Source: Meghimatium bilineatum
Taxonomy: Eukaryota; Mollusca; Gastropoda; Stylommatophora; Philomycidae
Assembly (NCBI GenBank): GCA_034231615.1
Contig: CM067322.1
Coordinates: 51,218,456 to 51,282,455 of the forward strand
DNA length: 64,000 nt
Reading direction: 5' to 3'
Positions 1-64,000 of the stretch are shown piece after piece. The translations under genes and the position numbers were made by a program. The notes under the pieces were generated by a model. The model saw only the letters and a program-made list of their open reading frames with translations, had not been told where the DNA came from and searched no databases. The number at the start of each line of letters is the position of its first letter. The stretch's first letter is position 1.

Positions 1-290
1 GCGTGCTAAGGGTTAAACTCAATAATCTGATCAAAATGTATAAACAGTAAGAGTGTATATTTTTTATTTCTATTTGTCTGCATGTCTTGATACGGGAGAC
101 TTAGAAACATACTTTGTCTTTTGATATTTTTGGTTTACTTGAAGGTTTTCAAAAGATAAAGTTAGAAAAAAGAAATTTGATTTTTTAAAAATCTTACTAT
201 TGTTAGATAAAAGACATCGAAGGTCATTGTTTGCACTAAATATCTTTTTAATTTGATGATCATATTTACTCTGGTTCAGTATCAGTCACA
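1..290. other. AT-rich stretch, nothing recognised
   Basis: No exon, repeat block or RNA gene that I recognise. It probably belongs to an SNW1 intron, since the remaining SNW1 exons must lie further left. Confidence 0.5.
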
Positions 291-294
291 TGTG

Positions 295-545
295 GCACAA
301 AAAAAGGCAAAGAATGGTGACACTTTTACCTGAAAAAAATATCAAAAGAGGCAACTAAGGAGGTTTTGGGTGGTGCTGGTAGTCCAATACATGGTCACAG
401 CCGAAGACGGATATGTCAGACCATTGGCGCAAATAAAACGGTGACACAATGCATTTCCATGCTCTGGACTACATCCTGCTGGAAATCTAATAGGCCCTGA
501 TACAAGAGAGATCCAGCAAAAGTTTAAGAATGAACCCTGAAGAAG
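295..545 (+). repeat. SINE-like repeat, family 1
   Basis: Contains the recurring blocks cattggcgcaaataaaacgg, ctggactacatcctgctgga and a degraded gaatgaacgcagaagaag tail. The same blocks recur at 23.9, 24.2, 22.6, 32.1, 35.6 and 48.3 kb. Its first part is shared with family 2. Confidence 0.75.
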
Positions 546-547
546 CT

Positions 548-672
548 GAAGTTGGTTGCGCCAGGCTGAAAGGTGTAAATATCATAGCAGAGCCATAAAC
601 TATGATACACTGCATTCTGCTCTCCGGAGTGCATCCTACAAATCTGCAGGAGTTTGAGAATGAATGCAGAAG
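548..672 (+). repeat. SINE-like repeat, family 2 (3' part)
   Basis: Directly follows a family 1 copy. It carries the block 'ggctgaaaggtgtaaatatc' (a variant of ccgaaaggcgcagatatcac), then the 'ctccggagtgcatcct' and 'ctgcaggagtttgagaatga' blocks and a GCAGAAGG tail. Confidence 0.7.
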
Positions 673-767
673 GATCATAATTTGTGTTATCACATTCAGG
701 CAGATATAGCTGACAATGTAAATAGGATTACATTTGTGGTATGTGTCAAAGGTAGGTAGAGGCAGAT

Positions 768-1339
768 GGCGTGACATTGGTTGAGAAATCTTCAGCATAT
801 TCTACTGTCACATTGAGCATGAGGATGGAGATAGAGGGAGTTATAGCAGCTCTTAATTGGTTGATATCTGATACATCAACACACGCGGTAATACTCACAG
901 ACTCTCAAAGCATGCTACACAAGATAGAAAAGTTCATGCTAAGAAAAGAATGGTGGGACTTATTGAACAACTCAGTTGTCCAGAGCATGGATATACTGCC
1001 CTGGTCATGCTGGGGTCAGAGGAAACGAGAGAGCCGACTTACTGGCAGGCAATGTGGCGATAGACGGCACATTGCTGAGAAGAGATAAAGCAGATTTAAT
1101 AAAGGCAGTAATAAATTCATTTCAAGATGCAGATGATGTCAATGAGGTTGAGAACGTACACATACAAATGGGAGTATTCAGAGGTGAGGGGAGGAAAAGT
1201 AAATTTTTTTGGAAAGGCCAGAATATCACACAATCAAAACCTGACCGGAACTATGAGTCTACATACACTGGGATGGCTGCTGGAGCAGAGGGCGGAGCAC
1301 TTATGGGAATGTCTCGCGTGCTGTGAAGCCAGTTTCTAA
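768..1339 (+). pseudogene. LINE fragment: RNase H and C-terminal zinc-finger-like tail
   Basis: Three frames together encode the end of a LINE polyprotein. Visible RNase H motifs are SMRMEIEGVIAALNWL, ILTDSQSMLHKIEKFML and GHAGVRGNERADLLAG, followed by the C-terminal LGWLLEQRAEHLWECLAC and a stop at 1337-1339. At least two frameshifts break it (near 990 and 1180). This tail type recurs at 7.9, 11.1, 42.6 and 51.4 kb. It is a dead copy inside or downstream of the SNW1 transcription unit, antisense to it. Confidence 0.8.
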
Positions 1340-1670
1340 TCAAGAATCAAGAGGCAGATCTACATGAAACTCTGGTGTATTCATGGAGTTCAAAGCAAAA
1401 AAATAAATTAAATCTGAATATGCCCCTTTACAAGCCTTACTTGTTAGGAATTGGAAATGAAAATGTTGACACAGACAATAACATGTGGCCTAAATATAGT
1501 TACTTTATGGAAATTGAGTAATGTGATGTGATACTATTTTTCAAACTATGAGCGAACATAGTGATAGGGTCATATTTAATAATGCTTTTGTTACAGTTAA
1601 TAGCTATTTTGGTAACACTTTACAAGCAAGATATAATAAACATATACTCAATGCTCAAAATAAATTGTAC

Positions 1671-1870
1671 CTAATATATTGAGCAGGTGCCTGTTTTTCA
1701 GCATGCCTGACAGGCATGGCTGCACTTATTTTGCCAGAGACTAGCTTCTCTAATGCTAATCTTGTCTTCTCTGTGTTTTCCTCAATAGTTTTTTCATCTG
1801 GTTTTTGTAATGATGGGTCATTATCTTCAATTGGTTTAGGAAGCAGATCTTGTGGGCGGGAGTGGATCAC
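1671..1870 (-). CDS. SNW1: SNW1 exon 5
   Basis: A 200-nt exon between acceptor TTCACTGCAG and donor GTACAA. It encodes IHSRPQDLLPKP, LQKPDEKTIEENTEKTRLAL and AAMPVRHAEKQAPAQYI, then two bases of a split Arg codon. The next exon should begin inside the SNW domain, but nothing matching it is visible between 1 and 1670, so it lies beyond the left edge. Confidence 0.93.
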
Positions 1871-4800
1871 CTGCAGTGAAAAAGATCACAGTGTTTATAA
1901 CAATAGGAAAAAATAATTGTGAAAAACAGAAGTACTTGATCTTATAAATGCGATACACATTTAAAATTTTTATTACGGGTGAGTTACAAAAACATATATG
2001 ATAATTTTTAACAACGTGTATGTATGTGTATTAACAATAAAATAAAAAAAGATGTAGATTTCAGAAAAAAATAAGAGAAAAACTAACTTTGTCTTTTCCA
2101 TGTCCCTGTCGGGCAATAGCATCATATTTGATCTTGCCTTCTGCATCCAGCTGTACTGCTAAAGCATTTGATGTAGACTGCTTTTTACCCATGCCCAATG
2201 GATATTGGGCAATAGGTACTTCAGGGTATGCACCCCCATCACCAAAATCCTGCAACAGCAGCATACACGTTTAAATAATATAGTGTCATAGCAATAAATA
2301 TTGTGACCAGAAAATAAAGAATATTTTAAAAAGAAATGACATTATGCAAGACAATAATATCTAAATATACACAAAGCAAAGAAATAATTAAGAACAATTT
2401 GTTTCACTATCAAACTTAAAACAAGAAGAAATATCAACTAAAAACAAAAACTCAAAAGAAACATTGAGACAATCTGCCAATTAAATTGGTTTAACATTTA
2501 TTACAATAACATGTACAAGTCAAACCTCCTGAGTTCTGGGGACCCACCCCTTCCTGTGACCATAGGGTGGTGCTGTGCGACTGCTTGTGATTGGTACAAC
2601 CTGTGGAGAACAGAATACATTACATAAATACAAGAATAACTAGCATTATATGTGGCAAAACTACAAAAACACCAAACAGCCATGCAAAAGTTGTATGATG
2701 AAGATGTAAATTGTATAATGGTCCCATATATTTACATTGAACTTATAAAAAAAGTTTGTCTATCAAAGCCTGATTTTGTGCCACCAAGGCAATCCACCAA
2801 CGTGGATAGACTAAAACGGTTAGAATAAAATGTTTGTTGTAAGAAATAGAGAACTTTATAGGTCATACATTAATTATTTAGGACAGAAGTTTGAAGATTT
2901 TGATGCACAATTTGGGTAATTCAGTCGTATTGACAAAACTACACCCTTAACACAGTGAAAGACAAAATATATTTCTTATTTTAAGTTTGATAGTAAAACA
3001 AACTGTTCTTAATCTTTAGGGCTCTGAATTAAAATATACAATTTTTCCTCTGTGCCAGGATTCTTTTTGGAAAATTTGCATTATTTATGGTGAGTGTTTG
3101 GTAAACGTATTAACTTTTTTTGTTTGTCAAGATATCAAAATAATTTTAGCACATGTAAATAAAGGATAGAATAATTAATATAATAATGATTTTGTTGTTG
3201 TTGTATGTGGGACAGTTGTAAGCAAGTTGTGAAGTTGAAAATCTCAAAATGTCATTTTTAAAAATCATGTATAATTTCTTGACGACCCTAATACTTGAGC
3301 AATGTGTGACAACATTGATAAAATCTTCCTAAATACCTAATCCTGTTGTATATATGTTGTTTCATATCCAAACTAATATAATATGGTTGAACAAACTAAA
3401 AAAATGTGAAGAAATCACATACAATGTCTGTATGTCCAACACTACATCTAGGATTACATACAATGCAATAATATTAAATACTATATTGCAATAATGCAAT
3501 AATAAAACACATGGCACTCCTGATACATATTGTTTTTGTTTTTCAATGGATAAACAAACATTCTTATAATATAACAACAACTAAAACATGTAGATATTAC
3601 CATCATGATGATCACTTACCATGCCACGTAGTACTACATTTGATAGTAAAATATAGTCGAGAATGGACAAAGTCGTTCCAGATATTAGTTTACAAAATCA
3701 GACCTTTGACCTGTAACGTATTCCTAGTTTGTGTGGTGGGAATTCTACATCATATGAGATTAACTTCATGCGATTCCGTAATGATGAATTGGAGCATACC
3801 TACAGGGGTGAATGGAGATGCCTATTGCTCTAGTTATGTAATGGCGTCTATGATTATAGGCGCATATATATCCCATAAGGTTAATTATTGCTCTTCGTTG
3901 TGTATATTTAGATGTTTTTGCATAATGTAATTTCTTTTTTAAAAGAAATTAAAGAAAAACTGAAGCATCAAAATGCAGATCCACGCATGAAAACACACTT
4001 TACCATTGCAGAACTAAATGGTACCATAGGAAAGCTAAAAATCAATGAGCCCTAGAAAAGGATGGCATAACCAATGAAATGATCAGGAACCTAGGATCAA
4101 TCAGCAGAAACAAGCTCCTTACCATCTTCAACCATTCACGGAAAACGTAAAATTCCAGACTTATGGCGTGAAGCTGCATCTTTCGAATCAGTAAGAAACA
4201 AAAAATAAAAAACCAGCAAGTCAAAATAACAACTAGTCAGCATCTTGAGTTGCGTAGGAAAAGCAATGGAATGGTCAACTCTAGACTAATAAAATTCTTA
4301 GAGGAAAACCAAAAGCTCACCAAGAAACAGTCTATAGAAAAATTGAAGCATAGAAGACCAGCTCTTATACCTAGCACTGAAAATGCTTTCTAAAAGAAAG
4401 AAAAAGTGCTGGCAACTTTTATAGATAGTCAAGCAAAATGAATTAAACAGGTTACTAAAACACCTTGCCTATTAATAAAATATATAAAAAAGTATATATA
4501 AAAAACATACAATAAAACTAAACAGGACAATTCTCCACGTATCGGCTCAAATTGAACCTTTTTCAAGAGACAAACAACAGAAAACAACACAATAAAAAAC
4601 AAAATAGATGACTAGATTTCATCAAGCCCTGTCTCCATAACAAACAACTTTTATAGACTTGAACAAAGACTTTTACAAGGTAAGGAAAGATAATCTCTTC
4701 AAGCTTCTCCAAAACAAAATTGAAGTCAGAATGTTCAGCTGTAAAAAATATTTCCTCTATCATACAGCAAGACTGAAAGTTGATGGTAACCTAAGAAAAT

Positions 4801-7800
4801 GTGTTACTGTCCAACAAGGAGTGCCTCAAGGAGGAGTGATCTCTCCTGCCTTCTTCAGAGTATTCATCATGATATTGGAGGAGAAACTGTCACATCATTT
4901 TGAACGCCCTGCATGCAAATGACTTTGCTGACTGGAGTGTGACAGGCATCCTATCCACTGCAAAGAACAGAAGACAGACCGCACTTGACACCCTAGGTGA
5001 ATGGGCATCTGACTGTGGAGTCCAGATCAACTGAAACCTCTGAAAAACTGTGGCAACCATTTTCTAACTTTCAAACCACCATAAAAAAGCAAGCCTACAA
5101 ATAAATGGAAATGATTTAGCCATGAGAACCCTATATATCTCAGGTTCAAACTAGCCAAGCAACTTACTGGAAACCACACCCTAATTAATGAACAGAAAGC
5201 AACCAGGAAGCTATCCTTGATGAAGAAATATGCGGGTGCAAGCTGGGAGCAAATAAAAGCATTCTCCAAAAAGTCTACATGGGCAGTCAAATCTGTAGTG
5301 GAATATGGAACGACAGCCTGGGCATCAGCAACAGAGAAATGAATAAGTGTTGATGAGGCTTTGTTGCATACAAGAATGGACAAAAGGTGCTTGAAAAATC
5401 ATTTGCCTACTTCACTATAACATCATGCATGATACTCTCTGATCCCCAGAGAGTGCTGAGGAAGATAATAGAAAAGCACATGTTAAGAAAGGATTGGGCC
5501 ATGTTACTAAACAACTTCGTTGTCCAAGGTATTACATGGATATACTGCCCTGGTAATGCTGGGGTCAGAGGCAACGAAAGAACAGACTCATTGGCATTCA
5601 ATGGTATGGTTTATGGCACAGTATTAACCCAGTGGCTGCAGGGGGTAAAAAGATCAAATTGTAACTACAGTATGAGCAAATTTTAAGGGTTGTTTAATTT
5701 TTCCCCCTAACCAATTTGTCTACAGCATTCTCGTGTTCAACAATGAGAGTGTATTATTACTGTATACTCATGAATTTGTAAGCATAAGGCTTCTTTATAC
5801 GAGGGGGAGTCAATAAGTAAGTCACAAATGGATCTTTAGAAAAAAACTGAAGACGATAAAAACCTGAAAACTGTTTATTTTTACACATACATTATCCCTT
5901 TACTTCTCAACATAATTTCCACCAACATTGATGCATTTATCCCATCGTTTTATGAGTCCTCCCAAACCTGCTGCGTAGAACTGCGTGCTCTGCTTTTTAA
6001 GCCACATTTTCACTTCACATTCAACTTCTGCGTCAGTCGCGAAATGCTTTCCGCCAAGGTGGGTTTTTAGTGGACCAAAAAGGTGAAAATCACTAGGGGC
6101 TAAATCGGGGCTGTAAGGAGGATGTTCCAGAATTTTCCAACCAAGATTTTTTATTTTCTCCTGAGTTAATCGAGCCGTATGTGGTCTAGCATTGTCATGA
6201 AGGAGTAGCACTCCTCTAGTCAGCAGCCCTGGACGTTTTCTTCGAATTGCATCCCGAAGCACTGATAGAACTTCACAGTATGATTCAGAATTCACATTGT
6301 CACCTTTCTTTTTGAAATTGGTTAAAAGCACTCCTTGACAATCCCAGAACACTGTCAGCATAACCTTCCCTGCTGATGGTGTAACCTTGAATTTTTGTTT
6401 GCATGATGCTGTATGCTGAACCATGTGAGCACCCTATTGCAGCTGCTACAGCGTCTATCGTTACTCGTCTGTCACCTCGAATCATCTCCTCAACCCGCTG
6501 CACAGATGCGTCTGTTGCAATTTCAAAAGCACGACCAGATCGGATTTCGTCAACAATTTTAGAGCGTCCTTGAGAAAATTTTTTTTACCCAGCTGTGCAC
6601 CGCTTTACGGGACAAACAATTGTCAGCATAAACAGGAAGCATTTCTTTATGAATGTCTTTTGCAGGCAGTCCTTTTGCCCATAAAAAACGCACAACAGCA
6701 CGTTGTTCATTGATTGTACACTCTGTAAGTACAGTAGCCATTTTGTTTTTTGTGCTGCGCATGCGCAAGGTACAGCTAGCGCCATCTAGCGAACATAAAC
6801 ATAAAGTTCTATGATGATATCAACTATAAACAGCTTTAGAAACCACCTACTGCATTTTCCTGCCATCCAACATCAATTTGTGACTTACTTATTGACTCCC
6901 CCTCGTATTAAGGAGGAGACCTCCATAATTTATATTATGTAAAAACCTTTAACATACGTTAGTCTAATAAAATGAAACATTATTTCAAACAAATAATCAT
7001 AATCCATTTTATTCTGGATGCTATCAGTAATACGCTTTTCAACAAATTTATGTCTCATTACAAATATGTTGCATAATAGTTTACTTTGATACAAATTCAA
7101 AGATTATTAAAACATCTGCATGATCAATGTTTTATTACACCATTATTATTACACCATATTTGTCAGAAAATGAAAAAGGAGACCTTACCATATAACTTGT
7201 GTCTGACCACAAACTTGAAACAAGATGACTACAATTTTCATCTGAATCTAAATCTATATCCTCTGAATCACAATGTAAATTAACACTTTCTAAATCACTT
7301 CCTGCATCAGATAAATTAATGCTAGAACTATCAGAAAAACTTTCTTCCAAAAGTTTATAATATTCCGATTCATTGAGTCATATGTGTAGGTCTAGGTAAA
7401 CTGGTCACACAAAAAAAAACGTACTGCTCTGTCGACAGATAAAGAGTGGAAAACTTACAAGTGTACCCAAATTACATAATCTCGATTTCTTCTTCTTCTG
7501 CATTCGTTCTCAAACTCCTGCAGATTAGCAGGATGTAGTCCGAAGAACGGAATGAGTTGTGTCATGGTTTACAGCATTGCTGTGATATCTGCGCCTTTCG
7601 GCCTGACACATCCGACTTCAGCATGGCTTTGGGTCACTGACCCTATATGGGATGGGACAGTCAACTCCATCCTATAAACTTCTTAACCGCCTCTTACGAC
7701 ATGCATGGAAGGTAAACAGTGTTGCTATTCTTTGCTCCCCTTTCGGGCCCACGGCAACACACGGGTGATAATCTCAATTTGAAGATGACCTTTAGACAGC

Positions 7801-10800
7801 TTGAACTAGCCATTCTGAGTATTTGATAACATTGAGGTGCTTTCAGGGACAAATTATACAAATATTTGACTAATCACTCCTTATGGAGATGTCCACGATA
7901 TGGAGGATGCGCCTGCAGCCAAGTGGTTAAAGACAGATAGGGTCGATCTAATAGAGATTGCCACTGATTTACTACAAGGTAAAGAAGACGAAGCTCGAGA
8001 TGATAATGTGCAAATAAAAAGGACAGATATGGGGAGAAAGTCTGGAAAGTTACAAAGATCACATAATCAACATCTGACTTGGACTTTGAGTCTGTATATC
8101 CTTGGATGGCTGTTGGAAAAGAGAGCAGAGTACTTATGGGAATGCCCAGTGTGCCATGATACTAGTTTCTAATTAAGAAGCTTCCCTGCTTCATGGTCTA
8201 GAAGTTTCTCAACATTTTCATGTTATCACCCTCTTTTATATACATTTTAGAACATTTATGGCAAGAAGTGAGAAAACATTATTGGTAAAACTTATGAAAG
8301 CAGATACACATTACATCTAGTGTGTCTACCTGTAATTGAAACCGAATATTTCTTTCTTCATCTTCTCTGTCAAATCTCTGTATTGGTGCTGGCAATATGC
8401 TGCAATAAATACAAATATATATTTATTTAGGTTGGTAGAATTATTCTTTTAGTCCATAAAAAATTATCTACCTTCTATTACTAATATTAATAAAATTATA
8501 GGTAAATGTTTGCTACTCTGACTTCTACTATTCAGCAATTTGGTGAACTATAATTTTTTTACATTTTAATCATGGATAAATTTCCAATCAGTAAGAGCTA
8601 TACCTCCAGAGTACAAACCAAAACTTTCAAACCTACTTTCATTTAAGAAACATAAATTTAACCATAAAATCTCTGACCAATGCTTCGCCCAGATCCATAG
8701 AATTACAGGCAACTTTGATTCTTTTCTATGTGCAGTGGGGAGAGTGGTTTTTTCCAGAGCTTGTTTTCTATGTGCAGTGGAGAGAGTGGTTTTTTCCCCC
8801 AGAGCTTGTCTTTCTACTCGGAAGACCAATTCTTGGTTTATGTGCAATACTATGAGAAAGATCCACTTACTTTGAAAAGGGTCTATTCAGAAACTGTATG
8901 CAAAAAATTGTTTATGGTACTGACATGTTCTAGTTCAGGGATTCCATAGTTCCAACATGTTCCATAGTTGGAACATCTCTCCACATGTATCAAGCATGAT
9001 CATGATCTGTCTGAATATTGTATGTAGACTCCATACTCTGTGTTGATGGTAGCTTTGAATGAACATCTGTCAGTATATACATGTATCCATTATTAGGAAA
9101 GGGAATCAATGGTTCACTGGGATGTTTTCACAAGGATGACTGGGACTGAGCTCTTTGTTGCTTCACCAAACAGTTTTATTTGAATTTGTGGTGACTTCAA
9201 AAATGTGCAGGGTAGTAAATTTCTTACTGCTCTGTGAAAACTGTATAGTCTGTTGTGTCCTGTTCTAGTATGAAACATGATTATTTGTCTTGCTATATCA
9301 AGATAGTGATAATTGTCTTATTTATCCTTGACTTTCCTAATGAACTTTGATGAGGAATCTCTTTTCTTAATAGTGACTGTTTGTTCTCTTTGTTTTGTGT
9401 CAATTTTTGGCCAGCACACCTTTCCTTTCATTTCATGGTATATTACGGTGAGATAATATCCACTGCTCTAGAACCCTTTTTTTGAAACTCAATTCTTGCA
9501 AGTCTAGTAGTTTGTTGTCAAGGAGGTAAGGAATACCACCTGGTAGCATTGACTTCAGCAAAATAAATCCATCTATCTATTGCCTTTTTTCTCTTCTTTT
9601 GCTGTCACAGGATTAAGTGATAATTTTTGGGGCTATTCATTTTTGATTGCTTGATATGTAGTAATATTGTGATGTTTCAAAATGTCTTTTCTCCAAATGT
9701 CAAAACTCCTTCAATCCACCTTCTTCTTGGTCTTCCTTTGCCACTTGGTGATTTTAATGTTGCATGCTCTTGCTCCTGGACAATATGGGTTCATTCTCAT
9801 TAAGAAGCAGAATCATTTAAGTCAGACACAGCAAGCATTCTCTCTTGTTTTTTTAGTTAGTATCCATGTTTGACATTGATAATACAATGCTGGTATGAAG
9901 ATTTAATTATCAATATAGTATGAAATCTAGGTAAAAGTGAAGATATAAATTGAGAGCAATTATTTAAGTAATATTTTCATTTACTAACCATCAGTCAGGG
10001 CTGTAAAATGTTAAATACTCATGTTAAAGAGTAGAATGCAACTGATATTTAAGATGTTTTGGTTCATGTTGGTTAGGTGGAGGTATTAGGTATGTTGATT
10101 ATCATCTTCGCACACCAGACACATCCATAGGTGTTCCATCTCCGCTTCAGTTCCATCTCTCAGGGTATAACGGCTGATAGTTTCGGTTCTATGTTGGTTT
10201 ACTGCTCTTTTTGAAATCTTTGTCAGGGGTTCTCTTCGGGTTAACAAAATTTTAACCTTATGAACCTAATAAAACGTTAATGAAAGATTAACACATCTTT
10301 CATTAATGTTCAAATGGTTTCTTAACTTCATGAGAAGCTGTGATACTGAAGACTCTTTCTACAAAGTATGATGAGGGGAAAGCAATGAAGAATAATTTTG
10401 ATTTTTCCAATAATGTAATTTTGTTCAATAGCAAGTAATCAAGTCTTGATAGGAATGTTCTTGGATGAGCTTCATTTTGTAGTCATTTTTCAACGTGAGA
10501 AGTTTTTCCTCACAACTTGCTCTCACTGCATCAAAATCTCTAAACTATTCTATGATCCAATCTGTCACTTTTGGTTCAATCAAATAATGCAAGCGTTCCA
10601 CTATTTTGCTCCACATTGATTTGGCGTTCAGTAAGATTTTTATCAGAGAAGTTTCATGTTGGCTGAGATTAGGAAATTGGTACAATTCATTATGCCCAAT
10701 ATTCAGATGAAATAGTGGCAGTTTGAAAATAAATGCTGTGAGGACAGATTGAATTGATCAGATTAATTTCAAGACCTTGCAGCTAATTGAATTGTGACTA

Positions 10801-13800
10801 AAAATGTCAGCAAGATAACAAACATGATGCTTAAAGGTTGCAAGTTGTTGACGAATAGACTAATTCACTTATCTAAAAAACTTAGCCATACTTTCAAATA
10901 GAAAGACATACAATTACACTTTGAAGGCAGTATTATTTCTGTGTGCGTCAAAAATCTTACATATTCCATAATAATCAAGACAGCTGGCAGGTGATTTCAG
11001 TGTGTGCTTTTACTTGATTAATGTCAGAAATAATTATACTGAGTGAGATGTTCAGATGACCACTGACATTTATATTTATGCTATGAGATGAAAAAACAAT
11101 GAATTGTCACTAATGTAGGGCACAGCCAGAGTTAGGTATGCAGTACATTTTCATACCTGGTCATGCAGGTTTTCAAGACAACGAGAAAGTAGATTGTCTC
11201 GCCTGCATTGTTACTGTGTTGGGCAGTAGAGCAATGGATTGGTTTGACATATTAAACTCCCTGTGAGAAACAGAGCACAGGCAAATGAAATTAATGAGGT
11301 TAATATTTTATTCCCATGTCCAGAATAAAAGAAACAGGCTTGGAATGCAGCATAGCCAGAAATGAGCGTTACTGTGGGTTTAAATGAATGTTCGTCAACC
11401 ACAACAGAGGACTGGAACTGACAATTGTTGTTTAATGTTGTCAAGTTGAAAACACACCTATGGATGTGTCCGGAGTGCAATGATGATGATCCAAAGACTA
11501 ACTAGCCTATTCTGCTTCATTAACAAAATATAGGCCATAGTAAATAATATATAGGCCTAGGACCTACCCAGTAGTAAGTAATCTAATAAGTAGTAACGCA
11601 GTAGGCAAGCTAAGATCCACAACGACAGATCTATCTATTAGGACTATTTGGTGACAATTTTTATCCTATACTATACAGTAGGCCCAGGCCTAATACTACA
11701 GTAATAATAAATTAGTAATATAAATTACCCTTTAGGCCTAGGCTGTAGTTTTAGCCTAGCCTATATTAATGGTTTCTAATTAATTATACTAATTAATCTC
11801 ATTCAACTAAGCCTAAATTACTAAATAAATAAAGACAAATAAATTGTAGAATCTTGGTCTAAAATATAGCCTTTAACTGTGCCACTACTAATTAGGCTTA
11901 GGGTGTAGGGCTAAGTCTAATGAAATTTTAAATCAAGACTAACTGACACTAGTTGCTTTTAATTCTTCACTGTGAACTTTGTTCTAGTTTCAAGGTATTA
12001 CCTAACTTTTGTAGTGTGATTTGGCAAGGTTAAGTACTTAGAGTAGAGTTTAGATTAGAATTAATATTTAGAAATTGTTGTTGGGGCCTCTCTCAGTGTG
12101 TAGTGCGCATAACTAATGAGCGTGCAGTACAAATTATTAAGAAAAATATGTATAACTTCATCTGTGTTGAGAGTTCAACTTCTGTAGTTATTGCGCATGC
12201 GTAGTAACCACTAGCTGACGAGGAAAAAAACCATTGTAGATGTGAAGCAGGTGTGAACTACAATTTAATTTTTTTAAATAAATATGCGTAGTAGTGGAAA
12301 TAAATGTATTTCCATCGTATCTATGTTAATATATGTAGCTATTTAAAAAAAAAAAATTTGCGTAGTAGTAGAAATAAGTATGTTCCATCATATCTATGTG
12401 AATATATGTTGAGAAGAATGCATGTGCATTCACGTGATATATTCTTAGACTTCTTGTGTGAAATTAAACAAGTTTATCAACCATGAAATGATGAATGAGG
12501 TGTTTCATTTTATTAACATTATGGCTAGAATATTAGAATTAGGGTTACAAATAGTATTTGGAATTAGCGCAATAGTAGCACGTGCAGCAATTCTATCTAT
12601 CTATATGCTGTAGCCCTTGTTTGCCTTGCTAAGTCAGGGGTAGATGGCTTTCCAATGTACTGTTTGTAAGTTTGTTCCTTCAGCTTCTTTGATTTGATAT
12701 TTACAGACTTCGGAGAACTCTCCATTTTGTTTCCTACTAGTAGCATTACTGAGTATTAGTTTCTGCCTGTTGGTTGGTTCGCAAAGCCAGTCAGTGTTGT
12801 TTCAGTGACTCCAGATGGTTGAACCGTGTTCTAATAGCACACTGCATTTTTAACTAGCTGACCTCACAGATTTCCATGTAACACCAATCAAATTGATGGA
12901 TGTGAGATGTAAAAGACACTAAAACTTTACTTCCTTTTCGGCAGGCAGAGATAGCAAACAGGCGAACAAAGTTTCTTCAGTGCAATTCTGTGCAACAATA
13001 GTGATTCGCAAAAATTCTTGTTTATGTCACGGCATCTATCAATTTAATTGGTGTTACACAGAAATCCGTGACTTCAGCTAGTTAAAATGTAAACAGTGTG
13101 CAAGTGTGCTATTTATAGCACAGTGAAGAATTAAAAGAAACTTTTACCAGACTAACTTTATTTTCAGATTTGTTTTTCAGACTACAAAACAAAAACTGAC
13201 TGCTGTTTGTGTCTCACACGAGCCTATTATTTATTGAATTATCATTGGAAAGTTTCAATTGAATTTAGTTTGATGGGACGAAATAAAATAAAATTGTCAA
13301 TCGCTAGATTAGTTGGTTAGAACAGAATAGATCATTTCATTTTATATATAATGTAGGCTGTGAGCTGCAAGCATATTATAATAAAAATTAAATATATTAT
13401 ATAACTAGTAGAAATGTAGGCCTCTACATGTCATGATTATATAGAGTGAGATGTTCAGATGACCACTGATATTTATATTTATGCTATGAGATGAAAAAAC
13501 AATGAATTGTCACTAATGTAGGGCACAGCCAGAGTTAGGTATGCAGTACATTTTCATACCTGGTCATGCAGGTTTTCAAGACAACGAGAAAGTAGATTGT
13601 CTGGCATGCATATATTATCATCATTAGAACTACTAGTAACAACACTAACTAGTCACTACTAGTAGCCTAATAGAAGAAAACATTCAGAAGTAATTTATAA
13701 TTATGATCCATACCGGGAGTACATGCATCGTAACGGTGTTCATGAAAACAACATAGAAGCAAATATGACTTGCTAACACAATTATTAACTTGAAAGTTAA

Positions 13801-13862
13801 CCATAGACAGTAAAATAAAAATTAAACGATTAGAAAGTCTTCTACCTCGATAAAGTAGCCAT
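1671..13862 (-). CDS. SNW1: SNW1 (SKIP) gene, exons 1-5, continues past left edge
   Basis: SNW1/SKIP is a nuclear protein of the spliceosome and a transcription co-regulator. Five minus-strand exons splice in phase: 13862-13846, 8399-8330, 2600-2526, 2249-2088 and 1870-1671 (524 nt, about 174 residues). The conceptual protein starts MATLSSILPAP and then contains PPYGHRKGWVPR, DFGDGGAYPE, GKIKYDAIARQG, TEKTRLALEK and PVRHAEKQAPAQYI, which line up in order with the N-terminal third of animal SNW1. Every junction has GT and AG. No stop or frameshift is seen. The conserved SNW domain proper would be encoded by exons left of position 1. Introns 1 and 2 (5.4 and 5.7 kb) are full of transposon relics, while introns 3 and 4 are short (276 and 217 bp). 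The family call is firm; the exon 1 choice rests on phase, Kozak-free start and peptide fit. Confidence 0.9.
2088..2249 (-). CDS. SNW1: SNW1 exon 4
   Basis: Exactly 54 codons between acceptor GCTGTTGCAG and donor GTTAGT. It contains DFGDGGAYPEVPIAQYPLGM and GKIKYDAIARQGHGKDK, among the most conserved stretches of SNW1 outside the SNW domain. Phase 0 at both ends. Confidence 0.95.
2526..2600 (-). CDS. SNW1: SNW1 exon 3
   Basis: Exactly 25 codons between acceptor TTCTCCACAG and donor GTTTGA. It encodes the hallmark PPYGHRKGWVPRTQE of the SNW1 N-terminal region, in phase 0 at both ends. Confidence 0.92.
2741..3260. repeat. Intron 2 sequence with a dispersed repeat also at 57.96-58.2 kb
   Basis: The part around 3050-3160 (gccaggattctttttggaaa, then a run resembling 'attttagcacatgtaaataaa') is clearly related to 58010-58135 (gccacggattcttttttgaa, 'atttgtgcacatataaataaa'). 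Its class is unknown. The rest of 2741-3940 is AT-rich intron without other recognisable content. Confidence 0.5.
3940..5360 (+). pseudogene. Degenerate LINE reverse transcriptase (same family as 36.86-40.8 kb)
   Basis: Fragments in shifting frames spell a reverse transcriptase: GITNEMIRNLGSISRNKLLT (compare GVSNEMIRNLGIAARAKLLQ in the 39-kb copy), FIDLNKDFYKVRKDNLFKLL, and VTVQQGVPQGGVISPAFF, which is RT motif B. Later pieces, KYAGASWEQIKAFSKKS and VVEYGTTAWASATEK, match the region after the YADD palm. Many stops and shifts are present. It lies in SNW1 intron 2, antisense to the gene. Confidence 0.78.
5385..5690 (+). pseudogene. LINE RNase H fragment
   Basis: The frame reads EKSFAYFTITSCMILSDPQR, HMLRKDWAMLLNNFVVQGIT and YCPGNAGVRGNERTDSLA, an RNase H core related to the 768-1339 copy but from a different insertion. 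Part of the N-terminal RNase H segment is missing. Confidence 0.7.
5800..6905 (-). mobile_element. Mariner element, internally deleted, with flanking TA
   Basis: Ends are inverted repeats starting cgagggggagtcaataagta. The first 30 bases are identical at both ends, with a TA dinucleotide at 5798-5799 and 6906-6907, as expected for Tc1/mariner target duplication. At 1106 bp it is shorter than a typical mariner of about 1.3 kb. Near-perfect ends suggest a fairly young insertion in SNW1 intron 2. Confidence 0.93.
5900..6768 (-). pseudogene. Mariner transposase, missing first catalytic Asp
   Basis: Three frames give most of a mariner transposase. The N-terminal helix-turn-helix reads INEQRAVVRFLWAKGLPAKD and LSRKAVHSWVKK (6768-6559). 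The second helix-turn-helix has RVEEMIRGDRRVTIDAVAAA (about 6500-6420). The catalytic core has KFKVTPSAGKVMLTVFWD, LLLHDNARPHTARLT and YSPDLAPSDFHLF, ending YVEK (to 5900). The second and third catalytic Asp are present (HDN and the APSD region). The segment that should hold the first one (family motif TGDETW) is gone: the text jumps from GCSHGSAYSIM to KFKVTPSAGK near 6400. It cannot make a working enzyme. Confidence 0.9.
7487..7775 (-). repeat. SINE-like repeat, family 2, fullest copy
   Basis: Read on the minus strand it runs from 'gggcccgaaaggggagcaaa' through 'cttccatgcatgtcgtaaga', 'ctgtcccatcccatataggg', 'ggccgaaaggcgcagatatc', 'cggactacatcctgctaatc' to 'gagtttgagaacgaatgcag' and AAGAAGAAGAA. 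It is about 285 bp and serves here as the reference for family 2. Confidence 0.8.
7900..8172 (+). pseudogene. LINE C-terminal fragment
   Basis: An open 90-codon frame that ends LGWLLEKRAEYLWECPVC-HDTSF-stop, a close relative of the end of the 768-1339 copy (LGWLLEQRAEHLWECLAC). The CxxC pair may be half of a zinc finger. It sits just beside SNW1 exon 2, on the opposite strand. Confidence 0.72.
8330..8399 (-). CDS. SNW1: SNW1 exon 2
   Basis: This 70-nt exon has acceptor TTTATTGCAG and donor GTAGAC. After one split base it encodes ILPAPIQRFDREDEERNIRF and three more residues. The LPAP-Q start is the conserved N-terminus of SNW1, and the charged stretch after it matches the variable segment before the PPYG-RKGW block. 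Confidence 0.82.
9180..9580 (-). pseudogene. LINE RNase H fragment, degraded
   Basis: Plus-strand blocks such as 'ctgttgtgtcctgttctagt' and 'ggtgagataatatccactgc' line up with 37125-37360 of the large minus-strand LINE ('cggttgtgtcctgttctgag', 'agtgagagggtatccactgc'). This is therefore a decayed copy of its RNase H end. Confidence 0.6.
9600..11030. other. SNW1 intron 1, mostly unrecognised
   Basis: AT-rich sequence with no exon. The one structured item is a hairpin: arms at 10273-10288 and 10295-10310 (aacgttaatgaaagat / atctttcattaatgtt) pair at 15 of 16 positions with a 6-base loop. Confidence 0.5.
11041..11207 (+). repeat. 167-bp direct duplication, copy 1
   Basis: About three differences from 13444-13610, at a constant offset of 2403 bases. 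It covers the start of the LINE RNase H tail. Confidence 0.9.
11041..11515 (+). pseudogene. LINE RNase H tail fragment
   Basis: Encodes FIPGHAGFQDNEKVDCLAC, then broken sequence, then HLWMCPECNDDDPKTN-stop at the end. The last part matches the C-terminal zinc-finger-like end HLWTCPKCSDDDPM encoded on the minus strand near 42.6 kb. The first 167 bp recur at 13444-13610. Confidence 0.7.
11520..12240. other. Intron 1 stretch rich in TAGGCCTAG-type words
   Basis: Between 11530 and 11920 short words built on aggcctag/taggcc recur in both orientations. I see no coding potential. Confidence 0.4.
12245..12420 (+). repeat. Two tandem copies of a roughly 75-90 bp unit
   Basis: 'gcgtagtagtggaaataaat' and 'atctatgttaatatatgt' in the first copy match 'gcgtagtagtagaaataagt' and 'atctatgtgaatatatgt' in the second, separated by a run of A. 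Confidence 0.65.
12836..13110. mobile_element. Foldback MITE with inverted repeats over 50 bp long
   Basis: Left arm about 12850-12905 and right arm about 13025-13090 are inverted copies (tttaactagctgacctcaca against tttaactagctgaagtcacg on the other strand), with about 47 of 54 positions matching. The outer word agcacactg also appears inverted at the other side. No coding capacity. I could not find a clear target-site duplication, so the superfamily is unknown. Confidence 0.8.
13444..13610 (+). repeat. 167-bp direct duplication, copy 2
   Basis: Second copy of 11041-11207, ending inside the RNase H coding remnant just after the AGATTGTCT block. It lies 240 bp from SNW1 exon 1, in intron 1. 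Confidence 0.9.
13846..13862 (-). CDS. SNW1: SNW1 exon 1, 17 coding nt with start codon
   Basis: Reads ATG GCT ACT TTA TCG AG followed by the donor GTAGAA. The AG left over combines with the first C of the next exon to make Ser, giving MATLSS-ILPAP, which closely resembles the start of animal SNW1. It was found by searching for a phase-2 ATG exon upstream of the ILPAP exon. A cDNA would confirm it. Confidence 0.72.
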
Positions 13863-14236
13863 TTTGAAAAACTTTTCACGTTATTTTGTCTAGTCTTGAC
13901 CACTAGGTGTCGCTGTGGCGTGCTTTGGCCAAATCAAGACCATCTGCATAAAAAAGACCATAATCATAGAATTTTAGGACATCATTCAAAACATTTGTAA
14001 TTATTATCGTGTTTTCGTTGCTCACTATTTATATACTTGGAATCTCCTTGGTTATTTTTGGCCTGCGACTCCAAGTATATAAATAGTGATAAACAGAAAA
14101 TAATAACAAAAATAACCAATAAAAGCCGAATTTGTAGAGGTCTAAATTGGATGGTCATGGGCCGAATGCAGCTAGTTGCAGACCCCCCCCCCCCCCCCAG
14201 TGGCGTAGCGTGGGTCAATAGCGCCCGGGGCGGAAT

Positions 14237-14330
14237 CAATGCCGTCTTAACCCATAGGCCCATTGGGCATTTGCCCGGGGGCCCACGAGCATAGGGGCCC
14301 CATGCGAATATTTTGTAGGGTTATGGAAAT
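14237..14330 (+). repeat. Terminal sequence of a second hAT type inside element A
   Basis: Immediately inside the element A end, the text 'caatgccgtcttaacccata' and 'gcatttgcccgggggccc' resembles the inverted right end at 20985-21070 (minus strand: 'cagagccgtctttacaccat', 'ggcccctgggcaaag'). It looks like an end of a B-type element, which makes the A and B ends interleave. Confidence 0.5.
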
Positions 14331-15002
14331 CCTGTATAAAATTTAGTATTATTTTATAAAATTCTCATAATTTTGTGTTTATATGCGAACGGGCCCTTTA
14401 AGTTTATCAATCACTTCCAACCTTGAACCTGAACCAATGTTCAGGAATGTCATTTACCACATTCTGTAGATTGAGGTTCAATCCCTATATTTATTTTCCC
14501 TTCAAAGAAAAGCTTTATCGCAAGTTAAGGAAATTTTGGGCCCGGAATAGCAATGCCTGTGGCTGATGGGTAAATAAAACTTGTTTTTCCTGTAAAGATA
14601 CCATCTGCACAGCATTTATACTTCTGGAATCTCATTTGGGTGTTTTCATTGTGAGTTGCTGATCCTAATTCCCAAAGTCTGGACATTGGTAATTTAAACC
14701 AGCCACTGAGTAATAAATAGGCCTATGTCCGGTCTGAAACGCCTCCTATAGAGAACTGTGAGAACAAGAAAATAATTGTCCTCATTCCAAAAATAATTAT
14801 TTTCTCCCAACTGAAGAGTTATTTTTATGGAAGTTTCAGGTGGGAAAAACTCATTTATTTTTCACTGATCCACCTAGAAAGACGTCTCATTCAAACAACA
14901 CTTGCGTCCACGTACGTCGACTATGTGAGTAAATGCGATTTTCTATATTATATATGTGTGTCTACTAAAAAATGTGACCCAGTACTCTTTTATTTATCAT
15001 CA

Positions 15003-16440
15003 TCAAATGCCGTCTCCGCAACGTAGGTTGGCTGCAACAGATCTCCAACATCCCCTGTCACTTGTTTCGGTGGTACACTCTGCTAGACTGTAACCTGTCC
15101 TTCTTTCGATGTTACTCTCCCACTTGTATCTCTGTCTACCTCTTGCTCGCTTCCCTTTGACTTTACCCTCAAGTAAGATCTTCAATAAAGTGTCATGTCT
15201 TTTAATGTATCCAAAATATTGTATTTGTCTGATCTTTATTTCTCTTAGTAATCCTTTCTTCATATTAAGTGTTTTTAACACCTCTTTATTTGTTTTCTTC
15301 TCTTTCCATGATGTTCTCCTTATTCTCCTATATACTCACATCTCAATTCTGCCTTATAATTGTTTATTTACTGTCCATGTTTCTGATCTATACATTAATA
15401 TAGAATAGATGTAGCATTTTATAATTCCCATTTTTAACTTGTTTGTAATTTGTTTAGATGTTACTTTTTTCCTCATGTCATTGAAGGTCCTTTTGACCAT
15501 TCCTATTCTCCTTTTAACTTCTGTTTCACATCTGCCATCATTTGTGACTATGTGTCCAAGATATTGATAATGTTTCACGTGTTGTAGTTTCTCTCCCTGT
15601 ATGTTTATGTTTAGCTCTTGTTCTTTTGTGTCCTTGCTGATTATCATGGTTTTTGTTTTTTGGATATTTATATCAAGTTCATATTGATTACTTGATTTAT
15701 TGACTTGATTTATTATTCTTTGTAGTTCATGTTCACTTTCTGCTAAAAGAACAGTGCCATCTGCATATCTAAGGTTGTTTATTATTTTCCCATTGATCTT
15801 GAGTCCTGGTATTTCTTCTATATTTTAAATGTATTCTCTGTGTAGATATTAAATATGCTTGGTGATAAAATGCATCATTGTCATACCCCTCTTCTTATTT
15901 CTATGTATGGTGAGTAGCTGTTTTCACACCTTATTGATGCAGTCTGTTCCCAGTATATATTTCTAATTAGTCTGATGTCTTTTCCATCTATGCTTATTTC
16001 TTGAAGACATTTTAATATTTTTTCATGGACTCTGTCAAAGGTCTGGTTGTAGTCTATGAAGCAAATGTAGACTGTAGATGCTTTTTTTGGAATTCTATAT
16101 ATTTATCTATCGCTAGTCGGATACTAAGTATAGCTTCTCTGATTCCTTTGTTTTTCCTAAAACTGAATTGTTCTTCACCGACCTCAATGTCTGTCTTGTT
16201 TTTAATCATTTCATGTATTATCTTGAGCAGTATTTTAGTTAAATGATACATTGGACGTATTGTTCTATATTCAGTACAGTTGACAGCTTTAGGCTTCTTA
16301 GGTAAAGGTATGAATATTGATGATGCTAGGTCTTTAGGTATATGGCCTGTTTCATATATGTCATTGCAAAGTCTGATAATATCCACACCAAATTCATTTA
16401 GATTTTTTAATTATGTCTGCTGTTACGTTGTTGGAACCTG
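15003..16440 (-). pseudogene. RTE-like LINE reverse transcriptase and C-terminus, degraded
   Basis: Minus-strand pieces in order: ICLCNDIYETGHIPKDL-like text (16386-16340), FIPLPKKPKAVNCTEYRTIR and GEEQFSFRKNKGIREAIL of the RT fingers and palm, NIQGEKLQHVKHYQYLGHIV and YSILMYRSETWTVNK after the palm, and the C-terminal ILLEGKVKGKRARGRQRYKW and WRSVAANLRCGDGI. The order matches RTE-type endonuclease-reverse transcriptases. Many stops are present. It is inserted within hAT element A. Confidence 0.78.
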
Positions 16441-16477
16441 CAGCCTTTCCGCATTTTAATGATTTTATTGTATTTTC

Positions 16478-17705
16478 ATGGACACTAACAAATTAAAAGA
16501 GAGAAAGCTTGCTACTTATAGATTGAGATGTACAAGAAAAGCTGGAAACCGAACAAGAAGAGATCATGCAAGGAAAGAAATTAAAAATACTGTTACCCAA
16601 GACTTAGCCAAAATGCAGAATAGTGGCAGCTGGAGGACCTTTTTAAAAAATGCTCCTCCTTGTTGGTCATGACCCTCGATATTCTTTATGGTTTTTATTG
16701 TCAAACGCCTTATTGAAACATGCTGGAGTGCAAGGTACGAAGCCATAGCGATCATGAAAATCCATTATAATGAGATTATTGAAGTCCTGGAATCACTTTC
16801 CCAGAATATAAAAGAAAATGCAGTGACTAGATCAGACGCTGGGCTCCTACTTTCTGCTCTCCAGTCGTTGTCATTTTTGGTCTTCGTTGGACTATGGAAT
16901 CGAGTTCTTTGTGAAATAAATGATACCCAATTGTAAATGATACACAATTGTATCTCCAGACGAATGGTCTAAATGTGCATCAATGTGCTATGCAAATTCA
17001 GGGATTACAATTGTTCCTAGTCGACAACAGTGATGTTATGGTCAACGACACATTGGATTATGCTAAACATGTTTGTGAAGATCTAGGCATCGATATAGCT
17101 CCTCGTCGAATAAGAAAAACAAAAAGGACGGCCAGGGAGAAAGCTGCAGATGCTGGTTTATATTATGATATTAAATTAAGACAAGAAATGTTCGAATCAG
17201 TGGTCAGAATAATACAAGAAATCAAAACCAGGTTTCAGCAACTGCATGAGCTGGATGTTAAATACTCTTTCCTCACACCAAGCAACTTGTTAAACCCAGA
17301 ATACAAGTGTGAATTCGAAGAGCCTAGTGACATCGATATGAAAGTTTGTAATCGAAAGAGAGATTACGCAATTTTGTCGCTGTAGCTGATGGAAAAGACC
17401 AAGATAGAGTTATGAAGGGATCCTTCGAGCTTCTGGAGTTTATTCAACAATGCAACTATAGTATTAGCGTGCCGAATACTGTGATAATGCTTCGTATATT
17501 TTTAACAATAGCTATTAGCATTGCATCATGTGAACGAAACTTCTCAAAGTTAAAGTTAATAAAAAAAAACTTAAGGTCTACTATGAGCTGCACAAGTTTA
17601 AGTAATTTATCCATTTTGTCAATAGAACACAATATCACTGACGAACTTAATTTTGACGACGTTATAAACAATTTTGTTGCCCTTAAAGCTCAAAAACTTA
17701 AATGA
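16478..17705 (+). pseudogene. hAT transposase remnant of element A
   Basis: Frames broken by stops and shifts encode the C-terminal half of a ZMYM1/hAT-type transposase. RLIETCWSARYEAIAIMKIH holds the conserved Trp of the RWSAR motif. Next come RSDAGLLLSALQSLSFLVFV, then TAREKAADAGLYYDIKL, and the dimerisation motif CERNFSKLKLIKKNLRSTM near the end. The catalytic N-terminal part is missing or unrecognisable; the LINE inserted at 15.0-16.4 kb may have displaced it. Confidence 0.75.
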
Positions 17706-18141
17706 TAATGTATTTTTGTTTTTGTACCTAATGTGTTTTCAAAACAATGTTTTCGCTCAGTCTTTTACAATCACTGACATATTTGTTTTTAATATCACAA
17801 GGGCGGAAAAGTATGATTCCGCTTCGGGCGCCTTTGACCCACACTACGCCACTGATAGCAATAACATTTATTTTGCGTTTGCGCTATCGCGACAGTTTCA
17901 TTAGTGTATTTGTGAGAAAAATAGTTTTGAATGTGAATGTCACGCCTGGCTAACCCCTCCCCTCCCCCCCAGGGGATTCCCCCATATCCTGTGTAATGCC
18001 AGTCATTAATTGGTAAAGAAGATGGAGTGAGGTTCATTGACCTTCATGCTTCATCAGTTGGTTACCCCTATGTAAATCAAAAATAATTTATTTAAACCTA
18101 ATATATAATATATTTCCAGATTAATAATCCTTTCATCCGAA

Positions 18142-18558
18142 ATGAAACACAATGTTTTGAGTGGAGCACAAAAGAGGAGGAAAGCTGCAGAGGAGATGGA
18201 AAAAATAAGGAAACTTCCAAAATTAACATCATGGCTCAACACAGGTGCAACGACAGGTACTCATACCATTCATTCAGAAATAGCTTTCACATCTACATAC
18301 ATTCCTGCTACCAATCAACCAGTTTCATCAGATATACCTCCTATGCCTGTTGCTGCTTCTAGTGACATTTTACAAGAGGAAACACCCAAATATGTATCTG
18401 TAGCAGTAAAGGAGTTTGCAATAAAAGAGACAGATCCGGGGCTATGGAACATTAATGACACTAACACAATAGATTACTGGATTCGTAGTGGGCCCTCATC
18501 ATGTCAGAACCATGATAGTAACTTTTCAAACTCACGCAGATTGTATAAAACAGCTTAG
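18142..18558 (+). CDS. hAT/ZMYM-type transposase, N-terminal part (frameshifted)
   Basis: 139 codons starting MKHNVLSGAQKRRKAAEEME and containing LPKLTSWL, then PGLWNINDTNTIDYWIRSGP and SNFSNSRRLYKTA before a stop. Such a SGAQ-RKK-PKL start followed by a P-W segment is usual for animal TTF-finger/hAT transposases. It shifts to the next frame in the overlap 18549-18556, close to the run AAAA at 18547-18550. One base of indel there would join it to the 688-codon frame. Confidence 0.8.
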   Translation: MKHNVLSGAQKRRKAAEEMEKIRKLPKLTSWLNTGATTGTHTIHSEIAFTSTYIPATNQPVSSDIPPMPVAASSDILQEETPKYVSVAVKEFAIKETDPGLWNINDTNTIDYWIRSGPSSCQNHDSNFSNSRRLYKTA

Positions 18559-18563
18559 AGAAT

Positions 18564-20630
18564 ATGACGGCAAATTATTTAACTGACAATGTGATCAAAC
18601 GTGAACTATGGAATGGAGAGTTTGTAAAACGTGAATGGATACTCTATTCACCATCCCAAGGTCGTTTGTATTGCTTTGCATGTCGCCTGTTGTCCAAGAA
18701 AGAATCTTCTTTTGCTACATCCGGGTTCAATGACTGGAAGCATAGCAATGTTATTTTAGAACATGAAAATGGAGAAGAACATAGAAAGTGCATGACGGAA
18801 TATTTGATAAGGCATAAAGAAACTGGAAGTGTAGATTCTTTATTACTTAAGCAACATCGCTCAGAGCAGGAATATTGGCATAAAGTGTTGACACGTTTGG
18901 TTTCTGTAATTCGTTTTCTTGCTTCCAGAGGTTTGCCATTTCATGGCGAAAATCAGATTATTGGATCAGCAAATAATGGTAACTATTTAGGTATACTAGA
19001 GCTACTGAGTGAATTTGATCCTTTCCTGGAGGAACATCTCAAAATGTATGGAAATCCTGGAAAAGGAAATACGTCATATTTATCTGCCAATATTTGTGAG
19101 GAATTTATTGATTTAATGGGACAACAGGTTCTTGGTACTATTCTTGAAGAAGTAAAAGAGTCAAAGTATTATTCAATGAGTGTAGATTCTACTCCAGACA
19201 TCTTACACATAGATCAACTGACATTTACTGTCCGATACATTAAAGGCTGCGAACCTGTGGAACGTTTCTTGATGTTTATCCCCATCTTTTCTCATGGATC
19301 AAAGGATTTAACAGACACTGTTGTGGATTTTCTTAAAGAGAACAAAATTCCACTATCAAACTGCCATGGCCAATCATACGATAATGCGTCAAATATGTCT
19401 GGACGATACACTGGATTGCAGGCACGTATTCATGAACTGAATGAGTTTGCCATCTATGTCCCCTGTGCAGGACACAGCCTGAATTTGGTGGGAGTAAAAT
19501 CTGCGGAGTGTTGTCTACAGTCTATAAAATTCTTTGACTTTGTTCAGCATCTGTATACATTTTTTGCTGGTTCTACTCATCGCTGGAATGTATTGACATC
19601 ATATTTAGAAAAAGATGTTGTGGTCAAGCGTCTGTCTGACACACGTTGGTCAGCACATTTTGATGCTGTTCATGCTTTGTGTAGGGGTTTCGATAAAATA
19701 AAACATGCACTGGATTCAATATCAGGTGACAATGAACAGCAAGTGACAACAAGGCGTGAGGCAGAAGGTTTGAGCAAAAAAATGGACCACCTTGAAACAA
19801 TATTTCTTACAATTCTTTGGAAGGGCATTCTAGAAAGGATGAATACAACAAGCAAAGTTTTACAATCAAAGGATGTGAACATCTTAGTTGCCACAAATCT
19901 TCTTGTGTCGCTGAAAAGCTATCTTCAGGAAACTAGAGACAAATTCACTGAATATGAATTCAAAGCCAGAAGTATGTGTCCAGATGCCGATTACAGTGAT
20001 GGAAAAAAACGGGAACGAACCCGAAGTGTGCGTATTAGTAGGTATGATAGGCCAGGAGAAGAGTTACTTCTAAATAAGTCCGAAAAGTTCAAGGTAGAAA
20101 CTTTCCTCCCTATTCTGGACACTTTAATCATTGAACTAACAAGACGTGCAGAGGCGTATTCACAAATTGGAAATCTGTTTTCTTTCTTGAGTGAATTAAA
20201 AACCATTACTTCTGATGCACTAAAGAAAAAATGCGAACATCTTGCCAATAGGTACCACAAGGACTTGAGTTATGACGACCTTTTAAATGAATGTGAGCAT
20301 CTCAAGCATTACATGGCTCTTGATGAAAATTGCGAGACTCTACCTGCAATGTGCAGAAAAATCATTTCGGACAATTTAAAATCTGTTTTTCCGAACATTG
20401 AAATTGCACTCAGAGTGTTCATGTGCATGATGGTGAGCAATTGTACAGGAGAACGTTCTTTTTCAAGACTTAAACTTATAAAAAATCAGCTTCGTAGTAC
20501 AATGGGACAGTATCGTTTGAACTGGCTATCACTCATGAGCATAGAAAATGACATCCTGAAGACCATTGACTTCAAGCCGATAATAAAACAATTTTCTGAA
20601 AAGAAATGTCGCAAACGCTTGTTAAAATAA
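18564..20630 (+). CDS. hAT/ZMYM1-like transposase, main frame of 688 codons
   Basis: Domains in order: TTF-type zinc finger (about residues 10-75; YCFACRLLSKK with Cys pair and later WKHSNV and EEHRKC), a DUF4371-like RNase H fold with YYSMSVDSTPD (about 205) and SYDNASNMSG (about 272) carrying the presumed catalytic Asp residues, CAGHSLNLVG (about 305), LSDTRWSAH (about 360), and the hAT dimerisation motif CTGERSFSRLKLIKNQLRS (about 625). It is open across 2 kb. The only visible defect is the frameshift from the N-terminal part. The enzyme would cut and paste the element in the nucleus. ZMYM1-like or '52 kDa repressor'-like host proteins share this architecture, but the termini argue for a transposon. 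Confidence 0.88.
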   Translation: MTANYLTDNVIKRELWNGEFVKREWILYSPSQGRLYCFACRLLSKKESSFATSGFNDWKHSNVILEHENGEEHRKCMTEYLIRHKETGSVDSLLLKQHRSEQEYWHKVLTRLVSVIRFLASRGLPFHGENQIIGSANNGNYLGILELLSEFDPFLEEHLKMYGNPGKGNTSYLSANICEEFIDLMGQQVLGTILEEVKESKYYSMSVDSTPDILHIDQLTFTVRYIKGCEPVERFLMFIPIFSHGSKDLTDTVVDFLKENKIPLSNCHGQSYDNASNMSGRYTGLQARIHELNEFAIYVPCAGHSLNLVGVKSAECCLQSIKFFDFVQHLYTFFAGSTHRWNVLTSYLEKDVVVKRLSDTRWSAHFDAVHALCRGFDKIKHALDSISGDNEQQVTTRREAEGLSKKMDHLETIFLTILWKGILERMNTTSKVLQSKDVNILVATNLLVSLKSYLQETRDKFTEYEFKARSMCPDADYSDGKKRERTRSVRISRYDRPGEELLLNKSEKFKVETFLPILDTLIIELTRRAEAYSQIGNLFSFLSELKTITSDALKKKCEHLANRYHKDLSYDDLLNECEHLKHYMALDENCETLPAMCRKIISDNLKSVFPNIEIALRVFMCMMVSNCTGERSFSRLKLIKNQLRSTMGQYRLNWLSLMSIENDILKTIDFKPIIKQFSEKKCRKRLLK

Positions 20631-20639
20631 AGTACCGTA

Positions 20640-21230
20640 CTAAAATTTGTCTAATTTAAGAATTTTTTTTTTTATTACAAATTTTAATACCTTTGTTTGA
20701 CCTTGTGTAATAGATGTAATATGTTATGGTGCTTATTATTTAAAAAACATATGTAAATATCTGTTTTTGTGTGTAAATTTTTTTGTTTTTGCAAATATCA
20801 TATGTAATACTATAAAACATGTAAATAAAATCTCTTTTCTCTGTTTTTCATGTTTAATGTTGATTATAGTTGCAGCTGTACAGCATGTTTTAACAACAAT
20901 TTGGTTGAAATGAGTATAGTGACAATAAAATAAATAATACATTATTTTTAATATTATCAACCATTTATTTTTTTATTCCTGCGGGAGGGGGGGGGGGCAC
21001 TCTTTCTTTGCCCAGCGGCCCAACACTATTTCTTTGCCCAGGGGCCCTAAATGGTGTAAAGACGGCTCTGAAATATCCCCAAGACAAAATACAAAGGTAA
21101 TATATAAAATATTTCATACAAACTGTAATAAACACTAATGAACAATATAGCTAGTAAATAATTATAATAAAATCTTCAAATGATATGAATTGTCTCATAA
21201 ATGATAGACATTAAATTAAGTTCTACACAA
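20640..21230. other. Element B 3' flank and AT-rich spacer
   Basis: Up to 21070 this is hAT B non-coding 3' sequence. After that come about 160 bp of AT-rich DNA with nothing recognised. Confidence 0.45.
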
Positions 21231-21290
21231 CATTAATGTTCAAAACACGTGCTGTTTTTCAAGAAGTTGATAGTCTCTTCTGGATCTTAC

Positions 21291-21455
21291 CTGTTCAACC
21301 ATTGTTTTAATAGCATCATTGACATGTTGGTAAACTTTTCGTTTCTTTGTTGTTGGTTGACCAGTGGCAATCTGACTTCTCAAAAGTGCAGATGTATGTT
21401 GTTGTTGCTGTAACTTCCGGGCAAGTCGTGCTGCTGTTTTAAATGCATTGTGCAT
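21291..21455 (-). CDS. Possible exon of an unrecognised gene
   Basis: A minus-strand frame starts MHNAFKTAARLARKLQQQQH and runs through TKKRKVYQHVNDAIKTMVEQ to a strong donor, CAG|GTAAGATCC at 21291/21290. The peptide is basic, Gln-rich and probably helical or coiled coil. An in-frame ATG at 21455 could be the start; no convincing acceptor lies upstream. I do not recognise the family. It is not part of SNW1, whose start is 7.6 kb further left. It could be a chance frame, although the donor and the codon pattern favour a real exon. Confidence 0.4.
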
Positions 21456-21895
21456 TATGATTACTTGTTATAAATAATAATGATTATGTCATGTGTATTG
21501 TTATTTGTATGATTTTAGCTTGTTTTGTGTGTATTATTTCATGTGAGCTTCAGATAATGAAAGTGTGTTAATCGTCGTGTAGTAAAACTTCATCACATGT
21601 TTTGTAAGTACTATTTTCATACAGTTTTACTACAGTATTACCTTTTATTGATTGTCAAGATTTTCTAGTATAACTGGAATAGTTTTAAACAACAAACAAC
21701 TTCTAGATCAACCCAGCCTAAGGAAATTGGTACCAGATTTTCGGGGAAAGAAACGCCAAGCATGATTCTGACCACATCCTTATGTACACAATTTACGGGC
21801 AAAAATGTGGGCACAACGTAAAATTCCCTAAAATGCCTCAGTGATATGGAATGTTACCTTTGAAAAAATGTTTATGTAATCTTGTCTTTCACCAG

Positions 21896-22123
21896 ATAAC
21901 CAAGGGAGACTATGTCTCCATCTCACCTGCAGACCCAACTCAGCCGTTCTACATTGCTCAAGTTCAGTACCTGTTTGAAGAAGGTGGCTGCAAGCAGGCA
22001 CATATCCACTGGTACTATAGAGGATGTGAAACTGTCTTAGGAGAGGCATCTGATCCTCTGGTGCTATATTTTGTCGACAAGTGCGATGACAATGAGCTTG
22101 TTGCAGTACACAGCAAAGTGCAG
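21896..22123 (+). CDS. DNMT1: DNMT1 exon: first half of BAH1
   Basis: 76 codons, acceptor TCTTTCACCAG, donor GTATGG. The peptide has ITKGDYVSISPADPTQPFYI, HIHWYYRGCETVLGE and DPLVLYFVDKCDDNEL, matching the BAH1 core of DNMT1 (the human protein has a GD-V--PSDPSQPLY-type segment and HW-----TVLG). No internal damage. The exon upstream of it is absent. Confidence 0.93.
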
Positions 22124-22199
22124 GTATGGTTTATTTTGTCTTGGCAACTGTAGGAATTAGGATTCAGTCTTCTCGTGTGTTCATTGTTTTTCAGCATTC

Positions 22200-22262
22200 A
22201 TTCGCAACCTCCTGCATGTTATAGCAACCTCCTGCATGTTAGAGCAACCTTCTGCATGTTAG
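22200..22262 (+). repeat. Three copies of a 21-bp unit
   Basis: caacctcctgcatgttatag is repeated three times with small changes, in the first DNMT1 intron of the window. Confidence 0.75.
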
Positions 22263-22399
22263 CAGAATATAGCCTGGAGAACAGAATATGTTGTGCATGA
22301 TTATCAGGTTGCAAAAGGGAAGTCTGTTCAAGGATGGGAACCCCTAGCACCAAATTACCATGCTTAAGTTACAAGTCTCATTCTTCTAGCTGCAAACTA

Positions 22400-22600
22400 G
22401 AATGGAATGTCCATTCTAAAATTTCTTCTATTTAGTAGTCTTGAGAATGGAATGCATTATGGTACAGTTTATAGTTCAGCTGCGATATCTGCACCTTTCA
22501 TTGTAACACATTTGACTTCATCTTGATTTTTGGGTCACCTTGACCTACCATGGGAAGAGAAGAGTTGAGATTGGATTGTGCCATTCTATACCTCAAAGAG
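22400..22600 (-). repeat. SINE-like repeat, family 2, partial
   Basis: Minus-strand reading shows the gggtcaa-gtgaccc-like centre and the segment before the tail, degraded. It sits directly before a family 1 copy in the same orientation. Confidence 0.55.
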
Positions 22601-22617
22601 ATCCAAAAACTGTGCTG

Positions 22618-22775
22618 AGGTCTTCTTCTTCAGAGTTCATTCTCAAACTCCCACTGGATCTCTCTTGTAGCAGGACAATGGTCCAACTAAATTTCCAACA
22701 GCATGTTGTCCAGAAAATGGAAATGCGTTGTCGTCATTTGCGCCAATGGTGCGACACATCCGTCTAATGTGGTAT
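22618..22775 (-). repeat. SINE-like repeat, family 1
   Basis: Plus-strand text 'cttcttcttcagagttcatt', 'ctctcttgtagcaggacaat' and 'gtcatttgcgccaatggtgc' is the reverse of family 1. Its 5' end touches the minisatellite that follows. Confidence 0.8.
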
Positions 22776-23373
22776 GCTGAGGTCTAATGTGCCAAGCTGT
22801 AAGCTATGCTGAGGTCTAATGTGTCAAACTGTAAGCTATGCTGAGGTCTAATGTGCCAAGCTGTAAGCTATGCTGAGGTCTAATGTGTCAAACTATAAGC
22901 TATGCCGAGGTCTAATGTGCCAAGCTTTAAGCTATGCCGAGGTCTAATATGTCAAACTATAAGCTATGCTGAGGTCTAATGTGCCAAGCTGTAAGCTATG
23001 CTGAGGTCTAATGTGTCAAACTGTAAGCAATGCTGAGGTCTAATGTGTCAAACTGTAAGCAATGCTGAGGTCTAATGTGCCAAGCTGTAAGCTATGCTGA
23101 GGTCTAATGTGCCAAGCTGTAAGCTATGCTGAGGTCTAATGTGCCAAGTGTAAGCTATGCCGAGGTCCAATGTGTCAAACTGTAAGCTATGCTGAGGTCT
23201 AATGTGCCAAGCTGTAAGCTATGCTGAGGTCTAATGTGTCAAACTGTAAGCTATGCCAAGGTCTAATGTGTCAAACTGTAAGCTATGCTGAGGTCTAATG
23301 TGCCAAGTGTAAGCTATGCCGAGGTCTAATGTGCCAAGCTGTAAGCTATGTCGAGGTCTAATGTGTCAAGCTG
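22762..23373 (+). repeat. 32-bp minisatellite, about 19 copies
   Basis: The unit is tgctgaggtctaatgtgycaarctgtaagcta. Two subtypes, with gccaagctg (a) or gtcaaactg (b), alternate strictly abababab at the left and then irregularly, so part of the array behaves as a 64-bp higher-order repeat. It lies in an intron of the DNMT1 fragment. The unit resembles the SINE block tgctgaagtcagatgtgtca-ggccgaaagg. Confidence 0.92.
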
Positions 23374-23470
23374 AAAGGACTGCATCCATGTAACCAAGAA
23401 GAGTGTGAAAACAATGAATAAACTTTGTTTTGGTTACTTTCTATAAAAATACATTATTCTTCTGTTCTAG

Positions 23471-23728
23471 GTCATCCAGAAAGTTGTTCCTGAAGACTAG
23501 AATATGAAAGGTGGCATTGACAACCCAGATGAAGACAATGTCATTTCTGAGGATGATGGCAAGACATTCTATTTTCAGAAGTTTTATGAACCCAATTTTG
23601 GCAGGTTTGAGGATCCTCCTGATATAGATGTTCTTTCGGACAGTGAGAACCAGAATTGCTGCATTAGCTGTCAGAGGTTGGAGAAGAAGAGATTGCTAGA
23701 GGAGATAGTCCTAGGGGAAGTTACTCGA
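23471..23728 (+). CDS. DNMT1: DNMT1 exon: second half of BAH1, with TAG stop
   Basis: 86 codons, acceptor TTCTGTTCTAG, donor GTAAGT. It begins VIQKVVPED, then TAG at 23498-23500, then NMKGGIDNP, DDGKTFYFQKFYEPNFGRFE and CCISCQRLEKKRLLEE. The stop stands where DNMT1 has a conserved Trp (the human sequence reads ENWAMEGG), so TGG to TAG is the simplest change. The frame after the stop is fully open. Confidence 0.9.
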
Positions 23729-23916
23729 GTAAGTAGTGGATAATTTGACCTTTTCCGACATTATAACAAAAAGTAAAGTTTAAAAATAAACTAAATGTAG
23801 ATTAGGCTCTATAAGCAAGCATTATTTGTTTATAATCTCATTATGATTTTAGTATTCTTGAATACATTTTTTTGAAAACTGTGGTTTAATACAGTTTACA
23901 AAATTGATTAGGAACT

Positions 23917-24074
23917 CCCGCCGAAGACGGATGTGTCGGGCCATTGGCGCAAATAAAACGGCGACACAACGCATTTCCATTTTCTGGACTACATCCTGCT
24001 GGAAATCTAGCAGGACCATGATCCAGCTAGATCCAGTTGGAGTTTGAGAATGAACGCAGAAGAAGAAGAAGATT
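23917..24074 (+). repeat. SINE-like repeat, family 1, well preserved
   Basis: Starts 'gccgaagacggatgtgtcgg', passes 'cattggcgcaaataaaacgg' and 'ctggactacatcctgctgga' and ends 'gagtttgagaatgaacgcag' plus (AAG)n. It is the best copy of family 1 in the window. Confidence 0.85.
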
Positions 24075-24149
24075 AGGAACCAACATCATGCATGTGGGGA
24101 CATTCCCATAAAGGCTTAGATTGCTGGTTCAATCATCAATGTACTTCTT

Positions 24150-24355
24150 TGTCAGCGTTCATTCTCAAACTCCCGCTGGTTCTCTCCTCTAGCAGGACCA
24201 TGGCTCTATTAGATTTCCAGCAGGATGTAGTCCAGAGAATGGTAATGCGCTTTGTTACCGTTTTATTTGTATCACAAGTAAATTCAAGTAGAAAATTCAA
24301 TTCCCATCAACTTTAAGAATTATTTGCGTCAGTAACCTGACACATCCATCTTCAG
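24150..24355 (-). repeat. SINE-like repeat, family 1, inverted
   Basis: Plus-strand text 'cagcgttcattctcaaactc', 'ctctagcaggaccatggctc' and 'ctgacacatccatcttcagc' is the reverse of the 23.9-kb copy, so the two form a large inverted pair about 75 bp apart. Confidence 0.8.
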
Positions 24356-24489
24356 CGGGATCATCCATCTAAGGGTGTATATGCTGCGTACCAGTCAGTT
24401 TGTTGTTGTCAGCGAGGATGTACTATCTTCCCTCTCCCTTTGTCACTCCCGTTTCTATTATTCTATGGGAGCATGAACAGTCTCTTTGT

Positions 24490-24740
24490 GTCTAATCACT
24501 CATTGTCTAACATTGTTAAAGATTACTCCTGTGGTTCACCTAGCCACCAGGAAATAGGGTACCAGGACTAATGCTCTGGGGAGATCGAGAAATGGCACCA
24601 TCGCTACTGAGCAAGTGTGGTAGGTGATGCTAGTCAGGTGGTTTCTGATCAACCAATGATTAGCCTGCTGAGCACTTATGGGAAGCCCCGTCCTATGTTG
24701 CTGGTTCATAACTCATGTTACTTTTACGTTTACTTTAGGT
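24490..24740 (+). repeat. Dispersed repeat, same family as 33545-33860
   Basis: Blocks 'ccaggaaatagggtaccagg', 'gagaaatggcaccatcgcta' and 'gcacttatgggaagccccgt' match blocks at 33670, 33710 and 33795. In the other copy a tRNA-like head precedes this body. Confidence 0.7.
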
Positions 24741-24744
24741 TGCA

Positions 24745-25660
24745 GTTTTAAATCTGACTATGACATGTTCTTTACAAAGTGAATTTTTATCAAAGATTAC
24801 TGGTGATTAGCATTTGAGCTACAGAGTTAAGTGCTATGAATGGTACTGTCTACAGATGGTGTTCTACTTCGGTGAACGAAATGACTGAAAGTATATTTAT
24901 TCAGCAGAAATCGGATAATGGCAACACATTTGTTGAAAGGAATGGAGGGAAATGTACTGGGAAACCAGTACAAAGGGCTTATCATTGCTCTCATGCAGAC
25001 CTAGGGGTAACAGATAACCAAAATATGGATTAGAAAGTCATCACATGTAGACGAGGCAAGTGTGTGAGAAATTAACAGGCAAATCCCAGATTATGAAGTT
25101 TTTTGGCAAAGTAGCACCTTGTCTAGGAAGGTATATCAACCCTGAGTCAATTCAACTGTCACATTGTCCAACACGACTCAAACAGAAATCTAGGTCTATG
25201 CCTAAGGACACAAAGGGAGGTAATGGAATGGTCTTCCTACACAAGGGATAACTCGCTGGTTGCGAAGTGCCTAGTCAGAAGAAAGATGCATGTTGGGTGA
25301 CCCAGGCAAATTATCAGCTCGTCTAGTGACATTTACCCCTCAAGGCTCCTTCAATAGGCACTTGTATTAAGCCGAAAGCTTAAGTCTCCTGGGTATGAAA
25401 GATAGCTAAAAAACCACCCCACTGCACATAGGAAGTGAGAGCTAATTGCTCGCAATTCCTGGGGTTATTGACAAACAAAACAAACAAACATAGGCAGAGT
25501 CAGGAGTGTGTTTATTCCGTGAGGGGTTAGAACCAGAAGCATACATACCCTAAGTCATTTGCCAGGGATACTGAGCACATGCATGCATTAAATGCGGAGA
25601 CGTCAGCTCATAACCAATTTTGCGTTGTTGACATCTTAGCATCTATTTTAATTATTCTGT
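24745..25660. other. DNMT1 intron sequence, origin unknown
   Basis: Fairly mixed base composition. A stretch near 25000-25025 (ggggtaacagataaccaaaa) resembles 43313-43340, hinting at an old shared repeat. No exon recognised. Confidence 0.35.
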
Positions 25661-25669
25661 TTGTTGCAG

Positions 25670-25825
25670 GCAGACGGTGGATCGTCCAGCTGTCTGTATT
25701 ACACAAGTGTCAGAACCAATGGTCTAGAATATTCTATAGGTGATTGTTGTTACATTGATCCGGCGGCGTATGGGTTCAAGATAGTACACGAGAAGATCTC
25801 AACTGCAAGAAAATCACAGTCCAAA
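25670..25825 (+). CDS. DNMT1: DNMT1 exon: linker and start of BAH2
   Basis: 52 codons, acceptor TTGTTGCAG, donor GTAAGT, phase 0 at both ends. It encodes LYYTSVRTNGLEYSIGDCCY and AAYGFKIVHEK, matching the segment that leads into DNMT1 BAH2. Intact. Confidence 0.92.
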
Positions 25826-26029
25826 GTAAGTCCAGCCATTTACTGGTAGATACAATAAATTGTTATTAACACTTTATCTCTGTAGGCCTCTTTATCTCTA
25901 ATACCAGCTATTTACACCCACTAACTGCTGATAAATCCTGCCTCTAATATCAGCTATTTGGACCCACATTACATTCTTAATTTTAGTGACTTTGAAAAGG
26001 GAGTTGTCAGTGCATAGCCAGGGTCTGAG

Positions 26030-26165
26030 AACGGAGCAAAGAATAGCTACACTGTTGCTTGCCAAGCATGTTATAACAGGTAACTAAGGAAGTTTTGAGG
26101 TAAAGTTGGCTATCCCATATAAGGTCAAAGTGACCCAGAAGCCATGTATCAGGCAGAAAGTGTTT
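26030..26165 (+). repeat. SINE-like repeat, family 2, 5' part
   Basis: Contains 'ggagcaaagaatagctacac', 'ggtaactaaggaagttttga' and 'aaggtcaaagtgacccagaa', the front and middle of family 2, without a tail. Confidence 0.65.
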
Positions 26166-26169
26166 TCCT

Positions 26170-26385
26170 TATTCTTCTACATATCTACATCTCAAAGACA
26201 TTAATTCTGTCTTCTAATTGTTCATTGTCCATGTTTTTGAGCCATACATTATTATAGAATAGATGTAACACTTTATAATTCTCATTTTTAGCTTGTTTGT
26301 AATTTGTTTAGATGTTAATATTTTCCTCATCTCATTGAAATCACTTTTCTGCATATTAAGCACATTTTAAAAATTGCAACTTTGA
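26170..26385 (-). pseudogene. RTE-like LINE fragment
   Basis: Closely similar to 15300-15500 (for example 'ttatagaatagatgtaacac' against 'taatatagaatagatgtagc', and 'cttgtttgtaatttgtttag' in both), so it is a second piece of the same LINE family. It lies just upstream of the BAH2 exon. Confidence 0.7.
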
Positions 26386-26462
26386 TGAAATATGGTTTTA
26401 TTTTCTGAAATTGTTTCAAATTTTTTGAAATATGGATTTATTTTCTGAAATTGTTGATGCAG

Positions 26463-26631
26463 GTTGATGAAGATGTTTACCCAGAGGCCTATCGGAATAC
26501 GTGAAAGGGTCAAATGACAAGTGCCCGGAACCTTTTCGTGTTTCCAGGATTATGGAAATCTTTACCAAAAAAGTCTCAGGAAAACTACCTGAACTTTCTG
26601 AGGTCAAGGTGAAGGTCAATAAGTTTTACAG
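26463..26631 (+). CDS. DNMT1: DNMT1 exon: BAH2, with 1-base deletion
   Basis: Acceptor TTGATGCAG, donor GTCAGT. It starts VDEDVYPEAYR, then the frame breaks at about 26496 (cggaatacg where cgg-aaa-tac-gtg is expected). In the next frame it continues KGSNDKCPEPFRVSRIMEIF to VKVKVNKFYR. At 169 nt it is one short of the 170 that the flanking phases require, so a single A was lost, in the genome or in the assembly. Confidence 0.9.
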
Positions 26632-26689
26632 GTCAGTTTTTTTATGTGGTGTTATTTATATGAGAATTTATATGGCAAATAAATAAACA

Positions 26690-27030
26690 GGATAGTGGCA
26701 ACATTGGAGACAACAGAGAATATGGAATGCCGAGAGTAATTTGGACAGCTAGAAAAACTAACGAGGATGTTCTAAATGTGAGATTAGGGTTTATTTAATA
26801 ATAGAAAAAGACAATATTTGTTTATTGTGGTCACATTATGAGACAGGGAGGTCTGGAGAAGAGTAACAACAGGCATGATAGAAGGTCGGATAGATTGACA
26901 GAGAAAATATTCATTTGACATCGTGGAGTGGCAAAAAAACAACTACTATCCTGATAAGTTATACTGAATATAAACAGTTGTGGAGATCTGTGATCACCTA
27001 CGTCAGTCTGCATGACACTTGATGATGATA
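26690..27030 (+). pseudogene. LINE 3'-terminal coding fragment
   Basis: Broken text reads WTARKTNEDVLNVR, then KKTIFVYCGHIMRQGGLEKS and NNRHDRR, the usual end of endonuclease-reverse transcriptase LINEs (cf. GHIMR-----EK-I--G---G-R-RGR). It stops in a TGATGATGA-like tail. Confidence 0.6.
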
Positions 27031-27194
27031 TGACACAGGATCACATGTAGGTCTCCGGTGTCCTACCAGACAAAAATTCCATCCAATAACAAACCACTAA
27101 TAGAGAGATTTTCTTCTTGTGAAAAGAACACACTGGTTTCTTTTTAACAAAGCAAGTCCTAAACTGGAACCAGTTTATGCTTACTCACTTCTGA

Positions 27195-27400
27195 CTTAGA
27201 GTAAACAACTAAGAGTGGGTGTTTTTTTTGACTGAATAGATCCTTCAGGTAGCAACTTTACACATAATTATAAAAATGGGTATTTTTTTTTACTGAATAG
27301 ATCCTACACAGACCTGGTAGCAACTTTACTCATAATTATAAGAGTGGGTGTTTTTTTTTGACTGAATAGATCCTTAGGTAGAAATTATACACATAATATT
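27195..27400 (+). repeat. Three diverged tandem copies of a unit of about 80-90 bp
   Basis: 'gtgggtgttttttttgactg' plus 'aatagatcct', then 'gtagcaactttacacataat', occur three times before the last BAH2 exon. Confidence 0.7.
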
Positions 27401-27478
27401 ATAAGAATGTTTATAGGGAAATTCATCACTATATTTCTGTTTAACTTTCTAATAAATGTGTAATCATTTGTTCCTCAG

Positions 27479-27740
27479 AATTGAGAACACACATAAGGGG
27501 TCACATTCTGTCTATCACACCGACCTCAATGCCTTGTTTTGGAGTGATGAGGAGACCACTCTGGGTTTCTCGCATATCCGTGGAAAATGTACAGTTGTTT
27601 AGAGAGAGAACTTGACAGATGTTGACAGTTACTTCATTGGAGGGACTGACCGCTTCTATTTTGCGGAGTCTTACAGTGCAGACACTCGGCAATTTGATGA
27701 CCCTCCAGCAAAGGCTCAGCTCATGGGCAATACTGGGAAG
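27479..27740 (+). CDS. DNMT1: DNMT1 exon: end of BAH2, with TAG stop
   Basis: 262 nt, acceptor TTCCTCAG, donor GTGAGA. It encodes ENTHKGSHSVYHTDLNALFW, then GKCTVV, TAG at 27600-27602, then RENLTDVDSYFIGGTDRFYF and FDDPPAKAQLMGNTGK. DNMT1 proteins usually have an aromatic residue (Tyr in human) at the stop position. The frame is open on both sides of the stop. Confidence 0.9.
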
Positions 27741-27794
27741 GTGAGATGCTCTAAAATTCTTCATATTAAATTAAATTTTGTCAGATTTTATCTT

Positions 27795-28075
27795 TCATAT
27801 CTTCTTCTGTGTTCGTTCTCAAACTCCTTCAGGTCAGCAGGCTGTAATCTGGAGAACGGAGTGTGTTGCATCATGGTTTAGAGCTCAGCTGCGATATTTG
27901 TACCTTTTGGTCTGGCACATCCAATTTCAGCATGGTTTTTGGGTCACTTTAACCCCATATGGGATGGGACAACCAACTCCCAAAAGCTCCAACGTCGCCT
28001 CTTACTCATAACAGAAAAAATATTGCTATTCTTTGCTCCCCTTTCAGACCTTGGCAACATGCGGGTAAAATATTT
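27795..28075 (-). repeat. SINE-like repeat, family 2, nearly full length
   Basis: Plus-strand text from 'cttcttctgtgttcgttctc' through 'cagcaggctgtaatctggag' and 'gggtcactttaaccccatat' to 'ctttgctcccctttcagacc' is the reverse of family 2. Confidence 0.8.
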
Positions 28076-28385
28076 CAATTGGCTTATTTTTATTTATACT
28101 GCTTGTTAACCCTGGATTACTACAGTCCATGTGTTTCTATTTTGTCAGATTACTTCTGACATCTTGTGAATCTTACTAACTCCAGAAACAGAAGACCTAG
28201 TGCTGATATGAGAACATTTTTTTATAAACCCGGGGATGTTTACAGAACAGATTCTACATATGTACAAACTGCAGCAAAACTGAAATCCAGAAAGGAAAAA
28301 AAACTTGGAACAGGGCAATGAAGTTTTGTTAGTAACACACATAAGTTAGTTACACAATGACTAGTAACACACATAAATCAACATG

Positions 28386-28700
28386 TAATTCAATGATTGG
28401 ATCTTTGGTAATTCAATGATTGGATCTTTGGTAATTCAATGACTGGATCTGTGGTAATTCAATGATTTGATTTGTGGTCATTCAATGATTGGATCTGTGG
28501 TAATTCAATGATTGGATCTGTGGTAATTCACTGATTGGATCGGTGGTCATTCAATGATTGGATCTGTGGTAATTCAATGATCGGATCACTGGTAATTCAA
28601 TGATTGGATCAGTGGTAATTCAATGTTTGGATCAGTGGTAATTCAATGATTGGATCAGTGATAATTCAATGATTGGATCAGTGGTAATTCACTGAATGGA
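28386..28700 (+). repeat. 23-bp minisatellite, about 14 copies
   Basis: The unit is ggtaattcaatgattggatct, followed by tt or gt. Variants include one-base substitutions. A family 2 SINE follows after 30 bp. Confidence 0.9.
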
Positions 28701-28732
28701 AAGATTGGAGAAGTGGTGCTCCTGTGTGTTCC

Positions 28733-28990
28733 TGGGCCCAAAAGGGGAGCAAAGAATAGTAACACTATTTATCTTCCATGCATGTCATAAGACAACTAAG
28801 GAAGTTATGGAGTGGATTTGACTGTCCTATACTACATAGGGTCAAAGTAACCCAGAAACCATACTCAAGCCGGTGTGTCAGGTCGAAAGGTGCAGATATT
28901 TGCAGCAAAAATGTAAATCATGACACAAAACTTTGTTCTCAGGATTGCACCCTGCTAATCTGCAGGAGTTTGAGAATGAACGCAGAAGAG
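28733..28990 (+). repeat. SINE-like repeat, family 2
   Basis: Runs from 'gggcccaaaaggggagcaaa' through 'gggtcaaagtaacccagaaa' and 'gtcaggtcgaaaggtgcaga' to 'gagtttgagaatgaacgcag' and AAGAG. A second tail fragment follows at 29100-29175. Confidence 0.8.
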
Positions 28991-29283
28991 CAGTGGTAAT
29001 TCAGTGATTGAAAAGATTTGATTACCTATTAGCGAAAGAAAGGATGAGAGCAGAAATGCCAGTCTCCAGCTGATAACCAAACTCAACTAATCGTCATAAG
29101 CTGCAAAACATAATACAACGTTCTTCAATCTCCGGACTACATCCTGCTAATCTGTGGGAGCTTGGAAACGAATGCAAAAGACTACTCGTCATCAAGATTA
29201 AGAAAGATATTGTCATAATTTCTCATGGTCGCAATAAGCAAACATAGTTATTGTTAACATTATTCTCTTTTCTTCTATTGTAG

Positions 29284-29410
29284 GGTAAGGGTAAAGGAAA
29301 AGGCAAGGGCAAAGGAAAGTCTAGTAAAGATGAGTTAGAACAGGAGAATGCTGTGAAACATTTTTCAGTACATCAGCTGCGAACACTGGATGTCTTTGCT
29401 GGGTGTGGAG
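29284..29410 (+). CDS. DNMT1: DNMT1 exon: Gly-Lys linker and methyltransferase motif I
   Basis: Acceptor TTCTATTGTAG, donor GTACGTG. It encodes six GK pairs, then SSKDELEQENAVKHFSVHQL and RTLDVFAGCGG, which is motif I of cytosine-5 methyltransferases and binds S-adenosylmethionine. It ends in phase 1. The next DNMT1 exon (LSEGF-type sequence) is not found; a minisatellite starts about 50 bp downstream. Confidence 0.93.
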
Positions 29411-29458
29411 GTACGTGTCTCACGTTTTCAAACATATTCATTACTTTCATATCGCAAT

Positions 29459-30540
29459 ATATGTCAACACGTAGTCTTACATCAGTCACAATATCATATG
29501 TCAACACAGTCTTCCAACAATCACAATATCATATGTCTGCACAGTCTTCCAACAATCACAATATCATATGTCAGCACACAGTCTTCCATCAATCACAATA
29601 TCATATGTCAGCACGTAGTCTTACATCAGTCACAATATCATATGTCAACACAGTCTTCCAACAATCACAATATCATATGTCTGCACATAGTCTTCCAACA
29701 ATCACAATATCATATGTCTGCACGTAGTCTTCCATCAATCATAATGTCATATGTCTGCACGTAGTCTTCCATCAATCACAATGTCATATGTCTGCACATA
29801 GTCTTCCAACAATCACAATATCATATGTCTGCACGTAGTCTTCCATCAATCACAATATCATATGTCTGCACGTAGTCTTCCAACAATCACAATATCATAT
29901 GTCTGCACATAGTCTTCCAACAATCACAATATCATATGTCTGCACATAGTCTTCCAACAATCACAATATCATATGTCTGCACGTAGTCTTCCAACAATCA
30001 CAATATCATATGTCTGCACATAGTCTTCCAACAATCACAATATCATATGTCTGCACATAGTCTTCCAACAATCACAATATCATATGTCTGCACATAGTCT
30101 TCCAACAATCACAATATCATATGTCAACACGTAGTCTTCCATCAATCACAATGTCATATGTCAACACATAGTCTTCCAACAATCACAATATCATATGTCT
30201 GCACGTAGTCTTCCAACAATCACAATATCATATGTCTGCACGTAGTCTTCCATCAATCACAATATCATATGTCTGCACATAGTCTTCCATCAATCACAAT
30301 ATCATATGTCAACACATAGTCTTCCATCAATCACAATGTCATATGTCAACACGTAGTCTTCCATCAATCACATATATGTCAACACGTAGTCTTCCATCAA
30401 TCACAATATCATATGTCAACACGTAGTCTTCCATCAATCACAATATCATATGTCAACACGTAGTCTTCCATGAATCACAATATCATATGTCAACGCGTAG
30501 TCTTCCATCAATCACAATATAATATGTCAGCATGTAGTCC
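29459..30540 (+). repeat. 37-bp minisatellite, about 29 copies, at the DNMT1/cathepsin D junction
   Basis: The unit begins gtcttccaacaatcacaata and ends tcatatgtctgcacata. The main variants are ccatc/ccaac and gtctgc/gtcaac. The array fills most of the space between the last DNMT1 exon and the first cathepsin D exon. It is open in two frames by chance because the unit lacks stops in them. Confidence 0.95.
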
Positions 30541-30734
30541 TCCAGCAGTTTCTACCTTTGGAGATGCAGACGAGTGTGGAAAGATCTTGATTTTAGGATG
30601 GGGTTGTTTTTTGGGGTATTTTTTTAGATGGATTTATTATGGTTTTGCGTTATGATTAGGCTGTATTAGTTGTAGAATAAACTATTTGGGTTATGGTTAG
30701 TATACTTTATTTCTCTGTAACCGTACTGCTAGTA

Positions 30735-30772
30735 GCGCTGCCACGAGAGAGAGAGAGAGAAAGACAGAGAGA
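30735..30772 (+). repeat. GA-rich microsatellite
   Basis: A gagagagagagagaaagacagagaga run. Confidence 0.9.
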
Positions 30773-30986
30773 TCTGGTTCCCAAGTCACCAACCTCAAAG
30801 CTAACCAAAATCACACTTGCTGGACATTTTTGTCATTATCAACATAGCCACAGACTTTCCTTTTATAAAATTGGGTCCAGACACAAAAAAGTTGAGAATC
30901 TGTGCTTAGATGTGGTGTACACAGTTTAAAATATTGAGAAACCCTGATGTTCCATATAATTCCATTTGTTTTGTTTGTTTTCTCAG

Positions 30987-31125
30987 TTTCACTGTTAGTA
31001 CTACAACATATTGCAATGGAGGCTGCAGGGCCATAGCTGATACTGGCACCTCGTTGCTCGCTGGACCCAGCAGTGAGATAGAAAAGTTGAATGCTCAGAT
31101 TGGAGCTATCAAGTTTGTAGGAGAG
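30987..31125 (+). CDS. CTSD: Cathepsin D exon with second catalytic Asp
   Basis: 139 nt, acceptor TTTTCTCAG, donor GTGGGT. It encodes [20 protein letters not shown] and [26 protein letters not shown] is the second active-site motif of pepsin-family proteases, and the paired Cys are those expected nearby. The exon starts in phase 2, incompatible with the phase-1 end of the DNMT1 motif I exon. Confidence 0.93.
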
Positions 31126-31190
31126 GTGGGTTGATTTGTGTAGCTCATTTTTTATGTTTACCTAGAACAAGCAGAGGTATTATGAAATCT

Positions 31191-31640
31191 ACAGGGAAAG
31201 GAGGAAAGTGAAAGACAGCACATGGGGAAAGAAGGAAAGACCAAGACAACCTACAGGGAAAGAGAAAGATGGTCCACAAGGAGAAGGAAAGATACAGCCC
31301 ACAGGGAAAGAAGGAAAGAGAGAGGCAGCTCACTGGGAAAGAAGGAAAGCAAAAAACAGCCCACATGGAAAGAAGTAAAGAAACAGTTCACAGGGAAAGA
31401 AGGATAGCAAAAATCAGCCCACATGGAAAGAAGGAAAGAGAAAGACGGCCCACAAGGAAAAAAAGGAATGAGAAAGACATCCCACAGGAAAAAGAGGAAA
31501 AGAAAAAAATAACCCACACGGAAAAGAAGGAAAGAGAAAGATAACCAACAAAGAAAGAAGGAAACTGCAAAATAACCGGCATGGAAAGAGGAAGATAACA
31601 TTCATAGAGGAAAGAATGACACATTCAAAATGGTAAAACA
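31191..31640 (+). repeat. 31-bp purine-rich minisatellite, about 14 copies
   Basis: The unit is catggaaagaaggaaagaga, then aagacggccca with much variation. One strand is over 80% purine by eye. It lies in the intron after the cathepsin D DTGTS exon. The strong strand bias opens several frames on both strands by chance. Confidence 0.88.
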
Positions 31641-32049
31641 TGGAAAGAAATCAAAGAATGGATTAAGATAAGCAGATATGGAAGAAATGTGTTAAGATTG
31701 TTTATTTCATTTATTTATGCTTCGTTTTGCCGGCCAATGAAAAGTACAGCAGTAGTCAGATTGGCATTCTTCAGTGATGTAAAGTTAGTGAGCACTCTGG
31801 CCTGTTATAATGAAGGTCACGGTTATATGCTACCCTTTCCTTACCAAATAAGTACCTTTCTGGTATTCACACGTATCAGTAATTTTCATCATGGCATACA
31901 AGGGACCCATTTTGCCTTTCCTCTTCAGCCCCAATTCACTTTGCCATACTTCAGCATATAGCCTGTTACCAGGACACATCACATAAAACAAAAGTGGATG
32001 TTGGGTTTTTCTGGATCATTTGTGGTTTAGTGATTTTCTGAATAGACTG

Positions 32050-32212
32050 ATGGCAGCTGCAAAGACGTATGTGTCAGGCCATTGACACAAATAACACACA
32101 GACAGTGTATTTCCATTCTCTGGAATACATCCAACTGGAAATCTTGTAAAACTATTGTCCTGTTACAAGAGAAATCCACGAGAGTTCGAGAACGAACGCT
32201 GAAGAAGAAGAC
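32050..32212 (+). repeat. SINE-like repeat, family 1
   Basis: Starts 'ggcagctgcaaagacgtatg' and 'tgtcaggccattgacacaaa', passes 'ctctggaatacatccaactg' and ends 'gagttcgagaacgaacgctg' plus AAGAAGAAG. Confidence 0.8.
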
Positions 32213-32336
32213 TGATGTGCATCACCATAGGAGTTTCATCTCTTTTATCAAATATGGAAGAGCATGTACGCTGATAGTTCCCATAACTCATTCACTGTAT
32301 ATCTTCCTCATTCTACTTCTCTGTCTATGAGTTGTT

Positions 32337-32600
32337 CGGTCCCAAAGGGGGGCAAAGAATAGTGACACTCTTTAACTTTTATGCATGTCATAAGAGGCGA
32401 CTCAGAAAGTTGTAGGGTGGAGTTGGCTGTCACATCCCATATAGGGTCAAAGTGACCCAAGCGCATACTGAAGTCAGATGTTTCATGTTGAAAGGCGTAG
32501 ACATCACAGCAAAGCTGTAAACCATGACACAATGCATTCCATTTGCCGGACTATAACCTGCTAATCTACAGGAATGTGAGAAATAATGCAGAAGAAGAAA
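32337..32600 (+). repeat. SINE-like repeat, family 2
   Basis: 'cggtcccaaaggggggcaaa', 'gtcataagaggcgactcaga', 'agggtcaaagtgacccaagc', 'catgttgaaaggcgtagaca' and a GCAGAAGAAGAAAA tail. Confidence 0.8.
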
Positions 32601-32724
32601 AAATCTTTACCCTTTACTGTAACCCCAAGCAATTTCGAACTCGTTCAATCTCTTAATAATAGTCTCTTCTCTCATGGTGTTCCAACCACCTGGACCTAGA
32701 CTTCTAGTTCAGAAAAAAATCACA

Positions 32725-32800
32725 TTGCAGCAAACAGGATTTGAACCAGATCTGCTCAGATGGCATCTACTCGCCTCGCAACTTGATTCAACATGTTTTC
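32725..32800 (-). repeat. tRNA-like SINE head (B box visible)
   Basis: The minus strand contains ctggttcaaatcctg, which fits the tRNA B box GGTTCRANNCC, with a weaker A-box-like stretch upstream (gcgagtagatgcc). No complete cloverleaf is seen, so this is a SINE fragment, not a tRNA gene. Confidence 0.45.
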
Positions 32801-33294
32801 CGTCTTCTGCCACACCACACCTACCGAAGTTTTTGCAGGTGTGAAACCACAACATACTTCATCCACTCATGGGTTAGCTATCTATTCTAAATCTTGCGGA
32901 TCATGGATTGAGAGTCCTATACAGTAACTGACCTAGCCATTTGTCCAAACCAGTGGTTGTCAAGTTGGGCCATTAGGCCCCTCAGGAGACCACAGCATAT
33001 TGCTGTGACCATAAATAAAAAATCAGAGATTAGGGACAGTGGATCTTTCTAGTAGGAGAAAGGACAGAGAAAGATTTCCACAATATTTAATATAATATAA
33101 TATAAACCTGGAAAAAAGTTAACAAGCTTTTATTTGAGGTTTCATTCAAACAGAAGCATAATTATACATAAAGAGTCGACGGGGGAAAAAAGGTTTAAGA
33201 ATTGCTGGTATAAACTATAAGCAGTTTGTTATATGTTCTTGTTTTCAAAATTTCCGTGAGTTGTAGATCAAATTTTGACACTTTCATCCTGCAG

Positions 33295-33393
33295 TATCTG
33301 GTTGTGTGTGCTAACATTCCAAAAATGCCAAATGTGACCTTTACCATTGGAGGATAGGGATTTGTGCTTACACCTCAACAATATGTTCTCCAG
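33295..33393 (+). CDS. CTSD: Cathepsin D exon with TAG stop
   Basis: 33 codons, acceptor CATCCTGCAG, donor GTTAGT. It reads YLVVCANIPKMPNVTFTIGG, TAG at 33355-33357, GFVLTPQQYVLQ. Cathepsin D has the pattern P-(I/V)-F-I-GG-(K)-x-(F/Y)-L-x-x-x-Y-L, usually with Lys where the stop stands. It is intact apart from the stop. Confidence 0.9.
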
Positions 33394-33544
33394 GTTAGTT
33401 TATTTCAGTTTCATTAGTGGAAGAGTAGTATGTCGTCAAGTAGCTAATATACCACTCTCTTAAGTTTTGAGGATATTAGTTCAAATTCTCTGTAAGAAAT
33501 TTTTTATTCAGGGATTAATCTATAATAAAATCTGCACTGAAATA

Positions 33545-33860
33545 TGCCCCTTGGAAACTGCAATAGTGTAGTGTTAAGTCATCTGCCCACCAACCAGCAC
33601 ACCTGGGTTTCAAGTCCATTTATCATTCATAGGATGAAACAAAATTTACTCTTATGGTTCCCTCAGAAACCAGGAAGTGAGGTACCAGGGCTCATGCTTT
33701 GGGAAGGTTGAGAAATTGTACCATTACTACTTAAAAAGTGTGGTAGGAGGTGCTAGTCAGGCGGTTTATGGTTAACCACAGACTAGGCATCTCAGTACTT
33801 ATGGGAAACTGTGCTATGATGCTGGCTCATAATTTACCTGTACCGTTACTTCTGCTCAAT
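33545..33860 (+). repeat. tRNA-derived SINE candidate, second copy at 24.5 kb
   Basis: A head with 'gtgtagtgttaagtcatctg' and 'ctgggtttcaagtccattta' looks like tRNA A and B boxes about 45 bases apart. The body 'aggaagtgaggtaccagggc', 'gagaaattgtaccattacta' and 'cagtacttatgggaaactgt' is shared with 24490-24740. Confidence 0.55.
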
Positions 33861-34419
33861 GACTCAAATCATTACTCTTTCGACTTCCAGTTGCACCAAG
33901 ATAGTGGCGTAGTCAAGTCATTTTTGCCATTATGATACATTCGTTGTATTCCACACAAAAAGCTAATTTGCAGGATGCCCCCTGAAAACCAGCGTTCAGG
34001 TAGGTATCATAGATACTTCCTCACCGTCGAGTCAGAAAACGTTGGCCCATGAGATGTAGAACTTGAAAGAGGAGGTTTACGCTACACAATTGAATCCATG
34101 CACCATATGAAAAGCGGTCAAATGTCGTTCAAGAACAGAGACACAAAGTAAATTACAGGAACCAAATAACCATAACTAAATAGAACATTCTGACTATAGC
34201 AAACAGATACCAAATAAAAATTATCAACTCTGCTGCCTGCATCTGAGGAGCAGTGCAGACACCAGAATACACACTACAGAATTGTCCCAGTTTCACTATT
34301 GACAGAACAACAATCTGGCCCACAGGAGCTTCTCTGCAAAACAAGTTGTGGGGAATACAGGATGACCTAAAACAAATAGCTCTATACATGACAAAGAACG
34401 AACGTGTGTTGCTGGTGCC

Positions 34420-34490
34420 AGGGAGGGAAGTAAAGAACAGCAACACTGTTGCCTGTCATCACATACATCTTAGGAGGAGTTAGCCAGATT
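34420..34490 (+). repeat. SINE-like repeat, family 2, 5' fragment
   Basis: 'gggagggaagtaaagaacag', 'caacactgttgcctgtcatc' and 'taggaggagttagcc' resemble the first 70 bases of family 2. Confidence 0.5.
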
Positions 34491-34954
34491 TCTAAATGTT
34501 AAATGGCTAAATAAGTTAATAGTTGTCATTTACGAACCAAATAAGGCCAAAACGGAGGGTATATATGGAGTCCCGTTATACTATGCATAAGTAGTCAAAG
34601 GGGGAGACTTTGCTACGTTAAAATGGACATACGTAGGAATTGAGTTAAAACAACTGTAGAACTTATGACCATGAATTTATGAAGAAAATTTCAGTTAAAA
34701 TGATAATTTCCACCAAAAATCTACCTAAAATTGGTTTTGTCTTATTCAAGATGTAGCAATCAGCCCAACATTTTGTGGTTGTAGTGGTTTCCTAGGTAAT
34801 ATGTATTGTCATTTGGTTGCCATTGTTTTCTGAATTGTTCAGTTACCCAACTGATTGAAGCTGATTTTTAGCCTCAACACATTTGTAAAATGTATTAACT
34901 ATCTGATACAACTTACATATTAAAGATGGACTTTGTACTGCATTTTAGCATTCA

Positions 34955-35178
34955 GCAGTTATAAAATATTCTTGTACCGGAACCCAGACCCCGGAACACA
35001 TACTTCAAGACTGCCCAACATAGAAAGAGCAGAGACAGCAGACCTGGCCAGAGGATATAGATGTGAGGCAAAAGCTATGGGGTAGCCGCTCTGACCTGGA
35101 GAAGACAGTGGACTTCTTGACGACAGGCCTGACGGTATAGTATAACCACAGATGCTGAACGCAGAAGAAGAAGAAGAG
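34955..35178 (+). pseudogene. LINE 3' end with GAA tail
   Basis: A broken frame reads CTGTQTPEHILQDCPT, then RQQTWPEDIDVRQKLWGS and DLEKTVDFLTTGLTV, a C-terminal zinc-knuckle region typical of EN-RT-RNase H LINEs. The 3' end gatgctgaacgcagaagaag-AAGAAG is the same tail as on the SINE-like repeats. Confidence 0.75.
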
Positions 35179-35219
35179 TGTTGTAATATTTGTTTGGTAC
35201 ATCAAACAACATTTATGAA

Positions 35220-35435
35220 GATGATGCTAATGGTTTCCTGTAACTGCTGGTAGGATGATGATGGCCTTTTGGATCTTTACAGATTGTCAGAAAGCAGGCC
35301 AGTGTAAATTGCAGAGACACATAGTTAATACGTTTCACACGACTGCTTGCTGGACAGGTTTCACACGACTGCTTGCCCTGGCAGGTTTCACATGACTGCT
35401 TTCCTGGACAGGTTTCATATGACTGTTTGCCTGTA
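35220..35435 (-). repeat. Short tandem repeat, unit about 30 bp
   Basis: 'caggtttcacacgactgctt' recurs about four times (35340-35430) with small changes. It makes a short repetitive frame that I do not consider a gene. Confidence 0.6.
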
Positions 35436-35635
35436 CAGGTTTTATGGAAAATGTGCCTTGCCATCTGCACTGGACCTTCCCCCCCTCTTGATTAGTCAAA
35501 AGAAAAAGCAATGTCAATAGACTTGGAAACAAGCAGGTCATGCCAGAAGATGGTTTAATACAACATTGACTGCCTTAGAGTCTCCCCTCTGTATAATAAT
35601 AGTAAGGTGTGATCGAATTATATTCATAATTACTG

Positions 35636-35793
35636 CAGATGTGCTGGACCATTGGCGCAAATAAAACGGTGACACCGCACATTTTCATTTTCTGGATTAC
35701 ATCCTGCTGGAAATCTAGTAGGACCATTGTCCTACTTCAAGATAGATCCATTGAAAGTTTGAGAATGAAAACTGAAGGAGAAGAAGAAGAAAT
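35636..35793 (+). repeat. SINE-like repeat, family 1, just before last cathepsin D exon
   Basis: 'accattggcgcaaataaaac', 'ctggattacatcctgctgga', 'aaagtttgagaatgaaaact' and a GAAGGAGAAGAAG tail. It lies 48 bp upstream of the acceptor of the final exon. Confidence 0.82.
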
Positions 35794-35840
35794 TCATAAT
35801 TCTATAAATATAAACAATTATTTTTAATGTCTTACTTCAG

Positions 35841-36140
35841 GTCACAACGATGGGGCAGACTGAGTGTCTCAGTGGTTTCATTGGCTTGGATGTGCCTGAA
35901 CCAGCTGGACCTTTATGGATCCTGGGAGATGTGTTTATTGGACCCTACTACACTGAATTTGATATGGGAAACAATCGCGTTGGATTTGCTCGTACTAAAG
36001 ATATCTCCACCAAGGCTAATGTTAAAACTCTTAAAGAGGCAGTCAATGAGAAACCCCGATGGTTTGGGATCCACGAGTCTGGAAAGAACACTTTCAAAAT
36101 GAAGGTTGATGTTGAGGAAGAAATAAATATTGTAAATTAA
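35841..36140 (+). CDS. CTSD: Cathepsin D last exon with 46-residue C-terminal extension
   Basis: Acceptor TCTTACTTCAG. It encodes [20 protein letters not shown], then [20 protein letters not shown] and [10 protein letters not shown], the canonical end of the family. It then stays open for 46 more residues ([32 protein letters not shown], ending EEEINIVN) before TAA at 36138-36140. The extension is charged, with no signal or membrane segment, and resembles nothing I know. It could be a real lineage-specific tail or read-through after loss of the normal stop codon. Confidence 0.92.
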
Positions 36141-36855
36141 TTGTCTTTGGAAATTTTAATCATGAATATTTTACAATACACAGTAATCTGTGTATCTATT
36201 TTTGTTTCTTGTTTTTGGTAAGTCAAAAATAAGAATTTACTGCTTCAAAAATGGGATGGTCATTTTCTTAATGATAAATTTTATTAGATTTGGTTAGTTT
36301 TAGTGAAATTTTGATCACTGGAAACTTGGGATTTTGTTGAAAATATTTTATTTTGTTATTATTGTTAACTGTTGTGCATTTTATTTGAAAAAAAAATGTG
36401 TTGTGTATTTACATCTGAGCTGTGGGAGCTCAGTAGATTGTGCATTGGCTTCCGGGATGAGTTAGCTAAATCTTGAGACTCAATTGGAAAATTTTTTAGA
36501 TCACTAATGACTCTTCAGGCAACCCATGATACAACTTAAGAAAATCCGAGAAATTATAGGCTTCAGGAATGGTAGTAATGACATCATCTCTAGGTATTTC
36601 ATAGGAGCTGTAATAGTCAGACTCTCAGTCCATGCTTAGAAAGGTTCATAATGGGTGGCTCACATGAGTGGATAGAGTACATTTCATATTCTTATCTGTG
36701 GATAATTCTGTAGATTTATACTCCTGGACATGTGGGAGTCTGCGGCAATGAAAAAGCCGGCTCATTGTTATTTTTTGTTGTGAAGATAGTTATCTGGTCA
36801 TGTTGCATGATACCGTGGTTGCTGGTGCACCTCTCAACCTGGTATCTCTGACTTC
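36141..36855. other. Cathepsin D 3' flank
   Basis: AT-rich with no clear AATAAA close to the stop. A tRNA-like SINE trace may lie at 36420-36490 (ctgtgggagctcagtagatt). Near 36715-36770 a fragment encodes YTPGHVGVCGNEKAGSL, the GHxG--GNE-A motif of a LINE RNase H. Confidence 0.45.
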
Positions 36856-37037
36856 AGCACCTGTGCTTGCTTGGGCAGGACTATTCTTCTTCTTTCGTTC
36901 ACTTGAAACATGTCTATATCTGTAATTCTGTCTCCTTAATAAAACTCACTGTCTTTTGTAGTTCATACAATGTCCCATAGAGCTTTGATTCCAGTGTTGT
37001 TTCCTCTGGCCAATATGTCTGCCTCAGCATTTCATGC

Positions 37038-37541
37038 TCAGAACACTCTTAAAGTATATGTTTGGCACTCTGTGCTGCCTGTCCACATGGCCGTGTTGCC
37101 AATCTTGAAATTTGTATACATGTGACTGCGGAGTCGGTTGTGTCCTGTTCTGAGACGTAGAATTATCACTTGTTCTGATCTGTTCATAATGTGATAGTCA
37201 TCTTGTGTTGGCGCTTGTGGCTTTCTTATTGACTTGATCATATTTTTTTTCTGATGGTAGGTGATTGGTATATCTGGTTGGTCTTCGGCAGCACCTTCCT
37301 TAGCCAGTTGGTCTGCTTTTTCATTTCCTGGTATTCCACAGTGAGAGGGTATCCACTGCATGGTTACCCTATACTGGTAAGACAATTCGCTAAGTAGTTT
37401 TTTCAAGTCTGTTAGTTTTCCAGACTGGAGAGCTTGAAGCACTGACCTTGCATCTGTCAGGAATACCACAGGCTGTAGGCCAGAGTTGGAGTTCAGCAGT
37501 TTTTTTAGCTGCCACACTAATTGCCTGGATTTCTGCATCAT
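37038..37541 (-). CDS. LINE RNase H C-terminal part
   Basis: Contains VVFLTDARSVLQALQSGKLT (second Asp motif) and QWIPSHCGIPGNEKADQLAK (third motif with His and Asp), followed by HNRLRSHMY. It completes the RNase H begun in the preceding frame. The stop follows EC-TYTLRVF. Confidence 0.85.
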   Translation of the reverse strand: MMQKSRQLVWQLKKLLNSNSGLQPVVFLTDARSVLQALQSGKLTDLKKLLSELSYQYRVTMQWIPSHCGIPGNEKADQLAKEGAAEDQPDIPITYHQKKNMIKSIRKPQAPTQDDYHIMNRSEQVIILRLRTGHNRLRSHMYTNFKIGNTAMWTGSTECQTYTLRVF

Positions 37542-38370
37542 AATTATTGCAGAAAATTCCCATTGGTGTTCTGATTGTATCTCTAGGCTTGTGTGGATAT
37601 TCTATATATACACCTGCACCTCCATTCCTCACTGCATTCTGTGCTGACCCATCTGTGTACACTCTGACCCATATATCTTGTGGATATTCCTCATCCATTC
37701 CTTTCACATGGGTCTGAATGTATATTGGCATTCCATGGCTTTCTCTCCACGGGGTTTGTTCTGGTACAGACCTTAAAGGGCTGTCAACTTCAGGTAGGTC
37801 TGTAAGTTGTCTACGGAGTCGTTTAGCTTGATGGATAAAGCTGCTCCTTTTCAGTCGACCCATTGCTAGATTTTGGAATCTTTCCTTCATTGGATGACTT
37901 GGCATACACTGCAACTTTTCTGCTTGAATTAGTACTTTTGTGTCTCTGTGTTCGCCAAGTGTTTGCATTCTTCCCATTTTCTGCATCTCTGCTATGGGTG
38001 TTGATTTCATTGCTCCCAACATTATTCTAAGTGCCTGGTTTTGCACTTTATCTAGATCTTGTAATGTGGTGTTTGATGCAGGACACCACGAAGCTGAACC
38101 ATATTCCAGGTGTGGTCTTATGCCTTGCTGGTAAACTTTACTGAGTATATTTCCACTGGCACCCCATGTGGTTCCACTTAGTTTTCTCAGGATAGCTAAC
38201 TTCCTCCTGGCTTTTGTTGTTGCTTTGTTTATGTGCTGCTTCCATGTCAGCTTATCATCAAAAGTAACTCCGAGGTATGTGGGTTGTTTTCTTCTTTCAA
38301 GAGCTCTCCATCTATCTTGATATGACCAGCTTTTTGTTTTGGTGAGAGGGTAAAGAGTGTAGTGCTGCAC
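37390..38370 (-). CDS. LINE connector and start of RNase H, 326 codons
   Basis: Open for 326 codons. It contains YLGVTFDDKLTWKQHINKAT, RPHLEYGSASWCPASNTTLQ and DKVQNQALRIMLGAMKSTPI of the RT thumb/connector, then VRVYTDGSAQNAVRNGGAGV, the first Asp-containing motif of RNase H. The rest of the RNase H shifts to another frame. Confidence 0.82.
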   Translation of the reverse strand: MQHYTLYPLTKTKSWSYQDRWRALERRKQPTYLGVTFDDKLTWKQHINKATTKARRKLAILRKLSGTTWGASGNILSKVYQQGIRPHLEYGSASWCPASNTTLQDLDKVQNQALRIMLGAMKSTPIAEMQKMGRMQTLGEHRDTKVLIQAEKLQCMPSHPMKERFQNLAMGRLKRSSFIHQAKRLRRQLTDLPEVDSPLRSVPEQTPWRESHGMPIYIQTHVKGMDEEYPQDIWVRVYTDGSAQNAVRNGGAGVYIEYPHKPRDTIRTPMGIFCNNYDAEIQAISVAAKKTAELQLWPTACGIPDRCKVSASSSPVWKTNRLEKTT

Positions 38371-39175
38371 TTATCTGTGTTAATGCTGACGCACCATCTA
38401 TTTGCCCATAAGGTTATGGCATCGATAGCTCTTTGTATTTGTTTAGCGGCCACTGTTGCATGTTCTTCCGTGCACCAGATCACCAGGTCGTCAGCATACA
38501 TTGCCACTTTGATCCTGTGTGGTAGTTCAGCAACTAGGTCATTGATGTAAACCAAGAAAAGTGTGGGTGACAGGACTCCTCCCTGGGGGACTCCATGACG
38601 CAGTAGAACTTTCTTGCTCTTGCGACCATCTAATTGTACCCTGGCTCTTCTATTATGCAGGTATGCTTTTACCCATTCTTGAGCTAACCCTGCAATTTCG
38701 CAATATCTTTAGGAGCCCTTCTTTCCAGACCGTATCAAATGCTTTCCTGAGGTCTATCCATGCTGCTAGTACCAGTTTCTTTTCTTGGAAGGCATCCTCA
38801 ATCTCTTGGGAGAGTTAGGTTGCCTGATCTTCAGTAGAGTAGCAGTGTCTGAAACCTGCTTGCTGTGATACCAGAAGGTTTTCACTTTCAAGGTACCACT
38901 GCATCCTAAGATTGATAATGCGTTCCATTGTTTTACATAGACAGCTTGTGAGGCTGATGGGCCTGTAGTTGGAGACTGTGTTGCCATCTTTTCCTGATTT
39001 GAGGTACATTACCTGTGGACCAGCTTGTGTTAAAGATCTGCAGTAGCTTTGCTCTTGCTGCAATTCCCAGGTTTCTAATCATTTCATTGGACACTCCATC
39101 AGCTCCAGGGGACTTTTTCATTTTCAATTTGGATATTGCATGCTCCAGTTCTCTCATTGTGATTGGTGCCTCCAT
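38247..39175 (-). pseudogene. LINE reverse transcriptase, frameshifted
   Basis: Assembled over several frames: SPGADGVSNEMIRNLGIAAR, VSNYRPISLTSCLCKTMERI, VSQQAGFRHCYSTEDQAT, AAWIDLRKAFDTVWKEGL (motif A Asp), LRHGVPQGGVLSPTLFLVYI (motif B) and VAMYADDLVIWCTEEHATVA (YADD active site). At least one stop (after STEDQAT) and several shifts break it. Confidence 0.85.
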
Positions 39176-39436
39176 GACTTCAGGTATAGGTTCGCCTTGT
39201 CCAATGTTTTGTTGGTTCTCTCGAACCTCCTGTTGTTTGTCTGGGCTGACTTTGACGTTATTGTCTTCTGCAAAGTGATCAGCTGCATGTTTACCTGTTA
39301 AAATGTTTCTATCTTTATAAAGTGTGATCCTGGTATTTCTCCCTGTACCTTCATCATTTAGTTGTTTTACAAGTTTCCATAATTTCCTAGTATCTCTTTC
39401 TAGGTTCAGCGACTCTGTTTTTTCTTTCCAGCTGCT

Positions 39437-40558
39437 TCATCTGGCTTGTAACTTGGCTCTTTGAAATTTAGCTTTTGTTTGCTGATATTTGTTATGATGT
39501 TCTTGGCTAGGTCTGTTCTCAGCCTGCTGTCTAGATGTTTCCATCTCATTTTGCAGCTTTTCCAGTTCATCATTCCAGTAGGGTTTGTAGTTTTTGCGTG
39601 CCCCCCTGGGTATGGTTTTACTAGCAGCATGTAGTATACATCTATTAAATTCACTGACTGCTCTATTGATGTCTTTGTCCAAGTTCATGTCCTTAGCTAG
39701 AACACTGGTTAAATACTGGTACATTTTCCAGTCTGCCCGTTTATAGTTCCACCTAGTGATCGTGCTGCTGTCCTTGGTAAATTCATTGTGGATTTCCAGA
39801 AATACTGGTCTGTGGTCACTACCTCCAAACTGCTTTCCAACGACACGTGTGATGTTCCATTCCAAGCCTGGTGAGTGGAATTCCAGGTCTGGTGTAGAGG
39901 TGGTGTGCCATGCTCTCGAGTAGAAGGTTGGTGAGTCTGCTGGCTGGTTAATAAGGATGAGATTATTTTCATCCTGCCAGCTCTCAAGTTCCTCACCTCT
40001 CTTGTCGATATGATCGTAGCCCCAGCTCTGAGAGTGGCTGTTGAAGTCACCACACACCATAAGTCTCTCTTTATCTGGAATTGTGTCTAGTGCCAATGGT
40101 TTATCATTTGGGCAGTAGTAGTTCAGGAGATGGAATTCTGCACTGTCTGTTTTTAGGTGGAGCATCTGGTATTCTGCCCCTTCCATATATACTTCCAGCT
40201 GACATGCGCTGATATTGTTTTTAACAAGTGTCAGAATTCCACCCTTTCGCCTGTCCTTTCTGTCAGACCGGTAGCACTGGTAGCCTCTGATTTTGAAGGC
40301 TATGTCGCTGCTGAGGTGTGTTTCTTGGATACAGCATATACTAACTTGTTCTGCACTGAGGACATTTTCAAGTTCCAATTTTTTGCTGTATCCATCTCTT
40401 TTACTGTTGACACCCTCAGCATTCCAGTGCATTATTTTTATTGGTCGTTTGTTTGTTTGGCCAGTAGCTCTATTCCCTTGCCTCCTGGCTCCTCGAGGCA
40501 ATTGAGAAGGACTTCCAGTAACTGAGGTTGGGCCCTTTCGAGGTATAGGGCCCGGCAC
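39437..40558 (-). CDS. LINE AP-type endonuclease ORF, 373 codons
   Basis: Apurinic-endonuclease fold motifs in order: IKIMHWNAEGVNSKRDG, ICCIQETHLSSD (catalytic Glu), RKGGILTLVKN, LLNYYCPNDKP, LMVCGDFNSHSQSWG, STPDLEF and FGGSDHRPVFLEI (catalytic Asp-His). All the diagnostic residues are present. The C-terminal end, KPYWNDELEKLQNEM, is the usual bridge into the RT. The frame is lost near 39440. It nicks target DNA to prime reverse transcription. Confidence 0.9.
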   Translation of the reverse strand: MPGPIPRKGPTSVTGSPSQLPRGARRQGNRATGQTNKRPIKIMHWNAEGVNSKRDGYSKKLELENVLSAEQVSICCIQETHLSSDIAFKIRGYQCYRSDRKDRRKGGILTLVKNNISACQLEVYMEGAEYQMLHLKTDSAEFHLLNYYCPNDKPLALDTIPDKERLMVCGDFNSHSQSWGYDHIDKRGEELESWQDENNLILINQPADSPTFYSRAWHTTSTPDLEFHSPGLEWNITRVVGKQFGGSDHRPVFLEIHNEFTKDSSTITRWNYKRADWKMYQYLTSVLAKDMNLDKDINRAVSEFNRCILHAASKTIPRGARKNYKPYWNDELEKLQNEMETSRQQAENRPSQEHHNKYQQTKAKFQRAKLQAR

Positions 40559-40800
40559 AGTCCCTGCCTGAACACATGGCAGGCACCATAACTATTTATA
40601 GATGTAGACATGTTTCCATTGTGTTTTGTGCGTGGCATCCTGATTATCTGTGCGCCTTTTGGCTAGATGTCTCCGTCTTCAGCACTCTGCTTACTTGGGC
40701 AGGACTATGGTCCTGCTCGAGTGGGACTGCCCGATCAGTCTTAGTTTCCAGCCCCTGATGGCTGAACTAAGCCCCATCACCTCTGCACGGTGCTGGTCTC

Positions 40801-42170
40801 GATGGGGAATTGGCAATATAATTTAAATAAACAACTCTAATTTATTTTGAGAAATTTTATGTTACTTTTCCCCGTTCTCCTATTTATGAAAACGTTTTTT
40901 TGAAAGCAATATGCGCGACATTTTTCCCTCACTGTTGACATGGGTAACTAAATGTGTGGCACATAAGCTTATAGACTTTAAGGAAGAATGTCCGTATGAG
41001 TTTCAAGTTCCCCGTGGAACTTTACAAGTTGGATCTTAATGTGTATGGGAACCAGTGTCTGTCAGTTTCATGTCTTAAGACTCCACCGCGGGGTCAAGGT
41101 TCAGCCAGTGTCGAGTCAGCTCGCTCGTCACAGTACAGGTTGGGATCAAGGCTGGTTCCTCCCCATATGACATGTTAAGAGGACGAAGTCACCGGGGTGA
41201 AGTTTTCGGTCGTACGGAATGTTAACAGCATAAACGTGCTCAGCTGAGTGATGGCAAATTCAGTGTCCCAGTGGCTTTGATTGCGGCGCATGCTATGTCA
41301 TACCGCCTCAAGAGAGGATTACAGGGGTATAGGAGAGCTGCGTAGAAAGTGCTTCACTCGACTTTTTTGTCATTTTTTTTACTTTTGTAATCACCTCTGT
41401 GATTAAAAAAAAATGTTTAGTCAAATTATTTCATTTTGTTTTATTGTAAAGAATACATTTTTTTGGAAAAAATAAAGAAAAAATATTTTGATATATAGTG
41501 ATAATGTATAGTTTTTAATTACTTAAATTCTTAATTGTCACATTTTACAAGAAAATGATTTTTTTATTTCTGTGGATTATTGATTTTTGATTAGGAACAA
41601 GTGTCACAGCACTGGGGGCATTCCTATATATGCTCTGCTTGCCGTTCCGTCGGTCATCTAAAAGTTTATAAGCTCAGTGTCCCAGTCAGTTGTTTATCAC
41701 GCGTTCTTCTGATCTTTCCGGAGAGGGAGCACCTTCTCCCATCACATCTAGTCAATACCATTTCTGCAATTCTCTGAATATGTACATTGTCACGTTAATA
41801 GTTGTGAATTAATAGTTGAGAATTAATGTCCAATACACTGTATTCTCCTGTTATTGATGAAAGAGAGAGAAAGCACATTTGATTCAGTTGACAATTAAAG
41901 CTCATTTAAATTACAGTGGAATCCTGTTATAACAACTTGTTGTAACAACAAAAGATGTCTATAATAACAAATTCGCTATATGCAGTAAACAAAATATAGA
42001 ATAAATATGGTTGGGGGTTAGATAAGTCTTTGTTATTATTAAATAACAGACATATAACTGTTGTTATATAGAGAAATTAGTTATAAAATAATGCACCATA
42101 GATGGATTTCACTGCATCTTGTAGCCAAATTTACCAGCAGAAAGGAAATATAGTTTCAGGTGATATGTTT
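40801..42170. other. Intergenic; nothing recognised
   Basis: Around 41030-41350 the DNA is richer in GC and CpG than its surroundings (for example 'ccaccgcggggtcaaggttc', 'ggtcgtacggaatg'), but I find no exon. 41380-41580 is AT-rich. Confidence 0.4.
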
Positions 42171-42224
42171 TTGCCAAAGAAAAATGACACTGCGAAGAAA
42201 AATGTTTTTGCCAATGACACTTGC

Positions 42225-42575
42225 ATGGAAAAGTAAGTTACAGGTGTTATATGCTTGACAAGATTTTTTTGATGGGATGACACCTGGATGGAAATTTTTC
42301 AGGTGTCACTGTCATCTTTTTGAGAAGAACTTTCTAATGTTCAGTATACAATATCTAGATTGAAAGATAAGTTACAGGTGTTATATTCTTGATAAGAACT
42401 TTCTGATGTTTCTTGAATTGTGTATATGATACCTGGATGGAAAGTTAAGTTACAGGTGTTATCTTCTTGACAAGAACTTTCTGATGTTTCTTAGATTGTG
42501 TATATGATACCTGGATGGAAAGTTAAGTTACAGGTGTTATGTTCTGGACAAGAAGAATTTTCTGAGTATCATATG
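42225..42575 (+). repeat. Minisatellite, units of about 75-80 bp, about four copies
   Basis: 'aagttaagttacaggtgtta', 'ttgacaagaactttctgatg' and 'gtgtatatgatacctggatg' recur; the last two units are 80 bp apart. Confidence 0.8.
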
Positions 42576-42599
42576 AAAGGTTGACTGAAACAACACATA

Positions 42600-43290
42600 G
42601 TTATTCATTGGATCATCGTCACTGCACTTCGGACAAGTCCATAGGTGCTAAGATCTCTCCTTGAGTATAGCTGCCATTACACGTTGACTGGTGGTACCAG
42701 TACACAGTTGATTGACCATTATTCTTTCTGCCCACAAAACCGCTCCTTTCTAGTGACACCACATTTCAAACCAAATTCCTTTATTCTAGTCATGGAACAA
42801 GAGTCATTGTCACTTATACAGTCATTTGCTCATGCTTTTTCCCATAGGGCGTTCAAAATGTCTGCTCGATCCATCGCTCCACCAATAGCCGTAGCACTGT
42901 GTGCTATAAGACCTATCTGCTCTCTCATTACTCCGGACTCCCGCATGCCCCGACACAAAAATGAAAGTAACTTTACGCATACAGAAATTCTTTACTGCAT
43001 CCAGCCACTGTTCCCGAATGTATCCCGCCTGAATTTTCACAATCATGCTCATTGAGTTACTGAGTATGCAGACCCATTGAAAAAATTTAGTTACAGCCAA
43101 AATCTCCATTGTCATGCTGCTTGTTGTCTGAGCGAATGCACCACTTTCCTCTCTGTTGGTTTCCCCCCACCTGTGAGCCGTGAAGGCCCAAGCACTTCTG
43201 ATGTGTCTCTCAACCGACCCACCTGTATAAAAAATCATATCACCTTCCCTAGAATTTTCACAGATTAGAGCGAGTACGGGTTGCAAAGGG
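42600..43290 (-). pseudogene. LINE RNase H and C-terminal zinc-finger-like tail
   Basis: The minus frame reads MIFYTGGSVERHIRSAWAFT (RNase H first motif, with Gly where Asp is normal), SSMTMEILAVTKFFQW (Glu motif), SNSMSMIVKIQAGYI, and FVSGHAGVRSNERADR. Further left it ends HLWTCPKCSDDDPM near 42650-42605. It is the same lineage as 768-1339 and 11041-11515. The changed first Asp and the broken middle show that it is dead. Confidence 0.78.
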
Positions 43291-43379
43291 AATGCATTGC
43301 TCTAGGCGGACCCAGGGTTAGCAGATAACCAAGATCCCAAATTTACCTCCTCGTGGTGCACCCTGGTAACAGAAAACAG

Positions 43380-44440
43380 CAGCTCAAGCTGATTCTGGCG
43401 AAATCATTTGGGGATCGTGTCCGAGAATGTGGAGGAAGCAGATGGAAAGAGATTTGACTGCAAAAGAGACAGACAATATCTCCGACACCATTTGCATCAC
43501 CACATACAGCAACACTGTCGATATACAGTGACGCCTGTTAGTCCATTCAGAACATTGGAGTGGCGGCCAATGTAAAAAGCACGTAAAGACAGTTGCATGT
43601 AGAGAAACAAATATATGTCATTATGAGTACAATGACATAATGAAAGGGCAGAACAGCACAAACTGCAAATGAAAAGTGAAACGTTCCTAGGGAAGGGGAA
43701 CTATAAGCTCTGTTAGCTCGAGGCGAGCTTCTAGTTACCTGTGATCCTTATAAGCAGAGACCCAGACCCAATCGTGGGCGCTCGGAAAAGCAAGAAGACC
43801 TAAACCAACTCTAATGTCGAGCCTTCCTATACCGGAAATATGCTCGCGAAGAGAGAGTTCCGAACCCGATGGTTTTAGGCAAGAAGGGGACAACGATGGC
43901 AGTCCTGGCCCAACTCTACTGTCAAGATTTCCTATACCGGAAATACACTTGCAGAGAGAAAGGGTTCAGTACCTGATGGGCTCAGGCACAAAAGGGACAA
44001 CGTTTTAGCCCTGGGCCAACTCTATTGTCAAGCTTTCCTATACCGGAAATACACTTGCAGAGAGAAAGGGTTCAGTACCTGATGGGCTCAGGCGCTATTG
44101 GGACACGGTCGCTCAGCTCGAGAACGCCTTGCTCTCAAACGCATGGTGTGAGACTCATACTTGTGCGAGGGGCTCACGATGTCTGTGAACGACGCCTCGG
44201 GTAGGAGGGCGAACGAGCCAGAGTCCAACTCTTCTGGCGAGTTCTTCCTCATACGGAACCAGGCTCGCGGATAAGAAAAGGTTCAGTACCCGATGGACAC
44301 AGGCAGAGTTCGTCCAATTGCACGAGATGGGTTTATGGAGCACCTCGTGCCAGATAGATGCGCCCGACAAGCATCTTGGCGAAGAGGCACTACACACCAG
44401 CGTGCCCGGCGACAGATACACAGGCTGTCACGGACTAGGG
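43380..44440 (+). repeat. GC-richer repeat region with units of about 105 bp
   Basis: 'cctataccggaaatacactt' plus 'gcagagagaaagggttcagt' and 'acctgatgggctcaggc' occur at about 43823, 43931 and 44037, with a weaker copy near 44250. Composition is less AT-rich than the flanks. There is no convincing coding frame, and the element type is unknown. Confidence 0.6.
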
Positions 44441-44559
44441 ACCATACCCGAAATAAAGGAATGATGAAAATGGATGTGCTGGACCTCGGACGTCCTGACC
44501 ACAAGTGGTCAACCTGTTTGCAAATAATCACAGTTCTACTGTGGAACTTGCAGCACAAC

Positions 44560-44640
44560 GTACTTCACGCTCCCTGGCGGAAATCACATGAAATATTCAT
44601 TGTGGTTATTTGAGAGTGAACGCTGAAGAAGAAGAGCAAG
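44560..44640 (+). repeat. SINE-like tail fragment
   Basis: 'tgagagtgaacgctgaagaa' and GAAGAG are the common tail of the SINE-like families. Confidence 0.5.
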
Positions 44641-44989
44641 TACCTCCAACTCCACCACGGTCGGACACCATTCCCTGCATTCTCTATTGAGTGTTATTAT
44701 TACTTTGAAGGATGTTGGACAATCTAAGGGACCATGACTCCATTCGGCACCAGGTAGCACATCTTTCAATCTGCATACCCTCTGTACGCCCCTTCCACGA
44801 CGTACCTCTCTTAAGTCGACTGCCTTTCACTTTGAGAATTTAAATAACACATGACTATGCTCAATCAATCCATGGCATAGGTGATCATGTTTCTCCATGA
44901 CTCTGTCTCTTGTGTTGTCAATTTGCTTGGTTTTTAACTTCTACCGTGCCACAATATTAGGCCATCTAGCTACTTTTCTCTTTGTCATC

Positions 44990-46050
44990 CCTTATCTCTT
45001 CTCCCCCTGATCTTTCCAGTGGTTATTAAGTCTTCAAGCTGTGTTCTTCTCAGCATATTAACTGTCTGCCCCTAATATTTGATATGATTGATCTTTTTAC
45101 ATCAGCATCAATGAGAACCTCTGCCTTAGTTTTCTTAGCTGTCCATGGTATTTTCATCATTCATCTTAGAGACCATATCTCTGTAGCCTATAATTCGCTT
45201 TGAATTTTTTTATTTAGTCCATGCTTCACATCCATAAAAAATAATTGGTTCGATATAACATCTCAGCACTCGAATTCGGGTCTGCATTGATAGTCTTCCA
45301 ATGCACAAAATGGTTCTTATTTTTTGGAGTGTTGATTTGGCTTAGGCTGTTCAGCTCTTTATCTCACTTGAGCATCTACCTTCTGATGTTAACAGGGTGC
45401 CAAGATATTTTACTTTTTCAATTTATATTAATTTTGTGTTGTTAATTACTATGTTGCATCTTGGTGATTTATGTCTCTTTGAGACAACCATTATTTCTGT
45501 TTTCTTCTTGTTTGAACTGACGCCTTTGTTTTCACATACTTTCTTTCACTACTTACAGGCCTCGTAGTTCCTGTTTGCTTCCTGCGATCAGTACTGTGTC
45601 GTCAGCATATCTCAAGTTATTTATATTGCATCCTCCCACTTTTATTCCTTGCATATCTTCTATATTTCGCATAATGTATTATGTATACAGGGAGAAAAGA
45701 TCCGGTGACATTACATAACCTTGCCTGACACCCATTTCTATCTTTTGAAATCTACCTATGGTGTTATTAACTATCATCACAGCCGTTTGTTTCCAATACA
45801 TATTTCTTACTATATTTAGATCTCTACCATCAACGTTAAGATTTTCTAGCAGTTTTACAATCTCTGAATTCTTTACTTTGTCAAATGCTTTGTTGTAATC
45901 TATGAAGCACAGATAAAGGTCTCGTTGTACTTCTATGGCCCTCTCTATTAATGCCTTTTCCTTCTACAAATCTGAATTGTTCTTCTGCTATCTCTGGTTA
46001 TTATCTGACTATGCTACTTGACATTAACATTTGAATTAATTTCTGAAAAT
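44990..46050 (-). pseudogene. RTE-like LINE reverse transcriptase remnant
   Basis: The minus strand encodes NNLRYADDTVLIAGSKQE (YADD active site, near 45610), preceded by broken text for the fingers/palm (for example LCFIDYNKAFDKVKNSEIVK near 45900) and followed by connector text. It resembles the 15.0-16.4 kb copy in type. Heavily decayed. Confidence 0.72.
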
Positions 46051-46324
46051 ACTCTGGTAACAAAAAATACATCAAACATGACTCGTGTTGTTGCTGAACC
46101 AGAACTGAATAAAGATAATGATACAGTACTTAAGGGTCACTTGTGACAAGATAAAAGGAAGCACAAAATGTATCTACTACTGTACTCTGATGTTCTCAGA
46201 CACTTGGAACAGATACAAATCAACATGTATGATAGAATTGCAACAAAACTAATGAATCAAAGAAGTTTCAAAAGTTGGGTTTTCTTGGATGACAAAAACT
46301 CACAGATCTATATCAGCCTATCAA

Positions 46325-46352
46325 ATACACACACGCATGCACACACACATAA
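46325..46352 (+). repeat. CA-rich microsatellite
   Basis: A short acacacgcatgcacacacaca run. Confidence 0.85.
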
Positions 46353-46419
46353 AAATAGATAATAGGGTCCTTTCCCAGTTTTTGGGCCTACATTTTAACC
46401 TTCACCAAGCCTATATCAA

Positions 46420-46660
46420 TCCCGGCCGCCGAGAAACAAAATGGCCGCGCACGCTTTTGGTGGCCCGGCCCACCCAACGATAATATCGTGAGATTTACAC
46501 GTACCACAGTCCGTGCACATAGCTGGGGACATGCGCAATCGAAGCCGGTACATCCCCCACTTCCGAAATGATCGTTTTTGAAAATGGCTAGCTATTCGTA
46601 AAAGTTTAAGAGCAATTAATCTGACCACATCTGTACACCGGTACGATGCCATGATGATGG
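46420..46660. promoter_or_regulatory. CpG-dense island, candidate promoter
   Basis: Strikingly richer in CpG than the rest of the window (for example 'tcccggccgccgagaaacaa', 'ggccgcgcacgcttttggtg', 'gaagccggtacatcccccac'), with a catgcgcaa word like half of an NRF1 site. Such islands in invertebrates often mark gene starts. No TATA box is evident. The direction is unclear; see the candidate exon at 46441. Confidence 0.45.
46441..46487 (+). CDS. Possible first exon of an unrecognised gene
   Basis: ATG in a good context (acaaaATGG) inside the CpG island opens MAAHAFGGPAHPTII for 15 codons plus two bases, then a possible donor GTGAGA. Without splicing it would stop one codon later. I do not recognise the peptide and no following exon was found. 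Confidence 0.25.
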
Positions 46661-46664
46661 ATCG

Positions 46665-48270
46665 GTTTTATAGACCTTTATTTCATCGTATTTCGAATAA
46701 ATTAACATTGAATCGTGGCTTGAATCATGGATTATTAGGTTATTTAGTTTCACAGCAGTGAATATACAGAATGCCGTGTTGGTTTGGGGACCTGTACGTT
46801 TGATATCGAATATGTTGAAGTGGCAGAAAAAATAACTCTAGGCCTAAGCTCAAAGAACGATTTTACTGCAAATCTACATGTTTTATACAGTTTCCCCGGC
46901 CATATTTTGATAATTTCGCAGTGAAAGAACATAAATACAACAGATTTGCGTGATTTAGTTTACAGTGTTGCCAAGGAATTCGATATGTAAGGTAAGTTAT
47001 TTTTTTTTCTTATTTTTTCCCTCTATTTGTTATAAAATATATGTTTTTTGTGTAGAACGTCTTTACCACTTTCTCATACGTCTGGTATCACACACACACG
47101 TACATAAATTACACCAATATATGCATAATTCAATTCTTTATTTATATGTGCAAATATTATTTAAATATCTCTAACAACCAAAAAATTATCACATTTTCAA
47201 AACAGTCACCATCAATAATGCAAATTTTCAATAAAGAATCCGGTGGCAGGGAGACGTTTCGTATTTTTTAATCTGGCTTGCTAAAGGTAAAATGAAACGT
47301 GAAACAAACTAAATGTTCCCAAAAAAGGGAGACAACACAGTTAATCTTATTCATATTTCTGATTATTTTTCTGGCATTGAAAACTAAACGATAACCCAGT
47401 GTTTATCCTTAACTCACCAGGCACAATGCTTTTTCATACCTCTTTGAGCTAAAATATAGCGAGTGTAAACAAATGTTATTCACCCGGCAATTAACCGAGG
47501 ACATAAAAGTAGACCTAATTACTAAATTTTGCACCCGTTTCCGCTAGTGTTTACAACTAAATAGAATGCGTTAGAAATTAGTTATGACTGTACAACCGCC
47601 GATACAATTCGTCAAAATTATTCTAAATTGCAACCATTTCCGAGGATTTTATTTTGTAAATTAATATTTCTTTTGCGTAGCCGCCAGTGTTAAGCAGCAG
47701 AGTAATCTATGCCTAATAAGTGGCATTCTATCCCGGATTGAGTGTATCGAAGGTTTTCACAGAAATTCTAAGTCTAGTTGATAATGTTCGTTCACAATTT
47801 ATCTCACATACAAATTACATCATTATATTTAGTGGCCATTCCTTTATTTTCACACACAAAAATATATACGTAGCTTTAAAACAAACAAGTTATTGCATTT
47901 TCCAAATACCCTCCATAAAATAAATAATTCATGTGAGTAAAGGTAGGACAAAAATAGAATGCAATGGCAGGTGGAAATTACTCAATTTTAATGCGCAGTG
48001 GTCATGGTTAACAGTCGTGTCCTTACCATGACCGTAGTAAGTCATGTTTCCCGTGTCTCTTTTTGCTTCTGAGAACACTAATTGCAAAGGTAATAATGAT
48101 ATTTTCGATTGGAGCCGAATTATCGATCGGATCCCAATTATGGCAGTCTCTGTAACTAGGAATACAGCGGTCGAAATTACTATAAAATACGGATCGGCAC
48201 AGATTTATTTAAAAGTGTGAAAATATGTCAGACAACTGGGAAAGGACCGATAATAGTCACGTAATTGTTG
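46665..48270. other. Intergenic; nothing recognised
   Basis: AT-rich with scattered CpG. No exon, RNA gene or transposon signature was found on either strand. Confidence 0.4.
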
Positions 48271-48274
48271 CTGT

Positions 48275-48408
48275 GATATAAAATAAAACGGCGACACAAC
48301 ACATTTCTATTCTCTGGACAGAGTCCTGCTTGAAATCTAGGAGGACCGTGGTCCTGCTGAAAAGGAGATCCAGCGGGAGTTTGAAAATGAACGCTGAAGA
48401 AGAAAAAT
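48275..48408 (+). repeat. SINE-like repeat, family 1, 5' truncated
   Basis: 'ataaaacggcgacacaacac', 'ggaggaccgtggtcctgctg', 'gcgggagtttgaaaatgaac' and a GCTGAAGAAGAAAAA tail. Confidence 0.8.
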
Positions 48409-48409
48409 G

Positions 48410-50350
48410 AATCAATTACGCATGGATTAAAAGTAATGATGTCACAATGGCGTCTCTGCTCTAAGAAGGATTTATTTGCTATAAGTTTACACACTGGAAC
48501 TGAAAGGCATCAAACGTATCATAACACACTGACTTACACTTTGTGGTACCTTTCAATGCAAATATGGATCTAGCATGGTCTGAGCATGGAAACCTAACTG
48601 AAGCTATACCATGCAGTATATCTGTTATCACTGCTTCATCAACATACAAAAGACAGCAGAATTATTGTGATGGGTTGACTTGTCATGGTCATCACAAAAT
48701 TGGGAAGTCTGTTGAAGACCTGACTGATAGTAAGTAGGACTAAGCGATTTTATTTTCATCAAGTCGAGTAGCTCACTCACGTTTCAATAGAAGCTCTGGA
48801 ATTTTAATCAGCCCAAAAGAGTTGTCACTCCAAATTTGTGGAAAATTTCAAAATCTCAATTCCTGGACAGAGCCTGCTGTGAGCGCACAGTCGTCAGGTG
48901 TGTTGTGTCCTTTTTCTTGATGGAGAACTATATCCACTCGAGATTTACAAATTTATATCCTGCATTTTATTGTTATTATATCATCATCATAGACCTGAAA
49001 ACTATCCATCATGACCACATTATTAGTAATCATGCTGTAAAACATTGGGGAAACCTTGATTGGGGAAGCCTTATTCATGTCATTGGTAAATTGCATAAGC
49101 TAGTTTCTAAAAGTCTCCAGAAAATAATCACTCATAAAGAAAATGTGTATATAAGGAAAAATACCAGCTGTACTCACTCTCTATTGTATGTAAGTGTAAC
49201 ACACACCTGTTGCGCTCACTCTCTGATATATGTAAGGATAAAGCACCTGTTGTATTCACTCTCTATTGAAGTGAAACTCTCTAATGTATGTACAGGGAAA
49301 ATCACCTGCAGTAATCACCTGTTAGTTGTATGTAAATATTTACCGTACTCCTGTATATAAAAGAACATACTAGGATAAGATCAACCAGAAAATCTACTGA
49401 CACAGGTATTAAGACTACAATCACCAGTTAACAACAGTAAATCAACGCAATGAAAACAATAGCCAATGACACATTACTTTAGAATATTATGACCCAAATA
49501 ATGACTATTCTAAAACAATACAAAAGAAACATAAATCAACATATAGGAATACCTACTAGCTTCAAGATGAACACCATTTTAAACATCTCAGTAACAAAAC
49601 AGCAAGAAAATACATCTAATATATAAAGAACATTGGGATATCAATATCTGGTGGAGTATTGCAAGCTGACTGCTTTTTTTCATATTATAAAAAATACATA
49701 TGTACACTATCGATGTTTCAGTTAAAAAATCATGACACTACCAACAACTATTACACTGCATGATAAAATACATAATGGCATGTGAAAATCATATCAATAA
49801 ACTGGACAATTGAAAATAAATATGAGCAACTGATGGAGTATGAAATATCACATCCAGACTATAAAAAAATGAGGAATGCAACACTGTTCAATAGAAAATA
49901 TTCAGTCAATACTTTAAGATGTCAGAACAGATTAAGAAATTATGAGTTCAACTAGTTAAATATGTCAACTAATCATTCAATGAATTAAAAAGATGTCAGC
50001 TAATGATTCAACTAGTTAAAAATGTCAACTAATCATGTTTGTGATTGTGGCATAATGAATATATTTATTTATAACTTAATTATTTAATACATAAAATGAT
50101 ATAATATATAATAAATACATGAATTACAAATCAATTATTACAAATATTTGATACATTTCTTTCAAGCAATTCTATTTTGAAATATTCTATAACATATGAA
50201 AATCTCTTTCACCTTATTATTCTTACTGCACATTGCATAAACAGATCATGTCAGAGAATATAAATCTACAAAAGCTATAATCTGAAAATTTAAAAAAAAG
50301 TGTTACGGCATCGATTCAAAGATTATATCACCAAATATTATTGAATATTT
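48410..50350. other. AT-rich stretch, possible old LINE traces
   Basis: The area 48940-49060 reads IIDLKTIHHDHIISNHAVKH, which faintly recalls a LINE RT motif A (ID-KKAFD-V-H), but the match is too weak to call. The rest is AT-rich with repeated short words such as 'tcaactaatcattcaa'. Confidence 0.3.
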
Positions 50351-50356
50351 ACACTG

Positions 50357-50918
50357 TAAGGGTAAGTGGAGGCAATTTGTGGAAGGTAAAGAGCCTAAGC
50401 GAGTTTAAAGGACTACATTATAAATGTAAAATGTAGATGTCATGAGAAAGTTGCAGATGCTGATCTAAAGCTGGGAGAGACTGATATATATGATTATAAC
50501 GATAATCCAACCATATAAAGACATTATTAGCTTTAAAATGGAACTTACCAAGTATTTTTTATTCTAACAGTTTTTTTTTCTAGATTAATGTTATGAAACT
50601 ATACATATCTATTCTTAGCAAACATTTACACACTGCTGGTTTGCTAGACCTGTCGTAGAGGTGAACTCCCTCGATTTTATAATAGTTTTTATCACCTTTT
50701 TGCTTGTGGATCTTTGCCCCATAAATTAGGGCAAAAATCTACATGTACCCAAGTTCAAAAATTCTATTGTCTACATATAAAACTTATGCTTTCAATACCC
50801 TCACTAAGACAGATAGATAAGCTATACACTGATTACAGTTTGTTGTCCCGTAGTTAGGTCTAAATGTCAGAATATACTAAAGTGTAAAAATTGCGGATCT
50901 TTGCCTCCACCTACTCTA
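50357..50918. mobile_element. Inverted-repeat (MITE-like) element, copy 1
   Basis: The left end agggtaagtggaggcaa and the inverted right end agagtaggtggaggcaaaga match. About 520 bp are shared with 61230-61801, including 'gtcatgagaaagttgcagat' and 'gctgggagagactgatatat'. No coding capacity in this copy. Confidence 0.75.
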
Positions 50919-51439
50919 CATGTTGGTAGGCATGTAGAAATTAGAAAAATATCGTTGTAAAAAATGATACTACAGGGAACAGTAAAAGGTAGAAAATGCT
51001 GAGGAGGACAAAGAAAATTATGGACAGATAACATTAAGTATTGGACAGGTCAGGATTTTTTCCTCACTCATCTGTGTTATTGAAGAGAGAAATCACTGTA
51101 GGTCTCTGTGCATTGATGCATCCAATGTGGTAATCTGACAAGTTATGGGCTTTTTCAATGGATGTAGAAATTATTCTCAGAGAAAGGTCTTTTAAATTGT
51201 TCCATTGTTCTCAGTCTACCCTTGTGGTTTCCATTTCAGTTTCTATCTCAAATTAGTCATTAATTTTCACATTGTACTATTTTCTGAATGTGCTTTTTAT
51301 AATACAGGTACTGGATGGTTTTTTAGTCCCCTGAAATTTGAAGTCAGAATAACTCATACTAATTAATTATGTAGTTTTCTTGTGTCTATCTACATCTTGT
51401 TTTGTGCAGCCTTGTTTGTTTGTCAGTTAGTTAATTAGT

Positions 51440-51575
51440 CACTGGATCATCGTCACTGCACTCCGGACAAGTCCATAGGTGCTCAGATCTCTCCTTGTGT
51501 GTTTCAGCCATTACACGTTGACTGACGGTCCCAGTAAGCTGTTAATTGACCCCCATTCTTTCTCACCCACTGAAG
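51440..51575 (-). pseudogene. LINE C-terminal tail fragment
   Basis: Nearly the same text as 42600-42730 ('ggatcatcgtcactgcactc', 'ggacaagtccataggtgctc', 'ccattacacgttgactga'), the minus-strand coding end HLWTCPECSDDDP of the RNase H LINE. Confidence 0.7.
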
Positions 51576-51621
51576 TTTTTCTGTGTCTGCTCTAAGCATC
51601 AGTCTGCTAATATTTGTTTTT

Positions 51622-51813
51622 GAAGTCATAATTCAACAGTCTGCATAAATCTAGCATCATATGAGTCTATATGAACTTTTGCTAGGATGTCATAATTCAA
51701 CAGTCTGCATAAATCTAGCATCATATGAGTCTATAGGAACTTTTGCTAGGATGTCATAATTCAACAGTCTGCATAAATCTAGCATCATATGAGTCTATAG
51801 GAACTTTTGCTAG
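51622..51813 (+). repeat. 64-bp tandem repeat, three nearly identical copies
   Basis: The unit starts gatgtcataattcaacagtc and ends 'aggaacttttgctag'. The copies are offset by exactly 64 bases with only two or three differences, which suggests recent expansion. Confidence 0.93.
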
Positions 51814-51929
51814 GATGGATGAAATGTATCAAGGTAGGAAAACTATCAGCATACAAGAATTCATTTACAGGAATATATTGAGAAGCTATGTTACTGTCCA
51901 GAACTGTTAACTAACTAATGCAACAACTA

Positions 51930-52530
51930 AATGTCTGAACCTCTATGAACAATTACTTCATGTATGAACCTATAGTAACAATTACTTGATGTCTCTGAAC
52001 CTCCAGGAACAATTACTTGATGTCTCTGTGCCTCAAGGAACAATTATTTGATGCCTCTAAACCTCCAGGAACAATTACTTGATGCCTGAAACTCCAGGAA
52101 CAATTACTTGATGCCTGAAACTCCAGGAACAACTACTTGATGTCTATGAACCTCTATGAACAATTACTTGATGTCTGAATGAGCCTCTATGAACAATTAC
52201 TTGATGTCTGAACCTCTAGAAAGAACTGGTTAATGTCTTTAAAGCTTCAGTATCCGGTAACAATTACTTGATGTCTCTAAACCTCTATGAACAATTGCTT
52301 GATGCCTCTAAACTTCCAGGAACATTTTTTAATGTCTGAACCTCTAGGAACAATAACTGATGTCTAAGCCTTCAAGAACAACTACTTGATGTCTCTAAAC
52401 CCCCAGGAACATTTACTTGATGTCTGAACCTACAGGAATACATACTTGATGTCTCTAAACCTCCAGAAACAATTATTTGATGTCTGAACCTACAGGAACA
52501 ATTACTTGATATCTCCAAACATCCACTGAA
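51930..52530 (+). repeat. Degenerate minisatellite, units of about 28-32 bp, about 20 copies
   Basis: 'ggaacaattacttgatgtct' followed by a variable 'gaacctcta' recurs throughout with many small indels. It is older than the neighbouring 64-bp array. Confidence 0.85.
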
Positions 52531-52960
52531 ATGCATAGTGACAGTGGTAGGCAATCTGTGGTTAATGACATGAAGATGTTTGTAGAAATGGTCACTTAGT
52601 TTTTTTGACAGCTTCACCTATGTATTTCATGTCACAGCATTTACAAATGGTAACATAAATGGTGTTACATGATTTACACTTTTTTATTGGCTTGGCTGCA
52701 TGTTGTAAATTCTCTTGCCATGATACCTTGATGGTACTTTTCTTTCTGATAGATTTAAACTTGTCCTCACTTTTCATCCCCATAACTCTACTATCCATGG
52801 AATCTTGTTCAAACATTATCCCTTTCTCCAGTCTGACCCTCAAACTCATGCCATTTTCAAACACTTTCTCTAGTTTCCTATAGATCTTAATATAAGTCTT
52901 AATGACATCTTGCTCCACAGTCACCTCAGAGCTACTGTTTAAGACCATTTTTAACAAAGT
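52520..52960 (-). pseudogene. GIY-YIG endonuclease fragment
   Basis: The minus strand reads KPIKKCKSCNTIYVTICKCC, DMKYIGEAVKK and, after a one-base shift, KLSDHFYKHLHVI. The pattern CxxC, (V)YVTICKCC-M-YIGE-----L--HF--H is a GIY-YIG nuclease domain with its zinc-binding Cys, as in Penelope-like retroelements and some host proteins. The upstream 60 or so codons (VTVEQDVIKTYIKIYRKLEK) are open but unrecognised. No RT was found beside it, so the parent element is uncertain. Confidence 0.55.
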
Positions 52961-54660
52961 TTGTTGTAGATGCCGGCGATGCTACACATGTGCCTATGTG
53001 GTGCAGATTCGCTCCAAGTCATTTCCTAAGGCCACTTTCACTATTGACAATGTCTTTACAAGTAAATCTCATAACATTTACATATCATTTGTAAACACTG
53101 AACAAAATGTTAAAATGGTCTTGTAAACTGTTATCTGTATTTTATCATACCGTACCCTATAGTCTGATAGTTCATTGTAAAGCTGATCAACCTTGTGTTT
53201 TATGTAAGTGCTTTTGTTATAATGTAGAGTTTTACAGCAGTCTCACTTGTTATCAATTGAAAGAATAAGGATGAAAACTGTTATAATAAACCATTTCTTG
53301 CTGGTGACTACCATTATAGAGATCACCATATTATATTCCAGCATGCGAGACTAAATCTACATCTGCATGGGCCACTAGGTTTCGAAAGCTAGTTCAGCCA
53401 TAACCAGATTCTCTGGTATTGCTCAATCTTGGTATGATCAGATGTTCTATCAAGATACACAAACACTCCAAAACTGTTGTCAGCAGTGCTTATCTAATAC
53501 AGTAATGCCCAAAATCTTGTTACACTCCATGTTTATAAATGATTCATGATAAAATAATATACGGTAGATGGTCAATATATTGTTGGCAACATTTGGTCAC
53601 CTTTAACTTTGCAAGTACATTCTGTAAACTATAATAACAACATTAATTTCTCTAACACATCAGGTCAATTTGAATGGGTATTTATAAATTTGTTTCAAAC
53701 AATCACATTCTTATCAACTACTTTAAACCAAAATCTTTTTATCTTATAATTTAGGTAAGAAAGGTTACAGCTTATCAATTTATTTAAAAAGTTCATCATT
53801 GTATGAAAGAAATGATCAATTGAAAAATATTGACATGATTACCAAGTTAGTCCCTCCTGATATAGGTTAGAACTTCAATTGATGTAAATTTCATTGTAAG
53901 CATAGCCAAGTGGTCAAAGTTTTGGCTTCATACCTTACAGATATCAGAAATACGAAGGAGCTGTCCATCAATTATTTCAACACCATTTGAACAATTTTTT
54001 GACCCCCCCCCCCAACACCTGTCAACAAAGTGTAAAGAATCCAAAGACCACCTTGCTGCTTAATTATTTCAACCCCCCTACCATCCCTAAAAAATGTTTT
54101 GAGACTGTGTAGACAAAAAAAGGACACAGTTGTTCTACTTTGTTTCAAATTCGTAAAATTTAATTGGTGCATTAAAAAACTGTTTTGTTGACATCAATGT
54201 TTGTCAACCACACCACTTCCTCTTCAACAACTATCAAACTTTTTCAAACCCACTTTCTTAATTGTTGACATAATTTATGGACACCTCCTATGCAAATGTA
54301 TGCATCCTCCAGTTGTATTTGGGTAGCCTAAATGGCTTTTTGAGGAAACCTAGAGTCACCTTACATTAAAATGTTTAAACCTAGTACTGAACCATTTCTT
54401 AAACAGTGATGAAATTTATATGCTATGGATTTATCTATATTTGTTTTATTGTATCAACTGTGTTTATGAATATAACAGCTACAATCAATATCAGGAATAT
54501 GACTTTCGGTCAATGGTGAGAGATGGCAGTTTGCTATCTCTGCTTGCTAAAAAAGGAAGTAAAGTTCTGGGTTTCAGTGTTTTGTAGATGGACTATGTGA
54601 TTTATTTCTGTATGGGATAGATTAGAACATGGTTTAACCATTTGGAGTCACTGAATCGAC
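52961..54660. other. AT-rich stretch; nothing firm
   Basis: Contains a C run at about 54004-54014. No exon or transposon signature that I can support. Confidence 0.35.
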
Positions 54661-54669
54661 ACTGTGACT

Positions 54670-55270
54670 GGTTTAGTGACTCAACAGTATAAGAACTAGT
54701 ACTAAGTAATACTGTTAATAGGAAACAATGGAGAGTTCTCAGAAGACGACTAAATATCAAACATAAACATGCCACCAAATCTGGCATAATAAATATCTGA
54801 TACCTACTAAACAAAGAAGAATATCTTATAGAAGAAATGAGAAAACAAAATATCAAAATTTTAAAGATTTGCTAACTCTAAAAGATGGAGCAGACAACAT
54901 AGAACACAATGTGATGGTAGAATTAGAACCAAGCCTATTGCGATCAGAAATAGAAAATGAAATACAAACAGCTCTACAAATAAAGACCCAAGACCTGATA
55001 ACATACAAGTTGAATTAATAAATAAAAATGTGGAACAAGAAAGATAATTATTGATTTGAAATCAAATATAGAAAAATCAAATATGGATAGAGTCTGGTAC
55101 TGGCCACGCAAGAAGGAATAGTCATAGAGCAGTAGTCACAAAGAACAAAATAATATCAGTGGAAGGAAAACACAAAGAGATGGCGAAAAATTATAGTTGT
55201 CAGAATGCACAAGAATGGCATGAGACAGGAAATATTGGATATGAAAAGCACATGTGTGCTTCCAGACTTA
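54670..55270 (+). pseudogene. LINE fragment, heavily decayed
   Basis: Broken text LLRSEIENEIQTALQIKTQD and YKLN resembles the LINE segment just before RT motif 1 (E-E---AL---K---PGPDNI--EL). It is followed by K-KHKEMAKNYSCQNAQEWH-like text. Weak but consistent with an RTE-like remnant. Confidence 0.45.
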
Positions 55271-55751
55271 GTAACACTGCAACCTGCATGCATGACATAA
55301 AAGATGACTAACTTGGAAATGGAGTTGGCTACTTTATCTTATAGATTATGGATTCCCAACCCATGGGTTGCTGCATCACATGGGGTTTTTCTGTGGGGTA
55401 ATTGACGGAAAGGACAAACTAAAAAAATACAGAATTTAAAGTAATTTTAATTTGAGTTTTATTCCACTTTACTTCTATATATTCTCAATAGTTTATCATG
55501 TGAAAACTAAAACAAGAAACAGTGACGATTTTCATGTTGAGAATAACCATGTGGTTTGAATAAGTGAAAACTCAACTGCAAATTTTGAAGCTTGTTAATG
55601 AGTTAAAATTTCAATTATTCCATTAAATATGTCATTAGTTAAACTAAATGAAATTATTGTAGGCCTAAAGGGTCTAATGAGAAATATATTTTTGGTGTCT
55701 TTTTACTCTATTTTAAGATATTTTTTAAATGTATCAGGTCATGGATCACTT

Positions 55752-55885
55752 TGCTTCTATGAGGTGGAGTTACAGGTAACATTGCTTCTATGAGGTGGAG
55801 TTACAGGTAACATTGCTTCTATGAGGTGGAGTTACAGGTAACATTGCTTCTATGAGGTGGAGTTACAGGTAACATTGCTTCTATA
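55752..55885 (+). repeat. 31-bp tandem repeat, about 4.3 copies
   Basis: The unit ttgcttctatgaggtggagt, then tacaggtaaca, is perfectly repeated for the first four copies, then decays. Confidence 0.95.
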
Positions 55886-55959
55886 AAATGAAGCAGTGAC
55901 TAGGTTGGGAATCTAAAAGTTAAAGCGATTTTTAAAAAAAACCCAAGCTAAAGTTTGGA

Positions 55960-56105
55960 TATGTCACTTCAAAAGTAACTAACTAGGCCAAAAGGTGCAG
56001 ATATCACTACAGTAACATGCAGTAAACCATGATGCAATGCATTCTGTAGTCTGGATTACATCTTGTCAACCAACAGAAAATGAGAATTAATTAAGGAGAA
56101 GTAGA
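55960..56105 (+). repeat. SINE-like repeat, family 2, 3' half
   Basis: 'aggccaaaaggtgcagatat', 'cagtaaaccatgatgcaatg', 'ctggattacatcttgtcaac' and a decayed tail. Confidence 0.65.
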
Positions 56106-56435
56106 AAAGATCCAACAATATTAAGTTGTCTGTGAAGCCAACCTTCAATTGAAAATAGCGCATGAACTGATGAATGATAAATTGTGCTCGTTAAAATAAA
56201 TCAGTCACAATATTTATTATGCAGATCCTTGAGATCATGATTCAAATAAAAAACATGGAGGCAACAAGGCTTTGTCTACATCCCAGTATATTACACAAAA
56301 AAAACAAGATAAGCTTTGCTAGACATAGGCGCTGCTGTTATTCGAAAGTTATCTTAGCCCACAATTTAGCCAGGAGTTGGTAGAACTCTCTAGCAGTTAG
56401 CCAATAAATTCATTTACCAGTACCTTACTTCAATC

Positions 56436-56595
56436 AGAGGTAATTACAATTTTGTTATCCTAATTTAATGTCCCATTCAGTCAGAAGTAATAAAAAAGTA
56501 TGTTATTCTATTTAATATTCCACTCAGTCGTAATAAAAAATTCTGATATCCTAATTTAATGCCATTCAGTCAGGAGTAATAAAAAACTGTTATGT
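56436..56595 (+). repeat. Degenerate tandem repeat, units of about 50 bp
   Basis: 'atcctaatttaatgtcccat' and 'tcagtcagaagtaataaaaa' occur about three times, and again as an isolated unit at 56845-56925. Confidence 0.7.
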
Positions 56596-57059
56596 CATGT
56601 GACATATTCTTTCCAGAATGTAGTCTTCCTTATGAATATCCTGAAATCACAGCAGTCTCTGGCAAGTTGTCCTGTCTCCTCTAGCAACATGTGCATGCAT
56701 TCCTAAATATCTCTTGTCCAACGACATCTTGGTCCGCTCTGCCTATACAGCCTTCTATCACGACTTCCAACATCACTCTTTCAATTCCATCCTCTCTTCA
56801 CATGATGGAAAAAACCTAACTTCCTTCTTAATATGGAAAATCTATTATCCTAATGTCATATTACATTTAGTCAGAAGTAATACAAAAATGATGTTATCTT
56901 AGTTTAATGTTGCATTCAGTCAGGAAAACTTTGATTACTGGATGTTTTCCTGTGAAGGAGTGCAGGGAGCTTTCTATGGGCTGTGGAAATAAAAGCCACT
57001 TTGTCATAGCAGATGGCGTGACATGTACAGGAAGGATTTTGATTGCACCTCCGAAAGAA

Positions 57060-57145
57060 AAAAATCCTGTCCCAACCGTGAATTTAACTCGTTACCTCAA
57101 GGGTCTGAGAACAGCGTTCTAACCACACGGCCACTGGGAAGTACA
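57060..57145 (-). repeat. tRNA-like SINE trace
   Basis: The minus strand has 'gccgtgtggttagaacgctg' (A-box-like TGGTTAGAACG) and 'gttaaattcacg' (weak B box). It is too degraded for a tRNA gene. Confidence 0.4.
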
Positions 57146-57204
57146 TTCAGTTAGGAGTTATCACTAAATAAGTTATCCTTGTGTTATTTTAAATTGAGCC
57201 AATA

Positions 57205-57282
57205 GTCACAACGCATTCCGTTCTCCGGACTACATCCTGCTAATCTGCAGGAGTTTGAGAATGAACGAAGAAGAAGAAGAGC
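57205..57282 (+). repeat. SINE-like repeat, family 2, tail part, well preserved
   Basis: 'cattccgttctccggactac', 'atcctgctaatctgcaggag' and 'tttgagaatgaacgaagaag' with AAGAAGAG. Confidence 0.82.
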
Positions 57283-57764
57283 CAATAGTACTCACAAAAT
57301 CAGTTATCCTAGTTTTTTCTAGGAGAATTCATGAAATCAATTTTCATATTTCTATTTTCACTCAATCATACTCTGCCATGAATATGCAATCCATGTTCTA
57401 CCTGATCATAATTTTCTTACTTGTATGTGTTCAAATGTAATCTTTCATTCTCATCTCTGATTGCAAGTTTTACCTTGTCCATCTATAGACATATGTATAT
57501 GTATCTTATTAGATCTTTCTCATCAGCACCAAGTATCTAATATGAACTTGTAGCTTTCATCGCTCTCTAACTAAAACGTTCAACATGATACTGACAACAT
57601 TTGACTATACTAACAATCAGCTGTAAGCACTGTGCTAGAGTGGATGGTGGGGAAAATATAACCAGGCAAAACTTGCTTGTGGCTCAAAAGCCAGTTGTGC
57701 ACATTGGATTGGTTGTATTAGAGGTGGTTAAAAATTCAACAATACTTGAATAGCATTGTCCTAT

Positions 57765-57835
57765 ACGAGATGGTCTGGGCTCTGTGGTGGAGAGCCACCA
57801 AGTTACCAGGTTCAAATCTTGCTGCAGACAATTGT
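57765..57835 (+). repeat. tRNA-like SINE head
   Basis: 'tctgtggtggagagccacca' and 'ccaggttcaaatcttgctgc' give A-box-like and good B-box-like words about 30 bases apart. No acceptor stem is evident. A similar minus-strand word (ccaggttcaaatctcaccgc) sits at 58240-58265. Confidence 0.45.
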
Positions 57836-57969
57836 GCATCCTGACTTTTCAGAAGCCAATGACAACCTATTCAACATAAGATATAGCCTAGAAAATCAGT
57901 ACAATCACAAAATGCTGGATTTATCACTATATCTTGAATAAGATATGTTACCAACTTCCCCTTTTTTTA

Positions 57970-58200
57970 AAACCTGATGTTTCAATTAACCATTAAAACC
58001 ACACAATCTATCCCCTGCCACGGATTCTTTTTTGAAAATTTTGGTTATTTTTGGTGCGTTTTGGAAAACACAATGACTTTTGTTCTCAGTGATTTTAAAA
58101 TAATTTGTGCACATATAAATAAAGCATTTAACACTGTATATTTTTGTTTTAGTTTTGTTTATGTATGTGTAATACAAGATGTGTGAGAAAGTTGCAAAGA
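57970..58200 (+). repeat. Dispersed repeat also at 3.0-3.25 kb
   Basis: Shares 'ggattcttttttgaaaattt' and 'gtgcacatataaataaagca' with the SNW1 intron copy, in the same orientation. Confidence 0.5.
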
Positions 58201-59404
58201 TGGAAAAAAAAAACATCAAAATCAATGGATTCACAATTGCCTGCGGTGAGATTTGAACCTGGCTGTCACAAACACACAGAGCCGGACGTTTTCCATTTAC
58301 ATGCATATAATTGTATATACAAAATAAAAATACAAATAAAACAATGATGACTAGAACATATGTACAAGACGTACTAACTCTGGCATCAAGCTTATCAACA
58401 ATGTCATCCATGACACCAAATATCAGGTAACATGACTAGAATAATAGCACATGCGTTACTGGAAGACAAAATATGAACAACCAAAATGGGTATAACAAAA
58501 ACTGGTACAATGTACAAACTATCCTTTTCTGGACAAATAAAATAAGAAGAATGACAGACTGTCATTCAATGACAGAATGTGTCTAATTAATGACTACCAC
58601 ATATTAACTAACAAAATGTGTCAAAATTATGACACTTACTAAAGGAGACAACTGACAGAAGAACCAGTAATGGAAGGAATAGAAAGATTATCAATGTATA
58701 AAATGATTTTCACTGGAAAAAACATATTCACTGACAGATCTTCCATCATCTTAAAAGCAACCAGCAGGCATCTATTTCATCTGAGAATCAGCTATGCTGA
58801 CAATAATACAGATACAGGTTGCTGTTTTTACACACAAAAATGCCCATGTAGAGTTGGAATGTATGCCATTCACAGCTTACAATGACTCTTGATAATAGAT
58901 CAGGTCAGCTGGTTTAGAGAAGAAATACAGCTTATCTTGGAGATGAATATAATCTTCATCATGAACACAGAAGATATAGAATGATATCTGACAAAATAAG
59001 AATGGTGATCTGGGTTATAAATAAAATTGTGAAACAGCAAATGAGAGTGAACGGAACAATCATTATTGGTAAGCAATCTCCAGATAACTTGCTGTTTCAA
59101 GATGATATAAAATGTAATAGGTAGCAACTAGCAATGTCTACTTGACAGCATCATCACTATTATGTCTCACTGCTATTACATTTATCCACAAATCTTATTT
59201 TCAACACTTAAATTAACTATTTTCAAAATTGCCTAGTTATACAGTTTTTGATCTCTTCTGACTTCTTCCATCTACCTTAGTCTTCAGTATTTCTTGTTAT
59301 TGTAAGGTACTGTAGACCAATGGGCTATTTTCACAGGTTATCACTTAACAAAACCAGAATAATAAGTTCTATGTAAAATAGGATAAAAAACTGAGGAAAA
59401 CACA

Positions 59405-59615
59405 AATAATAACTAACAAAATTTGTCTAACGAATGACTTACCAAATATTAACTATCAAAATGTGTCTAATGAATGACTACCAAATATTAACTAACAAAA
59501 TGTGTCTAATGAATGACTACCAAATATTAATTAACTAACAAAATATGTCTAATGAATGACTACCAAATATTAACTAACAGAATGTGTCTAATGAATGAGT
59601 ATCAATATTAACTTG
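59405..59615 (+). repeat. 39-bp tandem repeat, about five copies
   Basis: The unit is ctaccaaatattaactaaca, then aaatgtgtctaatgaatga. Related units occur at 58575-58640 and 61960-62165, so this 39-bp word has spread to three places within 3.6 kb. Confidence 0.88.
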
Positions 59616-59619
59616 ATAC

Positions 59620-60700
59620 ATGATGTCTTTTAATCAATCCACAGGTCACATCTGGGATTAGGTGGTGTCTTTAAAGATCCTTACTTGTTTTTGCTAATTT
59701 AAGTATTTTTTGTATTTATATCAACATAAGGATGGTTCTGATTGAAAGTATAATAAGTCCACATTACCTCTAGTATGAATTTGATGTGTTATGACATCAA
59801 TTTTGTATGTTATTGATAAGTTTTGAACATATGTGGTATGTGATGCCATTTTTCCTAATATTTTCTCTCTATATTTTTTAGCGCATTTATGTTTTGTGAA
59901 AGTATAACTATTTTTTTTACTTTGGTCTCATTAATTATTGAAATCCAACCAGACAATAACTGGCAACATACCTAAGCAGATTTATGCCAATTTGTAAGAA
60001 AAATCTGATGTCAATCACAGTCTTAGATCTATCTTCAAATTTCAGAGAACCACTCAGATAACAAACATAATTGAAGCATTTTGCCTATCTACTATACATT
60101 TTTCTGTTTAAAGTTGGATTATCCACAAAACTGATACAGTTTGAGTGGATGTTATTGATTCAGAAATTTAGTAAACTCATGTTTCATGTCCAAAATTGTT
60201 TTAATTTTTAATTTATATTTTATTTTCAATAATAAAAGCAATTTCATTCAAAATAAACTTTTGATAACAACCACATTCTCTGTTTATTTATGTTTCAAAA
60301 TAGGGCCTACATATTACATTATAATTTAAATATATTTAGTAGTACTACTTCTTGTTCCTGTGATGGATGTGCAAATAAATTCAAACTAAAAAAATTAATT
60401 CTGCTCAAATGTTAAAAATAGTCCATAGTGAATGAGTTATTTATTAAAATTTAACCTGGCAATTACTGGTAACATACCTAAACTGAATTATGCTATTTTG
60501 TAAGAAAAATCTGACAAAAATGTTGATCGAAGTCTTAGATCTACCTTCAAATCTCAGAGAAACAGGTCTGATTTTTGTGAAGCACTATGTCTATATACTA
60601 TGCATTTTTGTGTATTATCTACACTGATACAGTTTGAGTAGAAATTATTGATTTGGAAGTTTGGTACGTTCACATTTAATATCCAAATTTATTTTTATTT
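59620..60700. other. AT-rich, with a two-copy diverged segment
   Basis: 59935-60180 and 60455-60690 share order and words ('ataactggcaacatacctaa' against 'attactggtaacatacctaa', 'gatctatcttcaaatttcag' against 'gatctaccttcaaatctcag', 'actgatacagtttgagt'). An old duplication of about 240 bp, roughly 520 bp apart. Confidence 0.65.
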
Positions 60701-60709
60701 ATACATTAT

Positions 60710-61801
60710 AGAGTAGATGGAAGGCAAAGATTCGTGGAGAGCAAACAGCAGCAGCGAGTTCATTTCGAATATATGGGTTTTCCTGAGAGGTGCGTGCGGC
60801 AGATTTTCTCAGTATGATGCAAGTCTTCAATAGTTCCTTAAATGTTTCATTAATTATTGAATTATTCAAATTATTTTTTGATTATACTGCCTCCTTACAG
60901 CTGTCTGATGTAGTCGCCTCTCTGTATCTTAGCATGGCATGTCCCTGTTTCCTGATACCACACGTGATTATGTCAGATGCCAATATTCGAATCTTTGACA
61001 CAATGAAGTTTTATAGGCAAAGGATGGATTAATTTTCAACAATATCTTTTTTGTTTTCAGCATCTCACAATCTGCCTGCTGTTATCATTAATATTGTGAT
61101 GTTTTAAATGTTTAAACTGTAATATATGCTGTATTGTTAAGTTCGTAAGCACATTATCTTGTGAGGCTACTTTGTTTTATTCATAAGAATTTATGATACT
61201 TGCTAACAATATGATTTGGGGTAAAGGACCACATGTTATTGAGGCTTAGGACTGCATTAAAAATGTATGAAGAAGATGCTGATGTCATGAGAAAGTTGCA
61301 GATGCCGATCTAAAGCTGGGAGAGACTGATATATATGATTATAACAATCATCCAACCTTACAAAGACATTATTAGCTTTAAAATGGAAATCATAAACTAT
61401 TTTTTTACTGTAACATGTTTTTTTTCTGATTACAGTTCCAAAACTATAAATATTTATTCTTAGCACACATTTACACCTTGTTGGTCTTCTAGACCTGTCA
61501 CAGTGGTGATCTCCCTCAAGTTTATAATACTTTGTATCATCTTTTCACCTGCGGATCTTTGCCCCACAAAATGTATGACACATGCTTGATGTGTATAAAA
61601 TGGAGCAAAAATCTGCGTTCACTTAAGTTCACAAACTCTCTTTTTCTTGTCTACATGTAAGACTTATGCTTTCAATACCCTCACTAATGTAAAATGGATA
61701 GATAAGCTATACACTGATGACAGTTTGTTGTTCGTAGTTAGATTTAGGTGTCAGAATACACTAAAGTGTAAAAAGTGCGGATCTTTGCTCCCACCTACCC
61801 T
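60710..61801. mobile_element. Inverted-repeat (MITE-like) element, copy 2, longer form
   Basis: The left end agagtagatggaaggcaaag and the inverted right end agggtaggtgggagcaaaga match. The right half (from about 61230) matches copy 1 at 50.4-50.9 kb. The left 500 bp has no counterpart in copy 1 and includes a short open frame of 80 codons that I do not believe is a gene. Confidence 0.7.
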
Positions 61802-61959
61802 ATTTTATTGTTACAAATAATTTTTAAATTATTTTAAAGAAATTTTCAAAATGAACTTGTGACAAATATATCTTGTTCCAGTGATAGATATGCAAAAAAA
61901 GAAACCAAAAAAAAATAATTCTGTCCAAATCCTAAAAAGACTCCGTGGTGAATTAATTA

Positions 61960-62165
61960 AACAATGTGTCTAATGACTACTAAAATATTAACTAATAAAA
62001 TGTGTCTAATGATTATCACATATTAACTAACAAAATATGGCGCTAACAAAATGTGTCTAATATAAACTACCAAATATTAACTAACAAAATGTGTTTAATG
62101 ATTACCAAATATTAACTAATAAAATGTGTAATGAAAAACTACCAAATATTAACTACTAAAAGTGT
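61960..62165 (+). repeat. 39-bp tandem repeat, degenerate array
   Basis: Same unit as 59405-59615 (tattaactaacaaaatgtgt) with more indels. Confidence 0.8.
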
Positions 62166-62679
62166 AACTGTCAAATAGAAATAATATTTTAGCATGTAGG
62201 CCTAACCATTGTTCCTAGTACACACATAATCTAAACTGTTGATGGAGTAAGAAACATAGAGCTATCGGTAAATCCTTCCATCGAAACAATAAAGAATTGT
62301 ACTGCTAGTCTCCTGATGAAAGATGTGTATAAAAGTGCATCCGTGGGCTGGAGTGACAAGAAAATTGTTTATGTGATCACTGTAAACTATCTAATGCTGC
62401 ATTAAATCGTAAAATGTCAATAAGGGTCATCCCAAATTGTCTCTCTAAGCTGTTGTGGAAATATTCTGGTGCCTGTGGAATAAAAATTACAATACAACTG
62501 AGTTATCATCTGTTACATTATTGATATGTTGCTGGATGTGTCATTTACAAAACATTAGAATATCAGTCAAGTTGCACTCAAAATATGATCAGTAAAATAT
62601 AACTGCAGCAAAACTGTAATCTAACAGGCAAAACTTGGGAACATTATAATAAAGCTTTGCTAATCACTACTCCCCAAGA

Positions 62680-63887
62680 GTGACTCCGTCAAACTCACTA
62701 AGAAAGGCGACCCCTCAGACTGCAACAACTGGTGGGGTATCACCCTATTATCAGTCATAGGCAAGGTCTTCCTAAGCATCATATTGGAAAGATTAAAGAA
62801 TGCTGTTGATAAACTACTCAGAGAAGAACAAGCAGGCTTTAGATCAGCTCGCTCCTGCACAGACAACATATTTTCTCTTCGCATCATCATTGAAGAATCA
62901 CTCGAATTTCAATCCCCGCTCATAATCAACTTTGTTGACTTTGAAAAAGCATTTGATAGTCTTCATCGGCCTACGTTATGGAATATTCTACAGCAATACG
63001 GTTTTCCTACTAAAATAATCAATGTTATAAAGGCATTTTACACCAACTCACATTGCTGTGTTCAAACAAACACTGAGAAGTCAGAATGGTTCCAAATTGT
63101 TACGGGCGTTAAACAGGGATGCATCATGTCCCCATTACTTTTCTGCGTCACTATTGATTGGGTCATGAGAAAGAGCACTGAAAATGAGCTGACAGGAATA
63201 AAATGGATTAATAATACCGTTCTCGAAGATCTTGACTACGCAGATGACCTGGCCCTTATGAGTGCAAACCACACAGATGCTCAATCTAAGCTTGACAATC
63301 TCCAACACTACTCAAATCAGATAGGGTTGAAAATCAACACATCAAAAACTCATATACTAGATTTTACGAGATCCAACGACAACATAGAAATTCAAAATGT
63401 TCCATTATTAAAAGTCAACAATTTTACATATTTAGGCACCAATCTAGCATTGGATGGAGACTCATCAAAAGAAATTTTACGCCGTATTGCCCTTGCAGCG
63501 GGTGCTTTCAATAAACTATGCAACATCTGGACGTCAAACAGACTAAGAAACACCACAAAACTCAAGTTGTTTAACTCCAACATCATCCCTATTCTATCAT
63601 ATGGATGCGAAAGTTGGAAAGCCACAAAAGCCACAGATAAAAGACTCGACTCCTTTGAAAACAAATGCCTACGTACCATTCTGAACGTTAAGTGGAGTGA
63701 CTTTAAATCTAACACTACTATAAGAGAGGAAAGCAAACAAACCTATATATCTTCCTTCATTAGACAAAAGCGTTGGACTTACATCGGCCATGTTCTCAGA
63801 ATGAATAGCCTAAGAATTCCCCAACAAACACTATATTGGGTGCCACCTGGAGTAAGAAGAAGAGGGAGACCTAGAGAAACTCTATGA
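62680..63887 (+). CDS. LINE reverse transcriptase, long open frame, 5' truncated
   Basis: Open from about 62680 (KLTKKGDPSDCNNWWGITLL) to TGA at 63885-63887. The first ATG inside it is at 62784. RT motifs: EEQAGFRSARSCTDNIF, INFVDFEKAFDSLHRPTLWN (motif A), GVKQGCIMSPLLFCVTID (motif B), LDYADDLALMSANHTDAQSK (YADD site) and LKINTSKTHIL, then YLGTNLALDG, ILSYGCESWKATKATDKR and RRWTYIGHVLRMN-like text. It copies LINE RNA at a nicked target. The endonuclease is absent, as in most 5'-truncated copies. After GRPRETL a TGA replaces the usual Trp and the frame carries on (RTINREGISMNLNNT) to a second stop near 63932. Clade uncertain, perhaps RTE-related. Confidence 0.9.
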
Positions 63888-64000
63888 AGAACCATTAATA
63901 GAGAAGGCATATCAATGAACCTAAACAACACGTAACAATTGAAAGACTTGGCAACACAAAGACAGAAATGGAAGGCTATGGTTTCTGCCCTATGCGCCGC
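63888..64000 (+). pseudogene. LINE C-terminus after stop, cut by window edge
   Basis: In the same frame as the RT, the text RTINREGISMNLNNT, stop, QLKDLATQRQKWKAMVSALC is the standard ending of this LINE type (W-R-I--E-----------A-----W---V-ALC). Two stops therefore spoil an otherwise nearly intact C-terminus. Confidence 0.75.

Follow-up and report, generated by a model that had tools for sequence, protein, structure and literature searches.

Probable unprocessed pseudogene fragments of DNMT1 and cathepsin D lie side by side in the Meghimatium bilineatum genome

A piece of DNMT1 and the end of cathepsin D follow one another on the forward strand of the window, i.e., the 64,000-nucleotide stretch of Meghimatium bilineatum contig CM067322.1 analyzed here. 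The explanation that accounts best for the locus, and which we consider probable, is that two truncated unprocessed pseudogene fragments were juxtaposed by an old partial duplication, rearrangement or deletion and subsequently decayed. The original prediction had described two genes cut by a rearrangement. Because disabling mutations are found in both pieces, these are better described as two pseudogene fragments. Three points go beyond that prediction: both pieces are broken, the upstream DNMT1 residues 351-759 are missing as well, and minisatellites are common in this region.

Two broken gene fragments on the same strand

A tblastn search with human DNMT1 revealed six collinear exons on the + strand at 21896-29410. 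They correspond to positions 410-800 of the 1266-residue query, whose first residue we take to be human residue 351, and cover the protein from the BAH1 domain through methyltransferase motif I. A search with human cathepsin D revealed three collinear exons corresponding to human residues ~281-407. Exon borders were placed by eye at AG/GT beside the alignment ends, with phases determined by hand, and the end of the last cathepsin D exon was placed where homology stops. The exons are as follows.

21896-22123, + strand: DNMT1 exon e1, BAH1 domain (tblastn E 2e-16, 48% identity to human; Pfam BAH 1.7e-17; AG/GT sites)
23471-23728, + strand: DNMT1 exon e2 (tblastn E 6e-10, 36%; reading frames; alignment)
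25670-25825, + strand: DNMT1 exon e3, start of BAH2 (tblastn E 0.005, 36%, collinear; AG/GT sites)
26463-26631, + strand: DNMT1 exon e4 (two HSPs in differing frames, E 2e-12 jointly)
27479-27740, + strand: DNMT1 exon e5, BAH2 (tblastn E 3e-22, 48%; Pfam BAH 6e-12)
29284-29410, + strand: DNMT1 exon e6, KG repeat and motif I (RTLDVFAGCGG), the final DNMT1 exon present (tblastn E 3e-8, 55%; GT donor)
30987-31125, + strand: cathepsin D exon c1, region of the second active-site Asp (ADTGTS) (tblastn E 7e-12 against the 9hk2 chain and 7e-8 against human)
33295-33393, + strand: cathepsin D exon c2 (tblastn E 3e-5, 36%)
35841-35998, + strand: cathepsin D exon c3, last coding part (tblastn E 4e-20, 71% to human; Pfam Asp)

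These results bear out the prediction that the DNMT1 exon with motif I ends at 29410, with a GT donor behind it, and that the coding exon following it on this strand, at 30987, comes from the middle of cathepsin D. Identity of the exons to human ranges from 36 to 71% in tblastn, apart from one 11-residue piece at 82%. When the DNMT1 exons were joined, with X at the stops and the frameshift, the top PDB match was a DNMT1 chain (6x9i_A, E 1.8e-104). The cathepsin D exons matched cathepsin D best (E 9.4e-46), with cathepsin E (1.5e-40), pepsin and renin behind.

Four disabling mutations were found, all within aligned coding sequence: two TAG codons and one frameshift in the six DNMT1 exons, and one TAG in the three cathepsin D exons. 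The in-frame TAG at 23498-23500 in e2 stands where human DNMT1 has tryptophan (W), and that at 27600-27602 in e5 where it has tyrosine (Y). The frameshift lies at about 26483-26496 in e4, whose length is 1 mod 3 while the neighbouring phases, determined by hand, require 2 mod 3. In c2, the TAG at 33355-33357 replaces the lysine (K) that follows GG in human. Reassignment of the stop codon was considered and rejected, since the three TAGs face W, Y and K and the frameshift is separate, so that one reassigned codon is insufficient; RNA editing, judged from general background, was set aside on the same grounds. Two long open transposon frames in the window (693 and 407 codons) count against a high base-error rate, although this argument is weak because the frames were chosen for being long.

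Within each gene, every junction from one exon to the next can be placed at AG/GT, and the phases agree everywhere but at the frameshifted e4; together, the two fragments keep seven introns, which are 637 to 2447 bp long. The fragments are thus not retrocopies but have a DNA-level origin. Three features by which unprocessed pseudogenes are recognized, homology to a coding gene, disabling mutations and retained introns, were found. With just four disabling mutations, the genes may also have been whole until recently.

The two fragments could also be read as one chimeric gene that is spliced over the intervening repeat array and expressed as a DNMT1-cathepsin D fusion. They do lie on the same strand, with a GT donor at 29411 and an AG acceptor before 30987. 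However, the stops at 23498, 27600 and 33355 and the e4 frameshift break the spliced translation, and no exon was found upstream for human DNMT1 residues 351-759 (the query starts at 351). In addition, the donor of e6 is in phase 1 whereas the incoming phase of c1 is 2, both determined by hand, which leaves no open reading frame across the join; with the stops disregarded, the spliced product would therefore still be out of frame. We regard expression as a fusion as extremely unlikely, and the locus looks like an ordinary gene graveyard and not a new fused gene.

Two features were observed beside the fragments. The cathepsin D frame stays open at 35999-36137 on the + strand, more than 40 codons beyond the usual C-terminus, which may reflect loss of the stop or a tail specific to the lineage. 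Just upstream of e1, a hAT-type transposase with a 693-codon open frame (DUF4371 and hAT dimerisation domain) occupies 18549-20627 on the + strand, and a further hAT C-terminal piece lies at ~17.4 kb.

The missing exons

No further DNMT1 or cathepsin D exon was found in the 64-kb window by tblastn on both strands with the human queries, that for DNMT1 starting at residue 351 and matches of at least 20.5 bits being counted. For DNMT1 query positions 1-409 or 801-1266, the best match in the window had an E value of 0.37 and proved to be a wrong-frame shadow of e5; the remainder had E values of at least 3.1. For cathepsin D residues 1-280, the best E value in the window was 1.6. Human DNMT1 residues 351-759 were not found by tblastn in the 21.9 kb upstream of e1. 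For the RFTS and CXXC domains, all tblastn matches upstream of 21.9 kb had E values of at least 5.4, and no Pfam match was obtained in three + frames of 7-22 kb and two + frames of 1-7.2 kb, both searches being bounded by the left end of the window.

No DNA_methylase, CXXC or DNMT1-RFD domain appeared either in Pfam scans, with stops read as X, of the + strand (7-64 kb in three frames, 1-7.2 kb in two) and of the - strand (21.6-36.4 kb in three frames); the remaining - strand was covered by tblastn only. The scans yielded BAH, aspartyl protease and transposon families, together with weak matches under the curated cut-offs. One of these, an MSL3_chromo-like match (E 0.002), was dismissed as chance; from its sequence, the stretch may be the RNase H tail of a retroelement. 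The prediction that no later methyltransferase exon follows, including within 29.4-30.98 kb, therefore held in the tblastn and Pfam searches of the window. Motifs IV-X of the methyltransferase domain, required for a functional DNMT1, were not found by tblastn in the window or by Pfam in the scanned frames. A functional cathepsin D requires both Asp-containing lobes, and only residues ~281-407 are present.

The sensitivity of the search is indicated by a spike-in control, in which the missing parts were placed in the window DNA as 50-aa exons at 35, 45 and 55% identity and recovery was defined as E<0.05. At these three levels, recovery was 73/90, 82/90 and 90/90 for the DNMT1 C-terminus, 60/80, 80/80 and 80/80 for the DNMT1 N-part (351-759), and 32/40, 40/40 and 40/40 for cathepsin D residues 65-280. 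Single exons could thus have been missed, but it is not likely that all of them were. The DNMT1 parts searched for are absent on either flank of the fragment, the left flank being bounded by the window end, and the 5' exons of DNMT1 could lie beyond that end, behind a long intron. Insertion of the cathepsin D piece into a DNMT1 intron, with DNMT1 resuming farther along, was rejected for this window, as tblastn on both strands and Pfam in three + frames detected none of its exons in 36-64 kb.

It is very unlikely that the fragment is the only DNMT1 of the species, i.e., a unitary pseudogene. If it were, a rearrangement that took away the catalytic domain would have cost a CpG-depleted and formerly methylated animal its maintenance methylation. 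The locus would gain this greater importance only if the genome has no other DNMT1. It also serves as a warning for annotation, since, from the broken exons, automated prediction could produce a DNMT1-cathepsin D fusion here or score DNMT1 as present.

The join interval and the 37-bp array

The break between the two same-strand fragments falls within a 1,576-bp interval, 29411-30986, which lies between exons and inside none. Most of it is taken up by a tandem array, in agreement with the predicted 1.1 kb or so of 37-bp repeats. This array and two minisatellites from ordinary introns that served as controls, all identified with TRF, are as follows.

29459-30544, no strand: 37-bp minisatellite, 29.6 copies, 93% match (TRF and unit list)
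22773-23377, no strand: 32-bp minisatellite, 19 copies, in the e1-e2 intron (control)
28385-28700, no strand: 23-bp minisatellite, 13.7 copies, in the e5-e6 intron (control)

The claim that two cut genes meet at the array was partly upheld: a join of partial genes is present, but its break falls outside the exons. The array ends 442 bp short of c1, and the break may also fall in that non-array sequence.

Tandem arrays are, in general, frequent sites of false assembly joins, and a contig with the DNMT1 pseudogene and one with the cathepsin D pseudogene might have been wrongly connected within or close to the 37-bp array. The absence here of the continuation of each gene is in line with such an artefact, as is the length of the array, the longest of 15 in the window. 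The arrangement of its units speaks on the other side. At the left end, units at 29459, 29496 and 29640 have AACAC after ATATGTC; so do those at 30119 and 30156 and a series that runs from 30304 toward the right end. Units with TGCAC occupy most of the middle. Off-length units are found at 29496, 29531 and 29640 (35 bp) and at 30341 (33 bp), and the last unit, partly past the TRF end, is the most divergent, with 11 differences. As judged by eye, the variants are thus interleaved along the array, and no change along it requires that two arrays were stitched together. Furthermore, a single false join leaves the missing upstream side of DNMT1 unexplained, within the limit set by the left end of the window, and the shorter arrays in the e1-e2 and e5-e6 introns (0.6 and 0.3 kb) leave the exon order intact. 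We therefore consider an assembly artefact unlikely.

Recombination inside the array, which would have cut both genes and made the array the cause of the join, appears more doubtful still. The array does sit in the break interval and is, at 1,086 bp, the longest in the window, the next being 605 and 585 bp. On the other hand, counting TRF loci with a period of at least 20 and about three or more copies, with overlapping rows merged, gave 15 tandem loci in 64 kb, i.e., 14 besides the 37-bp array. A random 1576-bp interval overlaps at least one of these 14 in 33.3% of cases (34.7% if the 37-bp array is included), and five of the seven ordinary introns of the two fragments hold at least one minisatellite. 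The presence of an array at the join is thus unremarkable. Intronic minisatellites commonly have units of tens of bp in tens of copies and lie in non-coding DNA; the 37-bp array is like them in unit, copy number and a match of ~93%, and its sole apparent difference is its place at the gene join. It is probably a bystander, although the fact that none of the other 14 is as long gives a causal role some plausibility. Both a rearrangement in the array and a misassembly, the alternatives offered by the original prediction, thus keep some probability, but nothing was found that links the break to the array.

We also considered whether dispersed repeats had recombined at the join, and set this aside. 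A self-comparison (E up to 1e-4, at least 40 bases, array self-matches filtered), which detects only repeats with a second copy in the window, lists none inside 29411-30986.

Proposed origin, known parallels and genomic setting

In the favoured explanation of two decayed pseudogene fragments, an old partial duplication, rearrangement or deletion would have brought together the DNMT1 piece from BAH1 to motif I and the last three exons of cathepsin D, with the breakpoint in 29411-30986. Both pieces would have decayed afterwards, acquiring the stops and the frameshift, and the 37-bp array probably expanded in non-coding DNA like the 14 other arrays of the window. The sequence of events and the kind of rearrangement are our inference, as are a duplication origin and intact parental copies elsewhere.

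Two published cases resemble this arrangement. In the opossum, a marsupial, the DNMT1 copy 1-psi lacks exons 1-16, 20 and 30-31, carries five stops and two frameshifts, and lies in tandem with two putatively functional DNMT1 copies (PMC5886458). It shares with the present fragment the character of a DNMT1 pseudogene with missing exon blocks, stops and one or more frameshifts; in contrast, the present window shows no intact DNMT1 copy, the 36-55% identity to human suggests an invertebrate sequence, and a cathepsin D fragment follows. HYDIN2 arose by incomplete segmental duplication with gene fusion, and is a transcribed gene that has fusion exons and reading frames (PMC5345166). There, as here, a partial gene duplicate stands against unrelated sequence at the breakpoint, but the frames of the present locus are broken and its phases mismatched. 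A full-text literature search for the phrase "DNMT1 pseudogene" returned no paper. By analogy with these cases, we regard the present locus as a further example of a known pattern, in which partial duplicates come to lie against unrelated sequence.

The window is AT-rich (GC 36.7%) and contains many transposable element remains and minisatellites. Self-comparison revealed dispersed repeats common to both sides of the join. A repeat of ~150 bp occurs at 22.6, 23.9, 32.1 and 35.6 kb, and the pair 24523-24711 and 33646-33832 spans the join. A SINE-sized repeat of ~270-290 bp, with copies 69-82% identical, was observed at 7491-7779, 27800-28080, 28721-28989 and 32325-32605; its 24-base core has six matches in the window at three or fewer mismatches and none in shuffled sequence. 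Exact DNA patterns taken from the 37-bp array and from a dispersed repeat gave no match in the viral_contigs and genome_contigs collections, in line with a eukaryotic source. The CpG observed/expected ratio is 0.34 both left and right of the join. The common repeats and equal ratios favour a single genome and argue against contamination from another species; they are also compatible with a false join inside one genome.

Outside the 37-bp array, the CpG ratio is 0.34-0.45 across the window, transposon-rich parts included. This low ratio suggests long-standing germline methylation beyond gene bodies. Several transposon remains were observed besides the hAT elements. A transposase in broken frames, presumably mariner-like, lies at 5903-6819 on the - strand, with Transposase_1 detected by Pfam in 5903-6433 and the rest assigned by eye. 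At 37041-40591 on the - strand, a fragmented non-LTR retrotransposon retains an endonuclease and an RNase H (Pfam), with pieces of reverse transcriptase between them (by eye). Near the window end, a reverse transcriptase frame is open for 407 codons at 62664-63884 on the + strand (RVT_1, E 5.5e-33).
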